A stretch of 43,978 bases of DNA, taken from assembly GCA_003567475.1 (NCBI GenBank), contig PWZL01000032.1, positions 1 through 43,978 on the forward strand, read 5' to 3'. Below, one piece after another: positions 1-43,978 of this stretch. Every line of letters begins with the position of its first letter. The first letter of the stretch is position 1. Made by a program: the position numbers and the translations under genes. The notes beneath the pieces are model-generated. The model saw only the letters and a list, made by a program, of their open reading frames with translations. It made no database searches and was not told where the DNA came from. Source of the stretch: Gammaproteobacteria bacterium. Lineage in GTDB: Bacteria > Pseudomonadota > Gammaproteobacteria > Steroidobacterales > PWYM01.

Positions 1-1
1 A

Positions 2-589
2 CGGCTCGCGGCGGTCCCGCGTTGCGGCATCGTCCATCGGCTGGACAAGGACACGACGGGACTGATGGTCGTCGCCCGGACCCTCGCGGCCCACACCGCC
101 CTGGTCGAGCAGTTGCAGGCGCGTGAGGTCCGGCGAGAATACCTGGCGTTGAGCTATGGCGAACTCACCGGCGGCGGCGAGGTGGCTGCACCGATCGGCC
201 GGCATCCGCGCGACCGGGTGCGGATGGCGGTGACGCCGCGCGGGCGCCCGGCGGTCACCCATTACCGGTTGCTGCGGCGCTATCCGGGCATGACCCTGCT
301 GCGGGTGCGTCTGGAGACGGGACGGACCCACCAGATCCGTGTGCACCTGGCTCATCTCGGGCATCCGCTGGTGGGCGATACGCTCTATGGCGGGCGTCTG
401 CGGTTGCCGCCCGGGGCGCCTGAGGCCGTGGCGCGGGCGCTGCGGGGGTTTCAGCGTCAGGCGCTGCATGCCGCCGCGCTCGGTCTGAGTCACCCCTCCA
501 GCGGCGAGGCGCTGCACTGGGAGGCGCCCCTGCCCGAGGATTTCCGCGGGCTGCTTGCCGCGCTCGACACGCTGGAGGTGGCGCGGTGA
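2..589 (+). CDS. rluD: RluD-type 23S rRNA pseudouridine synthase, 3' part only
   Basis: The frame is open from the window edge, so the N-terminal S4 domain and the first part of the catalytic domain are missing. What remains is the RluA-family pseudouridine synthase core. The catalytic signature [10 protein letters not shown] lies about ten residues from the edge, its Asp being the family nucleophile, and [22 protein letters not shown] follows in two conserved blocks. RluD modifies helix 69 of 23S rRNA and is needed for good ribosome assembly. RluC or another RluA-family member cannot be excluded from the C-terminal half alone, but the downstream order pgeF-clpB is that of rluD in E. coli. 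The stop TGA overlaps the GTG start of pgeF, implying translational coupling. Confidence 0.88.
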
Positions 590-1374
590 GCGTGGGCTGG
601 CTGTGGGCCGACTGGCCGCTGGCCGGGCGGGTGTGTGCTGGTGTGAGCACCCGCACGGGCGGGGTCAGCGCGCCGCCTTGGGGGTCGCTCAATCTCGGGC
701 TGCATGTCAGCGACCGCCCGGAGCACGTGCAGGAGAACCGCCGCCGGCTGGCGGCGGCGCTGGCGCTGCCGGCCGAGCCCGCCTGGTTGCGCCAGGTCCA
801 TGGCACGGCGGTCGCGCAGCTCCAGCCCCCGCCTGGCGCGGGCGTCGCCGATCGCGTGGCCGGCGCGCCAGCGGCCGTCGACCCGATCGAGGCTGATGCC
901 GCGGTGGCCTGCCAGCCGGGGGTCGTCTGCGCGGTGCTGACGGCCGACTGCCTGTCCGTCGTGCTGGCCGATCTCGATGCGCGCTGCGTCGGCGTGGCCC
1001 ATGCCGGCTGGCGGGGGCTCGCGGCTGGGGTCATCGAGACCACGATCGAGGCGCTCGCGGTGACGCCGGCGCGGCTGGTGGCCTGGCTGGGGCCGGCGAT
1101 CTCACAGGGCTGTTTCGAGGTGGGGGAGGAGGTGCGTACGGCGTTCCTGGCGCACGATCCGGGGGCGGCATCGGCATTCATCGCCAACGCCCGCGGCCGC
1201 TGGCAGGCCGACCTGGCCGGCCTGGCCCGTCGGCGGCTGGCGGCGGCCGGTGTGCCGGCGGTCTACGGCGGCGGGTTGTGCACGTTCACAGAGGGCGCCC
1301 GCTTTCATTCGCATCGGCGTGACGGCGCCGCGAGCGGGCGCATGGCGACGCTGGCCTGGCTTCCGGCACCTTGA
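586..1374 (+). CDS. pgeF: PgeF/YfiH family purine nucleoside phosphorylase (polyphenol oxidase fold)
   Basis: A 262-residue DUF152/YfiH protein. The metal-site residues of the family are visible: RQVHG (His72), TADCLS (Cys122) and VAHAGWRG (His139). WLGPAIS and the C-terminal R-x-GRMA block match too. Characterised members act as purine nucleoside phosphorylase/adenosine deaminase, and E. coli YfiH is also reported to edit misincorporated Ser in UDP-MurNAc precursors. TADCLS has Ser where most members have Pro. About a dozen extra residues precede the ADAAV block compared with E. coli. The GTG start at 586 overlaps the rluD stop and has GGAGG seven bases upstream. The last codons form part of the clpB heat-shock promoter. 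Confidence 0.92.
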
Positions 1375-1397
1375 TTTTGCGCGCGTTGGCCCCATTT
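1370..1397 (+). promoter_or_regulatory. Sigma-32-type heat-shock promoter of clpB
   Basis: CTTGATT (1370-1376), a 13-base spacer and CCCCATTT (1390-1397) match the sigma-32 consensus CTTGAAA-N13/14-CCCCATnT closely. The start of clpB lies 33 bases further on. The -35 element sits over the pgeF stop codon. E. coli clpB is a sigma-32 gene, so position and sequence agree. Confidence 0.8.
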
Positions 1398-1429
1398 ATG
1401 CTGTCAATTCCGATACCGGGGAGCCTGCC

Positions 1430-4021
1430 ATGCGCATGGACAAGCTGACTTCCAAATTCCAGATGGCCCTGGCCGACGCCCAGTCGCTCGCGCTTGGACG
1501 GGACCACCAGTTCATCGAGCCGGTGCACGTGCTCGTGGCACTGCTCGATCAGCAGGGGGGCAGTGTCCGTCACCTGCTGGGCAAGGCCGGGGCGAACATC
1601 AATCTGCTGCGCTCGCAGCTTGGCGAGGCGCTGGATCGCCTGCCGAGTGTCGAGGGCACGCCTGGTGAGGTGCATCTCTCCAATGACACCGGGCGGCTGC
1701 TGAACGTGACCGACAAGCTCGCCCAGCAGCGCAGCGATGCCTACATCTCCTCCGAGCTGTTCGTGCTCGCCGCCGCCGATGACAAGGGTGAGGCGGGGCG
1801 GCTGCTGCGCGAGGCCGGCGTGGTCAAGGGCGCGGTCGAGAAGGCGATCGATGAGGTCCGCGGCGGTGCGGCCATCGACGATCCGAATGCCGAGGAACAG
1901 CGCCAGGCACTGGAGAAATACACCATCGACCTCACCGAGCGCGCCGAGCAGGGCAAGCTCGATCCAGTGATCGGCCGAGATGACGAGATCCGCCGCACCG
2001 TGCAGGTGCTGCAGCGGCGGACCAAGAACAACCCGGTGCTGATCGGCGAACCCGGCGTGGGCAAGACCGCGATCGTCGAGGGGCTGGCGCTGCGCATCGT
2101 CAACGGCGAGGTGCCTGAAGGGCTGAAGGACAAGCGCATCCTGGCGCTGGACATGGGGTCGCTGATTGCTGGCGCCAAGTTCCGGGGCGAGTTCGAGGAG
2201 CGCCTGAAGGCCGTGCTGAACGACCTGGCCAAGCAGGAAGGGCAGATCATCCTGTTCATCGACGAGATCCACACCATGGTCGGTGCCGGCAAGGCCGAGG
2301 GGGCCATGGACGCCGGCAACATGCTCAAACCCGCGCTGGCCCGAGGCGAGCTGCATTGCGTCGGGGCCACCACGCTGGACGAGTATCGCAAGTACATCGA
2401 GAAAGACGCCGCGCTCGAGCGGCGGTTCCAGAAGGTGCTGGTCGAGGAGCCGAGTGTCGAGGACACGATCGCCATCCTGCGGGGTCTGAAGGAACGCTAT
2501 GAGGTGCATCATGGCGTCGACATCACCGACCCCGCGATCGTGGCCGCGGCGACGCTGTCGCATCGCTACATCTCCGATCGCCAGCTGCCGGACAAGGCTA
2601 TCGACCTGGTCGATGAAGCCGCGTCGCGCATCCGCATGGAGATCGACTCCAAGCCCGAGGCGATGGACCGGCTGGAGCGACGGCTGATCCAGCTGAAGAT
2701 CGAGCGCGAGGCGCTGAAGAAAGAAGCCGACGAGGCCTCGCGCAAGCGCCTGGCGGATCTTGAAGAGCAGATCGGCAAGCTTGAACGCGAGTTCTCGGAC
2801 CTCGAGGAGATCTGGAAGGCTGAGAAAGCGTCCATGCAGGGCGCCACGCAAATCAAGGAGGAGCTCGAGCGCGCGAAGCTGGAGCTCGAGACCGCGCGCC
2901 GAGCGCATGATCTGGCGCGGATGTCGGAGCTGCAGTACGGGCGTATCCCGGAGCTCGAGAAGCAGTTGACCTCGGCGGGCGAGGGCGAGGGTCAGACGAC
3001 CACGCTGGTGCGTAACAAGGTCACCGACGAGGAGGTCGCCGAGGTGGTCTCCAAGTGGACCGGCATTCCGGTGTCGCGGATGCTCGAAGGTGAGCGCGAG
3101 AAGCTGCTGCGCATGGAGGAGCAGCTGCGCGCCCGGGTGGTGGGCCAGGAAGAGGCGGTGACCGCCGTGTCCAACGCCATCCGTCGCTCGCGCGCGGGCC
3201 TGTCCGATCCGAACCGGCCGAATGGTTCGTTCCTGTTCCTCGGCCCGACTGGGGTCGGCAAGACCGAGCTGACCAAGGCGCTGGCGGCGTTCCTGTTCGA
3301 TACCGAAGAGGCGATGGTGCGGATCGACATGTCGGAGTTCATGGAGAAGCACTCGGTGGCGCGGCTGATCGGGGCCCCGCCGGGCTATGTCGGTTATGAG
3401 GAGGGGGGCTATCTGACCGAAGCGGTGCGCCGCCGCCCCTACTCGGTGATTCTGATGGACGAGGTCGAGAAGGCCCATGCGGACGTGTTCAACGTGCTGC
3501 TGCAGGTGCTCGATGACGGCCGGCTGACCGACGGACAGGGGCGAACGGTGGATTTCCGCAACACGGTGATCGTGATGACCTCGAATCTGGGCTCGCATCG
3601 GATCCAGGAGCTCGCTGGCGAAGCGAACTACGATCAGATGAAGGCCGAGGTGATGGAGATCGTCGGGCAGCATTTCCGCCCGGAGTTCATCAATCGGGTT
3701 GATGAGGCGGTGGTGTTTCATCCGCTGGGCCGGGAGCAGATCCGCGCGATCGTGGATATCCAGATCGACGGTCTGCGACGCCGCTTGGCCGACCGGGACA
3801 TGGCCCTGGCGCTGGACGGCGCGGCGCTCGACCTGCTCGCCGAGGCCGGTTACGACCCGGTGTATGGGGCTCGGCCGCTGAAGCGTGCCATCCAGCAGCA
3901 GCTGGAGAATCCCCTGGCCCAGCGCATTCTCAAGGGTGATTTTGGCCCTGGCGACGAGATTGGCATCACCGCCAGCGACGCTAAACTACAGTTCACGACC
4001 ACTGGGGTCAGACCCGCGTAA
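1430..4021 (+). CDS. clpB: ClpB ATP-dependent disaggregase
   Basis: An 863-residue Hsp100 ATPase that threads aggregated proteins together with DnaK. The domains come in order: Clp N domain ([18 protein letters not shown] onward), NBD1 with Walker A GEPGVGKT and Walker B LFIDEIH, the long coiled-coil M domain rich in E/K/R (about residues 400-530), and NBD2 with GPTGVGKT and [10 protein letters not shown]. The frame opens upstream at 1250, but ATG 1430 is chosen: GGGGAG stands six bases ahead, and the protein then starts as E. coli ClpB does (MRLDRLTNKF). Length is close to the E. coli 857. The last residues (TTTGVRPA) are encoded by a palindromic repeat element that continues downstream. Confidence 0.97.
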
Positions 4022-4156
4022 GGTATTGTTTCAAAGTTGTTATTCGGGTTTTCGGCGGTCCCAGGGGGGCTTAGCTCACATGCGGGCTAAGCCCCCCTGG
4101 GCGGTCCGAATCAAGATAAACTCCAGCTTTTTTAACCACTTGACGGGGTCCGACCC
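4005..4156. repeat. REP/MITE-like palindromic element spanning the clpB stop
   Basis: The 11-base palindrome GGGTCAGACCC (4005-4015) and its near copy GGGTCCGACCC (4146-4156) bracket a region more AT-rich than its surroundings. In the middle is a perfect 16-bp stem (4060-4075 with 4086-4101, ten-base loop). Weaker outer pairing ATTCGG/CCGAAT (4042-4047 with 4106-4111) extends it. No T-run follows the stem on either strand, so it is not a standard intrinsic terminator, although it could stop exonucleases. Motifs of the GGGGTCAGACCCC kind are, from general knowledge, common next to REP-associated tyrosine transposases (RAYT); none is encoded here. The left palindrome supplies the last clpB codons, and the right one ends in G-rich sequence seven bases before the next gene's ATG. 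Confidence 0.6.
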
Positions 4157-4168
4157 GGGGGTATTCAG

Positions 4169-4507
4169 ATGCCGATTTATGAGTATCGATGCGAGGCCTG
4201 TGGACATGAGCTCGAGGCGCTGCAGAAGATCTCCGAGGCGCACCTCACCGACTGTCCGGCTTGCGGTCAGTCGCAGCTGCGCCGGCTGGTCTCGGCGCCG
4301 CGGTTTCGGCTGAAAGGCGCGGGCTGGTACGAGACCGACTTCAAGAAAGAGGGCGATCGCAAGCGCAACCTCGCCGAGGGCGGTGAAGCCCCCAAGAAAG
4401 ACGACGGCGGCGCGGGCAAGGAGGCGGCCAAGACCGAGACCCCCAAGACCGAGACCAGCAAGAGCACTCCCGGCAAGACCGGTGGCACCGGGGAGGCCGC
4501 CGCCTGA
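4169..4507 (+). CDS. FmdB-family zinc ribbon protein
   Basis: A 112-residue small protein. Residues 1-45 form a CxxC...CxxC zinc ribbon (Cys8, Cys11, Cys29, Cys32) starting MPIYEYRCEACGHE, the usual opening of the FmdB/CxxC_CXXC_SSSS family. From about residue 65 the tail is low-complexity Lys/Glu/Thr/Gly with repeated KTET, and probably disordered. The family is often described as putative regulatory, and no biochemical role is firmly set. The G-run at 4157-4161 could serve as ribosome binding site. The stop overlaps the next ATG (TGATG). Gene order FmdB-DUF502-aspS is common in Gammaproteobacteria. Confidence 0.88.
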   Translation: MPIYEYRCEACGHELEALQKISEAHLTDCPACGQSQLRRLVSAPRFRLKGAGWYETDFKKEGDRKRNLAEGGEAPKKDDGGAGKEAAKTETPKTETSKSTPGKTGGTGEAAA

Positions 4508-5160
4508 TGAGCCAGCCCGGCAGGGTCTCCCGACTGCGCCGGTACTTCATCGCCGGCCTGCTGATCTGGGTACCGATCGGTATCACCGTGTTCATCGTCC
4601 GGCTGCTGCTGGAACTGATGGACCGCGTGGTGCTGTTCATACCGCCGCCCTGGCGGCCGGAGAACCTGTTCGGCTTCAGCATCCCCGGATTCGGCATCGT
4701 CGCGGCGCTGGCGCTGGTGCTGTTCACAGGCTTTCTCGCGGCGAACCTCATCGGCCGGCGCCTGGTGGAGCTCTACGAGTCGATCCTCAGGCGTATCCCT
4801 TTCGTTCGCGGCATCTACGCGGCGTCGAAAAGTTTCGCCGAGGTGCTGTTCTCCGACACCGAGCAGTCCTTCAAGAAGGTGCTGCTCGTCGAATACCCCA
4901 AGCGCGGCACGTTCGCCCTGTGCTTCCAGACCTCCAGCCGCCTGGAGGAAATCCAGTACCGCACCGAGAGCGATGTGGTCTGCGTGTTTGTGCCCACCAC
5001 GCCGAACCCCACGTCGGGCTTCATTCTGATGGTGCCCCGCGACGAGATCATCGAGCTCGACATGAGTGTGGACGAGGCGCTGAAAATGATCATCTCGCTC
5101 GGTGTCGTGGTGCCCGAGTGGCGAGCCCGCGAACTTGCGCCCGACCGGTTCTCCACTTAA
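4507..5160 (+). CDS. DUF502 family inner-membrane protein
   Basis: A 217-residue protein with two N-terminal hydrophobic segments, about residues 11-36 (YFIAGLLIWVPIGITVFIV) and 60-80, followed by a soluble domain with the family motifs IPFVRGIYAASK and TTPNPTSGF. These match DUF502 (COG2928), a widely conserved membrane family without an established biochemical role. The start ATG overlaps the stop of the zinc ribbon gene by one base, so the two are probably coupled. 112 bases follow before aspS, in which I see no clear promoter or hairpin. Confidence 0.88.
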   Translation: MSQPGRVSRLRRYFIAGLLIWVPIGITVFIVRLLLELMDRVVLFIPPPWRPENLFGFSIPGFGIVAALALVLFTGFLAANLIGRRLVELYESILRRIPFVRGIYAASKSFAEVLFSDTEQSFKKVLLVEYPKRGTFALCFQTSSRLEEIQYRTESDVVCVFVPTTPNPTSGFILMVPRDEIIELDMSVDEALKMIISLGVVVPEWRARELAPDRFST

Positions 5161-5272
5161 CATCGCGCGTCTTCCGTAAGTCCCCCACCAGGCCGCCGCC
5201 ACCCCAGCCGCCCCGGCCACGGCGCACGCCATCGCGGGCAGCGGGCCGGGCGGCGAGCCCAGGAACCAGCCC

Positions 5273-7054
5273 ATGCGCAGCCATTACTGCGGACACATCA
5301 CCCGCGAACACATCGATCAGACCCTGACCGTCGCCGGCTGGGTGCACCGCCGTCGCGACCATGGCGGGGTGATCTTCGTCGATCTGCGCGATCGCGAAGG
5401 TCTGCTGCAGGTGGTGTTCGATCCGGACGCGCCTGCGCTGTTCGCCCAGGCCGAGCGCCTGCGAAGCGAATACGTGATTTCGGTCACCGGTCGCGTACGG
5501 GCGCGCCCCGCCGGCACCGACAACCCCAATCTGCCCACTGGCGAGGTCGAGCTCTACGGCAGCGAACTGACCATCCATAACCGCGCCGAGACACCGCCGT
5601 TCATGCTCGATGACGACGACGTCGCCGAGGAAACCCGGCTGCGCTTCCGGTATGTGGACCTGCGCCGCCCGGTCATGCAGGAGCGCCTGCGCCTGCGCCA
5701 CCGGGTGACCTCGAGCCTGCGCCGCTACCTCGACGGCCAGGGCTTCATCGATCTCGAGACGCCGATCCTCACCAAGCCCACTCCCGAAGGCGCGCGCGAC
5801 TACGTCGTGCCGAGCCGCACCCACCCGGGCAGGTTCTTCGCGCTGCCCCAGTCGCCGCAGATCTTCAAGCAGCTGTTCATGATCTCGGGTTTCGATCGCT
5901 ACTATCAGATCGCCCGTTGCTTCCGTGACGAAGACTTGCGTGCCGACCGTCAGCCCGAATTCACCCAGCTCGATGTCGAGACCTCCTTTCTCGACGAGAA
6001 CGGCATCATGACCCTGATGGAGGGCATGATCCGCAAGACCTTTGCCGAGGTGCTGGGGGTCGAGCTCCCTGACCCCTTCCCGCGCATGCCCTATGCCGAG
6101 GCCATGCAGCGCTTCGGCTCCGACAAGCCGGACCTGCGCATCCCGCTGGAACTGGTTGAAGTGGCCGACCTGGTGGCTGACTGCGACTTCAAGGTCTTCG
6201 CCGGACCGGCGGCCGACCCTGCCGGCCGGGTCGCGGCGCTGCGTCTGCCCGGCGGCGGTGAAATGACCCGTAAGGAGATTGACGAGGCCACCGCCTTCGT
6301 CGGCCGGTACGGCGCGAAGGGTCTGGCCTACATCAAGGTCAATGACACCACCGCCGGGCGGGATGGGCTGCAGTCTCCGATCGTCAAATTCCTCTCCGAT
6401 GCCGCCGTGACCGGCATCCTCGAGCGCACCGGTGCCGCCGATGGCGACCTGGTGTTCTTCGGCGCCGACAAGGCCCGCATCGTCAACGATGCGCTGGGCG
6501 CGCTGCGGGTGCGTCTCGGCCATGACCGCGGCCTGGTCGCCGAGGGCTGGGCACCCTTGTGGGTGGTCGACTTCCCGATGTTCGAATGGGACGAGAAACG
6601 CAACACCTGGGTGTTCCTGCATCATCCCTTCACCTCGCCCAAGGCGGACTCCGTCGAGGCGCTGGAGACAAGCCCGGGCGAGATCGACTCCCGCGCCTAC
6701 GACATGGTGCTGAACGGGACGGAACTCGGTGGTGGCTCGGTGCGTATTCACCGCCAGGACATCCAGGCGGCGGTGTTCCGCCTGCTCGGCATCAGCGATG
6801 AGGACGCACGTGAGAAGTTCGGCTTCCTGCTGGACGCGCTGAAGTCCGGATGTCCGCCGCACGGTGGCATCGCCTTCGGGCTGGACCGGTTGGTGATGCT
6901 CATGTGTGGTGCCGAGAGCATCCGCGACGTGATCGCGTTCCCCAAGACCCAGACGGCCAGCTGCCCGCTGACCAGCGCACCCTCCGAGGTGTCGGCCGAG
7001 CAGCTCCGCGAGGCCGGCATCCGGCTGCGCCGCCAGGAGCCTTCGCAGGCCTGA
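5273..7054 (+). CDS. aspS: Aspartyl-tRNA synthetase, probably non-discriminating
   Basis: A 593-residue class IIb synthetase charging tRNA-Asp. Parts in order: N-terminal OB-fold anticodon domain (residues 1-110), class II motif 2 ([17 protein letters not shown]), a GAD insertion domain (about 290-420), and motif 3 ([13 protein letters not shown]). Residues that separate discriminating from non-discriminating enzymes are readable. RRDHGGVIF has His30 where E. coli has Leu, and RPAGT has Gly81 where E. coli has Lys. The His/Gly pair is that of the Pseudomonas aeruginosa enzyme, which also makes Asp-tRNA-Asn for GatCAB. ATG 5273 has AGGA eight bases upstream. nudB follows after 10 bases. Confidence 0.96.
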
Positions 7055-7064
7055 CGGCGCCGCT

Positions 7065-7517
7065 GTGGAACAGGTGCCCGAGGGCTACCGCCGACCGGAG
7101 TCGGTGCTGGTGGTGGTGTACACGCCGGCCCTTGAGGTGCTGCTGCTGCGCCGCGTGAATCCGCCGGCGTTCTGGCAGTCGGTCACCGGCGCGCTGCTGC
7201 CCGGGGAGACGCCGTTCGAGGCGGCCCGCCGCGAGCTGCGCGAGGAAACCGGCATCGATCGCTGCGACGGCCTGGTCGACACCGGGATCGTCCGCGAGTT
7301 TCCCATTCGCGGCCCCTGGCGGGCACGCTACGCGCCCGAGGCCACCACCAACCGCGAATACGCGTGGATCCTGCAAGTGCCCGACCCGGTGACGCCCGTG
7401 CTGGCCTCTGCCGAGCACGATGCCTATGTCTGGCTGCCGGCGCAGCGGGCCGCGGAGCGGGCGAGCTCATGGACCAACCGTGATGCGATCCGCCGCCTGC
7501 TGTCGCCACCCGGGTAG
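7065..7517 (+). CDS. nudB: Dihydroneopterin triphosphate diphosphatase (Nudix)
   Basis: A 150-residue Nudix hydrolase that removes pyrophosphate from dihydroneopterin triphosphate in folate synthesis. The Nudix box reads GALLPGETPFEAARREL then REETGI. The flanks are those of E. coli NudB: RRPESVLVVVYTP near the N-terminus, FWQSVTGALL before the box, and SSWTNRDAIRRLL at the end. aspS-nudB adjacency is common in this class. The GTG start at 7065 is 10 bases after the aspS stop; GTG 7074 is an alternative and neither has a strong ribosome binding site, which suggests coupling to aspS. Confidence 0.9.
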   Translation: MEQVPEGYRRPESVLVVVYTPALEVLLLRRVNPPAFWQSVTGALLPGETPFEAARRELREETGIDRCDGLVDTGIVREFPIRGPWRARYAPEATTNREYAWILQVPDPVTPVLASAEHDAYVWLPAQRAAERASSWTNRDAIRRLLSPPG

Positions 7518-7526
7518 ACTCACGCT

Positions 7527-8198
7527 ATGGACACGGTCATCCTCCTCCACGGGCTGTACATGACCGGCGCGGAACTCGTCGTTTTGCGCCACCGCCTGCG
7601 CCGGGTCCACGGCTTCCGCACGCGGATTTTCCGTTATCGCTCGATGGCCGCCGGGCTGGCCGAGAACGCCGAGCGCCTGCAGGCGTTCATCGCCGAGACC
7701 GAAGGGGAGCGGGTTCACCTGCTCGGCCACAGTCTCGGTGGGGTGGTGCTGTTGCGCCTGCTCGCGTCACAGCCGCAGGTGGCCCCCGGACGGGTGGTGT
7801 GCCTCGGCTCGCCGCTCAAGGGTTCCAGTTTCGCCCGGGTGTTCTCACGCGTGCCTTTGGGGCCTCAGCTGGTCGGACGAAGCATGCTCGAGGCGCTGGA
7901 TCCTGTCGTCGGGGCGGATCGGTGGAGCGGTGCGCGCGATCTGGGCGTCATTGCCGGGTCCGTGCACGTCGGCATGGGCGCGCTGCTCGGGGTGGTGTCG
8001 TCGCCGGGAGATGGCACGGTCTCGGTAGAGGAGACGCGGCTGCCCGGGGCAACCGATCATCTGGTGCTGCCGGTGTCGCATGGCTCGATGCTGTTGTCCG
8101 CCGAGGTCGCTGATGAGGCGGCCGGTTTTTTCAGGTCGGGCCGTTTCCCGCGGCGTGCGTCGGGGACAGCGCCCGACGTCGACAACATGGCCTCATAG
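7527..8198 (+). CDS. Alpha/beta-hydrolase fold lipase-like protein
   Basis: A 223-residue alpha/beta hydrolase of the small bacterial lipase/PGAP1-like group. The oxyanion strand VILLHGLYMTG opens the protein. The nucleophile elbow is LLGHSLGGVV (Ser in GHSLGG, about residue 70), and a likely acid and base appear in SSPGDGTVS and VSHGSML. There is no signal peptide or transmembrane segment, so it is cytoplasmic as annotated. The substrate cannot be read from sequence. It follows nudB by 9 bases with no obvious binding site of its own. Its 3' end overlaps the convergent GTPase gene by six bases. Confidence 0.82.
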   Translation: MDTVILLHGLYMTGAELVVLRHRLRRVHGFRTRIFRYRSMAAGLAENAERLQAFIAETEGERVHLLGHSLGGVVLLRLLASQPQVAPGRVVCLGSPLKGSSFARVFSRVPLGPQLVGRSMLEALDPVVGADRWSGARDLGVIAGSVHVGMGALLGVVSSPGDGTVSVEETRLPGATDHLVLPVSHGSMLLSAEVADEAAGFFRSGRFPRRASGTAPDVDNMAS

Positions 8199-9758
8199 GT
8201 CGCGGCCCTGCTCGGGTTCGCCGCGGCCGCGGCGGCGCAGGGTGGACACCAGCACGCGGCCGCCCTTGGCCAGTTGTCGGCGCAGGATGCCCCAGTCCTG
8301 CGCGTCACGCCGGGCGCGCTGGCAGCGCAGCAGCCGCACCCGGTCAGCCTCGGGCAGCTCGAACAACAAGGCCGCCCAGAGCGCGTCGTCCACGTTGTAA
8401 CCGCGCTCCGGCGCGGCGCACACCGGAATGACCGTGCTCACCTCCACCCCGAGGTCTGTGGCCGCGGCCGTCACCGCGGCGGCGATCTCTGTGGCCTTCG
8501 CACCGGCAGGGGGATCGAGAACATACGGGGGTGCCCACTCGCGCAGCGGACGCAGCCGGTCGATGTGGGTCAGGGCCACCACCAGGGGCGGCGCACGGCG
8601 CGTGGGCGCGGCCCAGGCGCGGCGCAGCCGGTCGAGGGCTGCCCGCTCCTCGGCCCGGTCGGGCCGGTTCGCGGCGGTGACCCAGAGCACCAGGTCCGCA
8701 TCCAGGCCCGCCGCGTCCAGGGTCGCGGCATCGCTGCCCGCGAAATCGAACCCCGGGGTATCGAACACCAGCGCCCGAAGCGTCTCGTCCCGCTCCAGCC
8801 GGTAGCGGGTGATCTCCGCAGTCGATCCCGCGATGGCGTCGGTGGCGGCGACCAGCTCGCCGAACAGCGCGTTGATCAGGCTGGACTTGCCGGCGTTGAC
8901 GCGTCCGAGCACGGCAATTCGGAGCGGCTCCAGCACCGCCTCGGCGGTGGCGTCAGCCTCCGCCAGGTCCTGCGCCGTGGTGGGCGTCGCCACCTCGAGC
9001 GGGCGGCCGTCATCGAGATGCACAAGGCCGCCATACAACTCGATGGCGTGGTAGCCGATCTTGCGGATGTATTCCTTCAGCAGCCAGAGCTGGACATTGC
9101 GTGAGCCCGCCTGGACCACCTGACCCAGCAGCATGTCGCCGAGGATCTGTCGCAACAGGGCTTGTGGCATGAAGTACAGCTGTAACACCTTCATGAAAGG
9201 CTTGAACTCGTCATAGCGGCTCTTCAGCGTCTGGGCGCCGAAGGCCTGGGCCAGCGTGATCCGATGGCTGCCGGGAATGTTGTCGGTGACCTGCAGCCGC
9301 AGCTCGCGAGCCGCCCGCTCGATCACCATCAGTGTGTCGGGCACGGTCATCTCTGCCAGCGGCCGCGCCGAGCGCGGATGGAAGTGCCCGGCCACCAGCC
9401 GCAGGACCTGCTCGGCCAGCTGTCCCAGGCGGGTGGGGTCATCCAGCGGCCATTCCTCGAGCGTCGCCTCATCCGCCCGACGCTGCACCAGCGCCCAGCA
9501 CTCCTGCGCCTGTTTCGGCCAGGCGCCCCCGGGCGCCGTGTAGACCTGGGCGAGGGCCGCCGCTTCCCGGCGACCGGCCAGCCAGTGGAGCAGGACAGCG
9601 CCGGCCAGGGCGGCCAGCCCGGCGACCAGCCACCACACGCCGAAGCTGGACTGCACCAGCCACACCACGCCGAGCGCCGGCAGCGCGAGCAGCGGCAGCA
9701 GGGTGAACAGTCCCGCCAGCAGGCGCAGCCGGCCGAAGCGCTCGAGCAGGGTCTTCAC
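8193..9758 (-). CDS. Membrane-anchored GTPase (second gene of a GTPase pair)
   Basis: A 521-residue protein starting from GTG 9758, inside the stop of the upstream gene (GTGA overlap). Two hydrophobic stretches (about residues 12-36 and 40-60) anchor the N-terminus. A central region of about 200 residues has no motif I recognise, then a dynamin/Era-like G domain begins at 280. P-loop GRVNAGKSS is at 285-293, G3 is DTPGFDF, and G4 is THID. It resembles the COG3596-type predicted GTPases. Charged C-terminal residues (STLRRRGRGEPEQGRDL) end it. Coupling to the DUF697 GTPase gene suggests that the two act together at the membrane. The role is unknown; a cell-envelope or stress function is only a guess. 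Confidence 0.8.
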   Translation of the reverse strand: MKTLLERFGRLRLLAGLFTLLPLLALPALGVVWLVQSSFGVWWLVAGLAALAGAVLLHWLAGRREAAALAQVYTAPGGAWPKQAQECWALVQRRADEATLEEWPLDDPTRLGQLAEQVLRLVAGHFHPRSARPLAEMTVPDTLMVIERAARELRLQVTDNIPGSHRITLAQAFGAQTLKSRYDEFKPFMKVLQLYFMPQALLRQILGDMLLGQVVQAGSRNVQLWLLKEYIRKIGYHAIELYGGLVHLDDGRPLEVATPTTAQDLAEADATAEAVLEPLRIAVLGRVNAGKSSLINALFGELVAATDAIAGSTAEITRYRLERDETLRALVFDTPGFDFAGSDAATLDAAGLDADLVLWVTAANRPDRAEERAALDRLRRAWAAPTRRAPPLVVALTHIDRLRPLREWAPPYVLDPPAGAKATEIAAAVTAAATDLGVEVSTVIPVCAAPERGYNVDDALWAALLFELPEADRVRLLRCQRARRDAQDWGILRRQLAKGGRVLVSTLRRRGRGEPEQGRDL

Positions 9759-10969
9759 CGGTCCGACGCCTGGTCCTGCGCGGCGCTCTGCGCCTGCAGC
9801 ACGGCCCGCCCTTCGCGCAGCGCATCCCGATAGACCTGGCGCAGGGTCTCGGCCGAGACGGCCCGGCCGTCGCGTTTGCGCGCGAGGTAATGACACGCCG
9901 CCTTGCCCAGGCCGAACGTGATCGCGCCGCTGGCGAGGGCGCCCCAGGCCACGCCCACCGTCTGACCCCAGAACGGCACCAGTTTCAGCAGGCTGCGGCC
10001 GAGGGCGCGGCCACCGTAGGCCGCGAGAAAGCCGGTGCCCAGCGCGCCGAAAAACTCGCTGGTATTGCGCCGGGTCCACTGCATGCCGTAGGTCTCCGCC
10101 AGCGCGTACAGCATGCCGGCCTGCACGCTCGGCACGAGCACCAGGTCGGCGACCGGCACGCCGCCCACTACGCCGCCGGCGAGGCTGTAGCCCACCACCC
10201 GCGGGTGCGCCGCGCGCGCGAAGACATCCGCCACGGCCGGGTCGGCGATGACGCGCGCGCGCAGGTCCATGAACATCGCGTGATCGATGGCCTCCCACAA
10301 CGCCTCCGCCCCGTAATCCGCAGGCTCGAAGCCATCCTCGGGCAGCGTGAAGTCCACCGGCACCCAGCGGATCTCGCCGGTGCCCGGCACTCCGGCGAAG
10401 GCCTCACGCTGAGCCAGCAGCAGGCGGCGCAGGTCATCCGGGACACGCTCCGGCCAGTCGGCCGCGCCGAAGGGATAGGGCTGCGGGTGCCGCCAGTCAT
10501 CGGGGTAGGCCGCATGCAGACAGGTCTGCGCGACGATCACCGGCCACTCCGGATGGCGCTTGCGGATGCCGCGCAGCGCCTCGAGCACGGCGCGCGGCCG
10601 GGTCTCCGTGACCCGGGTCACCACGATCAGCAGATGCGCTCGCGACTCGCACAGGGCGATGTCTTCGGCCGGGTCATAGGCCACCTCGCCGAGGCCACGC
10701 GTATCGAGAAAACTCAGGACTGGCGCCTCGGGGGGGAAGGCATACAGTGAGGAGCGCGTGGTGCACGGCCGGAAGCCGTTGCCGATGGCGACAGCGGTAT
10801 TGCCGGTCAGCGCACGGATGATGGAGGTCTTGCCCGCCTGGGTCGCGCCCAGCAGCCACAGCACTGGCGGAGGCTGCGCCTCAGCTGCCTGCGCCAGCGC
10901 CGCCTCGACCCGACCCGGGTCCGTCGCCGCCGCACCGATGGCTTTTTTCAGCCTGCTCCAGGTGCCCAT
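9755..10969 (-). CDS. GTPase with C-terminal DUF697-like membrane domain
   Basis: A 404-residue protein from ATG 10969; the frame extends 11 codons further upstream (to 11002) and no start has a strong binding site. The G domain has P-loop GATQAGKTS (41-49) and G3 DTRG (89-92), but the expected G4 NKxD is replaced by AQTCLH, so nucleotide specificity may differ from that of normal GTPases. From about residue 255 a glycine-rich hydrophobic region (VVGYSLAGGVVGGVPVADLV and following) resembles DUF697, known from YcjF-type proteins. It is the first gene of a pair with the membrane GTPase at 8193-9758. mutS ends 77 bases upstream on the same strand, so readthrough from mutS is possible. Confidence 0.78.
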   Translation of the reverse strand: MGTWSRLKKAIGAAATDPGRVEAALAQAAEAQPPPVLWLLGATQAGKTSIIRALTGNTAVAIGNGFRPCTTRSSLYAFPPEAPVLSFLDTRGLGEVAYDPAEDIALCESRAHLLIVVTRVTETRPRAVLEALRGIRKRHPEWPVIVAQTCLHAAYPDDWRHPQPYPFGAADWPERVPDDLRRLLLAQREAFAGVPGTGEIRWVPVDFTLPEDGFEPADYGAEALWEAIDHAMFMDLRARVIADPAVADVFARAAHPRVVGYSLAGGVVGGVPVADLVLVPSVQAGMLYALAETYGMQWTRRNTSEFFGALGTGFLAAYGGRALGRSLLKLVPFWGQTVGVAWGALASGAITFGLGKAACHYLARKRDGRAVSAETLRQVYRDALREGRAVLQAQSAAQDQASDR

Positions 10970-11046
10970 CTGCCTGCGTACCGTCCGACTGCCGGGCGGC
11001 AAAGTATCTCACGGTGGCCGCTGTCTCGCCGCCGTGGCTGCAGCGC

Positions 11047-13620
11047 CTAAGGGTTGCCGTCCAGCAGTGCTTTCAGGCGGTAGATCGCCGCCAGGGCGTC
11101 GCGCGGCGAGAGTCCGTCCGGGTCGATGTCCACCAGCGCATCGCGCAGCGCCTGCAGGGCGGCATCCGGCGGCGGGGTCAGCGACAGGTGTCCCTGCGCC
11201 ATCGCCGCCGGCTCGCTCGCAGGCGTCTGCCCGGCCTCCAGCCCCGCCAGATGCCGCCGCGCCTCCGCAATGACCGCAGGGGGCACCCCGGCAAGGGCTG
11301 CGACCTGCAGACCGTAGCTCATCTTCGCCGGTCCCGCGCGCACGGCGTGCATGAAGATCAGCCGATCGCCGTGCTCGGTGGCGTCGAGATGGACGTTGCT
11401 GCAGGCCGGCAGTTCGGCGGCAAGCTCGGTCAGCTCGAAATAATGCGTTGCGAACAGGGTGAAACAGCGCAGCCGCCGGCCGATGTGTCGCGCCGCCGCC
11501 CAAGCCAGCGAGAGGCCGTCGAAGGTCGAGGTGCCGCGACCAACCTCGTCCATGATCACCAGGCTCGAGGCCGTGGCGTTGTTGAGAATGTTGGCCGTCT
11601 CGGTCATCTCGACCATGAAGGTCGAGCGCCCGCCGGCCAGGTCGTCGGAGGCGCCGATGCGCGTGAAGATGCGATCCAGCGGCCCGATCACCGCGGCCTC
11701 GGCGGGCACGAAGCTGCCGATGTGGGCGAGGATCGCGATCAGCGCCGTCTGGCGCATGTAGGTCGACTTGCCGCCCATGTTCGGGCCGGTGATGACCAGC
11801 ATCCGCCGCGTCTCCTCCAACGCCAGGTCGTTGGGTACGAAGGGCGTCTCGAGCACCGCCTCGACCACCGGATGCCGTCCGGCCCGGTAGCTGAAAAAGG
11901 GCTCGTCGACCAGGCGGGGCGCCCGGAAGTCGAGCGTGTCGGCGCGCTCGGCCAGGGTCGCCAGCAGATCGATCTCGGCGAGTGCGGTAAAGGTCTCCTG
12001 CAGCGAGGCGAGCGTCTCGTTCAGCGTGTCCAGCAGCCCCTCGTAGAGCAGCTTCTCACGCGCCAGGGCGCGCTCCCGGGCAGACAGTGCCCGGTCCTCG
12101 AAGCTCTTCAGCTCCGGGGTGATGAAGCGCTCGGCGCCCTTGAGCGTCTGGCGGCGCTGGTAGTCCTCCGGCACGTTGCGCGCGGCGGCCTTGCTGATCT
12201 CGATGTAGTAGCCGTGCACCCGGTTGTAGCCCACCTTTAGGGTGTTGATGCCGCTGCGGCTGCGCTCGCGCTGCTCGAGCTCGAGCAGATACGCCTCGGC
12301 GTTGTCGCCCAGGCGGCGGAGTTCGTCCAGTGCCTCGTCGAAGCCGGTGGCGATCACGCCGCCGTCGCGGATCAGCATCGGTGGGCTCTCCACCAGCGCA
12401 CGGGCGAGATGCGCGGCGAGCGCCGGATGCGGGTCGCATCGGACCGCCAGCGCGTCCAGCCGCGGTGAGTCGACCGGGGCCAGTGCGCCCAGCAGGCCGG
12501 GCAGCCGCGAGAGCGCATCACGCAGGTGGGCGAGGTCGCGCGGCCGGGCCGAGCGCAGCGCGACGCGGGCGAGGATGCGCTCGATATCGCCGAGTCCGCG
12601 CAGGCCGTCATGCAGGCTGACGTGGCGGCGGTTATCCACCAGGGCGCCGATGGCGTGGAGGCGGTGCTCGCGGACTTCGCGGCCGCGCAACGGGCGTTGC
12701 AGCCAGCGGCGCAGCAGCCGGCTGCCCATGGCCGTGGCGTTGCGGTCCAACAGGCCGGCCAGCGTGTGCTCGTCGCGCCCGGCCAGGCTGTGCTCGAGTT
12801 CCAGGTTGCGCCGGGTGGCGGCATCCATCACCAATGCCTCTTCACGCCGCTCCGTGATCAGGCCGCGCAGATGCGGTACGGCGCTGCGCTGGGTGTCGTG
12901 GACGTACTGCAGCAGGGCTCCGGCGGCCTGTTGGGCCCGGGCAAGTCCCTCGCAGCCGTAGCCGGAGAGGTCGCGCGTGCCGAACTGCCGGCAGAGCTGG
13001 CGATGGGCGCTCTCGCGATCGAAGTGCCAGGGCGGCCGGGTGCGCAGGCCCGCTCGCGCCGCCAGCCACGCCGGCGGCCCGAGCGTATCCGGGATCAGAA
13101 GTTCGGCGGGCTGCAGCCGTTCGAGTTCGGCCTGCAGCGCCTCGGCGCGATCGCTCTCCAGCACCCGGAACTCACCGCTGCCGAGTTCCAGCCAGGCGAG
13201 CCCGGCGTGTTCACCGTCCAGCACCAGTGCGGCCAGGTAGTTGTCGCGCCGCTCATCGAGCAGTGCCTCGTCGGTGAGCGTGCCGGGGGTGACGATGCGC
13301 ACCACCTTGCGCTCCACCGGCCCCTTAGAGGCGGCAGGGTCGCCGACCTGCTCGCAGATCGCCACCGACTCGCCGAGTCGCAGCAGCTTGGCCAGGTACC
13401 CGTCGACCGAATGGACCGGCACGCCGGCCATCGGGATCGGCTCGCCGGCGGACTTGCCGCGTGTGGTCAGGGTGATGTCGATGAGCGCGGCGGCACGGCG
13501 TGCATCCTCGTAGAACAGCTCGTAGAAGTCGCCCATGCGGTAGAACAGCAGCACCTCCGGATGCTCGGCCTTGATGCGCAGGAACTGCTGCATCATGGGC
13601 GTGTGCTGATCTTGAGCCAT
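11047..13620 (-). CDS. mutS: DNA mismatch repair protein MutS
   Basis: An 857-residue mismatch-recognition ATPase. The N-terminal mismatch-binding motif is complete: [20 protein letters not shown] followed by MGDFYELF, with the Phe-x-Glu that contacts the mismatch in FYELF. The connector, lever and clamp regions follow. The ATPase has Walker [11 protein letters not shown], the MSH signature STFMVEMTE, and Walker [17 protein letters not shown]. Length matches E. coli MutS (853). ATG 13620 has AGGA five bases upstream. It is divergent from the glycosyltransferase gene, with 93 bases between them that hold no clear promoter by eye. In many relatives mutS likewise sits just before pncC-recA. Confidence 0.97.
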
Positions 13621-13713
13621 GCGGATCCTGCGGCGGGCGAGCCAGGCTGAGGGCAGGCGGCGATGTTAGCAGAGCCCCTCGTCGCGGCGGGCGGATTGCC
13701 GCATCATCGGCGG

Positions 13714-14814
13714 ATGCGCATCCTGCACGTGGAAACCGGGCGTCACCTCTACGGCGGCGCGCGTCAGGCGCTGTGGCTGGCCGAGGCCCTCGCCGACCAC
13801 GGTTGCCAAAGTGTCCTGGTCTGTACCCGCGGCTCGGAGGTGGCCGAGGCGGCTGCCGACCGGGTCGAGACCTGGCCGCTGCGCTGGCACGGCGAGGGGG
13901 ATCTCCTCGCGCTGCCCCGGCTGGTCGCAGCCGTGCGTCGCATCCAGCCGGACCTGCTGCACGCGCACGGCCGTCGCGGTGCGGACCTCTACACCGCCGC
14001 GGCGGCGGCGCTGACCGGCGTGCCGGCGCTGGTGACCCGGCGGGTCGACCGCCCGGAAGCCGGCTGGCTGGCCCGCCGGAAATACCGGCAGTACCGCCGG
14101 GTGGTGGTGCTCTCGCGCGCGATCGAGGCGGCGCTCGAGGCTGGGATCGGCGCGGTTCTGCCCCCGCGGGTGCTGATCCCCAGCGCGGTGGACACGACGC
14201 GATTTCGCCCGGACGGGACGGCGCGTGCCCGGGTGGCGGGCGCCTTCGATCTGGCCGCCGGCGCGCCGGTGATCGCCATGGCTGCGCAGTTCATTCCGCG
14301 CAAGGGCCACACGGTGCTGCTCGAGGCCTTGCCGCGCGTCTGGGCGGTGCAGCCGGCGCTGACCTGTCTGTTGTTCGGCCGCGGACCGGGCCGGGAGGCG
14401 CTGGCCCGTGAGATCGCTGCCCGGGGCTGGGCATCGCGGGTGCGCATCGTGGGCTGGCGGACGGACCTCGCGGCGCTGCTCCCGGCGGTCGATGTCCTCG
14501 TACACCCGGCCTTCGCGGAGGGCCTGGGGCTGATTCTGCTGGAAGCCGGCGCCTGCGGCGTACCGGTCGTGGCTGGCGCGGCGGGCGGCATCCCCGAGGT
14601 GGTGGTCGACGGCGAGACCGGCCTGCTGGTGCCGCCCGGCGATGCCCCGGCGCTGGCCTCCGCGCTGCTGAGACTGCTCGCAGACCGCGGGCTGGCGCAG
14701 GCGTTGGGGGCAGCGGCCCGGCGGCGCGTGACGGCGCGGTATTCCATCCCCGCCATGGCCGCGGCCTATGCCACACTGTATCGCGAGATCCTTGAGGAGC
14801 GCGCCTCACCGTGA
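13714..14814 (+). CDS. GT4-type glycosyltransferase
   Basis: A 366-residue GT-B fold glycosyltransferase. The N-terminal domain begins MRILHVETGRHLYGGARQA with the glycine loop of GT4 enzymes. The C-terminal GT1 Pfam domain has AAQFIPRKGHTVLLEAL, a catalytic region with the EX7E-like motif HPAFAEGLGLILLEAGACG, and PVVAGAAGGIPEV. It would transfer a sugar from a nucleotide donor, probably to an envelope glycan or lipid, with no indication of which. ATG 13714 is preferred because family members start there. ATG 13663 in frame, with GAGG ten bases ahead, is possible and would add 17 residues. Its stop overlaps the GTG of pncC. Confidence 0.85.
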   Translation: MRILHVETGRHLYGGARQALWLAEALADHGCQSVLVCTRGSEVAEAAADRVETWPLRWHGEGDLLALPRLVAAVRRIQPDLLHAHGRRGADLYTAAAAALTGVPALVTRRVDRPEAGWLARRKYRQYRRVVVLSRAIEAALEAGIGAVLPPRVLIPSAVDTTRFRPDGTARARVAGAFDLAAGAPVIAMAAQFIPRKGHTVLLEALPRVWAVQPALTCLLFGRGPGREALAREIAARGWASRVRIVGWRTDLAALLPAVDVLVHPAFAEGLGLILLEAGACGVPVVAGAAGGIPEVVVDGETGLLVPPGDAPALASALLRLLADRGLAQALGAAARRRVTARYSIPAMAAAYATLYREILEERASP

Positions 14815-15329
14815 GCACTGCCGACGACGCCACCTTGCAGGCGCTGGCCCACGAGCTCGGGGCGCGACTGCTCGCCTGCGGGCAGACGCTGGCGACGGCC
14901 GAGTCCTGCACCGGCGGCTGGATCGGCAAGGTGCTGACCGACCTGCCGGGCAGTTCGGCCTGGTTCGGGTGGGGCGCGATCAGTTATGCCAACACGGCCA
15001 AGACGGCGCTGCTCGGCGTGCCGCCGGCGCTGATCGAACGCCATGGTGCCGTGAGTCGCGAGGTGGTCGAGGCCATGGCGACCGGCGCGCTGATGGCCAG
15101 TGGCGCCGACCACGCACTCGCCGTCAGCGGGGTCGCCGGTCCGGCGGGCGGGACGCCGGAGAAGCCCGTCGGGACGGTGTGGTTCGCCTGGCAGGCACGT
15201 GGCGAGGCGCAGGCGTGCAGCGCGTGCCGACGGCTGCCCGGGGATCGCGAGGCCGTGCGGCGTGAGACCGTCCGTCACGCGCTGGCGCAGCTGCTCGAGC
15301 GCCTGGATGCGCGTGGGCGCAGCGCCTGA
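14811..15329 (+). CDS. pncC: Nicotinamide-nucleotide amidase PncC (CinA C-terminal domain)
   Basis: A 172-residue stand-alone CinA C-terminal domain. It deamidates NMN to nicotinate mononucleotide in the pyridine nucleotide cycle, recycling the NMN that DNA ligase releases. Family motifs are present: TLATAESCTGGWIGKVLTD, with the catalytic Ser in ESCTGG, then AISYANTAK, and AVSGVAGPAGGTPEKPVGTV. It starts at GTG 14811, overlapping the upstream stop (GTGA). pncC-recA is a widespread neighbourhood, and here thpR is inserted between the two. Confidence 0.93.
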   Translation: MSTADDATLQALAHELGARLLACGQTLATAESCTGGWIGKVLTDLPGSSAWFGWGAISYANTAKTALLGVPPALIERHGAVSREVVEAMATGALMASGADHALAVSGVAGPAGGTPEKPVGTVWFAWQARGEAQACSACRRLPGDREAVRRETVRHALAQLLERLDARGRSA

Positions 15330-15894
15330 GCGGCTGCGGCTGTTTTTCGCGCTGTGGCCGGCGGAGGACACGCGCCGGTCGCTGGCGCATGCCGCCCGCG
15401 GGCTTCGCGGCTTGCCCGGGCGTGCCGTGCCGCCGGCAAATTATCACCTGACGCTGGCCTTCCTGAGCGACGTGGCCCCCGAGCACCTGACGGCCCTGCG
15501 CGGGCTCGGCAACCGCCTGACCCTGCCGGCGTTCACGCTGACCCTGGACCGCTGGGGTCGATTTCCTGGGCCCGCGGTGCTCTGGCTTGGCCCCTCGGCC
15601 GTGCCACCGGCGCTGATGGCCTTCGAGCAGGCGCTGTGGGCCGGGCTCGCGCCACTCGGGTTCAGACGCGATCACCCGCAGTTCGTCCCGCATGTCACCT
15701 TGCGCCGGCGCGCCGGTGGGAGTGAGCCTGGGCATCCTGCGCCGGTCGTGCGCTGGCGGGTCGGCAGCTGGGCGCTGGTGCGCTCGACCCGCGACACTGG
15801 CGCATCCACCTACACCCCCGAGTGCGCGTGGCCGGCAGTCCCAATCTCCGCCGCCCCGCCGGATTTGCCGGCTGCGGGGTTGCCCGATTCGTGA
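15307..15894 (+). CDS. thpR: RNA 2',3'-cyclic phosphodiesterase (LigT/ThpR)
   Basis: A 195-residue 2H phosphoesterase opening 2',3'-cyclic phosphates in RNA. The two HxTx motifs are HLTL (47-50) and HVTL (129-132). The start RLRLFFALWPAED is the typical LigT opening. ATG 15307 lies inside the end of pncC (23-base overlap); GTG 15313 is an alternative giving two fewer residues. The last 20 residues are Pro/Ala-rich and probably not part of the fold. The gene ends 48 bases before recA, so the recA promoter is probably at least partly inside it. Confidence 0.88.
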   Translation: MRVGAAPERLRLFFALWPAEDTRRSLAHAARGLRGLPGRAVPPANYHLTLAFLSDVAPEHLTALRGLGNRLTLPAFTLTLDRWGRFPGPAVLWLGPSAVPPALMAFEQALWAGLAPLGFRRDHPQFVPHVTLRRRAGGSEPGHPAPVVRWRVGSWALVRSTRDTGASTYTPECAWPAVPISAAPPDLPAAGLPDS

Positions 15895-15942
15895 AATAAT
15901 CCCCAGTCATTCGCACACCGGCAGCGGGAAGACTTCAAGCTC

Positions 15943-16951
<1,009 letters not shown>

Positions 16952-16974
<23 letters not shown>

Positions 16975-17446
16975 GTCCGCTGATCCCGTGGAGCTGACCG
17001 CAGCCGACTGCCGGCGCGCGGCCATGGACCTGCTCGCCCGGCGCGAGCACTCGCGGGTGGAGCTTGGCCGCAAACTCTCGCGCAAGGGCTTTCCCGCCGA
17101 GCTGAGTGAGCCCGTGCTCGACCAACTGGCCGCCGATCGGCTGCTCGACGAGTCGCGTTTCGTCGAGTCGTTCGTCTCCTCCCGGGTGCGCCGCGGCCAG
17201 GGGCCGGTGCGGATCGGCGCGGAACTGCGCCAGCGCGGCGTGGCCGAAGAGACCGGCGATCAGGGTGTGGCCGGTGCTGACGTCGACTGGGTGGCCCGCG
17301 CCAGGGAGACGCATCGGGCGAAGTTCGGTGACGCTCCGCCGGTCGATTATCGGGAGTGGGCCAGGCAGGCGCGATTCCTGCAGTATCGGGGGTTCACCAC
17401 GGCACAGATCCGCGCGGCGCTCGGCGATCCGCCGGGCCAGGGATGA
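16952..17446 (+). CDS. recX: RecX, modulator of RecA
   Basis: A 164-residue three-helix-repeat protein that caps RecA filaments and inhibits recombination. The RecX signature is clear: [40 protein letters not shown], and [22 protein letters not shown] 16952 lies 23 bases inside recA. GTG 16988, after the recA stop, would give 152 residues and fits the family start equally well. Neither has a strong binding site, suggesting translation coupled to recA, as in other species where recX depends on recA readthrough. alaS starts 15 bases downstream. Confidence 0.9.
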
Positions 17447-17461
17447 TGGGATCATGACCAG

Positions 17462-20077
17462 ATGAAGAGCGCAGAGTTACGCCAGGCTTTCCTGGATTTT
17501 TTCGCCTCGCAGGGACACGAGGTGGTGCCGAGTTCGTCGCTGGTGCCTGCCAACGACCCGACGCTGCTGTTCACCAACGCGGGGATGGTGCAGTTCAAGG
17601 ACGCCTTCCTGGGTCGCGAGCGTCGTGAGATTCCACGCGCGGTGAGTTCACAGCGTTGTGTGCGTGCCGGCGGCAAGCACAACGATCTCGAGAACGTCGG
17701 CTATACCGCCCGCCATCACACCTTCTTCGAGATGCTGGGTAACTTCAGTTTCGGCGACTACTTCAAGCGCGAAGCCATCGCCTACGCGTGGCAGTTCACC
17801 ACCGAGGTGCTGGGCCTGCCGCCGGAGCGGCTATGGGTGACGGTGTATCGCGATGACGAGGAAGCCGCAAAGATCTGGTTGGAGGAGATCGGTGTCGACC
17901 CCGATCGCTTCAGCCGCCTGGGCGAAAAGGACAACTTCTGGGCCATGGGCGATACCGGGCCCTGCGGGCCGTGCAGCGAGCTGTTCTACGATCATGGCCC
18001 CGACGTCCCGGGCGGCCCGCCGGGCTCGCCGGAAGAGGATGGCGACCGCTACGTCGAGATCTGGAATCTCGTGTTCATGCAGTATGACCGGGCGGCAGAG
18101 GGTCAACTCACGCCCCTGCCCGCGCCCTCGGTCGATACGGGCATGGGGCTCGAGCGCATCGCCGCCGTGCTCCAGGGGGTCCACTCGAACTACGACATCG
18201 ACCTGTTCGTTGTCCTGCGACAGGCGGCGGCTCGCGCCACGGGGTGCCCTGATCTGGCGGCCGGCTCGCTGCGGGTCATCGCCGACCATATCCGTGCCTG
18301 CGCCTTCCTGATCATCGACGGCGTGCTGCCCTCCAACGAAGGTCGCGGCTACGTGTTGCGCCGGATCATCCGCCGCGCGATCCGCCATGGCTACCAGCTG
18401 GGCTGTCACACCCCCTTTTTCCACACCCTGGTGGCCACGCTCGCGGCCGAGATGGGTGAGGCCTATCCGGAGCTGGTGGCGCAGCAGGCCCATGTCGAGA
18501 AGGTGCTGCGCCAGGAAGAGGCGCGCTTCGCAGAGACGCTCTCGCAGGGCATGGCACTGCTCGAGGACGCCATGGCCAGCCTTGCGGGGCGGGTCATTCC
18601 CGGTGAGACGGTCTTCCGTCTGTATGACACTTTCGGTTTCCCGGCGGATCTCACGGCCGATATCGCGCGCGAGCGTGGCCTGGAGATCGACGAGGCGGGC
18701 TTCGAGACGGCCATGGCCGCGCAACGCGAGCGGGCGCGGGCGGCCAGTCGCTTCGGCGCCGCCCAAGGGGCGGGGCCAGCCATCGATCTTGCCAGCGAGT
18801 TCACTGGCTATGCCGGGCTCGAAGACGCCAGTGAAATCGTCGCGTTGTACCGAGGCGATGAGCCTGTCGAGCGTCTGGGGGCCGGCGACACCGGGCTGGT
18901 CGTGCTGGCGCGTACACCGTTTTATGCCGAGAGTGGTGGCCAGGTCGGCGACCAGGGTGAGCTGACCTGCCCCGATGCCCGCGATGGCGGCGAGACCCGC
19001 TTCCGGGTCGACGACACCCGGCGTTTCGGTGCCGCGCACGGCCATCTCGGCCAGCTGGAAACCGGCGAGCTGCGCATCGGCCAGCAGCTGCACGCGCGTG
19101 TCGATGCGGCCCGACGTGGCGCCACCGTCATGAACCACACCGCCACCCACCTGTTGCACTCGGCCTTGCGCCAGGTGCTCGGTAAGCATGTCCAGCAGAA
19201 GGGTTCCCTGGTTGCGCCGGAGCGTCTGCGTTTCGACTTCTCGCATGATGAGGCGGTCACGCCCGCAGAACTCGCCGAGATCGAGCGGCGGGTGAACGCC
19301 GAGATCCGGCGCAACGCGCCGGCTGAGCGTCTGGAGATGTCTTACGACGAGGCGATCGAGGCCGGCGCGCTCGCGTTTTTCGGCGACAAGTACGGCGATC
19401 GGGTCCGGGTGTTGCGGGTCGGCGAGTTTTCCACCGAGCTATGCGGTGGCACGCACGTCGAGCGCGCGGGCGACATCGGCCTGTTCAAGATCATCGCCGA
19501 GGGCGGCGTAGCCGCGGGGGTGCGGCGCATCGAGGCGGTCACCGGTGACGGGGCGCTTGCCTGGGTGCGGGCGAATGAGGAGACGCTCGGTCGGGTTGCA
19601 GGGCTGGTGCGCGCCAGTCGCGAAGAGGCCGAGGAAAAAGTCCGTCAGGCCCTCGAGCGCAACAGGCAGCTGGAGAAGGAACTGGAGAAACTGCGCGCCA
19701 GGCTCGCGACCGGCCAGGGGCGCGATCTTTCCGAGCAGGCGGTGGACGTGGCCGGGGTCAAGGTGCTGGCGGCAAGCATCGAGGGTGCCGATGCCCGCGC
19801 GCTGCGCGATGCGGTGGACCGCCTGCGCGACCGGCTGGGCTCGGCAGTGGTCGTGCTCGGCGCCGTCGAGGCGGGCAAGGTTCGCCTGGCCGCCGGGGTC
19901 ACGCCTGACCTGGTCGGGCGGGTGCCGGCGGGTCGACTGGTCGCTGGTGTCGCTGAACTGGTGGGTGGGCGCGGCGGCGGGCGTGCGGACTTCGCCCAAG
20001 CCGGTGGCAGTCAACCCGAGGCGTTGCTCGGGGCACTGGCCACTGTGGTCGAGCGTGTTCGAGAACAGCTCAATTGA
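17462..20077 (+). CDS. alaS: Alanyl-tRNA synthetase
   Basis: An 871-residue class II synthetase with C-terminal editing and oligomerisation domains. The aminoacylation core starts [20 protein letters not shown] and contains [15 protein letters not shown] and the [31 protein letters not shown] block. The editing domain has the zinc-site motif [17 protein letters not shown] and [13 protein letters not shown]. The C-Ala region with a DHHA1-like end ([15 protein letters not shown]) is complete. Size matches E. coli AlaRS (875). It follows recX by 15 bases. In many relatives lysC sits between alaS and csrA, whereas here csrA is next, as in E. coli. Confidence 0.97.
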
Positions 20078-20141
20078 CCGCTCGGTCGGCATTTAGACTC
20101 ATTCCAGATTCGTTCCAAAACAATATCTTGCCTCGTCACGC

Positions 20142-20169
20142 TTGTGTAATGCGCTGGTGCTGGCATACT
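20142..20169 (+). promoter_or_regulatory. Possible sigma-70 promoter of csrA
   Basis: TTGTGT (20142-20147), a 16-base spacer and CATACT (20164-20169) give a moderate match to sigma-70. Transcription would begin around 20176, placing the leader hairpin almost at the 5' end of the mRNA. A weak -35 keeps this tentative. Confidence 0.4.
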
Positions 20170-20176
20170 CAGCCCG

Positions 20177-20209
20177 GAAGGCAGGGCGTCCGGGCGGATG
20201 CCTGCCTTC
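20177..20209 (+). promoter_or_regulatory. Leader hairpin and GGA motifs upstream of csrA
   Basis: A perfect 9-bp stem GAAGGCAGG/CCTGCCTTC (20177-20185 with 20201-20209) extends inward after one bulged G by five more pairs, closing on a GGGC loop. Several GGA triplets, the core of CsrA binding sites, lie in the leader at about 20176, 20219, 20230, 20258 and in the ribosome binding site at 20333. E. coli csrA mRNA is autoregulated through such sites, so the same is inferred here. Confidence 0.5.
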
Positions 20210-20343
20210 GGCCCCGGGGGAGGGGCGTGGGACGCACGTGATTCGCAATCCTTTTTCGGACTTGCGTGATGCCCGAGGCGAACGGCCCCTGGGTACCGGC
20301 AAGAGTGCCGTGCGGCCGCAGCAGACCGAGAAGGAGTTTGGGC

Positions 20344-20595
20344 ATGCTGATTCTGACGCGAAGGGTCGGCGAGACCGTCATGATTGGTGACGAGGTCACG
20401 GTGACCGTGCTGGGCGTCAAAGGCAACCAGGTGCGGCTTGGCGTCAATGCGCCCAAGGCCATCGCCGTTCACCGTGAAGAGATCTTCCAGCGCATTCAGC
20501 GCGAACGAGAACACGGCGGGCCCGATCAGGCAGCACACGATGCCCCGGAGTCGCTGGCGGCGCGACCGGGGGGGTCGGCGCGCCGGGGGGATTGA
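20344..20595 (+). CDS. csrA: Carbon storage regulator CsrA
   Basis: An 83-residue RNA-binding dimer that controls translation by binding GGA motifs in mRNA leaders. It begins [20 protein letters not shown] and carries the RNA-contact residues in the first strand (Leu4) and Arg44 in [10 protein letters not shown]. The conserved domain is about 60 residues. Some 20 extra residues ([20 protein letters not shown]) form a tail rich in small and charged residues, a common addition in this class. AAGGAG stands seven bases before ATG 20344. The order alaS-csrA-tRNA-Ser is the same as in E. coli. Confidence 0.95.
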
Positions 20596-20618
20596 GCGGT
20601 GGGGGCTGCAGCCTTTTC

Positions 20619-20649
20619 TTGGACGCCCTCGGCCCGCTCTTGCTAGAAT
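20619..20649 (+). promoter_or_regulatory. Candidate promoter of tRNA-Ser
   Basis: TAGAAT (20644-20649) is a good -10 ending 17 bases before the tRNA 5' end. TTGGAC (20619-20624) is a fair -35, but the 19-base spacer is long. The tRNA may also be made by readthrough from csrA, as in E. coli. Confidence 0.4.
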
Positions 20650-20666
20650 GTGCGGCTAGACACTGC

Positions 20667-20757
20667 GGAGAGATGGCTGAGTGGTCGAAAGCGCTCCCCT
20701 GCTAAGGGAGTAAGGGTTAATAGCCCTTCGAGGGTTCGAATCCCTCTCTCTCCGCCA
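20667..20757 (+). tRNA. tRNA-Ser(GCT)
   Basis: The 91-base cloverleaf includes an encoded CCA. The acceptor stem GGAGAGA pairs with TCTCTCC, followed by discriminator G and CCA (20755-20757). The anticodon loop CTGCTAA gives GCT at 20701-20703, reading AGC/AGU serine codons. A long variable arm (GTAAGGGTTAATAGCCCTTC), as expected for tRNA-Ser, precedes the T arm GAGGGTTCGAATCCCTC. It lies downstream of csrA, the position of serV in E. coli. Confidence 0.97.
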
Positions 20758-20840
20758 CTTCCCCCCAGCGAGCCTCCGCTGCCTGCCTGCGCTGCCCCGT
20801 GGCATCATGGTCGCGTCGCTGAACGATTGCAGGGAGCACC

Positions 20841-22412
20841 ATGAAAAAGGCGGCGAACGCCAGGCAAGGGTCCAGTCGGCTGGAAGTCCGTAACGCGCGG
20901 CTGGCGGACATCGAACCGATCCGCGAGCTGTTCCGGCGTGTCTATCCCGGCCAGAAACCCTACTCTGCGGCAATGCTGCGCGGGCAGATCCATGCTTTCG
21001 CGGAAGGCCAGTTTGTGGCCACCTACGAAGATCGTGTGGTCGGCTACTGTGCGACGTTCCGCATCGCCGGTGAGCTTGCGCTGAAGCCCCATAGCTGGAA
21101 AGAGATCACCGGCGGCGGCTTCGGCTCGCGTCATGATCCTGCGGGTGAATACCTCTATGGCATGGAGGTCTTCGTGGATCCCGAACTGCGGGGCTATCGC
21201 ATTGGCCAGCGCCTCTACGATGCACGCAAGTGGCTGTGCAATGAACTCGGACTCACGGGGATCGTGTTCGCGGGACGGATTCCGAGCTGGCGGCGGCGCT
21301 GCCGTCAGTTCGCAAGCATCGAAGACTACATCGAGGCGGTGGAGAACAAGAAGGCACGCGATCCCGTGCTCTCCTTCCAGATCCGCAACGGTTTCGAGGT
21401 GCTGGGCGTGATCCCTGGCTACCTGCCCTCGGACGAGGCGTCGATGGGCTTCGCCGTGCACATGATCTGGCGCAATCCGGCGATCCCTCCGGAACAGGCG
21501 AATCGCATGCCGCGCAAGTACGGCGAGCGCCTGCCCGACACCGTCCGCGTAGCGACAGTTCAGTACATGCAGCGACGGGTCAAGTCTTTCGAGCAGTTCA
21601 TCGAGTACATCGAGTATTTCGTCGACGTCGTGGCCGACTACCGCTCGGATTTCGTGGTGTTTCCGGAGCTGTTTGCGCTGCAGCTGCTCTCGATCACCGA
21701 CCAGGAGCTGGATCCGGCGGAGGCGATCGAGGCGCTCACCAAGTACACCGAGCCGTTCAAGACGGCGCTGCGTGAAATGGCCATCCGCTACAACATCAAC
21801 ATTATCGGCGGCTCCCACCCGGTTCGCATGGATGATGGCGACGTTCACAACATCTGTTATGTGTTTCACCGCGACGGACACATCAGCGAACAGGAGAAAA
21901 TCCACCCGACGCCGAACGAGGCCTACTGGTGGAACATCGAGGGAGGCTCGGAAGTGGCGGCCATCCCGACCGACTGTGGCCCGGTGGGCGTGCTCATCTG
22001 CTATGACGCGGAGTTTCCGGAGTTGGCGCGGCACCTGGTCGACCAGGGGGCCAACATCATCTTCGTGCCATTCTGTACTGACGAACGCCAGAGTTACCTG
22101 CGGGTGCGCTACTGCTGTCAGGCCCGCGCGGTGGAGAACCAGTGCTACGTCGTGATGTCCGGCAATTGCGGCAACCTGCCCGGGGTGGCCAACATGGACA
22201 TCCAGTACGCCCAGAGTTGCATCCTCACGCCCTGTGACTTCCCGTTCGCGCGCGACGGGATCGCCGCCGATACCACGCCGAACGTCGAGACGGTCGCCTT
22301 TGCTGACATCCGTCTGGAATCGCTGTTCATGGCGCGCAACTCGGGCACGGTGCAGAACCTGAAAGACCGCCGCCACGACCTCTACGCCGTCGAGTGGCGG
22401 GAAAAAACCTGA
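20841..22412 (+). CDS. GNAT acetyltransferase - nitrilase-superfamily amidohydrolase fusion
   Basis: A 523-residue two-domain protein. Residues 15-230 are a GNAT domain, with the acetyl-CoA loop in [16 protein letters not shown] (114-129). Residues 235-515 form a carbon-nitrogen hydrolase with the full Glu-Lys-Cys triad: Glu276 in VVFPELFAL, Lys353 in [12 protein letters not shown], and Cys387 in [11 protein letters not shown]. The fusion is a known but poorly characterised family. The hydrolase half resembles plant/bacterial C-N hydrolases acting on small amides such as N-carbamoylputrescine or omega-amides, but the true substrate is not known. ATG 20841 has GGGAG five bases upstream. The gene sits between tRNA-Ser and tRNA-Arg, which are adjacent in E. 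coli. No signal peptide is present. Confidence 0.9.
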
Positions 22413-22454
22413 GGATTCAGAGCATTGTAGCCCTGCGGGGCAGGCTGGCGCGGC

Positions 22455-22474
22455 TTGCACACAGGGCTGTGCAA
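22455..22474. promoter_or_regulatory. Palindrome TTGCACA-N6-TGTGCAA before tRNA-Arg
   Basis: A perfect 7-bp inverted repeat with a six-base centre lies 42 bases after the fusion gene and 17 bases before the tRNA-Arg -10 box, so it overlaps the expected -35 region. It could be a repressor operator or a weak hairpin ending the upstream transcript; no T-run follows. Confidence 0.4.
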
Positions 22475-22491
22475 AAGCGTTCTTCGGTCAG

Positions 22492-22497
22492 TATAAT
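22492..22497 (+). promoter_or_regulatory. Consensus -10 box of tRNA-Arg
   Basis: A perfect TATAAT lies 12 bases upstream of the mature tRNA 5' end. The -35 position at 17-base spacing is occupied by GTGCAA, a poor match that lies inside the palindrome. A GCGCGG stretch follows the -10, resembling the GC-rich discriminators of stringently controlled stable-RNA promoters. Confidence 0.6.
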
Positions 22498-22509
22498 GCG
22501 CGGTCTCGC

Positions 22510-22586
22510 GGGCCCGTAGCTCAGTTGGATAGAGTGTCTGGCTACGAACCAGAAGGTCGGGAGTTCGAATCTCTCCGGGCCCGCCA
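22510..22586 (+). tRNA. tRNA-Arg(ACG)
   Basis: The 77-base cloverleaf includes CCA. Acceptor GGGCCCG pairs with CGGGCCC, followed by discriminator G and CCA (22584-22586). The anticodon stem-loop CTGGCTACGAACCAG gives ACG (22544-22546), expected to be deaminated to ICG. The D arm AGCTCAGTTGGATAGAGT and T arm GGGAGTTCGAATCTCTC are regular. It ends 10 bases before the stop of the convergent LEA14-like gene, with no terminator visible between. Confidence 0.97.
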
Positions 22587-22596
22587 TTTCCCTTGA

Positions 22597-23061
22597 TTAC
22601 GGCTGCGCCTGGCCTCCGAAACGGCCAGTTTCGCGCAGCGTGATGCGCCGTCCGAAGCCCCCGGCGTCGAGGCGGGCGGTGAACGTGTAGTCATGCTGCT
22701 GTTTCGGGCTGCTGAACAGTTCGTTCACAAGACGCAGACTGCCGAACAGGTCCGGAGTGGCCTGCAGCGTGAAATCCGCCGTCCCGTAGGCGGGGACCTG
22801 AGGCAGGTCGGCCGAGGCGCCGGTCAAGATGCGGTGGCCATCGATCTCGATCGTGTAACTCATCCCGCGCAGGTTCAGGGCCGAGCGACCCGGATTGATC
22901 AATCGCAGACCGATATCGAACATCGGCGCGGCACCGGCGGATTCCGGGGCAAGTTTGAACGACGTGATGCTGAGCTGCGGCTGCTCGGCGTCGGGCGCGA
23001 GGGCGGCGCAACCGGCAAGCCCCAGCACCATGACGCCGGCGAGCACCGTCATTGTGCGCAC
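22597..23061 (-). CDS. LEA14-like (LEA type 2) lipoprotein
   Basis: A 154-residue exported protein with a lipoprotein signal: hydrophobic [13 protein letters not shown] with lipobox LAGC. GTG 23061 (RTMTVLAG...) is preferred over ATG 23052 because it adds the positively charged Arg of a signal peptide. The start lies four bases after the previous gene's stop. The mature part ([64 protein letters not shown]) has the immunoglobulin-like LEA14/WHy pattern. In other organisms that fold is linked to desiccation or outer-membrane roles. No enzymatic residues are expected. It is the last gene of a three-gene operon, so a link to the methyltransferase is possible but unproven. Confidence 0.75.
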
Positions 23062-23065
23062 GACG

Positions 23066-23419
23066 TTATTCCGAGAGTTCACGCTCCACATTCGCGAGCA
23101 CCTCTTCGGCATCCTTCGAGGAGAACACCGCAGCCTCGGCCCGTACCACGCGGAACAGCCGCTGCATGTAGTCCTGGCGCCGAGCCGCGCGCGCGGCCTC
23201 GTCTTCCGGGCTGGGCGTGAAGTGCTCAAGGGCTTCGGCGTCAAGCACGCCCTGTCGATCGAGCAGCCGCTGCATGGCATCGACCCGGTCGTAGAGCACC
23301 GAGAGTTCGCCGGCCATCGCCAGCACCACCGACATCAACACATCGGTCTCTGGCGTTTCGAAGAACTGTGGCCGTCTGCCGCGGGTCCGCCGCGGCAGCG
23401 TGATGTCCTCGCCGCTCAT
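23066..23419 (-). CDS. Conserved hypothetical protein, helical
   Basis: A 117-residue soluble protein I do not recognise. An Arg-rich N-terminus (LPRRTRGRRPQFFET) is followed by what looks like a helical bundle: DVLMSVVLAMAGELSVLYDR, VDAMQRLLDRQGVL, then an acidic/Arg region and FSSKDAEEVLANVERELSE. There are no cysteines, signal peptide or nucleotide motif. It overlaps the stop of the upstream methyltransferase gene by four bases and lies four bases from the LEA14-like gene, so it is almost certainly translated in the same operon. An accessory or regulatory subunit of the methyltransferase is one possibility, based only on position. Confidence 0.75.
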   Translation of the reverse strand: MSGEDITLPRRTRGRRPQFFETPETDVLMSVVLAMAGELSVLYDRVDAMQRLLDRQGVLDAEALEHFTPSPEDEAARAARRQDYMQRLFRVVRAEAAVFSSKDAEEVLANVERELSE

Positions 23420-24600
23420 TTGCGCGCGCCGAAGAAGTACCAGGACACGCCTTCGGCGAGGCGGCCGGTGTCCTTGCCCACCGAGGCACCCTCGCCGATC
23501 GCGCCAGCGAAGACTTCTTCGCCATACCAGTTGACGCTGGGTACGACGTGCTCGATGAACCCGTCGGCAGGAAACCCTGCCTCGGCGAGCAACTTGGTTG
23601 GATCCTGGTCGCGGAAAGTCTTGTAGAACGGCTCCATGTTGTACCAGCTGTCCCAGTCGAGATAGAAGCCGTCATAGGCGGGCAGCGCCTTGTTCGGCGG
23701 CAGCTCCATGTGCAGCATCAGTCCGCCCGGGCGCAGGACACGATAGGCCTCGCTCAGTACCTTGCGAATGTCTTTCAGTGGCAGCTCATGCAGGAACATC
23801 GACGACCAGACGACATCGAAGCTGTTGTCCTCATAGGCCAGCGAGGTCGCGTTCATCTGCCGGAAGTGGACGGCCTGTTGCATGGACTCGGCGCGCGCGA
23901 AAGCATAGCGCAGTACCGGTGCCGAGACGTCGATCGCGTGCACCTCGGCGTCCGGGAAGGTTTCGGCCCAGGGCACGGTGTTATGGCCCAGCGTGCAGCC
24001 GAGGTCCAGCATTTTCGAGGGCTCGATGTCCGGGTAGCGGGCGCGCACGAAGCGCGCGATCGAGCGCCCGATATCGCCCTGGTCCGGGCCCAGCAGGCCC
24101 ATGAAAAACACCACCGTGCCGTTGTCGTACAGCGCGCCCTGTGAGGCATCACCCGGGCCATGTTCGCTGTCGTAGTTGCCTGGCATGAGGTGGACGTCGA
24201 GCGCGCTGACGTTACGGGGCAGGCTGAGCGTCGGGTCGAGCGTCAGCGAGCCGCGAGCCTCGCGGCTGGCGTCTTCGACCTTGGCGTTGATCCATGCCGC
24301 GCTGCGCTCCACCGGCGCCCGTACCGAGTCCCACACCATTTCCTGGGCGTTGACCCGCATGGCGCTGTAGAGCTGGAAGGTCAGGTTCGACTTCAGGGCG
24401 CGGTGGACCTCGCCGCTGTCGGCCGGTTCATGGCCCAGGCGCCGGGTGGCCTCGGGCAGGACATCGCGGTGGTAAACCTCGCGCAGGTCGTTCGCCATGT
24501 CGTGGAGCACGAAGCCCCGCAGAGAGGAGACGAAGTCCTGTCGAGCCCGCTCATCGAGGCTGTGCGGGATCTTGAGATCGTGAGCCAATTCTCCGGGCAT
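23416..24600 (-). CDS. Class I SAM-dependent methyltransferase with extra N-terminal domain
   Basis: A 394-residue protein. The C-terminal half is a class I methyltransferase: motif I MLDLGCTLGHNT (about 197-208), the acidic end of strand 2 in VHAIDVS, FDVVWSSMFLHELP, and VLSEAYRVLRPGGLMLHMEL. The first 190 residues form a separate helical domain (SLRGFVLHDMANDLREVY and following) not found in small-molecule methyltransferases such as UbiE. ATG 24600 is chosen because GGAG stands seven bases ahead; the frame begins ten codons earlier. Substrate unknown. The MFS transporter gene is divergent, 122 bases away, and two Rieske oxygenase genes lie about 5 kb further, so a catabolic role is plausible but inferred. 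Confidence 0.85.
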   Translation of the reverse strand: MPGELAHDLKIPHSLDERARQDFVSSLRGFVLHDMANDLREVYHRDVLPEATRRLGHEPADSGEVHRALKSNLTFQLYSAMRVNAQEMVWDSVRAPVERSAAWINAKVEDASREARGSLTLDPTLSLPRNVSALDVHLMPGNYDSEHGPGDASQGALYDNGTVVFFMGLLGPDQGDIGRSIARFVRARYPDIEPSKMLDLGCTLGHNTVPWAETFPDAEVHAIDVSAPVLRYAFARAESMQQAVHFRQMNATSLAYEDNSFDVVWSSMFLHELPLKDIRKVLSEAYRVLRPGGLMLHMELPPNKALPAYDGFYLDWDSWYNMEPFYKTFRDQDPTKLLAEAGFPADGFIEHVVPSVNWYGEEVFAGAIGEGASVGKDTGRLAEGVSWYFFGARK

Positions 24601-24722
24601 GACGCTGCTCCTGTGCAACTGAATCTCCAATCCCCTACTCTACTACAGGGGTGAGAGTGTCGACAGGCCGGTCATGGCTGGCCGGGGGACCGACGGGACG
24701 GGGTTGCGGGAGCATCAAGCCT

Positions 24723-25997
24723 ATGGGTGGGCAACTTTCGGTCGCGCTGAGCAGTCTGCGCGGTCCGCCACTGACCGTCTTCATGATCTGTCTGCTCGGC
24801 TGGACGTTGAGCAACCTCGACCAGTCGCTGATGGGCTACGCGATTCCGGGCATTCTCCGCGAGTTCGACATCGGCCTCGACGTCATCGGGCTCATCCTGT
24901 CGATTTCCTTCGTGTTCGCCGCGTTCGCCGTGGTTTTTCTCGGCATGCTTGCCGACCGACTGGGGCGGCGACGGCTGTTCGTGCTGGTGCTGGCGGTCTC
25001 CGCCGGCCTGGTCGGCCTGCACGCCATCGCCGTGGACGTCGTCTCGCTGACGATCCTGCGGGCCCTGGCCTTCGGCATAGCGGCGGCGCTCGCGCCCATC
25101 ACCGCAGCCTACGTGATGGAGACCTCGCCCACCCGACTGCGGGGCGTGATGATGGGGCTGCTGCAGTGTGGTTACCCGCTGGGCTGGTTCTTCGCCTCGC
25201 TGCTCGCCTCGCCGATCATGGCGCTGTACGGCTGGCGGGCGATCTTCATGCTTGCCTTTCTGGTGGTGCCGGCGGCGCTGCTGCTGGGCCGCCATCTGCC
25301 CGAGAGCGACACCTTCCTGCGCCGGCAGGCGGCAGCTGCGGCGGGTGATTCGCTGCGCTGGCGCGAACAACTGGCCGAACTGTTCCGCCCACCACTTCGT
25401 CGCCGCACGCTGCTGTGCTGGCTGGCGTTTTTCTGTCACGGCTGTGCCTACGCGGGCACCGCGTTCTATTTCCCGTCGTTTTTTGCCGAGACTCGCGGCT
25501 ACAGTGAAAGTGCGGCTACGCTGCTGGTGGGCATTGCCTACGGCATCGGCGTGCTGGGATACATCGCCGCCGCGTTCATTGGCGAGTACGTGCTCACCCG
25601 CAGAAACACCATCATCTTGTGGTGCTGGCTCGGCACGGCGGCGCTGCTCGGCCTGGTGTGGCTGCCGACCTCCTATGCCCAGGATCTCGTCTGGTTCAGC
25701 GTCATGGCCATGTTTTTTTACGGGGTCTCGGCCGTACTGATCACCTATGTGACCGAGCTCTTTCCGACCCGCGTCCGGGCGACTGGCACGGCGTTGGCGG
25801 GGTCGGCCGGTCTCTCCACCGGGTTCGCGGTCGCGCCTGTCGTGGTGGCCACCGGCGTGGGCCTGGTCGGCTGGCACTGGGCCTTCACGGTGCTGGTGGC
25901 GCCGCCCCTGTTCCTGGTGGGGGTGTTCATGCTCGGGCTGGACAACATGCGTTCCGGGGTGGATGTCGATGCCATCGACGCCGGCGTCCCCGCTTGA
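24723..25997 (+). CDS. MFS transporter, 12 membrane segments
   Basis: A 424-residue major facilitator protein. The TM2-TM3 loop signature is GMLADRLGRRRLFV, and TM5 has QCGYPLGWFFASLL. A central loop of about 35 residues (LPESDTFLRRQ onward) separates the two six-helix halves, and the second half has ELFPTRVRATGTALAGSAG, typical of metabolite:proton symporters of the aromatic-acid or sugar-like type. ATG 24723 gives a normal short N-terminus with GGGAG ten bases ahead; the frame is open back to GTG 24651. It is divergent from the methyltransferase operon. Substrate unknown; organic acid or aromatic acid is a reasonable guess. Confidence 0.88.
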   Translation: MGGQLSVALSSLRGPPLTVFMICLLGWTLSNLDQSLMGYAIPGILREFDIGLDVIGLILSISFVFAAFAVVFLGMLADRLGRRRLFVLVLAVSAGLVGLHAIAVDVVSLTILRALAFGIAAALAPITAAYVMETSPTRLRGVMMGLLQCGYPLGWFFASLLASPIMALYGWRAIFMLAFLVVPAALLLGRHLPESDTFLRRQAAAAAGDSLRWREQLAELFRPPLRRRTLLCWLAFFCHGCAYAGTAFYFPSFFAETRGYSESAATLLVGIAYGIGVLGYIAAAFIGEYVLTRRNTIILWCWLGTAALLGLVWLPTSYAQDLVWFSVMAMFFYGVSAVLITYVTELFPTRVRATGTALAGSAGLSTGFAVAPVVVATGVGLVGWHWAFTVLVAPPLFLVGVFMLGLDNMRSGVDVDAIDAGVPA

Positions 25998-26024
25998 GCC
26001 CCGGTGCGAGCCCGGCCGAGCCGC

Positions 26025-26423
26025 TCAGTACATCAGCGGCCGTGCCTGCTGCTCGAGGAAGCTGACCAGCGCCTCGCGATCGCGATGACGCGCGTAGGTC
26101 GCGATGAGCTCGCCCCGGCCATCGAAGATGCTGAGCGAGGCCCTTGGCAGGGCATATCGGTCAGCAAAGGCGCGCCCGTCAGGATGATGGAAGTTGGCCA
26201 TCAGCAGCACCAGTGAGGGTTCCCAGTCACGCCGGATCTCGTTCAGGTCGTCCATGAGCACGATGCTGTCGACCGTGTTGTGGTCATGCACCACCACCGC
26301 GGCGACCTGGCCGGCCCCGACCTTCGCGAGATCGGTATCGTAAGGCGGCGGCAGGCGACTCAGCATGAACACCACGACGGCGATCGTCAGCACGATCGTG
26401 CCGAACGCGATCAGTTTGCGCAT
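26025..26423 (-). CDS. Membrane-anchored thioredoxin-fold-like protein without CxxC
   Basis: A 132-residue protein with one N-terminal membrane segment (KLIAFGTIVLTIAVVVFMLS), so the rest is probably periplasmic. The soluble part alternates strands and helices as in thioredoxin folds (SLVLLMANFHHPDGRAFADR, LPRASLSIFDGRGELIATYA, HRDREALVSFLEQQ). The position of the CxxC motif holds NFHHPDG instead, and there is no cysteine at all, so redox activity is unlikely. ATG 26423 has GGAGG five bases ahead. It is convergent with the MFS gene (27 bases) and divergent from the cstA-like gene (119 bases). The fold is inferred by eye only. Confidence 0.6.
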   Translation of the reverse strand: MRKLIAFGTIVLTIAVVVFMLSRLPPPYDTDLAKVGAGQVAAVVVHDHNTVDSIVLMDDLNEIRRDWEPSLVLLMANFHHPDGRAFADRYALPRASLSIFDGRGELIATYARHRDREALVSFLEQQARPLMY

Positions 26424-26497
26424 CGGTCCTCCAGGGGGTGTGTGGCCCAGACGGAGTCTAGCATTGCTTCGCTGACAGTCTTTGCCTGGCCAACTGC

Positions 26498-26503
26498 TAT
26501 AGT
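26498..26503 (+). promoter_or_regulatory. Possible -10 box for the cstA-like operon
   Basis: TATAGT lies 45 bases before the TTG start, in the 119-base divergent region shared with the thioredoxin-like gene. No clear -35 at normal spacing (CTGACA is 20 bases upstream), so activator dependence is possible. Confidence 0.3.
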
Positions 26504-26542
26504 GCGGACCCGTGATTCCGGGCATCCGCGGAGGACTGCGAA

Positions 26543-28345
26543 TTGAATGCCGTCTGGCTCGCCTGTGCCGCGCTGCTGGCCTTCTACCTGGGCTGGCGCT
26601 GGTATTCGCGCTTCATCGCCGAGCGCATCTATCGCCTCGAGCATGACTACGTCACCCCGGCGCATCGCTATCGCGATGGGGTGGATTTCGTGCCCACCCG
26701 AAAATGGGTGCTGTGGGGCCATCACTTCACCTCGGTGGCGGGGGCTGCGCCCATCGTGGGGCCGGCCATCGCCATGTACTGGGGCTGGGGGCCGGCGATC
26801 GCCTGGGTGGTGCTCGGTACGATTTTCGCCGCCGGGGTGCACGACTTCGGCGCGCTGGTGCTCTCTGTGCGTCACAAGGGCCAGTCCATCGGCACGCTCG
26901 CACACCGGCTGGTCGGTCGGCGCGCAAAGCTGCTGTTCCTGTTCATCATCCTCATCCTCATCCTGATGGTGAACGCGGTGTTCGCCTGGGTGATCGCCAA
27001 CCTGTTCATCAACAACCCGGCCTCGGTGCTGCCGGTGGTACTGCAGATTCCCATCGCCCTGTGGTTCGGCTATACCGTGATCCGGCGTCATCGGCCCATG
27101 CTCGTGCCCTCACTGGTGGCGCTGATCGTCATGTATGGCACGGCCATCCTCACGACGCGCGTGACCTGGCTGCAGATCGATCTTGTGGGCTGGTTCGGCG
27201 GCGCGGGGGCGAGCACCGCGCTGTTTGCCCTTGATGCCACCAGTGCTGCTTTCCTGGTCTGGATCGTGGTCTTGCTGGCCTATGTCTACGTCGCCTCCAC
27301 ACTGCCTGTGTGGAAGCTGCTGCAGCCGCGTGACTACATCAATGCCCAGCAACTGGTGTTCGGTCTGCTGATCCTCTATGGCGGGCTGCTGGTGACCCGC
27401 CCGGAGTTGACGGCCCCGGTGTATAACGCGGGCGCCCAGCCGTCCTGGTTCCCGCTGTTGTTCATCACCATCGCCTGCGGAGCGATCTCCGGTTTCCACG
27501 GTCTGGTGGCTTCGGGGACGTCATCCAAGCAACTCGATCGCGAGACCGACGCGCGCACCGTGGGCTATCTCGGCGCGCTGGGTGAGGGCGCACTTGCGCT
27601 GATCACCATCGTCGCCGTGGCGACCTTCTTCACCACTCAGGCTGAATTCCTCAGCAGTTATGGCAGCTTCGCGCAGGCGAGTTCTGCCAGCCTCGGCTAT
27701 TTTGTCGGCGGCGCGGCGCAGCTGGCTGGCGGTCTCGGGATTCCCGCCGATGTCGCGGCGACGCTGGTGGCGTTGATCATTGTCTGTTTCGCGGCCACCA
27801 CGCTGGATTCGGCTGTGCGTCTGCTGCGCTACATCATCGGCGAGCTCGGGCTGGAGTATCGCCTGCCAGCCCTGACCCGGCGGCATGTGGCGACCAGCCT
27901 TGCCGTGGGGCTCACGGCGCTGCTGGTGGTGCTGCCGGATGGCGGACGCGGCTTCGGTTCCGGTGGCTATCTGTTGTGGCCGCTGTTCGGCACGTCCAAC
28001 CAGCTGCTCGCCGGCATCACGCTGATGCTGATCTCGCTGTGGCTGGTGCGCCAGGGCAGAAACCCCCTGCCCACGCTGGTGCCGATGGTGTTTCTGCTGG
28101 CGATGACGATCTGGGCGATGAGCGCGCAGGTGATCTTCACCTGGTCAGGACTGGGGGATGCCCCGCCCGAGTGGCTGCTGTTCGTGCTCGGCAGCGCCAT
28201 TCTGGGCTTCGCCCTGTGGATTCTGCTCGAGGCGCTGCGGTTGTTCGCGAGCCCTGCGGCCCGGGCCGCCCTGGCAGCGTCCGTGGCCGAGCCGGATGAG
28301 TCCGATGAGCCCCCCCAGCCACCCGAGGCAGGGCAGCGCCGATGA
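26543..28345 (+). CDS. cstA: CstA-family transporter (carbon starvation protein A)
   Basis: A 600-residue polytopic protein of the CstA/BtsT family; E. coli members carry peptides or pyruvate. Family blocks are clear: RDGVDFVPTRKWVLWGHH, FTSVAGAAPIVGPAIA, GVHDFGALVLSVRHKGQSIG, CGAISGFHGLVASGTSSKQL, and WPLFGTSNQLLAGITL. The start is TTG 26543, with GGAGG at 26530-26534, eight bases away; the nearby ATG 26547 is out of frame. It is shorter than E. coli CstA (701), with a hydrophilic Pro/Glu-rich C-terminus (EPDESDEPPQPPEAGQRR). It overlaps the next gene by four bases. CstA proteins usually pair with a small YbdD/YjiX protein, and here the following small gene takes that place. Confidence 0.9.
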   Translation: MNAVWLACAALLAFYLGWRWYSRFIAERIYRLEHDYVTPAHRYRDGVDFVPTRKWVLWGHHFTSVAGAAPIVGPAIAMYWGWGPAIAWVVLGTIFAAGVHDFGALVLSVRHKGQSIGTLAHRLVGRRAKLLFLFIILILILMVNAVFAWVIANLFINNPASVLPVVLQIPIALWFGYTVIRRHRPMLVPSLVALIVMYGTAILTTRVTWLQIDLVGWFGGAGASTALFALDATSAAFLVWIVVLLAYVYVASTLPVWKLLQPRDYINAQQLVFGLLILYGGLLVTRPELTAPVYNAGAQPSWFPLLFITIACGAISGFHGLVASGTSSKQLDRETDARTVGYLGALGEGALALITIVAVATFFTTQAEFLSSYGSFAQASSASLGYFVGGAAQLAGGLGIPADVAATLVALIIVCFAATTLDSAVRLLRYIIGELGLEYRLPALTRRHVATSLAVGLTALLVVLPDGGRGFGSGGYLLWPLFGTSNQLLAGITLMLISLWLVRQGRNPLPTLVPMVFLLAMTIWAMSAQVIFTWSGLGDAPPEWLLFVLGSAILGFALWILLEALRLFASPAARAALAASVAEPDESDEPPQPPEAGQRR

Positions 28346-28614
28346 GCCTCGATGCGGCCGCGAGCCGTCTGGCGGCATTTTTCGGCGCCTGGGACGAGGC
28401 GCTGCAGGTGGGTCATGCCGCCGAACGCCAGCGTGCACTCGAGGATGCGGACGACCTGTTCCTGCTGCTGTGCTTCTCCGAGAGTATGGGCCTGCCGAAC
28501 CCGGTGGCCTGGCACACCCTCGAGCTCTATCCGCTGCTGCTCGAGGCATTCCATGACTGGCACCGGCGCGCCGGTATGGACCGCTCGCCGCTGGACCACG
28601 TGCGGTGCTGCTAG
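28342..28614 (+). CDS. Small protein ending Cys-Cys-stop (cory-CC-star-like), partner of CstA and ArsA genes
   Basis: A 90-residue soluble protein. A helical N-terminal part (AASRLAAFFGAWDEALQVGH) leads to the conserved-looking core DDLFLLLCFSESMGLPNPVA and ELYPLLLEAFHDWHRRAGMD, ending in SPLDHVRCC. From memory, this pattern with two terminal cysteines fits the small family NCBI names cory-CC-star, noted in corynebacteria near ArsA-type ATPases. The ending also recalls the unrelated CstA partner YbdD, which ends ARCC. The stop codon is TAG, so no selenocysteine is hidden there. The gene overlaps cstA by four bases and the ArsA-like gene by ten, implying tight stoichiometry. The terminal cysteines could bind metal or a cofactor, or be modified; none of this is established. 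Confidence 0.78.
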   Translation: MSLDAAASRLAAFFGAWDEALQVGHAAERQRALEDADDLFLLLCFSESMGLPNPVAWHTLELYPLLLEAFHDWHRRAGMDRSPLDHVRCC

Positions 28615-29567
28615 ACCCGCCGGTGCTGTTTTTTGCCGGCAAGGGCGGCGTGGGCAAGACCACCTGTGCGGCGCTGGCGGCGCTGGCATGCGCTCGGGCC
28701 GGCGAGCGTACCCTGCTGGTCTCGACCGACCCGGCGCACAACCTCGGCGACTTGTTCGGTCCCGGGGTCGGTGGCGTTGCCCGCGAGGTGGTCGCCCGGC
28801 TGGAGGTGCTGGAAATCGATCCAGCGACCGAGACCCGCCGCTACCTCGAGGAGGTCAAGGCCAATATGCGCCGCCTCGTCAGTTCGAACCTGCTGGAAGA
28901 GGCCGAGCGCCAGGTCGACCTTGCGGGGCGCGCGCCAGGTGCGGAGGAATCGGCCCTGCTCGAGCGCATGGTCGCGGTACTGCTGGACGAACGCCAACAC
29001 TATCAGCGCGTGATCTTCGACACGGCGCCCACCGGTCACACGCTGCGGCTGCTGACCATGCCCTCGCTGATGGGCGCGTGGGTGGACGGGTTGCTCCGCC
29101 GTCGTGGGGCACTGCGCGAAGCGCGGGCCGGTTGGATGGGCGGCGCCGAGGTGCCTGACGATCCGGTGTTCGAACTGCTGCACCGGCGTCGGCTGCGTCT
29201 CGAGCAGACGCGTGCCCTGCTGGCTGATTCGACCGTCACCGGGATTGTCTTCGTGCTGGTGCCGGAAGCGCTGCCCGTGGCCGAGACCCGACGCGGCATC
29301 GACGAGCTCGCGGATCATGGCCTGACAGCGGCGGGCCTGGTGGTCAATCGGGTGATGCCCGAGGCCACCAGTGACCCCTTCTACGCCGAGCGCAAACGAC
29401 GCGAGCGTGACTATCTCGCGCGGATCGACACGATGTTTGCCGAGCTCTCGCGGCTGCAACTGCCGCTGCTGGCCGGGGATGTGGACTCCGTGAGCGCGCT
29501 CGAGCAGCTGCTGCCCGTCTTCATCGAAGGGGCTGCTGAGGCGGCTGATCAGGCGTCTGCAAGGTAG
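28605..29567 (+). CDS. ArsA/Get3-like P-loop ATPase
   Basis: A 320-residue single-domain ATPase of the ArsA/Get3 (SIMIBI) class. The deviant Walker A GKGGVGKT (12-19) includes the signature lysine, and switch I is STDPAHNLGDLFG (40-52). DTAPTGHTLRLLTMP (about 139-153) is the switch II/hydrophobic-groove block. The arsenite-binding cysteines of ArsA and a Get3 CxxC are not seen, and no ars genes are nearby, so arsenic resistance is unlikely. The GTG start at 28605 lies inside the end of the CC-stop gene. Get3 relatives chaperone short hydrophobic tails; a role in maturing or delivering its neighbours is an inference. It ends convergent with, and overlapping by 19 bases, the Rieske gene. Confidence 0.88.
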   Translation: MLLDPPVLFFAGKGGVGKTTCAALAALACARAGERTLLVSTDPAHNLGDLFGPGVGGVAREVVARLEVLEIDPATETRRYLEEVKANMRRLVSSNLLEEAERQVDLAGRAPGAEESALLERMVAVLLDERQHYQRVIFDTAPTGHTLRLLTMPSLMGAWVDGLLRRRGALREARAGWMGGAEVPDDPVFELLHRRRLRLEQTRALLADSTVTGIVFVLVPEALPVAETRRGIDELADHGLTAAGLVVNRVMPEATSDPFYAERKRRERDYLARIDTMFAELSRLQLPLLAGDVDSVSALEQLLPVFIEGAAEAADQASAR

Positions 29568-30922
29568 CGATCCAGTGTGCGGTGGAAGTGACGGATGCGA
29601 CTCTCCTGGTAACTCGCGAGCTGCACCTTGCCGTTCGCCGAAGCGATCAGCCCCTCCTGCACCGCGGCCATGTTGCCCATGTCCTGGTCGATGACCGGCC
29701 CGAGGATGGGCAGTTCCGGTGCGCTGGCCCAGGGGGCGTCATCCTCCAGCCAGCGCAGGCGCGCCGGGGCGGGGCGGGGCGCGCCTGCGGGGACGGGCCG
29801 CAGGAACATCACCTCCATCACGCAGGCATTGACGTCACGGCCGTCCGGGCGCCAGCGGTAGACGATGTTCGGCGCCACGCCACCCCAGGGCGCGAAGTTG
29901 GGAAACACGTTGTACACCAGGGCATCGAGCAGTTCGGCATCCGAGACTTGCGAGTAGTCGTGCCCATCGGCGCGGCTGAGCGCGCGGCGATTGAGCTCAC
30001 CGACGAGCGTCCGGGCGTCGGCCTCCGGGAACGCCTGGCGCAGCGCGCTCAGCGCCTCCGGGTGGCCGTACATCGCCAGCATGTCGCGTGCGATGTCCCC
30101 TTCATTCGGCGGCGGGTGGCCGAGGTGTGGACTGGGGGCGGCGAAGGCGGCGAGGTTCCGGTTCACGTGTTCGCCATAGATGTCGTACTGGGCGTTGGCG
30201 TCGGCGATCACGCCGAGGATCTGCGGATGGGTGGCGATGACATGGAAGGATTCCATGAACGCCTCCTGTGCCACTTTCCAGTTGCAGCGGATACGCTTGG
30301 CGACATGCGCCGCCTTGTAGCGCTCCTCGAGACGCCAGACGCTGAAATGCGCGCGCAGTACCCCCAGATACGCGTCGAGGGGCGGGGCCGCCGGGTCCAT
30401 GTTGACGAACACGAAGCCGCCCCAGCTGGCCACCTGGGCCTCGGGCAGCGTGAGCGCATCGTCATCGAGATGGGTAAAGTCCCAGCGGCAGGGCAGCCGG
30501 GCGATCCTCCCGTCCAGATCCCAGGTGAAGCCATGGAAGCCGCAGCGGAACTGGCGGTAATGCCCACTGGTATCGCAGAGCTTGCGGCCCCGATGCAGGC
30601 ACACGTTGTGGTAGGCGCGGATGCGCTCGGGCGCGGTGCGGGTGACCAGCAGCGAACGCCCGACGATGTCGTAGACGTGCACATCACCGACCTCGGGAAT
30701 GTCTTCTTCACGACAGGCCATCTGCCAGACCCGCGGCCAGAGTCGCGCCACTTCGCGATCGAAGAAGGCCTGCGAGGTGTAGCGTGCGGCGTCCAGTGGA
30801 GCATCATCGAAGGTCGGCGGCGACTGCTCACGCAGGCAGGCCGGGACTTCGCGGCTGTCGCGGTCGAGATAGTCCTGGTAGCTCGGCCCGGGCGAGCCGC
30901 CGTGCCTGGGGCCGGCGCTCAC
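29549..30922 (-). CDS. Rieske non-heme iron oxygenase, alpha subunit (second of two)
   Basis: A 457-residue ring-hydroxylating-type oxygenase. The Rieske [2Fe-2S] ligands are Cys108 and His110 (NVCLHRG) and Cys127 and His130 (FRCGFHGFTWD). The mononuclear iron site is QEAFMESFHVIATH, with His227 and His232, and the acidic third ligand is probably in PVIDQDMGN. Substrates of this family range from aromatics to quaternary amines, and sequence by eye does not decide. No beta subunit, ferredoxin or reductase gene is seen in the window. It overlaps the upstream paralogue by four bases. The C-terminal LASYQESRIRHFHRTLDRYL echoes that paralogue's end, so the pair probably arose by duplication. Confidence 0.9.
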   Translation of the reverse strand: MSAGPRHGGSPGPSYQDYLDRDSREVPACLREQSPPTFDDAPLDAARYTSQAFFDREVARLWPRVWQMACREEDIPEVGDVHVYDIVGRSLLVTRTAPERIRAYHNVCLHRGRKLCDTSGHYRQFRCGFHGFTWDLDGRIARLPCRWDFTHLDDDALTLPEAQVASWGGFVFVNMDPAAPPLDAYLGVLRAHFSVWRLEERYKAAHVAKRIRCNWKVAQEAFMESFHVIATHPQILGVIADANAQYDIYGEHVNRNLAAFAAPSPHLGHPPPNEGDIARDMLAMYGHPEALSALRQAFPEADARTLVGELNRRALSRADGHDYSQVSDAELLDALVYNVFPNFAPWGGVAPNIVYRWRPDGRDVNACVMEVMFLRPVPAGAPRPAPARLRWLEDDAPWASAPELPILGPVIDQDMGNMAAVQEGLIASANGKVQLASYQESRIRHFHRTLDRYLADA

Positions 30923-32127
30923 GCCGCGCTCACCCAGTCACCCAGCATCGGGTGGACCCGCAGCGGCGCCGGGATGTTCTCGGGCCCGATCCGCCGGTCG
31001 AGCGTCTCGTGCCAGTGGTAGATCCGTCGCTCCTGGTAGGAGAGCACCATGCCCTGGAAGCCGCCCGAGTCGACCGACTCCTGGATCTGCGGGGCGAACT
31101 GCGTGTCCTCCTCCAGGATGCGGACGAAGTTCGAGATGCGGGTGGGCCAGAGCTCGTGGCCGTGCGCGCCTTCGGGCGCGAACCAGTGCACATCGACGAT
31201 CATGTCGCGGGGGCCATTCGGCCAGAACGTCAGGAAGGGGATGCCCGTGGCGGAAATCGGCGTGATCAGGTTGGGATACAGGTTATAGCTGGCGTTCTGC
31301 TCGGCGAAGATCCGTGGTGCGGTCTCGATCGCAGGCATGCCGACGGCACCCGGGTCCTCCCAGTCCTCGCGCCGGTGCGGGGTGACCATGAGCGAGTTGC
31401 CGTTGTCCCAGAGCTGATGGAAGGTCCCGCGCGACTCGAGAAACCGATCCACCGTCTGCGGATGAATCGACTTCAGGTGATAGGTCTCGAGGAATGCGTC
31501 GAGCAGGATCTTGACGTTACAGGCAACCTCGAAGCTTGCGCTGTGCACATGGCGGATGCGGTCGAGCTGCATCTCGGCCAGGTGGTCGGGAATCGGCGCC
31601 AGCGCCTCGGCAAGCGGCGGTGCCCCGGGGTCTTCATTGATGAACACCCAGTGACCGAGTTGTTCGCAGCGCACTTCCGAGAGTCCCAGGCAGCGCATGT
31701 CCATGCCGGGGAAATCGCGTTTCTCGCGCACAGCGGTGAGCTTGCCCTCGAGCGTGTAGGTCCAGCCATGGTAGCGGCAGAAGAAGCCGCGGGTCTGGCC
31801 CTGGTGATCCGCGACCAGTGGTGCACCGCGGTGTCGGCAGGTGTTGTAGAACGCGCGGATGCGGTCATCGCGGCCGCGCACGATGATGATCGGCGAGCCG
31901 GTTCGCCGCCACAGGCGATAGCTGCCTGGCTGCGGCAACTCATCGGCATGCAGGGCATACAGCCAGGAGGTCTTCCACAGGAAACGGTCCTCCAGCGCCA
32001 GGAAGGCCGGGTCGGTGTAGCGGGCGCCGGGGATCATTGGCAGGGCAGGGAAGCCCGGTGGGGGCGTGTCTCTGGTGGCCTCCGCGGCCATCCCCTCGAA
32101 CAGGGCCTGCTCGGTTGCCTGGTGCAT
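30919..32127 (-). CDS. Rieske non-heme iron oxygenase, alpha subunit (first of two)
   Basis: A 402-residue oxygenase. The Rieske ligands are Cys97, His99 (NTCRHRGAP) and Cys117, His120 (FFCRYHGWTY). The catalytic iron block LLDAFLETYHLKSIH supplies His217 and His222, and Asp210/Glu214 may link the two centres between subunits. ATG 32127 is chosen because GGAG stands five bases ahead; the frame opens at a TTG seven codons earlier (32148). The upstream divergent region with rhlE is 288 bases. With its overlapping paralogue it may form a hetero-oligomer or act on successive steps. The electron-transfer partner must be elsewhere. The substrate is not readable. Confidence 0.9.
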   Translation of the reverse strand: MHQATEQALFEGMAAEATRDTPPPGFPALPMIPGARYTDPAFLALEDRFLWKTSWLYALHADELPQPGSYRLWRRTGSPIIIVRGRDDRIRAFYNTCRHRGAPLVADHQGQTRGFFCRYHGWTYTLEGKLTAVREKRDFPGMDMRCLGLSEVRCEQLGHWVFINEDPGAPPLAEALAPIPDHLAEMQLDRIRHVHSASFEVACNVKILLDAFLETYHLKSIHPQTVDRFLESRGTFHQLWDNGNSLMVTPHRREDWEDPGAVGMPAIETAPRIFAEQNASYNLYPNLITPISATGIPFLTFWPNGPRDMIVDVHWFAPEGAHGHELWPTRISNFVRILEEDTQFAPQIQESVDSGGFQGMVLSYQERRIYHWHETLDRRIGPENIPAPLRVHPMLGDWVSAA

Positions 32128-32277
32128 CCTGTCTCCCCCCACCGTCAAACTTGCCTGAAATAGACAGCTCTGATTGTTTTTTTAGCAGCAGGCGCGCGGA
32201 CCAGGCATTCGTAGTTTCCACAGCAGTGAAGAAATCACGTGCAAATGGTGAAGTGCTCTGTTACCGTGCAGGTCATA

Positions 32278-32304
32278 GAAACCGAGCCTCCGGTCGCCGG
32301 TTTC
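32278..32304 (+). promoter_or_regulatory. Hairpin in rhlE leader region
   Basis: GAAACCG (32278-32284) pairs with CGGTTTC (32298-32304) across a 13-base loop and is followed by a pyrimidine run TCTCTCTC. It could be an attenuator-like structure or simply leader secondary structure. It lies in the 288-base divergent region 32128-32415, in which no convincing sigma-70 promoter was found on either strand. Confidence 0.35.
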
Positions 32305-32382
32305 TCTCTCGCGGTCGATCTGTCCCGGTTAGCCTCGAAGTGAACTGTCACCCAAGAGCCTAGACCGGCCCCGCGCGAAAGC

Positions 32383-32403
32383 CCTGGGTAGGCCGCCCAG
32401 GAG
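32383..32403 (+). promoter_or_regulatory. Hairpin overlapping the rhlE ribosome binding site
   Basis: CCTGGG (32383-32388) pairs perfectly with CCCAGG (32396-32401) across TAGGCCG. The second arm includes the first bases of the only purine-rich site, AGGAG (32399-32403), which is 12 bases from ATG 32416, longer than usual. Sequestering the site would make translation sensitive to RNA unwinding. Confidence 0.5.
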
Positions 32404-32415
32404 CAACCTCAAAAC

Positions 32416-33732
32416 ATGTCTTTCGAATCCCTCGGCCTTCAGGCCGAAGTGCTGCGTGCCGTGGCCGATGCCGGCTACGACCAGCCTACCCCTGTGCAAC
32501 GCCTGGCCATTCCTCCGATCCTTGCGGGTCGCGATATGCTGGCCGGCGCACAGACCGGTACCGGCAAGACGGCCGGGTTTACGTTGCCGTTGTTGCAACG
32601 TTTAGCCGCCAAGCGCCCTGCAGGCGGCCGTCCGGTCCGGGCGCTGGTGCTGACGCCGACGCGCGAACTCGCCGCCCAGGTGCAGGACAGCGTAGTCACC
32701 TACGGCCGTCACCTCTCGCTGAAATCGCTGGCGCTGTTCGGTGGGGTGTCGATCAATCCACAGATCACCGCGTTGCGACGCGGTGTCGATATCCTCGTGG
32801 CGACTCCCGGCAGGCTGCTCGATCACGCCCAGCAGGGCTCGGTCGATCTCTCGCGGGTCGAGATCCTGGTGCTGGACGAAGCCGACCGCATGCTCGACAT
32901 GGGGTTTATTCGCGATATCCGCCGGGTCTTGAAGCTCTTGCCCGCCAAGCGGCAGAACCTGCTGTTTTCGGCGACGTTCTCGGCCGAGATTCGCGGGCTG
33001 GCCGATGGCCTGTTGGAGAATCCGGAACGCATCGACGTGGCGCCGCGAAACACCACGGCCGAGCTGATCGACCAGAAGGTCCATCCCGTCGACCGTGCCC
33101 GCAAGCGCGAATTGCTCTCGTGGCTGATCGGTGGCCAGGACTGGCGCCAGGTGCTGGTGTTCACCCGCACCAAGCACGGCGCGAATCGTCTCGCCGAGCA
33201 GCTCGAACGTGACGGCCTGAGTGCCGCCGCCATTCACGGCAACAAGAGCCAGGGCGCCCGCACCCGCGCACTGGCTGAATTCAAGGCGGGCAAAGTGCGC
33301 GTGCTGGTCGCCACCGATATCGCCGCGCGGGGCCTGGACATTGACCAACTGCCGCATGTGGTCAACTACGAGCTGCCGCATGTGGCTGAAGACTACGTGC
33401 ACCGCATCGGACGCACCGGTCGCGCCGGCCGAGAGGGCCAGGCGATCTCGCTGGTCTGTGTCGACGAACTTGATCTGCTGCGCGGCATCGAGAAACTGCT
33501 TGGCCGCAAGCTGCCCAGTGAAACGCTGCCCGGCTTCGAGCCCGATCCACGCGTGCGCGCGGAGCCGATCGAGAACGGTCGACGTGGGCGTGGCGGGAGC
33601 AAGCCGCCGCGCGGCGGGTCGAACGCGCCGCGAGCTGCGAGTGCGCGGCCGCGGGCCGGCGACTCGACCCGTCCGGGTCACCGAGGGGGACAGAGCTCGC
33701 GCAGTCGTCGTCGCGCGGGGGCTCGGGCCTGA
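32416..33732 (+). CDS. rhlE: DEAD-box RNA helicase RhlE
   Basis: A 438-residue ATP-dependent RNA helicase for ribosome assembly and RNA decay. Its opening [20 protein letters not shown] is nearly that of E. coli RhlE. Q motif PTPVQRLAI, Walker [13 protein letters not shown] box [41 protein letters not shown], and [10 protein letters not shown] are all present. RhlE-specific text includes [20 protein letters not shown] and [13 protein letters not shown]. The C-terminal 60 residues are a basic Gly/Arg/Pro tail, likely RNA-binding. An RRM protein gene follows 105 bases downstream, suggesting a shared role in cold or RNA stress. Confidence 0.95.
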
Positions 33733-33761
33733 CAGTTACGTATTTGCCGTCACCGGCATCT

Positions 33762-33799
33762 CATCGGCAGGCCGCGCGTGGTCTGGCAGCCTGCCGATG
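33762..33799 (+). promoter_or_regulatory. Strong hairpin between rhlE and the RRM gene
   Basis: CATCGGCAGG (33762-33771) and CCTGCCGATG (33790-33799) form a perfect 10-bp stem with an 18-base loop. No T-run follows, so rather than an intrinsic terminator it may be a processing or stabilising element in a joint mRNA, or part of a thermosensitive leader for the RRM gene 38 bases on. Confidence 0.5.
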
Positions 33800-33837
33800 C
33801 TCTCACGATCAGACCGCTTTCCATGATGAGTGAATGT

Positions 33838-34125
33838 ATGAATATCTATGTAGGAAACCTGGCTTACTCCACGACCGAGGACGATCTGCGCGACGCCTTT
33901 GCCCAATACGGCGCGGTGCGCAGTGCCAACGTCATCACCGACAAGTTCTCGGGTCAGTCCAAGGGCTTCGGTTTCGTCGAGATGAACGACAACAGCGAAG
34001 CCGACGCCGCCATCAAGGCGTTGAACGGACAGGCGCTGAATGGTCGCAACATCAAGGTCAACGAGGCGAAGCCGCGCGAGTCGCGGCCGCCGCGCGGCAA
34101 CGGCGGTGGTGGCGGTCGCTGGTAA
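33838..34125 (+). CDS. RRM-domain glycine-rich RNA-binding protein
   Basis: A 95-residue single RRM protein. RNP2 is NIYVGNL at the N-terminus and RNP1 is SKGFGFVEM, with the spacing of cyanobacterial/proteobacterial Rbp cold-inducible proteins. The domain ends near residue 80 (NGRNIKVNEAKPR), followed by a short Arg/Gly tail (NGGGGGRW). ATG 33838 is chosen because family members begin MNIYVGN; in-frame ATGs at 33823 and 33826 would add a few residues. It is followed by a clear terminator. Neighbouring rhlE suggests joint work on RNA structure. Confidence 0.92.
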   Translation: MNIYVGNLAYSTTEDDLRDAFAQYGAVRSANVITDKFSGQSKGFGFVEMNDNSEADAAIKALNGQALNGRNIKVNEAKPRESRPPRGNGGGGGRW

Positions 34126-34143
34126 GCGACGGCCATCGCTGTC

Positions 34144-34165
34144 CCGGCCTGCTTCGACAGGCCGG
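34144..34165 (+). other. First of two hairpins after the RRM gene
   Basis: CCGGCCTG (34144-34151) and CAGGCCGG (34158-34165) make a perfect 8-bp stem with six-base loop CTTCGA. It stands five bases before the intrinsic terminator and may reinforce it or protect the mRNA 3' end. Confidence 0.6.
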
Positions 34166-34170
34166 ACCGG

Positions 34171-34196
34171 AAAGGGCTCCTTCGGGGGCCCTTTTT
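34171..34196 (+). terminator. Rho-independent terminator of the RRM gene
   Basis: AAAGGGCTCC-TTCG-GGGGCCCTTT followed by further Ts: a GC-rich stem with a stable tetraloop and a T-tract, 46 bases after the stop. This is the clearest intrinsic terminator in the window. Confidence 0.88.
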
Positions 34197-34248
34197 GCTG
34201 AGCGGGCTCCCCGTTAGACTTTCACGTTTACTGCTGCTGGAGTGAGTG

Positions 34249-35913
34249 ATGTCGGCCACCCCTGATACCGCCTCCGCGCGTCGGCCGGAGGCCACCGGCC
34301 ACGCGCCGTTCGTCACCGATAGCGAAGTTCTGGTGGAGCGGCTACGCCGCCTGCTCGGAGACGAGGCCGTTGCTACAGATATCGAGCAGCGACAGGCCAG
34401 TTCGGCAGACGTCTACGGACGCGGTGCCACCTGCGCGGCGGTGATCCGCTGCGGGGATGCCGGGAAACTCGCCGAGGCGGTGCGGCTGGTCGCCGACAGC
34501 GGGTGTCACGTGATCCCGCGTGGTGCGGGACTCTCGTATACCGGGGGCTACCTGCCCGTGGCCGAACACAGCGTGATCGTCGATCTGACGTCGATGAATC
34601 GTATTCTCGACATCAGCCCAGAGGATATGACGCTGACCGCCGAGGCGGGTGTCACCTGGGCGCAGATTCATCGAGCGCTGCAGCCGCTCGGGCTCAGGCT
34701 GCCGTTTTTCGGCACGTTTTCGGGGGCCCGGGCGACCGTTGGCGGTGGCTTGTCCAACGGGGCCCTGTTCTTCGGCACGGCGCGTTACGGGACCGCTGCA
34801 GACGCGGTGCTGGGGCTGGAAGTGCTGCTGGCCGATGGCACCCGACTGCGCACCGGGCAAGCGGGTTTCCGCCAGGCCAGCAAGGGGTTCTACCGCACCT
34901 GCGGTCCCGATCTGACGGGGCTGTTTCTGCACGATGCCGGGGCGCTGGGCATCAAGCTGCAGGCGACGTTTCGGCTGATCGAAGCGCCAGCAGCCACCGG
35001 CTTCGCGTCCTTCGCGTTTACCGACCGGGGGGCGGCCGCCCGCGCGCTGTCCGCGGTGGCCCGCGCCGGGCTGGCCGAGGACGCCTATGTGTTCGATCCG
35101 CAGACCACCGCGCGAAACATGGCGGGCACGTCCACCCGCCAGGCGCTTGCCACGCTGTGGGCGGTGGCCCGCGGTCAGCCGGGCGGTGGCCAGGCTGGGC
35201 GGCTGAGCGCCCTCGGCGCGGCGCTGCGCATGGCAGCGGTGGGTCGTCGGGCGGTGCCGGCCGGGGCCTGGTCGCTGCATCTGGTCTGCGCTGGCGCAAG
35301 CTCCTCCGCATTGCGCGCCGACCTGGCGCGGTGCCGCCGGCTGGCCCGCGCCGAGGGCGGACGCGAAATCGCCGATTCCGTGCCCCGCGCCGTCCGCGCT
35401 TCGCTGTTTCCGAACCTCAACGCGATTCTGGGTCCCAACGGTGAGCGCTGGGCCGCCACCAACGCCAAGGTGGCGCACAGCGATGCCGCGGCGATGCTGG
35501 CCGCCGTCGACAAGACGCTCGAGCCCTGGCAGGCGCGCATGGCCGAGCATGGCATTACCACCAGCCTGGTGCTGATCGCGATCGCCAACCATGCGTTCAG
35601 TGTCGAGCCGGTGCTGCACTGGCGCGACGAATGGCTCCCCATCCATAGACAGACCGCGGAGCCGGATCATCTCGCACAGCTTGCGCCGCCCACCGCCGAC
35701 CCGGTGGCCCGGGCGCTGGTGGATGAGCTTCGGGCTGCCCTGGTCGAGCTGTTCGCACACCACGGGGCGGCATCAAACCAGCTCGGGAAGCTCTATCCGT
35801 ATGTGGATGCGCTCGAGCCGGCCACGGCCGACCTGGTGACCGGTCTCAAGCAGCTGGTCGATCCTGGCGGTGCGATGAACCCCGGGGTGTTGGGTCTGCC
35901 GCCTCGGCGTTGA
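34249..35913 (+). CDS. FAD-linked oxidase (glycolate/D-lactate oxidase type)
   Basis: A 554-residue flavoprotein of the PCMH/VAO family. The FAD-binding N-terminal domain shows VIPRGAGLSYTGGYLPV (pyrophosphate loop), SVIVDLTSMNRIL, LTAEAGVTWAQIHRAL, and GTFSGARATVGGGLSNGALF. The C-terminal half is the FAD-oxidase C domain, ending QLGKLYPYVDALEPATADLV then VDPGGAMNPGVLGL. No Fe-S ferredoxin domain or signal peptide is present, so electrons go to a quinone or soluble acceptor. The substrate, probably a 2-hydroxy acid or long-chain alcohol, cannot be fixed. ATG 34249 has GGAG six bases ahead; GTG 34246 directly before it is also in frame. Own promoter not evident; it follows the RRM terminator. 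Confidence 0.85.
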   Translation: MSATPDTASARRPEATGHAPFVTDSEVLVERLRRLLGDEAVATDIEQRQASSADVYGRGATCAAVIRCGDAGKLAEAVRLVADSGCHVIPRGAGLSYTGGYLPVAEHSVIVDLTSMNRILDISPEDMTLTAEAGVTWAQIHRALQPLGLRLPFFGTFSGARATVGGGLSNGALFFGTARYGTAADAVLGLEVLLADGTRLRTGQAGFRQASKGFYRTCGPDLTGLFLHDAGALGIKLQATFRLIEAPAATGFASFAFTDRGAAARALSAVARAGLAEDAYVFDPQTTARNMAGTSTRQALATLWAVARGQPGGGQAGRLSALGAALRMAAVGRRAVPAGAWSLHLVCAGASSSALRADLARCRRLARAEGGREIADSVPRAVRASLFPNLNAILGPNGERWAATNAKVAHSDAAAMLAAVDKTLEPWQARMAEHGITTSLVLIAIANHAFSVEPVLHWRDEWLPIHRQTAEPDHLAQLAPPTADPVARALVDELRAALVELFAHHGAASNQLGKLYPYVDALEPATADLVTGLKQLVDPGGAMNPGVLGLPPRR

Positions 35914-35949
35914 GCGGCGCCTGCCGCCGAAGGGACGCTGCCGCAGCGC

Positions 35950-36525
35950 TCAGCGCGACAGGGCCTCGTCGATGGCGGCCTGCAGCGCAGGATCATCGGG
36001 CGTCGTTCGCGAGCCGAATTCAGCCACCAGCCGGCCCTGCCGATCCACGACGTACTTGTGGAAGTTCCAACGCGGCGGACTGGCGCCCTGGCGCTGGAGC
36101 TCCGCGAACACCGGGTTGACGGCGCCGCGCGCCACCGGGCTGGGCGCAAGCATGGGAAAGCTCACGCCGTAGTTGATGTAGCAGACCTCGGCGGTGACGG
36201 CCTCGTCGTCGTCTTCCTGGCGGAAGTCGTTCGATGGAAACCCCAGAACGACCAGGTCGTCATCGCGACGCGTCTGCCACAGGGACTCCAGCCCAGCGAA
36301 CTGGCCGGTAAATCCGCAGTAGCTTGCAGTATTCATCACGACCAGTGCCCGTCCCGAGTAGTCACAGAGCGAGAGCTGCTCGCTGGAATGAAGTCGTGGC
36401 AAGCTATGGGCGAGTATCGCCGGACAGGCATCATCGCCACCCTCAGGCGCCGCGTGTGCTGCTCCCGGCGAGGCGAGCAGGGCCAGCGCGAGTCCCTGCG
36501 CCAGCAGTCCTTTCAGTGCGGTCAT
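35950..36525 (-). CDS. Periplasmic glutathione-peroxidase-family protein
   Basis: A 191-residue thiol peroxidase with a Sec signal peptide (LLAQGLALALLASPGAAHA, cleavage about residue 25). The peroxidatic Cys70 is in NTASYCGFTGQF, the LVVLGFPSNDFRQE block follows, and the Trp/Asn partners are in RWNFHKYVVD. The Sec codon of animal enzymes is a normal TGC here. A cysteine also appears in DDDEAVTAEVCYINYGVSF, in the region where thioredoxin-dependent members carry the resolving Cys. ATG 36525 has GGAG nine bases ahead. It is convergent with the FAD oxidase gene (36 bases). It would reduce peroxides in the envelope; the reductant there is unclear. Confidence 0.85.
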   Translation of the reverse strand: MTALKGLLAQGLALALLASPGAAHAAPEGGDDACPAILAHSLPRLHSSEQLSLCDYSGRALVVMNTASYCGFTGQFAGLESLWQTRRDDDLVVLGFPSNDFRQEDDDEAVTAEVCYINYGVSFPMLAPSPVARGAVNPVFAELQRQGASPPRWNFHKYVVDRQGRLVAEFGSRTTPDDPALQAAIDEALSR

Positions 36526-36609
36526 TGGGGCAGTCTCCGTTCCGCCTGGGTGAGGCTCACCCGGGCAGTTTAACGCAGCGGTTGCCCGAAGCGCGCTTGC
36601 GTGCCAATC

Positions 36610-36685
36610 GGCCTGGAGCGGGCTCGAACCAGGCCCATTGATCACGCCCGTTGGTCAGGCCTGTGGACCAGACCCCGCACGGGTC
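36610..36685. repeat. Paired inverted repeats downstream of the DsrE-like gene
   Basis: GGCCTGG (36610-36616) pairs with CCAGGCC (36629-36635), and GACCC (36671-36675) with GGGTC (36681-36685). The last arm overlaps the stop codon of the minus-strand DsrE-like gene. The layout, with GGGTC/GACCC at a stop codon and a nearby hairpin, recalls the element at the clpB 3' end, but similarity is weak. It may be an exonuclease block or terminator for the gene on the minus strand; no T-run is present. Confidence 0.35.
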
Positions 36686-37187
36686 AGAAAGTGAAGTAAC
36701 GCACGCCCTCACCAAGCATGTAGGCTGCGACCTCCGGGGGCATTGCGGTGCCGACACCCGCGATCAGGTCTTCATCGGTCCATTCGGTATTCGGCAGGAA
36801 GATCGCGCAGACATCCACCGTGACGCCGTCGTTGATCAGCCCGCGCAGCAACTGCTGGGGGGTGATGCCGCGGGGCGCGAGGGGCGCGGCGTCCAACCCG
36901 TCGACCGCCAGCTCGCCACCGGGGCCGCAGAGCAGGATGCGCAGCGCGGCCCCCTGATCATGCATCTGGCGCGCCAGCACCATGGCCATGCCGCGGGTCT
37001 GGTTGTCCTCGGCGGTGACGACCACGAACACCTGCGGGCCACCCGCCGCCTCGCTGGAGGCCTCGGTGGCCGCTGCCCCATCGGTCATGTCGGTGGCGGG
37101 GGCGGGGGTCTCGTTGGCGCAGGCACTGGTCGTGGCCAGTGCCAGGCCGCCGAGCAGGGCGAGCATCGGGGAGAGCACTCTGGGCAT
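36684..37187 (-). CDS. Exported DsrE-fold protein, possible lipoprotein
   Basis: A 167-residue protein with an N-terminal signal (VLSPMLALLGGLALATTSAC); Cys23 could be lipidated, though TSAC is a weak lipobox. Residues 29-50 are a low-complexity Thr/Ala/Glu linker. The rest fits the DsrE/YchN family: QVFVVVTAEDNQTRGMAMVL, ALRILLCGPGGELAV, and ITPQQLLRGLINDGVTVDVC with two conserved-position cysteines. The function of exported members is unknown; cytoplasmic relatives relay sulfur. ATG 37187 has AGGAG eight bases ahead. The EncFtn-like gene is upstream on the same strand, 144 bases away. Confidence 0.78.
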   Translation of the reverse strand: MPRVLSPMLALLGGLALATTSACANETPAPATDMTDGAAATEASSEAAGGPQVFVVVTAEDNQTRGMAMVLARQMHDQGAALRILLCGPGGELAVDGLDAAPLAPRGITPQQLLRGLINDGVTVDVCAIFLPNTEWTDEDLIAGVGTAMPPEVAAYMLGEGVRYFTF

Positions 37188-37293
37188 GGGAAAACTCCTG
37201 TCATGGCGCGCACGCCGTCGGTACGTAAATGTCGTGACACTCTGGCGCAGTACCGGGCGCAACTACAAGCCGTAGATGTCGCAACGGCCTTGC

Positions 37294-37308
37294 GGAGATC
37301 CGGTCTCC
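37294..37308 (-). other. Short hairpin after the EncFtn-like gene
   Basis: GGAGA-TCCGG-TCTCC, a five-pair stem with a five-base loop, begins 24 bases after the minus-strand stop at 37332. There is no T-run. It might weakly end or stabilise that transcript. I see nothing else in the 144-base gap 37188-37331. Confidence 0.3.
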
Positions 37309-37331
37309 TGCACTCGCCGTCGCAGCCCGGT

Positions 37332-37625
37332 TCAGCCGTGTTTCGGCGCCAAGGGCTTGTCCGTGAACAGGTGATCGCGCAGTTCCTTGTCCATGACTGG
37401 ATCCTTGCGTCGGATCCACTCGAGTGTCATGGCAGCGTGCTCTTTCTCCTCGTCGCGATTGTGGGTCAGAACGCGCTTGAGTTCCGGATCCGTGCAGACG
37501 TCGATGCGCTGGTTGTACCAGTCGACCGCCTCGAGTTCCTCCATGAGCGAGATGATGGCGCGATGCATCTCGCGGGTTTCGTCGCTCAGCAGTTCATAAG
37601 GTTCGTGATATCCCTCGTTGGCCAT
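37332..37625 (-). CDS. Encapsulated-ferritin-like (EncFtn) protein, no encapsulin nearby
   Basis: A 97-residue two-helix ferritin-like protein. MEELEAVDWYNQR and LTHNRDEEKEHAAMTLEWIR match the EncFtn family of Rhodospirillum rubrum and Haliangium, decamers that oxidise Fe(II) at a site formed between subunits. By alignment the metal ligands are Glu30, Glu60 and His63, with Trp36/Tyr37 at the site. The usual C-terminal encapsulin-docking extension is absent: the protein ends TDKPLAPKHG. No encapsulin shell gene occurs anywhere in the window. ATG 37625 has GGAG ten bases ahead; an upstream frame to 37691 looks spurious. It is divergent from speD. Confidence 0.87.
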   Translation of the reverse strand: MANEGYHEPYELLSDETREMHRAIISLMEELEAVDWYNQRIDVCTDPELKRVLTHNRDEEKEHAAMTLEWIRRKDPVMDKELRDHLFTDKPLAPKHG

Positions 37626-37746
37626 GTTCGCTGTTCTCCGATAGTGGGCTGTTGCGTCACGCGGCGTCCTGCACGCGCAGGGAAAAAACATAGCATAGAC
37701 TGACCCTCAGGCCCGATCACCGGAGCCGCGGCAGTGATGAGGTCGT

Positions 37747-37775
37747 TTGCACGCCTTCGGCCGCACGGGTATATT
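37747..37775 (+). promoter_or_regulatory. Likely sigma-70 promoter of speD-speE
   Basis: TTGCAC (37747-37752), a 17-base spacer and TATATT (37770-37775) give a fair sigma-70 promoter ending 54 bases before the speD start. It lies in the 204-base region shared with the divergent EncFtn-like gene. Confidence 0.5.
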
Positions 37776-37829
37776 TCGCGGCCACTTCGTGCGGACCAGA
37801 CGCTGCGCCGTCGCAGGGAGGACCTGTCG

Positions 37830-38264
37830 ATGCACTCACTGGGCAGGCAGATTGTTGCCGAGTTCTACCACTGCGAAGAAGCCTGTCTGGCCGATTCCGA
37901 CTACATCGCCGCGGTGATGCAGGGCGCCGCCGAGGTCGCTGGCGCCACCATCGTCACCCAGACCTTTCATGAGTTCTCGCCGCACGGTGTCTCGGGGGTC
38001 GTGGTGATTGCCGAGAGTCACCTGTCCATCCACACCTGGCCGGAACATGGTTACGCGGCCGTGGACCTGTTTACCTGCGGTGAGGCCGTCTCGCCAGAAC
38101 TGGCCTTCGAACATCTCAAGATCTGTCTCAAGGCGGGCCAGGTGTCGACCATGGAACTTCGCCGCGGTCAGCTGGAGATGATGACAGCGGACGCCCCGCC
38201 GGAACCGATGGCTGCCGATGCTACGGTGACCCCGCTGCGCCGGATCGGTTCCGCGCAGGCGTGA
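37830..38264 (+). CDS. speD: S-adenosylmethionine decarboxylase proenzyme (short type)
   Basis: A 144-residue pyruvoyl enzyme making decarboxylated AdoMet for spermidine. Self-cleavage at Glu62-Ser63 is predicted in [20 protein letters not shown]; His68 and Cys83 (FTCG) occupy the processing and catalytic positions known from the Thermotoga enzyme. It is the short prokaryotic class (speH type), about half the length of E. coli SpeD. ATG 37830 has GGGAGG eight bases ahead. The last 20 residues are a variable tail. The stop overlaps the GTG of speE, forming a classical two-gene polyamine operon. Confidence 0.95.
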
Positions 38265-39151
38265 AAGCACTCGATCCGGCGTGGCGCGCGCGTTTCGATC
38301 CCTCGCAGTGGTTTCTCGAACCGTGTGAAGAGGTCGGCGCGCTGTTCGGCCTGGAGTGTGTCGAGATGTTGCTGGACGAGCGCACTCCCTGGCAGCACCT
38401 GCAGATCCTGGAGACCCGCCACTTCGGTCGCGTGATGGTCCTGGATGGCTTCCTGATGCTCACCCAGCGCGATCATTTCATCTACCACGAGATGCTGGTG
38501 CATCCGGCGCTGTGCAGCCAGCGCGCACCAAGGCGTGTGCTCATTATCGGCGGGGGAGACTGCGGCTGTCTGCGCGAGGTGCTGCGCCACGACCTGGTCG
38601 AGCATGTCGTCCAGGTCGAGCTCGACGAGCGGGTGACACGTGCTGCGGAACGTTTCTTTCCGGAGCTTTGCGAAGCGAACGACGATCCACGCGCGGAGCT
38701 TGTGTTTGCCGACGGTATTGGCTTTGTTGCAGCGGCGGCGGCTGGCGCCTTCGAGGTGATCATCATCGATTCGACGGATCCTATCGGCCAGGCGGCCCGG
38801 CTGTTCGATCGGGCGTTTTACCGTCAATGCCGTCGGGTCCTCGGCGATACAGGGGTGCTGGCGGTCCAAAGCGAATCACCGATGATTCATCTCGAGGTGC
38901 TTGCCGGCATCCGCGGAGAACTTGCCGCCGCCGGGTTCCCGCATGTCGCTACCCTGCAGTTCCCCCAGCCGACGTATCCGTCGGGGTGGTGGAGCGCGAC
39001 GCTCGCCGGGGGCAGTGCGGTGGCGGCCGTACCGGGGCACGCGGCCGGACCGCTGGAGACCCGCTATTACTCGCGTCAGGTCCATCAGGCAGCGCTGGCG
39101 CTGCCGCGATTCGTCAGTGAGGCTCTCGAGAACAGCGCCGGTTCAGGCTGA
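38261..39151 (+). CDS. speE: Polyamine aminopropyltransferase (spermidine synthase)
   Basis: A 296-residue enzyme transferring aminopropyl from decarboxylated AdoMet to putrescine. Visible are [40 protein letters not shown], the nucleotide loop [16 protein letters not shown], the ribose-binding acidic residue in VQVELDERV, and the catalytic Asp in [23 protein letters not shown] near the C-terminus is typical. GDCG in place of the more common GDGG is also found in Pseudomonas SpeE. GTG 38261 overlaps the speD stop. It ends convergent with mgtE, overlapping by nine bases. Confidence 0.95.
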
Positions 39152-40504
39152 TCCTGGCGCGGGGAGCCCCAGGAACACCGTGGCAATCCCGAAGTAGATG
39201 ATGACGCCGCCGGCGTCAGCGATGGTCGCCACCAGCGGCGCGCTGGCCGTCGCCGGATCGACCCCGACCCGCTGCAGGACAAAGGGCAGCGACATGCCGA
39301 TGAGGCTGCCGAAGAGCACCACGATCAGCATGGTGAGTGCGACCACGAAAGCCACGTCGGGTCCGCCGCGAAAGATGCCAATCCCGGAGACGGCCAGCGC
39401 CATTGTCGCGCCCAGGGCCAGCGCGATCACCAGTTCCTTGCCGAGCATGAAGCCCCAGTCCTTCATCTCGACGTCCCCGATGGCCAGTGCCCGGACCATC
39501 AGTGTCGCCGCCTGGGAGCCGGCGTTGCCGGCACTGCCAATCAGCATGGGCAGGAAAAACACCAGGGCCACATAAGCGGCGATGGTGTCCTCGAAATAGG
39601 CGATACCGCCGCTTGAGAACAGCGCACCGAAAACCAGCAGTACCAGCCAGACGATGCGCTTGCGGTAAAGCGTGAACATCGGGGCATCACGGACGTTCTC
39701 GTCGAGATCGCCGACAGCGCCAATGCTGTGGATGTCCTCGGTCGCCTCTTCCTCGGCGATGTCCATGGCATCGTCGTAGGTGATGATGCCGAGCAGCCGA
39801 TTGTCGGCATCGACCACCGGTACCGCCAGCACGTCGTATTTGGCGATATGCCGTGCGACCTCTTCCTGGTCGCTGTCGACGAGTACGGCGAGGGGGTCGG
39901 GTTCCACCAGTTCGGCGATACGGCGGCCGGCACGCGCAAAAATCAGGTTCTGCAGGCGCAAGGCGCCGATCAGGTGTCCGATGTCGTCAGTGACATAGGC
40001 GCGATAGATCGTCTCACTGTCCGGTGCCTGCGCGCGCAGCGAGTCCAGCGCCTCCTGCACGGTCATGTGTTCTCGCAGGCTGACGAAGTCGGTGGTCATG
40101 ATCGCGCCGGCGGTCTCTTCCGGGTAGGCGCTCAGCCGGCGGATATCCTCCTGCTCTTCGCGCTTCAGGCGCCGGAGCAGTGCGTGCTGGGTGGCTTCGG
40201 GAAGTTCGGCGAACAGGTCAGCCCGCTCGTCGGCGTTCATCTCGGTGAACAGCTGCGCAAGCCGTTCGTCAGGCAGCTGCTCGGTCAGGGTCAGCTGGTC
40301 GTCGGCATCGAAGTAGCCGAAGACTTCCGCCTGCCGACCGAGCGGCAGCAGTTCCAGCACCCGCAGTGCCAGCTCGACCGGCCAGTCCGCGAGGTGCATG
40401 GCCAGGTCGGCGGGATGCTGCTCTGCCAGAAACGCCCGTGCGTCCTGGCGAAGCTCGTCATTCAGTGTCTGATCGGCAAGGCTGGCGAGCTGTGCGTAGT
40501 CCAT
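39143..40504 (-). CDS. mgtE: Magnesium transporter MgtE
   Basis: A 453-residue Mg2+ channel. The cytosolic N domain is a superhelix of MgtE-N repeats (LADWPVELALRVLELL, DERLAQLFTEMNADERADLF, LPEATQHALLRRLKREEQED). Next comes a pair of CBS domains with DFVSLREHMTVQEALDSLR and YDVLAVPVVDADNRLLGIIT, which sense Mg2+. Five membrane helices follow with the pore region VFFLPMLIGSAGNAGSQAATL and the signature GSLIGMSLPFVLQRVGVDPA. ATG 40504 with AGGGAG eight bases ahead replaces a longer open frame reaching 40789. It is divergent from the copper cluster, 141 bases away. Confidence 0.95.
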   Translation of the reverse strand: MDYAQLASLADQTLNDELRQDARAFLAEQHPADLAMHLADWPVELALRVLELLPLGRQAEVFGYFDADDQLTLTEQLPDERLAQLFTEMNADERADLFAELPEATQHALLRRLKREEQEDIRRLSAYPEETAGAIMTTDFVSLREHMTVQEALDSLRAQAPDSETIYRAYVTDDIGHLIGALRLQNLIFARAGRRIAELVEPDPLAVLVDSDQEEVARHIAKYDVLAVPVVDADNRLLGIITYDDAMDIAEEEATEDIHSIGAVGDLDENVRDAPMFTLYRKRIVWLVLLVFGALFSSGGIAYFEDTIAAYVALVFFLPMLIGSAGNAGSQAATLMVRALAIGDVEMKDWGFMLGKELVIALALGATMALAVSGIGIFRGGPDVAFVVALTMLIVVLFGSLIGMSLPFVLQRVGVDPATASAPLVATIADAGGVIIYFGIATVFLGLPAPGSA

Positions 40505-40645
40505 CGTCAAGGCTCCCTGGCCGGTGTTCCGGCTCGGTGGCGGATGGCCCCCCGAGCGCGGCTTAGAGTAAAGCAAGCCGATGATATTTGCCCATACGCT
40601 GACCTGGAGCTTGCAGCCCGCCGCCCGGCGCGCTAGGTTTGCGAC

Positions 40646-41056
40646 ATGGGTGTTCGTCTGCTCTGTCTGCTGATCTGCGCGGTGATGGTCCTGTCGCCGG
40701 TGACCGCCACTGCCGAGATGCATGGCGGCCGGTCGACAGAGCATGCTGTCGCGGCAGACTGTCCGGGGCATGCCCCAGTCGCGGTTCACGAGATCACCCG
40801 ATCAACGGCAGACGCCGCCCGGCCGGGCGGCGCCGAACCCCGGCATGGTCAGGACCCCGTTGGCGACGGCGCGGCCTGCAGCCAGGCGTGTGAACTGGCG
40901 TGTGCCCTGGTGGTGCAGCTGGGCAGCACGCCGCTGTCCGGGCCGTACCTGCCCGGTAACCGCCAGATTGAGCTGCCGCGGATCAGCCTGACCCACCTCC
41001 CGGGGCCGAGCAGCGAAGGGCCCTTCCGACCTCCGCGAGTCTTCCCCGCACACTGA
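40646..41056 (+). CDS. Small exported Cys/His-rich protein of a copper cluster
   Basis: A 136-residue protein with a Sec signal peptide (LLCLLICAVMVLSPVTATA, cleavage about residue 23). The mature part has many His residues and a CxxxCxxxC cluster (Cys78, 82, 86 in CSQACELAC), then a Pro-rich end PSSEGPFRPPRVFPAH. This layout is common in small unnamed or DUF2946-like proteins that open copper-resistance operons. Metal binding is inferred, not known. ATG 40646 lacks a strong binding site. The TolC-like and multicopper oxidase genes follow on the same strand. Confidence 0.7.
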   Translation: MGVRLLCLLICAVMVLSPVTATAEMHGGRSTEHAVAADCPGHAPVAVHEITRSTADAARPGGAEPRHGQDPVGDGAACSQACELACALVVQLGSTPLSGPYLPGNRQIELPRISLTHLPGPSSEGPFRPPRVFPAH

Positions 41057-41132
41057 CCTGCGGCCCTGCCGGGCCGTGTTCATTTGACTCCAGTCAGTGG
41101 GGCGCCATGTCCAGGTGCCCGGGAGGTTTGAT

Positions 41133-42536
41133 ATGACGACCCCGACAATTCCGGGGAAGGCCACAGTGGTGACGGCCCTGGGGCTGCTGCTGACGGCATG
41201 CGCCAGTGTGCCGCAGCAGTCGCTGGAAGAGCGCCTGACCGAGACCGTTGTCGAGCGCACCGGCCAGGGGTTGGCCCGCGTCGACGAGGCGGCACTCGAG
41301 CAGCAGGTGACCGCACTGCTGGCCGAGCCCCTGGACCGCGAAGCCGCCTTGCGGGTGGCGCTCTCGGCCAACCGAAGTTTTCAGGCCGAGTTCGCCGCTC
41401 TTGGCGTGGCGGCCGCCGACTATCACGCGAACCTGGTGGTGCCGAACCCGATGGTCGATGTGGAGCTTCTCTGGCCCGGCAGCGGTGGACGCCCAGCCTG
41501 GGATCTGGGGCTGACGCAGTCGGTCATGGCCCTGCTCACGCGACCCGCCCGTCGGGCCATCGCCGAGTCGACTCTGGAGGCGCGTGAGCGCGAATCGCTG
41601 GAGCGCGTACTGGGGCTGATGCACGCGGTTGAACGCGCCTGGGTACACGCGGTCACCGATGCCGAGGTCGCTGCAATGCTGGATACGGCAGTGGCGGTGG
41701 CGGCCGCCGGCGTCGACACCGCCGAGGCGCTTTACGAGGTCGGCAATCTGCCGCGGATCGATCTGGTGCGGGAGCAGCGGTTTTATGCCCACACCCGGCT
41801 GCGCGCCGCCCGCGCCGAGGCACGGGCACATGCCAGTCGCGAAGCGTTGCTGCGGGCGATGGGCGTGCGTGAGCAGACGGCGCAGGTCCGGTTGCCCGAG
41901 CGCTTGCCCGCCCCGCCGGACGTGGGGGGTGAGGTTGACGACCTGGAACGCGTGGCCGTCACCGCCAGCCTGCAGCTGGCGGCACTCGAGGCGGAGATCG
42001 TGGCGGCTGCGCGTGCGGCACGCCTGGCCGAGGGCACGGCGCTGCTGCCCCACCTGGAACTCGGCGTGAAAGCTGAGCGCGATCGCGCCGGAGACTGGGA
42101 ACTCGGTCCAGCCGTCGAATTTGCGTTGCCGGTGTTCGATCGGGGAAGGGGGCGCACGACCCGGGCGATCGCGTTGCTTGAGCAGCGACGGGCGGTGTGG
42201 TGGCAGGCGGCGGTCGAGTTGCGCTCCCAGGCGCGGGTCGCCGCGCGGGAGCTGGCGTGGGCCGCACAGGACGCCACGCTCGCGCGCGAGACCCTGCTGC
42301 CGCTGGCCGGCGAACTGCTGTCGCTTACGGTCCGGGACTGGAACGCCATGCTCGCCGGTCCCTTCGAGCTACTGGACGCCCGACGAGGCCAGCTCGATAT
42401 GGCGCTCGAGACACTCGAGGCACACCGCCGCCAGTGGCTGGCGCAGCTCACCATCGAGCAGCTGCAGCGCGGGGCGCGTCCTGCGGTCGACTCTTCCATG
42501 ACACCCGTGGCTGCCGGCCGCGGGGGGAGGCACTGA
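41133..42536 (+). CDS. TolC/CusC-family outer-membrane lipoprotein
   Basis: A 467-residue outer membrane efflux protein. The signal ends in lipobox LLTAC (Cys about 23). The rest is the alpha-helical barrel type with two internal repeats: PLDREAALRVALSANRSFQA begins the first, and VTASLQLAALEAEIVAAARA begins the second. It would be the trunk of a tripartite efflux pump, probably for copper given the neighbours, but the RND pump and adaptor genes are not in the window. ATG 41133 has GGAGG six bases ahead; an upstream GTG at 41097 is in frame. It ends two bases before the oxidase gene. Confidence 0.87.
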   Translation: MTTPTIPGKATVVTALGLLLTACASVPQQSLEERLTETVVERTGQGLARVDEAALEQQVTALLAEPLDREAALRVALSANRSFQAEFAALGVAAADYHANLVVPNPMVDVELLWPGSGGRPAWDLGLTQSVMALLTRPARRAIAESTLEARERESLERVLGLMHAVERAWVHAVTDAEVAAMLDTAVAVAAAGVDTAEALYEVGNLPRIDLVREQRFYAHTRLRAARAEARAHASREALLRAMGVREQTAQVRLPERLPAPPDVGGEVDDLERVAVTASLQLAALEAEIVAAARAARLAEGTALLPHLELGVKAERDRAGDWELGPAVEFALPVFDRGRGRTTRAIALLEQRRAVWWQAAVELRSQARVAARELAWAAQDATLARETLLPLAGELLSLTVRDWNAMLAGPFELLDARRGQLDMALETLEAHRRQWLAQLTIEQLQRGARPAVDSSMTPVAAGRGGRH

Positions 42537-42538
42537 AC

Positions 42539-43978
42539 ATGAAACGTCGTGATTTTCTTGGCGGCGCCACTCTGGGCACGGCCGCGCTTGCGGCCACCGG
42601 GTCCGCGTCAGCCCGGCAGTCTGCTACGCGCTGGGGCACCAGTTACGGGGGACGTGACATGACGCCGTTGCCCCCCGGCCGGCCCGGGCAGGACTACACG
42701 CCCGTGATGACGCCGGACGGAGAGGCGCTGGGCTTCAACATCGTCGATGGGGTGAAGGTGTTTCATCTCGTGGCCGAAGAGGTCGAGCACGAGTTCGCAC
42801 CCGGGCTGCGGGGGCGCTGCTGGGGCTTTAATGGCAGAGTGCATGGACCGACGATCGAGGCGGTCGAAGGCGAGCGCATCCGGATTTACGTGACCAATCG
42901 TCTGCCAGCGGCGACCAGCATCCACTGGCATGGGGCGCATCTGCCCAGCGGCATGGACGGGGTCAGTGGACTCACGCAGCGGGCGATCCCGCCTGGCGAG
43001 ACCTTCCGCTATGAATGGACCCTGCGCCAGCACGGCACCCTGATGTATCACTCACATCACGACGAGATGACGCAGATGGCGCTCGGCATGATGGGGCTGT
43101 TCATCATTCATCCGCGCCACCCGACTGACGACGATCGTGTCGACCGTGACTTCGCTCTGCTGCTTTCGGAGTGGAGCATCCGTCCGGGCACCGCACGCCC
43201 GGATCCCAACGAGATGGTCGATTTCAATGTGCTGACCATCAATGCGAAGTCCTGGCCCGGGACGTCGCCGCTGGTCGTGCGGACCGGGGAGCGTGTGCGA
43301 GTGCGCATCGGTAATCTGAGTGCCATGAACCATCATCCGTTTCATCTGCACGGTCACTATTTCCGCGTGGCGGAGACTGACGGTGGCGCCATTCCGGCCG
43401 CCGCCCAGTGGCCCGAGACCACAGTCCTGGTCCCGACCGGCAGCACCCGCACGATCGAGTTCATCGCCGACAATCCCGGCGACTGGGCAATGCACTGTCA
43501 TATGTCCCATCACGTGATGAACCAGATGGGTCATCACGTGCCGAACATGATTGGTGTGGATCCAGAACGCCTCGACGCGCGGCTCAAGCCGCTGGTGCCC
43601 GGATACATGACCATGGGCCATGACGGGATGGCCGACCACGGCCAGCATATTGCCCACGGCATGCCGGTGCCGGAGAACAGCATTCCGATGGTCGGGGGTG
43701 ACGGGCCCTTCGGCTACATCACCATGGGTGGCATGTTCACCCTGCTCAAGGTGCGCGACCGGATCGACAACGACACAGACCCTGGGTGGTATCGGCATCC
43801 ACCAGGAACAGTGGCCGAGCCGGCGAGCGAGGTGGCGCTCTCACGCGATGGCATTACCCTGCCGGAGAACCTGCCGAGCGCTCGAGGCGACGCACATGAC
43901 CACGGGCAGCACGATCACGGGCAGCACGACCACGGGCAGCACGACCACGGGCAGCACGACCACGGGCAGCACGACCAC
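42539..43978 (+). CDS. Tat-exported multicopper oxidase, open at the right edge
   Basis: 480 residues are visible with no stop before the edge. A Tat signal (KRRDFLGGATLGTAALAA) opens the protein. All four copper-binding blocks are present: HWHG (129-132), HSHH (171-174), HHPFHLHGH (265-273) and HCHMSHHVMNQM (319-330), with Cys320, His325 and Met330 as type 1 copper ligands. Residues 365-400 are Met/His-rich (MTMGHDGMADHGQHIAHGM), as in copper-tolerance oxidases. The visible C-terminus is a DHGQH tandem repeat. It probably oxidises Cu(I) in the periplasm. ATG 42539 has GGGAGG eight bases ahead. About 460-residue copper oxidases of this sort are usually found beside TolC-like genes. Confidence 0.92.
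   Translation, partial: MKRRDFLGGATLGTAALAATGSASARQSATRWGTSYGGRDMTPLPPGRPGQDYTPVMTPDGEALGFNIVDGVKVFHLVAEEVEHEFAPGLRGRCWGFNGRVHGPTIEAVEGERIRIYVTNRLPAATSIHWHGAHLPSGMDGVSGLTQRAIPPGETFRYEWTLRQHGTLMYHSHHDEMTQMALGMMGLFIIHPRHPTDDDRVDRDFALLLSEWSIRPGTARPDPNEMVDFNVLTINAKSWPGTSPLVVRTGERVRVRIGNLSAMNHHPFHLHGHYFRVAETDGGAIPAAAQWPETTVLVPTGSTRTIEFIADNPGDWAMHCHMSHHVMNQMGHHVPNMIGVDPERLDARLKPLVPGYMTMGHDGMADHGQHIAHGMPVPENSIPMVGGDGPFGYITMGGMFTLLKVRDRIDNDTDPGWYRHPPGTVAEPASEVALSRDGITLPENLPSARGDAHDHGQHDHGQHDHGQHDHGQHDHGQHDH
43898..43978 (+). repeat. 15-base tandem repeat encoding DHGQH
   Basis: The unit GACCACGGGCAGCAC occurs five times (43898-43972), one copy carrying a single silent change (GAT for GAC at 43915), and a sixth begins before the edge. 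It encodes Asp-His-Gly-Gln-His repeats at the C-terminus of the multicopper oxidase. The near-identical DNA suggests recent expansion by slippage, so copy number probably varies between strains. Confidence 0.93.

Follow-up and report, generated by a model that had tools for sequence, protein, structure and literature searches.

A conserved operon of a CstA-family carrier, a Cys-Cys-ended small protein and a Get3/ArsA-type ATPase, with a thiol tail that may act at the transporter

Three overlapping genes in the window (the whole 43,978-nucleotide stretch of DNA analysed here) encode a transporter of the CstA family, a small protein with a Cys-Cys C terminus and a single-domain ATPase of the Get3/ArsA type, and the trio very probably constitutes one functional system. 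Its features are as follows.

26543..28345, + strand: cstA, a short-type CstA-family transporter of 600 aa with a TTG start (PF02554, 467 bits)
28342..28614, + strand: the cory-CC-star small protein (hereafter cory), 90 aa, ATG start, ending HVRCC before a TAG stop (NF041419, 108 bits)
28549..28563, + strand: the FHxWH motif of cory, codons 70-74 (90/90 close-family loci)
28606..28611, + strand: the terminal Cys-Cys of cory, codons 89-90, then TAG (90/90 close-family loci)
28605..29567, + strand: a Get3/ArsA-type single-domain ATPase, 320 aa, GTG start (TIGR00345)

This three-gene arrangement is confirmed as the preliminary description gave it: the open reading frames and the underlying letters bear out overlaps of 4 bases (cstA and cory) and 10 bases (cory and ATPase), and translation of the middle frame returns the 90 residues, the HVRCC end and the TAG stop. 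The TTG start of cstA matches that of a relative (L182) whose protein begins MNAI. A promoter scan found 0 promoter-like sites, and 2 terminator-like sites against 1.4 expected. The cysteine codons of the window's cory overlap the ATPase start.

The earlier view of the three genes as one conserved module is supported by their relatives. The order cstA-cory-ATPase is kept in 90 of 90 loci, each of which also encodes a cory protein with a CC end and an FHxWH motif; because 80 of these loci are the best-scoring 80 of 505 relatives, ranked on whole-query similarity with the tail included, the 90-locus counts describe the close family. Among the 90 are 77 distinct cory sequences (last 75 residues compared), and this diversity, together with the invariant order and CC end, argues against chance. 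The gap between the end of cory and the ATPase P-loop ranges from 26 to 267 nt while the CC remains constant, so that gene overlap does not account for the tail; both chance and an overlap artefact were discarded as its source. Of four later loci, all have cstA and a CC-ended cory and three have the ATPase; locus L229 carries a cory gene without an adjoining ATPase. Three views of the window itself (L001, L002 and L008) were left out of the locus counts, L142 and L143 duplicate L012 and L176, part of the analyses used 50 of the 80 named loci, and L083 was excluded from the hairpin and dN/dS sets.

The module had been put forward as plausibly undescribed, a claim that does not hold. Operons of cstA, cstX and arsA, with a proposal of an ATP-driven CstA, were printed by Castillo & Saier in 2010 (PMC2963123), who counted 26 CstA-ArsA cases, 24 of them with CstX, placed Chromohalobacter, Bacillus, Halorhodospira, Alkalilimnicola and Nitrococcus in their cluster 17, found corresponding trees for CstA, CstX and ArsA (section 3.2), and already described single-domain homologues lacking ArsA's three cysteines. 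Like the trio, those operons combine CstA with a CstX of ~90 aa and a single-domain ArsA homologue of ~330 aa, with no ars genes, and the window's operon shows the same composition; unlike our model of cory, CstX was given one membrane segment. We equate CstX with cory on the grounds of size, place and taxa rather than of compared sequences. The main text of PMC2963123, searched by term, mentions none of YbdD, YjiX, DUF466 and Cys-Cys. In addition, RefSeq annotates all three genes and the small protein belongs to a named family, NF041419. Our literature search found no tested mechanism for the trio.

Membership of that family is clear (108 bits against a cut-off of 80, with profile positions 5-80 of 80 aligned, reaching the C-terminal CC), and we saw no difference between the window's protein and the family, whose listing states no function. 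The 90-residue protein has no Pfam match and, by sequence, no solved relative at E up to 1. Its predicted model (mean pLDDT 84, pTM 0.61) consists of three helices (residues 3-22, 25-49 and 63-77) plus coil, with no C-terminal membrane anchor; a Foldseek search against the PDB gave 8 matches at E up to 10 and none at E <= 0.001. Two histidines and two cysteines, H71, H74, C89 and C90 in the window's protein, are invariant across the 90 loci.

The closest functional comparison for cory is YbdD/YjiX (PF04328 Sel_put; KCU-star NF033934), which is likewise small, encoded beside CstA and predicted to form three helices, with a GxP after the first long helix and a CC end in 26 of 27 aligned sequences (the remaining one ends CPC). 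The helix order of the two predicted models is also similar. Unlike cory, YbdD partners long CstAs, and no ATPase is found in 29 CstA-YbdD loci (flanks of ~1.5 kb). Nor is there detectable homology: cory has no PF04328 match, and hhalign gave a probability of 1.3% from shallow alignments (effective depth of the cory profile 2.0), on which cory was rejected as a diverged YbdD. Deletion of ybdD reduced pyruvate uptake in E. coli to 20% of wild type, although the authors concede that indirect effects may contribute and leave open how YbdD aids uptake (PMC5847655). In some Campylobacterales, YbdD has a predicted Cys-Sec tail (PMC4607533).

The expectation that the CC family and YbdD are mutually exclusive is upheld by the genomes compared: YbdD is present in none of the 6 genomes with cory (among them the window's own, where PF04328 had no match) vs 28 of the 47 remaining genomes of the class that carry CstA (Fisher p 0.008, uncorrected for relatedness). 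A control match, to Haloferax volcanii, scored below the cut-off. A sample of 266 class genomes contained 6 with cory, 22 with YbdD and none with both, numbers too few to tell. YbdD is missing from all 199 Bacillota genomes sampled, so its absence beside cory there is uninformative and was dropped as proof of exclusivity.

The further suggestion that cory replaces YbdD calls for caution: the two do not co-occur, but a swap on the same transporter looks unlikely. The window's CstA is a clear family member (PF02554, 467 bits against a cut-off of 27; no solved relative by sequence at E up to 0.1) and groups in our tree with cory-type CstAs of Bacillota, and cory-type and YbdD-type CstAs occupy separate parts of that tree. 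Because of this separation and the low profile probability, cory looks, from sequence, like a functional analogue of YbdD that serves a different subfamily of CstA.

One clade in the tree bears on the tail. Among long CstAs of Pseudomonadota genomes lacking YbdD, the CstA itself ends RCC in 10 of the 11 that are readable, a feature that is new here; a contig-broken long CstA (G114) ends CSKRV in a genome without YbdD, and those of G097 and G153 are truncated by contig ends. The RCC-ended CstAs form one clade (SH-aLRT 100) within a fork of YbdD-type CstAs, and two YbdD-type CstAs branch outside it. The tree was built by a quick method, gave long-branch warnings and lacks a true root, so that loss of YbdD accompanied by gain of RCC is a reading of it and not proof. 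A role of the CC tail at CstA, as first proposed, nonetheless gains support from carriers that bear the element themselves, and they hint that it contributes to how the transporter works. Counts of lysine and arginine in loops, a heuristic, place the C-terminal tail of cory-type CstAs on the positive, cytosolic side. We consider it probable that the tail acts at CstA.

The ATPase keeps the nucleotide motifs of its class. It scores 242 bits against TIGR00345 (GET3/ArsA/TRC40; cut-off 135) and 227 bits against PF02374, carries GKGGVGKTT, STDPAH and DTAPTGHT, and across the 90 loci (which were chosen by presence of the P-loop) STDPAH and DTAPTGHT are at least 95% conserved. The initial reading of intact nucleotide motifs, no arsenite cysteines and no neighboring ars gene proved accurate: no cysteine is shared by all the ATPases, 58 of 90 lack any from 12 residues before the P-loop onward, and Pfam assigned none of the ten genes flanking the trio (20841-35910) to an ars family, 1 of the 10 being without a Pfam match. 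As a single 320-aa domain with no common cysteine and no ars operon, the protein differs from the ArsA pump ATPase. In that pump the ArsA ATPase is coupled to the carrier ArsB, and ArsD is a small cysteine-pair protein; the trio similarly joins a carrier, an ArsA-type ATPase and a small cysteine-pair protein, the carrier here being CstA.

Solved structures related to it in sequence comprise ArsA and also Get3 from archaea and eukaryotes, among others, with archaeal Get3 (3zq6) aligning over residues 8-303, and at all 90 loci its gene comes after cory. Both observations would suit a Get3-like assembly factor that binds newly made cory or CstA and loads or inserts it, outside the transport cycle. 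Against this, the CxxC named as the Get3 signature (PMC10248533), the zinc motif of the dimer interface, is absent from the window's ATPase and from all 90 ATPases of the close family, and the operon encodes no tail-anchored client, the cory model being without a membrane anchor. Mean hydropathy after the AWxDGLL motif, compared over that one stretch, is -1.24 for the 31 of 90 with this anchor motif, -0.95 for the window and -0.74 for 3zq6. E. coli CstA/YbdD is not known to require an ATPase or any such assembly step. The original idea that the ATPase inserts, loads or modifies cory thus found no positive evidence; insertion or loading is possible but unsupported, and we judge an assembly factor unlikely.

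We instead favor a mechanism in which the operon would encode a carrier of the CstA family, of pyruvate type if its family is a guide, and two cytosolic partners. The observations behind it are the conserved operon, the close-family CC tail, the intact ATPase motifs and the RCC end on some CstAs. Cory, a small helical subunit, would dock at the inner face of CstA and present its R-C-C tail, which may do the job performed on long CstAs by the CC or Cys-Sec of YbdD and in one CstA clade by the carrier's own RCC. Probably acting together with the invariant pair of histidines, the tail could form a thiol redox or metal site, or a latch controlling transport. The ATPase, a homodimer by analogy, would bind cory, and ATP binding and hydrolysis would be coupled through cory to CstA, energizing or gating it as ArsA does with ArsB. 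We hold this mechanism as a whole tentatively, at somewhat short of an even balance; energizing or gating by the ATPase, taken by itself, is a shade more doubtful still.

Among distant relatives, thirteen small proteins from nine loci (group B; weak matches L171 and L173 not counted) lack both CC and FHxWH, although CstA and one or two ATPases are present at every one of these loci; the CC tail is therefore not what ties the ATPase to CstA. Loss of the tail in most homologues, which had been named as telling against the proposal, thus applies in part: the tail is missing from distant homologues that keep CstA and ATPase, but not from the close family. Gene numbers are not always matched, since five group B loci have two ATPases and one small protein in the cluster; L168 and L169 have two of each, which counts in favor of the mechanism. 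In group A, 4 of 4 pairs combine a CC-ended protein lacking FHxWH with an ATPase, with no cstA within the 8-11 kb fetched. Also in its favor, three short CstAs that stand alone (L119-L121) fall among the cory-type CstAs in the tree and have no adjoining ATPase and no cory match in their genomes. Neither partner adjoins 20 CstAs chosen from those without adjacent cory or YbdD. These 20 carriers, and E. coli CstA/YbdD with no known need for an ATPase, imply that ATP is not generally required. That solitary and YbdD-type CstAs occur without an adjoining ATPase would also fit an ATPase-cory pair that senses energy or redox state and turns on or off a CstA driven by protons or sodium, with ATP read rather than spent on transport, and the Cys-Sec tail possible in the YbdD family suggests redox chemistry (PMC4607533). 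Conservation of the hydrolysis switch motifs, however, is higher than pure sensing would call for, and we give the sensor the same low standing as the assembly factor.

A ~111-residue gene recurring near 12 of the 80 loci led to a fourth gene, present in 17 of the 90 operons (Bacillota), which contains either Cys-Cys or TGA-Cys as a motif; ten genomes have the TGA form. Judged from its motif, the product is likely an unrecognized selenoprotein, a candidate that is new here. Rfam at gathering thresholds returned nothing in 8 Bacillota loci, and the fourth-protein profile gave 4 matches to solved structures, none convincing (best E 0.51). These extra cysteine motifs, and the two histidines and two cysteines jointly missing from the 13 group B proteins, could indicate that CC and the histidines bind a metal or metalloid in a transport or detoxification system resembling ArsD-ArsA-ArsB. 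The scarcity of ATPase cysteines, the lack of flanking ars genes, the CC of group A without FHxWH and the uptake of pyruvate by E. coli CstA (PMC5847655) all count against a metal system, which we regard as improbable.

A broader synthesis, which we consider speculative and rather unlikely in its entirety, would make R-C-C a transferable thiol or selenol element on the cytosolic side of CstA carriers, supplied on YbdD, on the unrelated cory or on CstA; in cory systems a Get3-class ATPase would act via cory to give an ATP-coupled keto-acid importer, and some Bacillota would add the unrecognized selenoprotein to the complex. CstAs with their own RCC end offer a single-gene system for probing the tail's role, and cory operons make it possible to ask if ATPases of the Get3/ArsA type can power or gate carriers of a second kind. 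ATP coupling, if true, would define a new transporter class beyond arsenic resistance, and the Sec-candidate gene, if true, a selenoprotein family tied to a carbon-uptake carrier.

An oxidoreductase-like gene, recognized by eye, recurs near 17 of the 80 loci and gave no lead. A SelA search of plasmids, relating to the Sec machinery of Cytobacillus spongiae, matched 152 records, 40 of the 152 being listed.

The operon in the window comprises three overlapping reading frames, of which cstA and cory share 4 bases and cory and the ATPase gene share 10:

26543-28345: cstA, a CstA-family carrier (PF02554, 467 bits)
28342-28614: cory, a protein of 90 residues ending HVRCC and followed by TAG (NCBIfam NF041419 "cory-CC-star", 108 bits, cut-off 80)
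28605-29567: Get3/ArsA-type ATPase (TIGR00345 GET3/ArsA/TRC40, 242 bits, cut-off 135)

No ars gene is found among the ten genes flanking the operon, and the arrangement reported in the preliminary description is confirmed in these respects. The genome (3.06 Mb, 102 contigs) contains this single CstA gene and gave no match to YbdD (YjiX/PF04328), the small CC-ended partner of long-type CstAs. Directly downstream of the operon, the opposite strand (29549-32148) encodes two Rieske ring-hydroxylating oxygenase alpha subunits side by side.

The trio was initially taken for an undescribed module, but it is already known, being both in print and annotated by RefSeq. Castillo & Saier (2010, PMC2963123) give 26 instances of CstA with an ArsA homologue (24 of these with CstX, a protein of ~90 residues), describe CstA/ArsA-homologue operons without ars genes and single-domain ATPases linked to CstA, and propose that CstA is energised by the ATPase with CstX as a linker. 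The organisms in their cluster 17, halophilic and alkaliphilic gammaproteobacteria and bacilli, are of the same sort as those carrying cory operons here. RefSeq annotates the trio together in the three plasmid records examined, in Cytobacillus with one extra gene inside it. A literature search for any two of CstX, the ArsA-type ATPase family and carbon starvation returned the 2010 paper alone, and for "cory-CC-star" no paper was found. What the present analysis adds is a clade of CstAs that themselves end in RCC and a selenoprotein candidate, both of which make the role of the CC tail testable.

Scanning genome contigs with a profile yielded at least 505 relatives. The best 80 of these were joined by the window, five further genomes, one sample from Bacillota and three plasmid records, making 90 loci in which 77 different cory sequences occur. 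All 90 carry cstA, then cory, then the ATPase gene on one strand, in agreement with the view of the trio as one conserved gene set, and every cory ends in CC and contains an FHxWH motif (codons 70-74 of the window gene). The scan patterns excluded the tail, yet the best 80 were ranked by whole-query similarity, so these counts describe the close family only. A class sample contributed four more loci, all with cstA and the CC end and three with the ATPase; L229, where CstA and a cory ending VCC have no adjacent ATPase, is the sole such case among 94 close-family loci. Among the 90 ATPases (chosen by having a P-loop, and one of them incomplete), conservation of STDPAH and DTAPTGHT is 95% or higher, none contains CxxC, and in 58 the part that starts 12 residues ahead of the P-loop is free of cysteine.

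Of 299 Pseudomonadota genomes, 156 have CstA, 50 YbdD, 6 cory and none both small proteins. In the window's class 53 genomes bear CstA, and YbdD is present in 0/6 of those with cory and 28/47 of those without (Fisher p 0.008, uncorrected for relatedness; the six include the window's own genome, and the 47 include some whose sole CstA relative is distant and scores poorly). YbdD is also absent from the 50 cory-bearing genomes examined, but 34 of those are Bacillota, a phylum in which it was absent from 199/199 sampled genomes. Of the earlier proposal that the small protein replaces YbdD, the lack of co-occurrence is supported, but not a shared carrier: YbdD-type and cory-type CstAs fall in separate parts of a tree of 91 CstAs, and a profile comparison of cory with YbdD gave no match (probability 1.3%). 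On this evidence, cory and YbdD each seem to partner a CstA subfamily of their own rather than to substitute for one another on one carrier. No ATPase was found in the ~1.5 kb flanks of 29 loci holding both YbdD and CstA. The window's CstA clusters with those of Bacillota, as do three proteobacterial MAG relatives, and away from other proteobacterial cory CstAs, which suggests transfer between phyla. Three loci (L119-L121) hold solitary CstAs that branch within the cory type; their genomes contain no cory match, and these CstAs have no adjacent ATPase.

The strongest evidence here for a tail working at the transporter comes from CstAs that carry such an end themselves. A long-type CstA but no YbdD match is present in 13 of the sampled genomes, three of which have this CstA as fragments only. 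The whole long-type genes in YbdD-less genomes end RCC in 10/10 cases (for example NPITRCC; loci L208-L217, with L208 at 3083-5257). One more, in genome G114, is split across two contigs and ends CSKRV, giving RCC in 10 of 11 readable tails; two others are cut by contig ends and their tails are unreadable. No ATPase of the Get3/ArsA kind lies in the 3.5-9 kb around the ten RCC-ended CstAs. A quick tree with a midpoint root unites these ten in a single clade (SH-aLRT 100) nested within a fork of YbdD-type CstAs, with two YbdD-type CstAs branching outside it, and a single family group (f41) contains both kinds. The simplest reading is loss of YbdD and the rise of an RCC end on CstA. Lysine and arginine counts place the tails of cory-type CstAs inside the cell and are less clear for the long type. 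RCC-ended CstAs were not found mentioned in the literature searched, which does not prove them unpublished. For some Campylobacterales, PMC4607533 includes a prediction that the last residue of YbdD-family proteins is selenocysteine.

We propose that cory would be a cytosolic subunit with two faces. On the comparative evidence, its helical core may link CstA to the ATPase and its R-C-C tail may act at CstA. The ATPase would energise or gate CstA, as suggested by analogy with ArsA-ArsB and by the published proposal. Insertion or loading of the small protein by the ATPase, as put forward in the preliminary description, is possible; however, the cory model shows no membrane anchor, and the ATPases lack the zinc motif of Get3. 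The preliminary interpretation is partly supported: it keeps the conserved trio and, through the RCC-ended CstAs, a role for the tail at CstA, while these two features argue against its insertion or loading step.

Cory also has distant relatives. Of 199 Bacillota genomes, 15 match NF041419, 13 of them below cut-off. Group A (four loci, L163-L166) comprises relatives that end in DWCC and lie next to an ATPase gene. The 8-11 kb around them contains no cstA; CstA-family genes are located elsewhere in these genomes (G516 has only a fragment and a relative of ~480 residues), and in two cases adjoin what by eye is an apparent LytR-type response regulator gene. In group B (nine loci, L167-L175), CstA is accompanied by one or two ATPases, and the small proteins, 13 by count, have neither CC nor FHxWH. 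Four of its loci have a further small protein set apart on the other strand, and at L168 and L169 both small protein and ATPase are doubled. The objection named in advance to the original reading, loss of the CC tail in most homologues, partly holds: the tail is kept throughout the close family but missing in group B beside CstA and ATPase. The association of the small protein with the ATPase thus predates the tail or does not depend on it. That CC and both histidines are lost together is consistent with their forming one site, though this loss may have happened just once.

At 17/90 loci, all from Bacillota, cstA and cory are separated by a fourth gene, coding for ~120-130 residues; it was found by motif, and other forms would escape this count. 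Examples, in addition to 14 more loci, are:

L020, 5554-5940: fourth gene
L047, 5591-5965: fourth gene
L141, 7582-7938: fourth gene

In its motif, G-x-G-[C/U]-C-G-G, the first of the two adjacent C positions is Cys in 7 loci and an in-frame TGA in 10; at one of these loci, L083, a further TAG follows soon past the TGA. A 7-pair hairpin after the TGA is possible in 9/9 rows (8 distinct), one pair changing on both sides. Its percentage paired and covariation score exceed those of most shuffles, with 11/500 attaining them. Two further measures are unremarkable, the minimum-energy fold selects it in 3/8 distinct sequences, and one Cys-type control also folds strongly; support for the hairpin is moderate. 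Past the TGA, dN/dS is 0.10 to 0.25 in the 4/8 pairs that allowed its computation (dS above 1 in three of the four), and the gene is, judging from these comparisons, under purifying selection there. The protein matches no Pfam model at its cut-off and no NCBIfam model. It is likely an unrecognised selenoprotein. In Cytobacillus, RefSeq places the start of the fourth gene after the TGA.

What the first reader, a model, noticed from the sequence alone, without database searches (positions are those of the whole stretch)
37332..37625. Stand-alone EncFtn ferritin lacking a docking tail and an encapsulin gene
Seen: the two-helix EncFtn core with all iron-site residues, ending about ten residues after the core with no encapsulin-targeting extension; no shell protein gene in 44 kb. 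Known: EncFtn proteins are normally cargo next to their shell gene, and without it they oxidise but do not store iron. Here the neighbours are a DsrE-fold exported protein and a glutathione peroxidase, pointing to iron or peroxide detoxification rather than storage.
Basis: partly seen in the sequence, partly recalled or inferred. Interest (0 to 1): 0.6.

Follow-up and report, generated by a model that had tools for sequence, protein, structure and literature searches.

The report
Shell-independent EncFtn-type ferritin
The window encodes a small ring-forming ferritin relative, of a type that a 2024 review still treats as possible cargo of bacterial protein shells; a survey of 323 genomes shows that this tail-less type is widespread, almost always occurs without any shell gene, and is often encoded inside a peroxide-defence operon instead.

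Summary
Window 37332-37625 (-) encodes a 97-aa EncFtn with every iron-site residue and no targeting peptide. The whole genome has no intact encapsulin. It does carry the wreck of one: on contig C72 a truncated EncFtn that kept its targeting peptide lies beside a deleted, frameshifted shell gene. The window gene is intact and under strong purifying selection (dN/dS 0.01-0.03).

It is not an oddity. It is a typical 's-FLP' (PDB 3K6C; named in PMC11202242, which lists its tail LFTDKPIAHE as a putative targeting peptide). Among 323 Gammaproteobacteria, 75 of 95 EncFtn genes stand alone; all lack a targeting peptide, and 69 of 89 EncFtn genomes have no encapsulin. Almost every shell-adjacent EncFtn has a targeting peptide. 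When both occur, the shell has its own tailed EncFtn. So tail-less EncFtn works without encapsulin, against the putative-peptide idea.

The window's neighbours (DsrE-like protein, glutathione peroxidase) are confined to its genus. Elsewhere the recurrent context is rubrerythrin-RFO-EncFtn-DUF3501, in 19 of 74 standalone loci.

Best reading: a cytosolic ferroxidase ring serving iron/peroxide detoxification, not storage. Shell-independence is well supported; the detoxification role is inferred.

The parts
37332..37625 (-). Tail-less (s-FLP type) EncFtn, 97 aa
   Evidence: PF22277 9.1e-43; TIGR04535 over cut-off; 74% identical to N. europaea NE0167/3K6C; dN/dS 0.01-0.03 in the genus
37515..37541 (-). 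Helix 1 iron-site residues E29, E30, E32, W36, Y37
   Evidence: Map to R. rubrum E31, E32, E34, W38, Y39 (roles from PMC5012862); 99-100% conserved in 155 tail-less homologues
37437..37463 (-). Helix 2 iron-site residues H55, E59, E60, E62, H63 (ExxH motif)
   Evidence: Map to R. rubrum H57, E61, E62, E64, H65; 99-100% conserved in 155 tail-less homologues
37335..37364 (-). C-terminal end TDKPLAPKHG where cargo EncFtns carry 20-40 further residues with a targeting peptide
   Evidence: 0 of 155 tail-less homologues carry a targeting peptide; a His lies in the last 8 residues in 147 of 155
37634..37639 (-). Ribosome-binding site GGAGAA
   Evidence: Sequence
36684..37187 (-). Exported DsrE-like protein, co-directional downstream; genus-level neighbour, missing in G004
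   Evidence: PF02635 E 0.037, below cut-off
35950..36525 (-). Exported glutathione peroxidase-family protein, co-directional downstream; kept beside EncFtn in all four EncFtn-bearing genomes of the genus
   Evidence: PF00255 7.4e-17; not beside EncFtn elsewhere

Best explanation
The gene encodes a cytosolic EncFtn of the tail-less s-FLP clade. It very likely assembles into the same open decameric ring as its 74%-identical homologue 3K6C and oxidises Fe2+ at di-iron centres formed between subunits. It does so without an encapsulin: shown by genome content, tail anatomy and a broken shell operon in the same genome. Its likely job, inferred, is to draw down free Fe2+ (using O2 or H2O2) during oxidative stress, together with the aerobic rubrerythrin system, handing Fe3+ to other sinks rather than storing it. 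Confidence by step: shell-independent about 0.93; ferroxidase about 0.85; oxidative-stress/iron detoxification role about 0.6. The figure below is for the whole chain.
For: Residues and fold family. No intact shell in the genome. Genus comparison: G003 holds this gene plus a separate tailed EncFtn (LGIGSLREE) and intact encapsulin; G002 and G004 hold only this gene, 94-98% identical. Selection dN/dS 0.01-0.03. Named genomes with tail-less EncFtn: 47 of 50 have no PF04454, and in the other 3 the shell lies beside a second EncFtn. Class survey: 75 of 95 EncFtn genes stand alone, none with a targeting peptide. The tail-less rows form essentially one clade, 81 of 83 rows. Rubrerythrin-RFO-EncFtn-DUF3501 operon in 19 of 74 standalone class loci (15 families) plus 8 of 79 other homologues; DUF3501 co-occurs with standalone EncFtn (54 of 75 genomes against 93 of 248, p 1.6e-7, not corrected for relatedness).
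Against: No tail-less EncFtn has published biochemistry that I found (NE0167 appears in one paper). In this genome the rubrerythrin-RFO-DUF3501 genes lie on another contig without EncFtn, so a shared operon is not shown here. About three quarters of standalone loci are not in that operon. Free R. rubrum EncFtn precipitates iron in vitro (PMC5012862), so an unhoused ferroxidase needs an Fe3+ acceptor, unidentified here. Contig C72 has lower GC (0.62 against 0.67), so the broken operon could be foreign or misbinned.
Confidence: 0.62

Rival explanations
1. The tail-less EncFtn is encapsulin cargo after all: the end LFTDKPIAHE (here LFTDKPLAPKHG) acts as an unrecognised targeting peptide.
For: Proposed as putative in PMC11202242, Table 2; the C-terminus including a terminal His is conserved (147 of 155).
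Against: 69 of 89 EncFtn genomes in the class and 47 of 50 named genomes have no encapsulin to bind. Where a shell exists it has its own tailed EncFtn. LFT[DE]xP also occurs in tailed cargo proteins before their real targeting peptide.
Confidence: 0.04
2. It is a partner of the aerobic rubrerythrin/RFO/DUF3501 peroxide reductase (for example metal delivery or electron transfer) rather than a bulk Fe2+ scavenger.
For: Fixed gene order and spacing between RFO and DUF3501 in most of 27 loci; DUF3501 co-occurrence.
Against: Most standalone EncFtns, including this one, are outside the operon; 93 genomes have DUF3501 without a standalone EncFtn.
Confidence: 0.22
3. It is a relic of a lost encapsulin system drifting toward loss.
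For: A broken EncFtn-encapsulin pair lies in the same genome.
Against: dN/dS 0.01-0.03; it groups with tail-less proteins and not with the cargo paralogue; conserved across many families.
Confidence: 0.02
4. In cells with both kinds, tail-less subunits join tailed subunits in mixed decamers and are packaged passively.
For: Six class genomes plus G003, G009 and G034 hold both kinds or their remains.
Against: Cannot apply to the 69 genomes without a shell, nor to this one, where the shell is broken.
Confidence: 0.05

Closest known systems
s-FLP class, Nitrosomonas europaea NE0167 (PDB 3K6C)
   Same: Length (95 against 97 aa), 74% identity, MANxGY start, LFTxKPxA end, no targeting peptide, all iron-site residues except W36, which is L in NE0167; same clade
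   Different: C-terminal APKHG in place of the common IAH[KED]; W36 present here
Encapsulated ferritin FLP-TP: R. rubrum Rru_A0973 (5DA5), H. ochraceum Hoch_3836 (5N5F)
   Same: Core and all ferroxidase residues
   Different: They carry a 20-40 residue tail with a GSL-type targeting peptide and lie next to a shell gene; here neither
Aerobic-type rubrerythrin - RFO - DUF3501 cluster (Cardenas et al. 2016, PMC5114695)
   Same: In 27 loci the tail-less EncFtn sits between RFO and DUF3501 or next to them
   Different: In the window's genome the cluster (contig C39) has no EncFtn; the passages of the paper I retrieved do not mention EncFtn
Myxococcus xanthus EncB/EncC
   Same: Two-helix ferritin-like cargo family; weak match (NCBIfam NF058679 74 bits, below its cut-off of 90)
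   Different: Longer, packaged, distant in sequence

Membership tests
EncFtn / PF22277 | Two-helix EncFtn core above the curated cut-off | tested here: met
   144.4 bits against a cut-off of 27
EncFtn / PF22277 | Ferroxidase residues E, Y, ExxH plus entry-site glutamates | tested here: met
   Mapped onto R. rubrum numbering; ~100% conserved in relatives
EncFtn / PF22277 | Metal-dependent decamer with ferroxidase activity | not testable with these tools
   Inferred from the 74%-identical 3K6C (10 chains)
Encapsulated cargo (FLP-TP) | C-terminal targeting peptide | tested here: not met
   Ends LFTDKPLAPKHG
Encapsulated cargo (FLP-TP) | Intact encapsulin gene beside it or in the genome | tested here: not met
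   Only a broken PF04454 gene on C72; assembly is 98.4% complete
s-FLP (short FLP) | About 95 aa, EncFtn core, no long tail | tested here: met
   97 aa; groups with NE0167 and 79 other tail-less rows
s-FLP (short FLP) | Putative C-terminal targeting peptide LFTDKPIAHE functional in packaging | tested here: inconclusive
   Genomic evidence against; no direct packaging test possible
Classical ferritin / bacterioferritin / Dps | Four-helix monomer forming a closed storage cage | tested here: not met
   97 aa, single two-helix EncFtn-like domain; no ferritin/Dps match among the Pfam families listed

The most novel reading that the evidence does not exclude
Tail-less EncFtn is the most common form of the family in Gammaproteobacteria and is an encapsulin-independent enzyme that works with the aerobic rubrerythrin-RFO-DUF3501 peroxide-reduction system. 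Encapsulated cargo would then be the minority specialisation in this class, and the putative targeting peptide of s-FLPs would be wrong.
Probability: 0.45. Interest if true: 0.6.

Novelty: new member of a known kind. Interest (0 to 1): 0.43.

Why it matters
The current structural review leaves open whether tail-less EncFtns are packaged and prints a putative targeting peptide for them. The genome survey answers this: nearly all of them live in cells with no shell. 'EncFtn' therefore does not imply 'encapsulated', and annotation such as TIGR04535 ('encapsulin-associated ferritin-like protein') is misleading for this clade. An iron-oxidising ring with no storage cavity and no shell raises a directly testable question, where the Fe3+ goes, and the rubrerythrin operon says where to look.

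Tried and rejected
PHROGs: no match. PF19307 (family 2 encapsulin) gave nothing in this genome, but no control genome rang either, so that absence is uninformative. The C70 'EncFtn-like' hit (L007) scores better as rubrerythrin (PF02915 2.4e-13 against PF22277 1.2e-6) and is not a third EncFtn. The GPx/DsrE neighbourhood as a functional signature was rejected because it is genus-limited. Dihydrolipoamide dehydrogenase and M13 peptidase neighbours are mainly from Idiomarina-type genomes and were not taken as functional. No structure prediction was run: 3K6C at 74% identity makes it redundant.

Full report
WHAT IS THERE. Window 37332-37625 (-) encodes a 97-aa protein, MANEGYHEPYELLSDETREMHRAIISLMEELEAVDWYNQRIDVCTDPELKRVLTHNRDEEKEHAAMTLEWIRRKDPVMDKELRDHLFTDKPLAPKHG, with a GGAGAA ribosome-binding site 8 nt upstream. 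It matches PF22277 EncFtn-like at 9.1e-43 and NCBIfam TIGR04535 over its cut-off. Its nearest solved relative is 3K6C, Nitrosomonas europaea NE0167, also short and tail-less; R. rubrum and H. ochraceum EncFtn follow. All R. rubrum iron-site residues (roles in PMC5012862) are present two positions earlier: E29, E30, E32, W36, Y37, H55, E59, E60, E62, H63.

THE GENOME DOES HOLD AN ENCAPSULIN LOCUS, BUT A BROKEN ONE. A whole-genome search with PF04454 finds only two fragments, on contig C72, beside a truncated EncFtn. The EncFtn remnant is 55 aa...EELDAVDWYDQRAADEGSLDIGNLRDS: helix 2 with the ExxH ferroxidase motif is gone in frame while a targeting peptide (SLDIGNLRDS) remains. The shell gene lacks about 260 bp of its middle, has an 11-bp insertion and a broken 3' end relative to the intact operon of relative G003. 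Caveat: C72 has GC 0.62 against 0.67. Its katG is 80-83% identical to copies in three genus relatives, which favours its belonging to the genus.

THE GENUS AS A NATURAL EXPERIMENT. G003 (the MAG DLM2.Bin61) has the same tail-less EncFtn plus, on another contig, a tailed EncFtn (ending GSLGIGSLREE) with an intact encapsulin. G002 and G004 have only the tail-less gene and no PF04454. G001 (87% complete) has no EncFtn and only a shell fragment at a contig end. The tail-less proteins are 94-99% identical to the window protein, with dN/dS 0.01-0.03. So the gene is kept under strong selection whether or not a shell is there.

BEYOND THE GENUS. Of 50 of their genomes searched whole, all have EncFtn and 47 have no PF04454. 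In the other three (Sulfuricella T08, DLM2.Bin61, Thiogranum BWSM_146) the shell is next to a second EncFtn with a targeting peptide (L014, L197, L198). In an even sample of 323 class genomes at least 90% complete, 89 have EncFtn (95 genes) and 20 have encapsulin; 69 have EncFtn and no encapsulin. All 20 encapsulin genomes carry an adjacent EncFtn; for the window's own genome this is the truncated remnant. This is an internal positive control for the shell search.

TAILS SPLIT WITH CONTEXT. The 74 standalone proteins other than the window's are short without a targeting peptide (91-103 aa; one, L176, has a 122-aa Lys/Pro/Ala-rich end but no targeting peptide). Of the 20 shell-adjacent genes in the survey, 18 have clear targeting peptides, one (G284) ends in a short variant, GFTVGKP, and one (G229, L151) is an in-frame deletion that fuses EncFtn to half a shell. 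In an extended set, 0 of 155 tail-less sequences match a targeting-peptide pattern. On a tree, 81 of 83 tail-less rows form one group (support 90/81) and the label needs 3 changes against 19.4 in shuffles. With only about 100 columns, finer branches are unresolved.

NEIGHBOURS. In the genus, EncFtn is followed by the DsrE-like gene (absent in G004) and a GPx-family gene. In 153 loci outside the genus neither is found. The DsrE assignment is weak (PF02635 E 0.037). Both have signal-like N-termini by eye, while EncFtn has none, so a direct joint pathway is doubtful. The recurrent context elsewhere is rubrerythrin (PF02915), an Fe-S oxidoreductase (PF02754 CCG), EncFtn, DUF3501 (PF12007): 19 of 74 class loci from 15 families and 8 of 79 other loci, same strand, near-constant spacing. 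For the loci fetched with 1.5-kb flanks the rubrerythrin gene lies outside the stretch read, so there only RFO and DUF3501 were seen. The rubrerythrin-RFO-DUF3501 cluster is known as the aerobic-type rubrerythrin cluster (PMC5114695); the passages I retrieved do not mention EncFtn. DUF3501 is enriched in genomes with standalone EncFtn (54 of 75 against 93 of 248; p 1.6e-7, uncorrected for phylogeny). In the window's genome the cluster sits on C39 with RFO and DUF3501 10 bp apart and no EncFtn.

MECHANISM. Shown: core and iron-site residues, absence of tail, absence of an intact shell, purifying selection, clade membership. From the literature: free EncFtn is a ferroxidase that cannot mineralise iron, and storage needs the shell (PMC5012862); 3K6C is a decamer (PMC11202242). 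Inferred: the ring oxidises Fe2+ in the cytosol to limit Fenton chemistry, in concert with peroxide reduction by rubrerythrin; Fe3+ goes to an unidentified acceptor. The tail-less clade also differs from cargo by near-invariant C44 (98%), N38 (92%) and I71 (96%), and a His near the C-terminus (147 of 155). These are candidates for a shell-free function.

COMPARISON WITH WHAT IS KNOWN. PMC11202242 defines the class s-FLP, says it was first called non-encapsulated, and lists LFTD(E/N)KPIAHE as a putative, uncharacterised targeting peptide. The window protein is a plain member. I found no description of either in the six library searches made (which exclude most subscription journals).

VERDICT. 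Real, correctly read in anatomy, ordinary within its class. More interesting as a class than as a single gene.

Noticed in passing
G000 contig C72:11950-12680 (L003 5950-6680, - strand): Decayed EncFtn-encapsulin operon next to katG: the EncFtn remnant keeps its targeting peptide but has lost helix 2; the shell gene has a deletion, an insertion and a broken 3' end.
   Followed up: yes
L151 (G229:C227, 5531-6205): Second decayed encapsulin operon: an in-frame deletion fuses a tail-less EncFtn core to the C-terminal half of the shell protein; the same genome keeps an intact standalone EncFtn in a rubrerythrin operon (L157).
   Followed up: partly
L153, L155, L157, L159, L170, L181, L186, L188-L191, L106, L112, L119, L122, L126, L127, L129, L131: Recurrent four-gene operon rubrerythrin - Fe-S oxidoreductase (RFO) - tail-less EncFtn - DUF3501 (gene order varies in L129).
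   Followed up: yes
L176 (G118:C20): Standalone EncFtn with a 30-residue Lys/Pro/Ala-rich tail (KAEKPAAKPKAAPKAKKPTPKSE) and no targeting peptide; possibly a nucleic-acid-binding tail.
   Followed up: no
Window 37332-37625, residue C44 and the C-terminal His: C44 is 98% conserved in tail-less EncFtns but variable in cargo EncFtns; a His near the C-terminus is present in 147 of 155 tail-less proteins.
   Followed up: partly
L007 1138-1734 (G000:C70): 198-aa two-part rubrerythrin-like protein overlapping the 3' end of a gene that looks (by eye) like a 2-oxoacid:ferredoxin oxidoreductase beta subunit.
   Followed up: no
G272:C2 314 kb and 3.48 Mb (L144, L209): Two copies of the same EncFtn-encapsulin operon on one contig of one genome, plus a standalone EncFtn.
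   Followed up: no
Window 37734-39151 (+): speD-speE pair divergent from EncFtn; conserved beside it in G002 and G003 but absent from this spot in G004.
   Followed up: no
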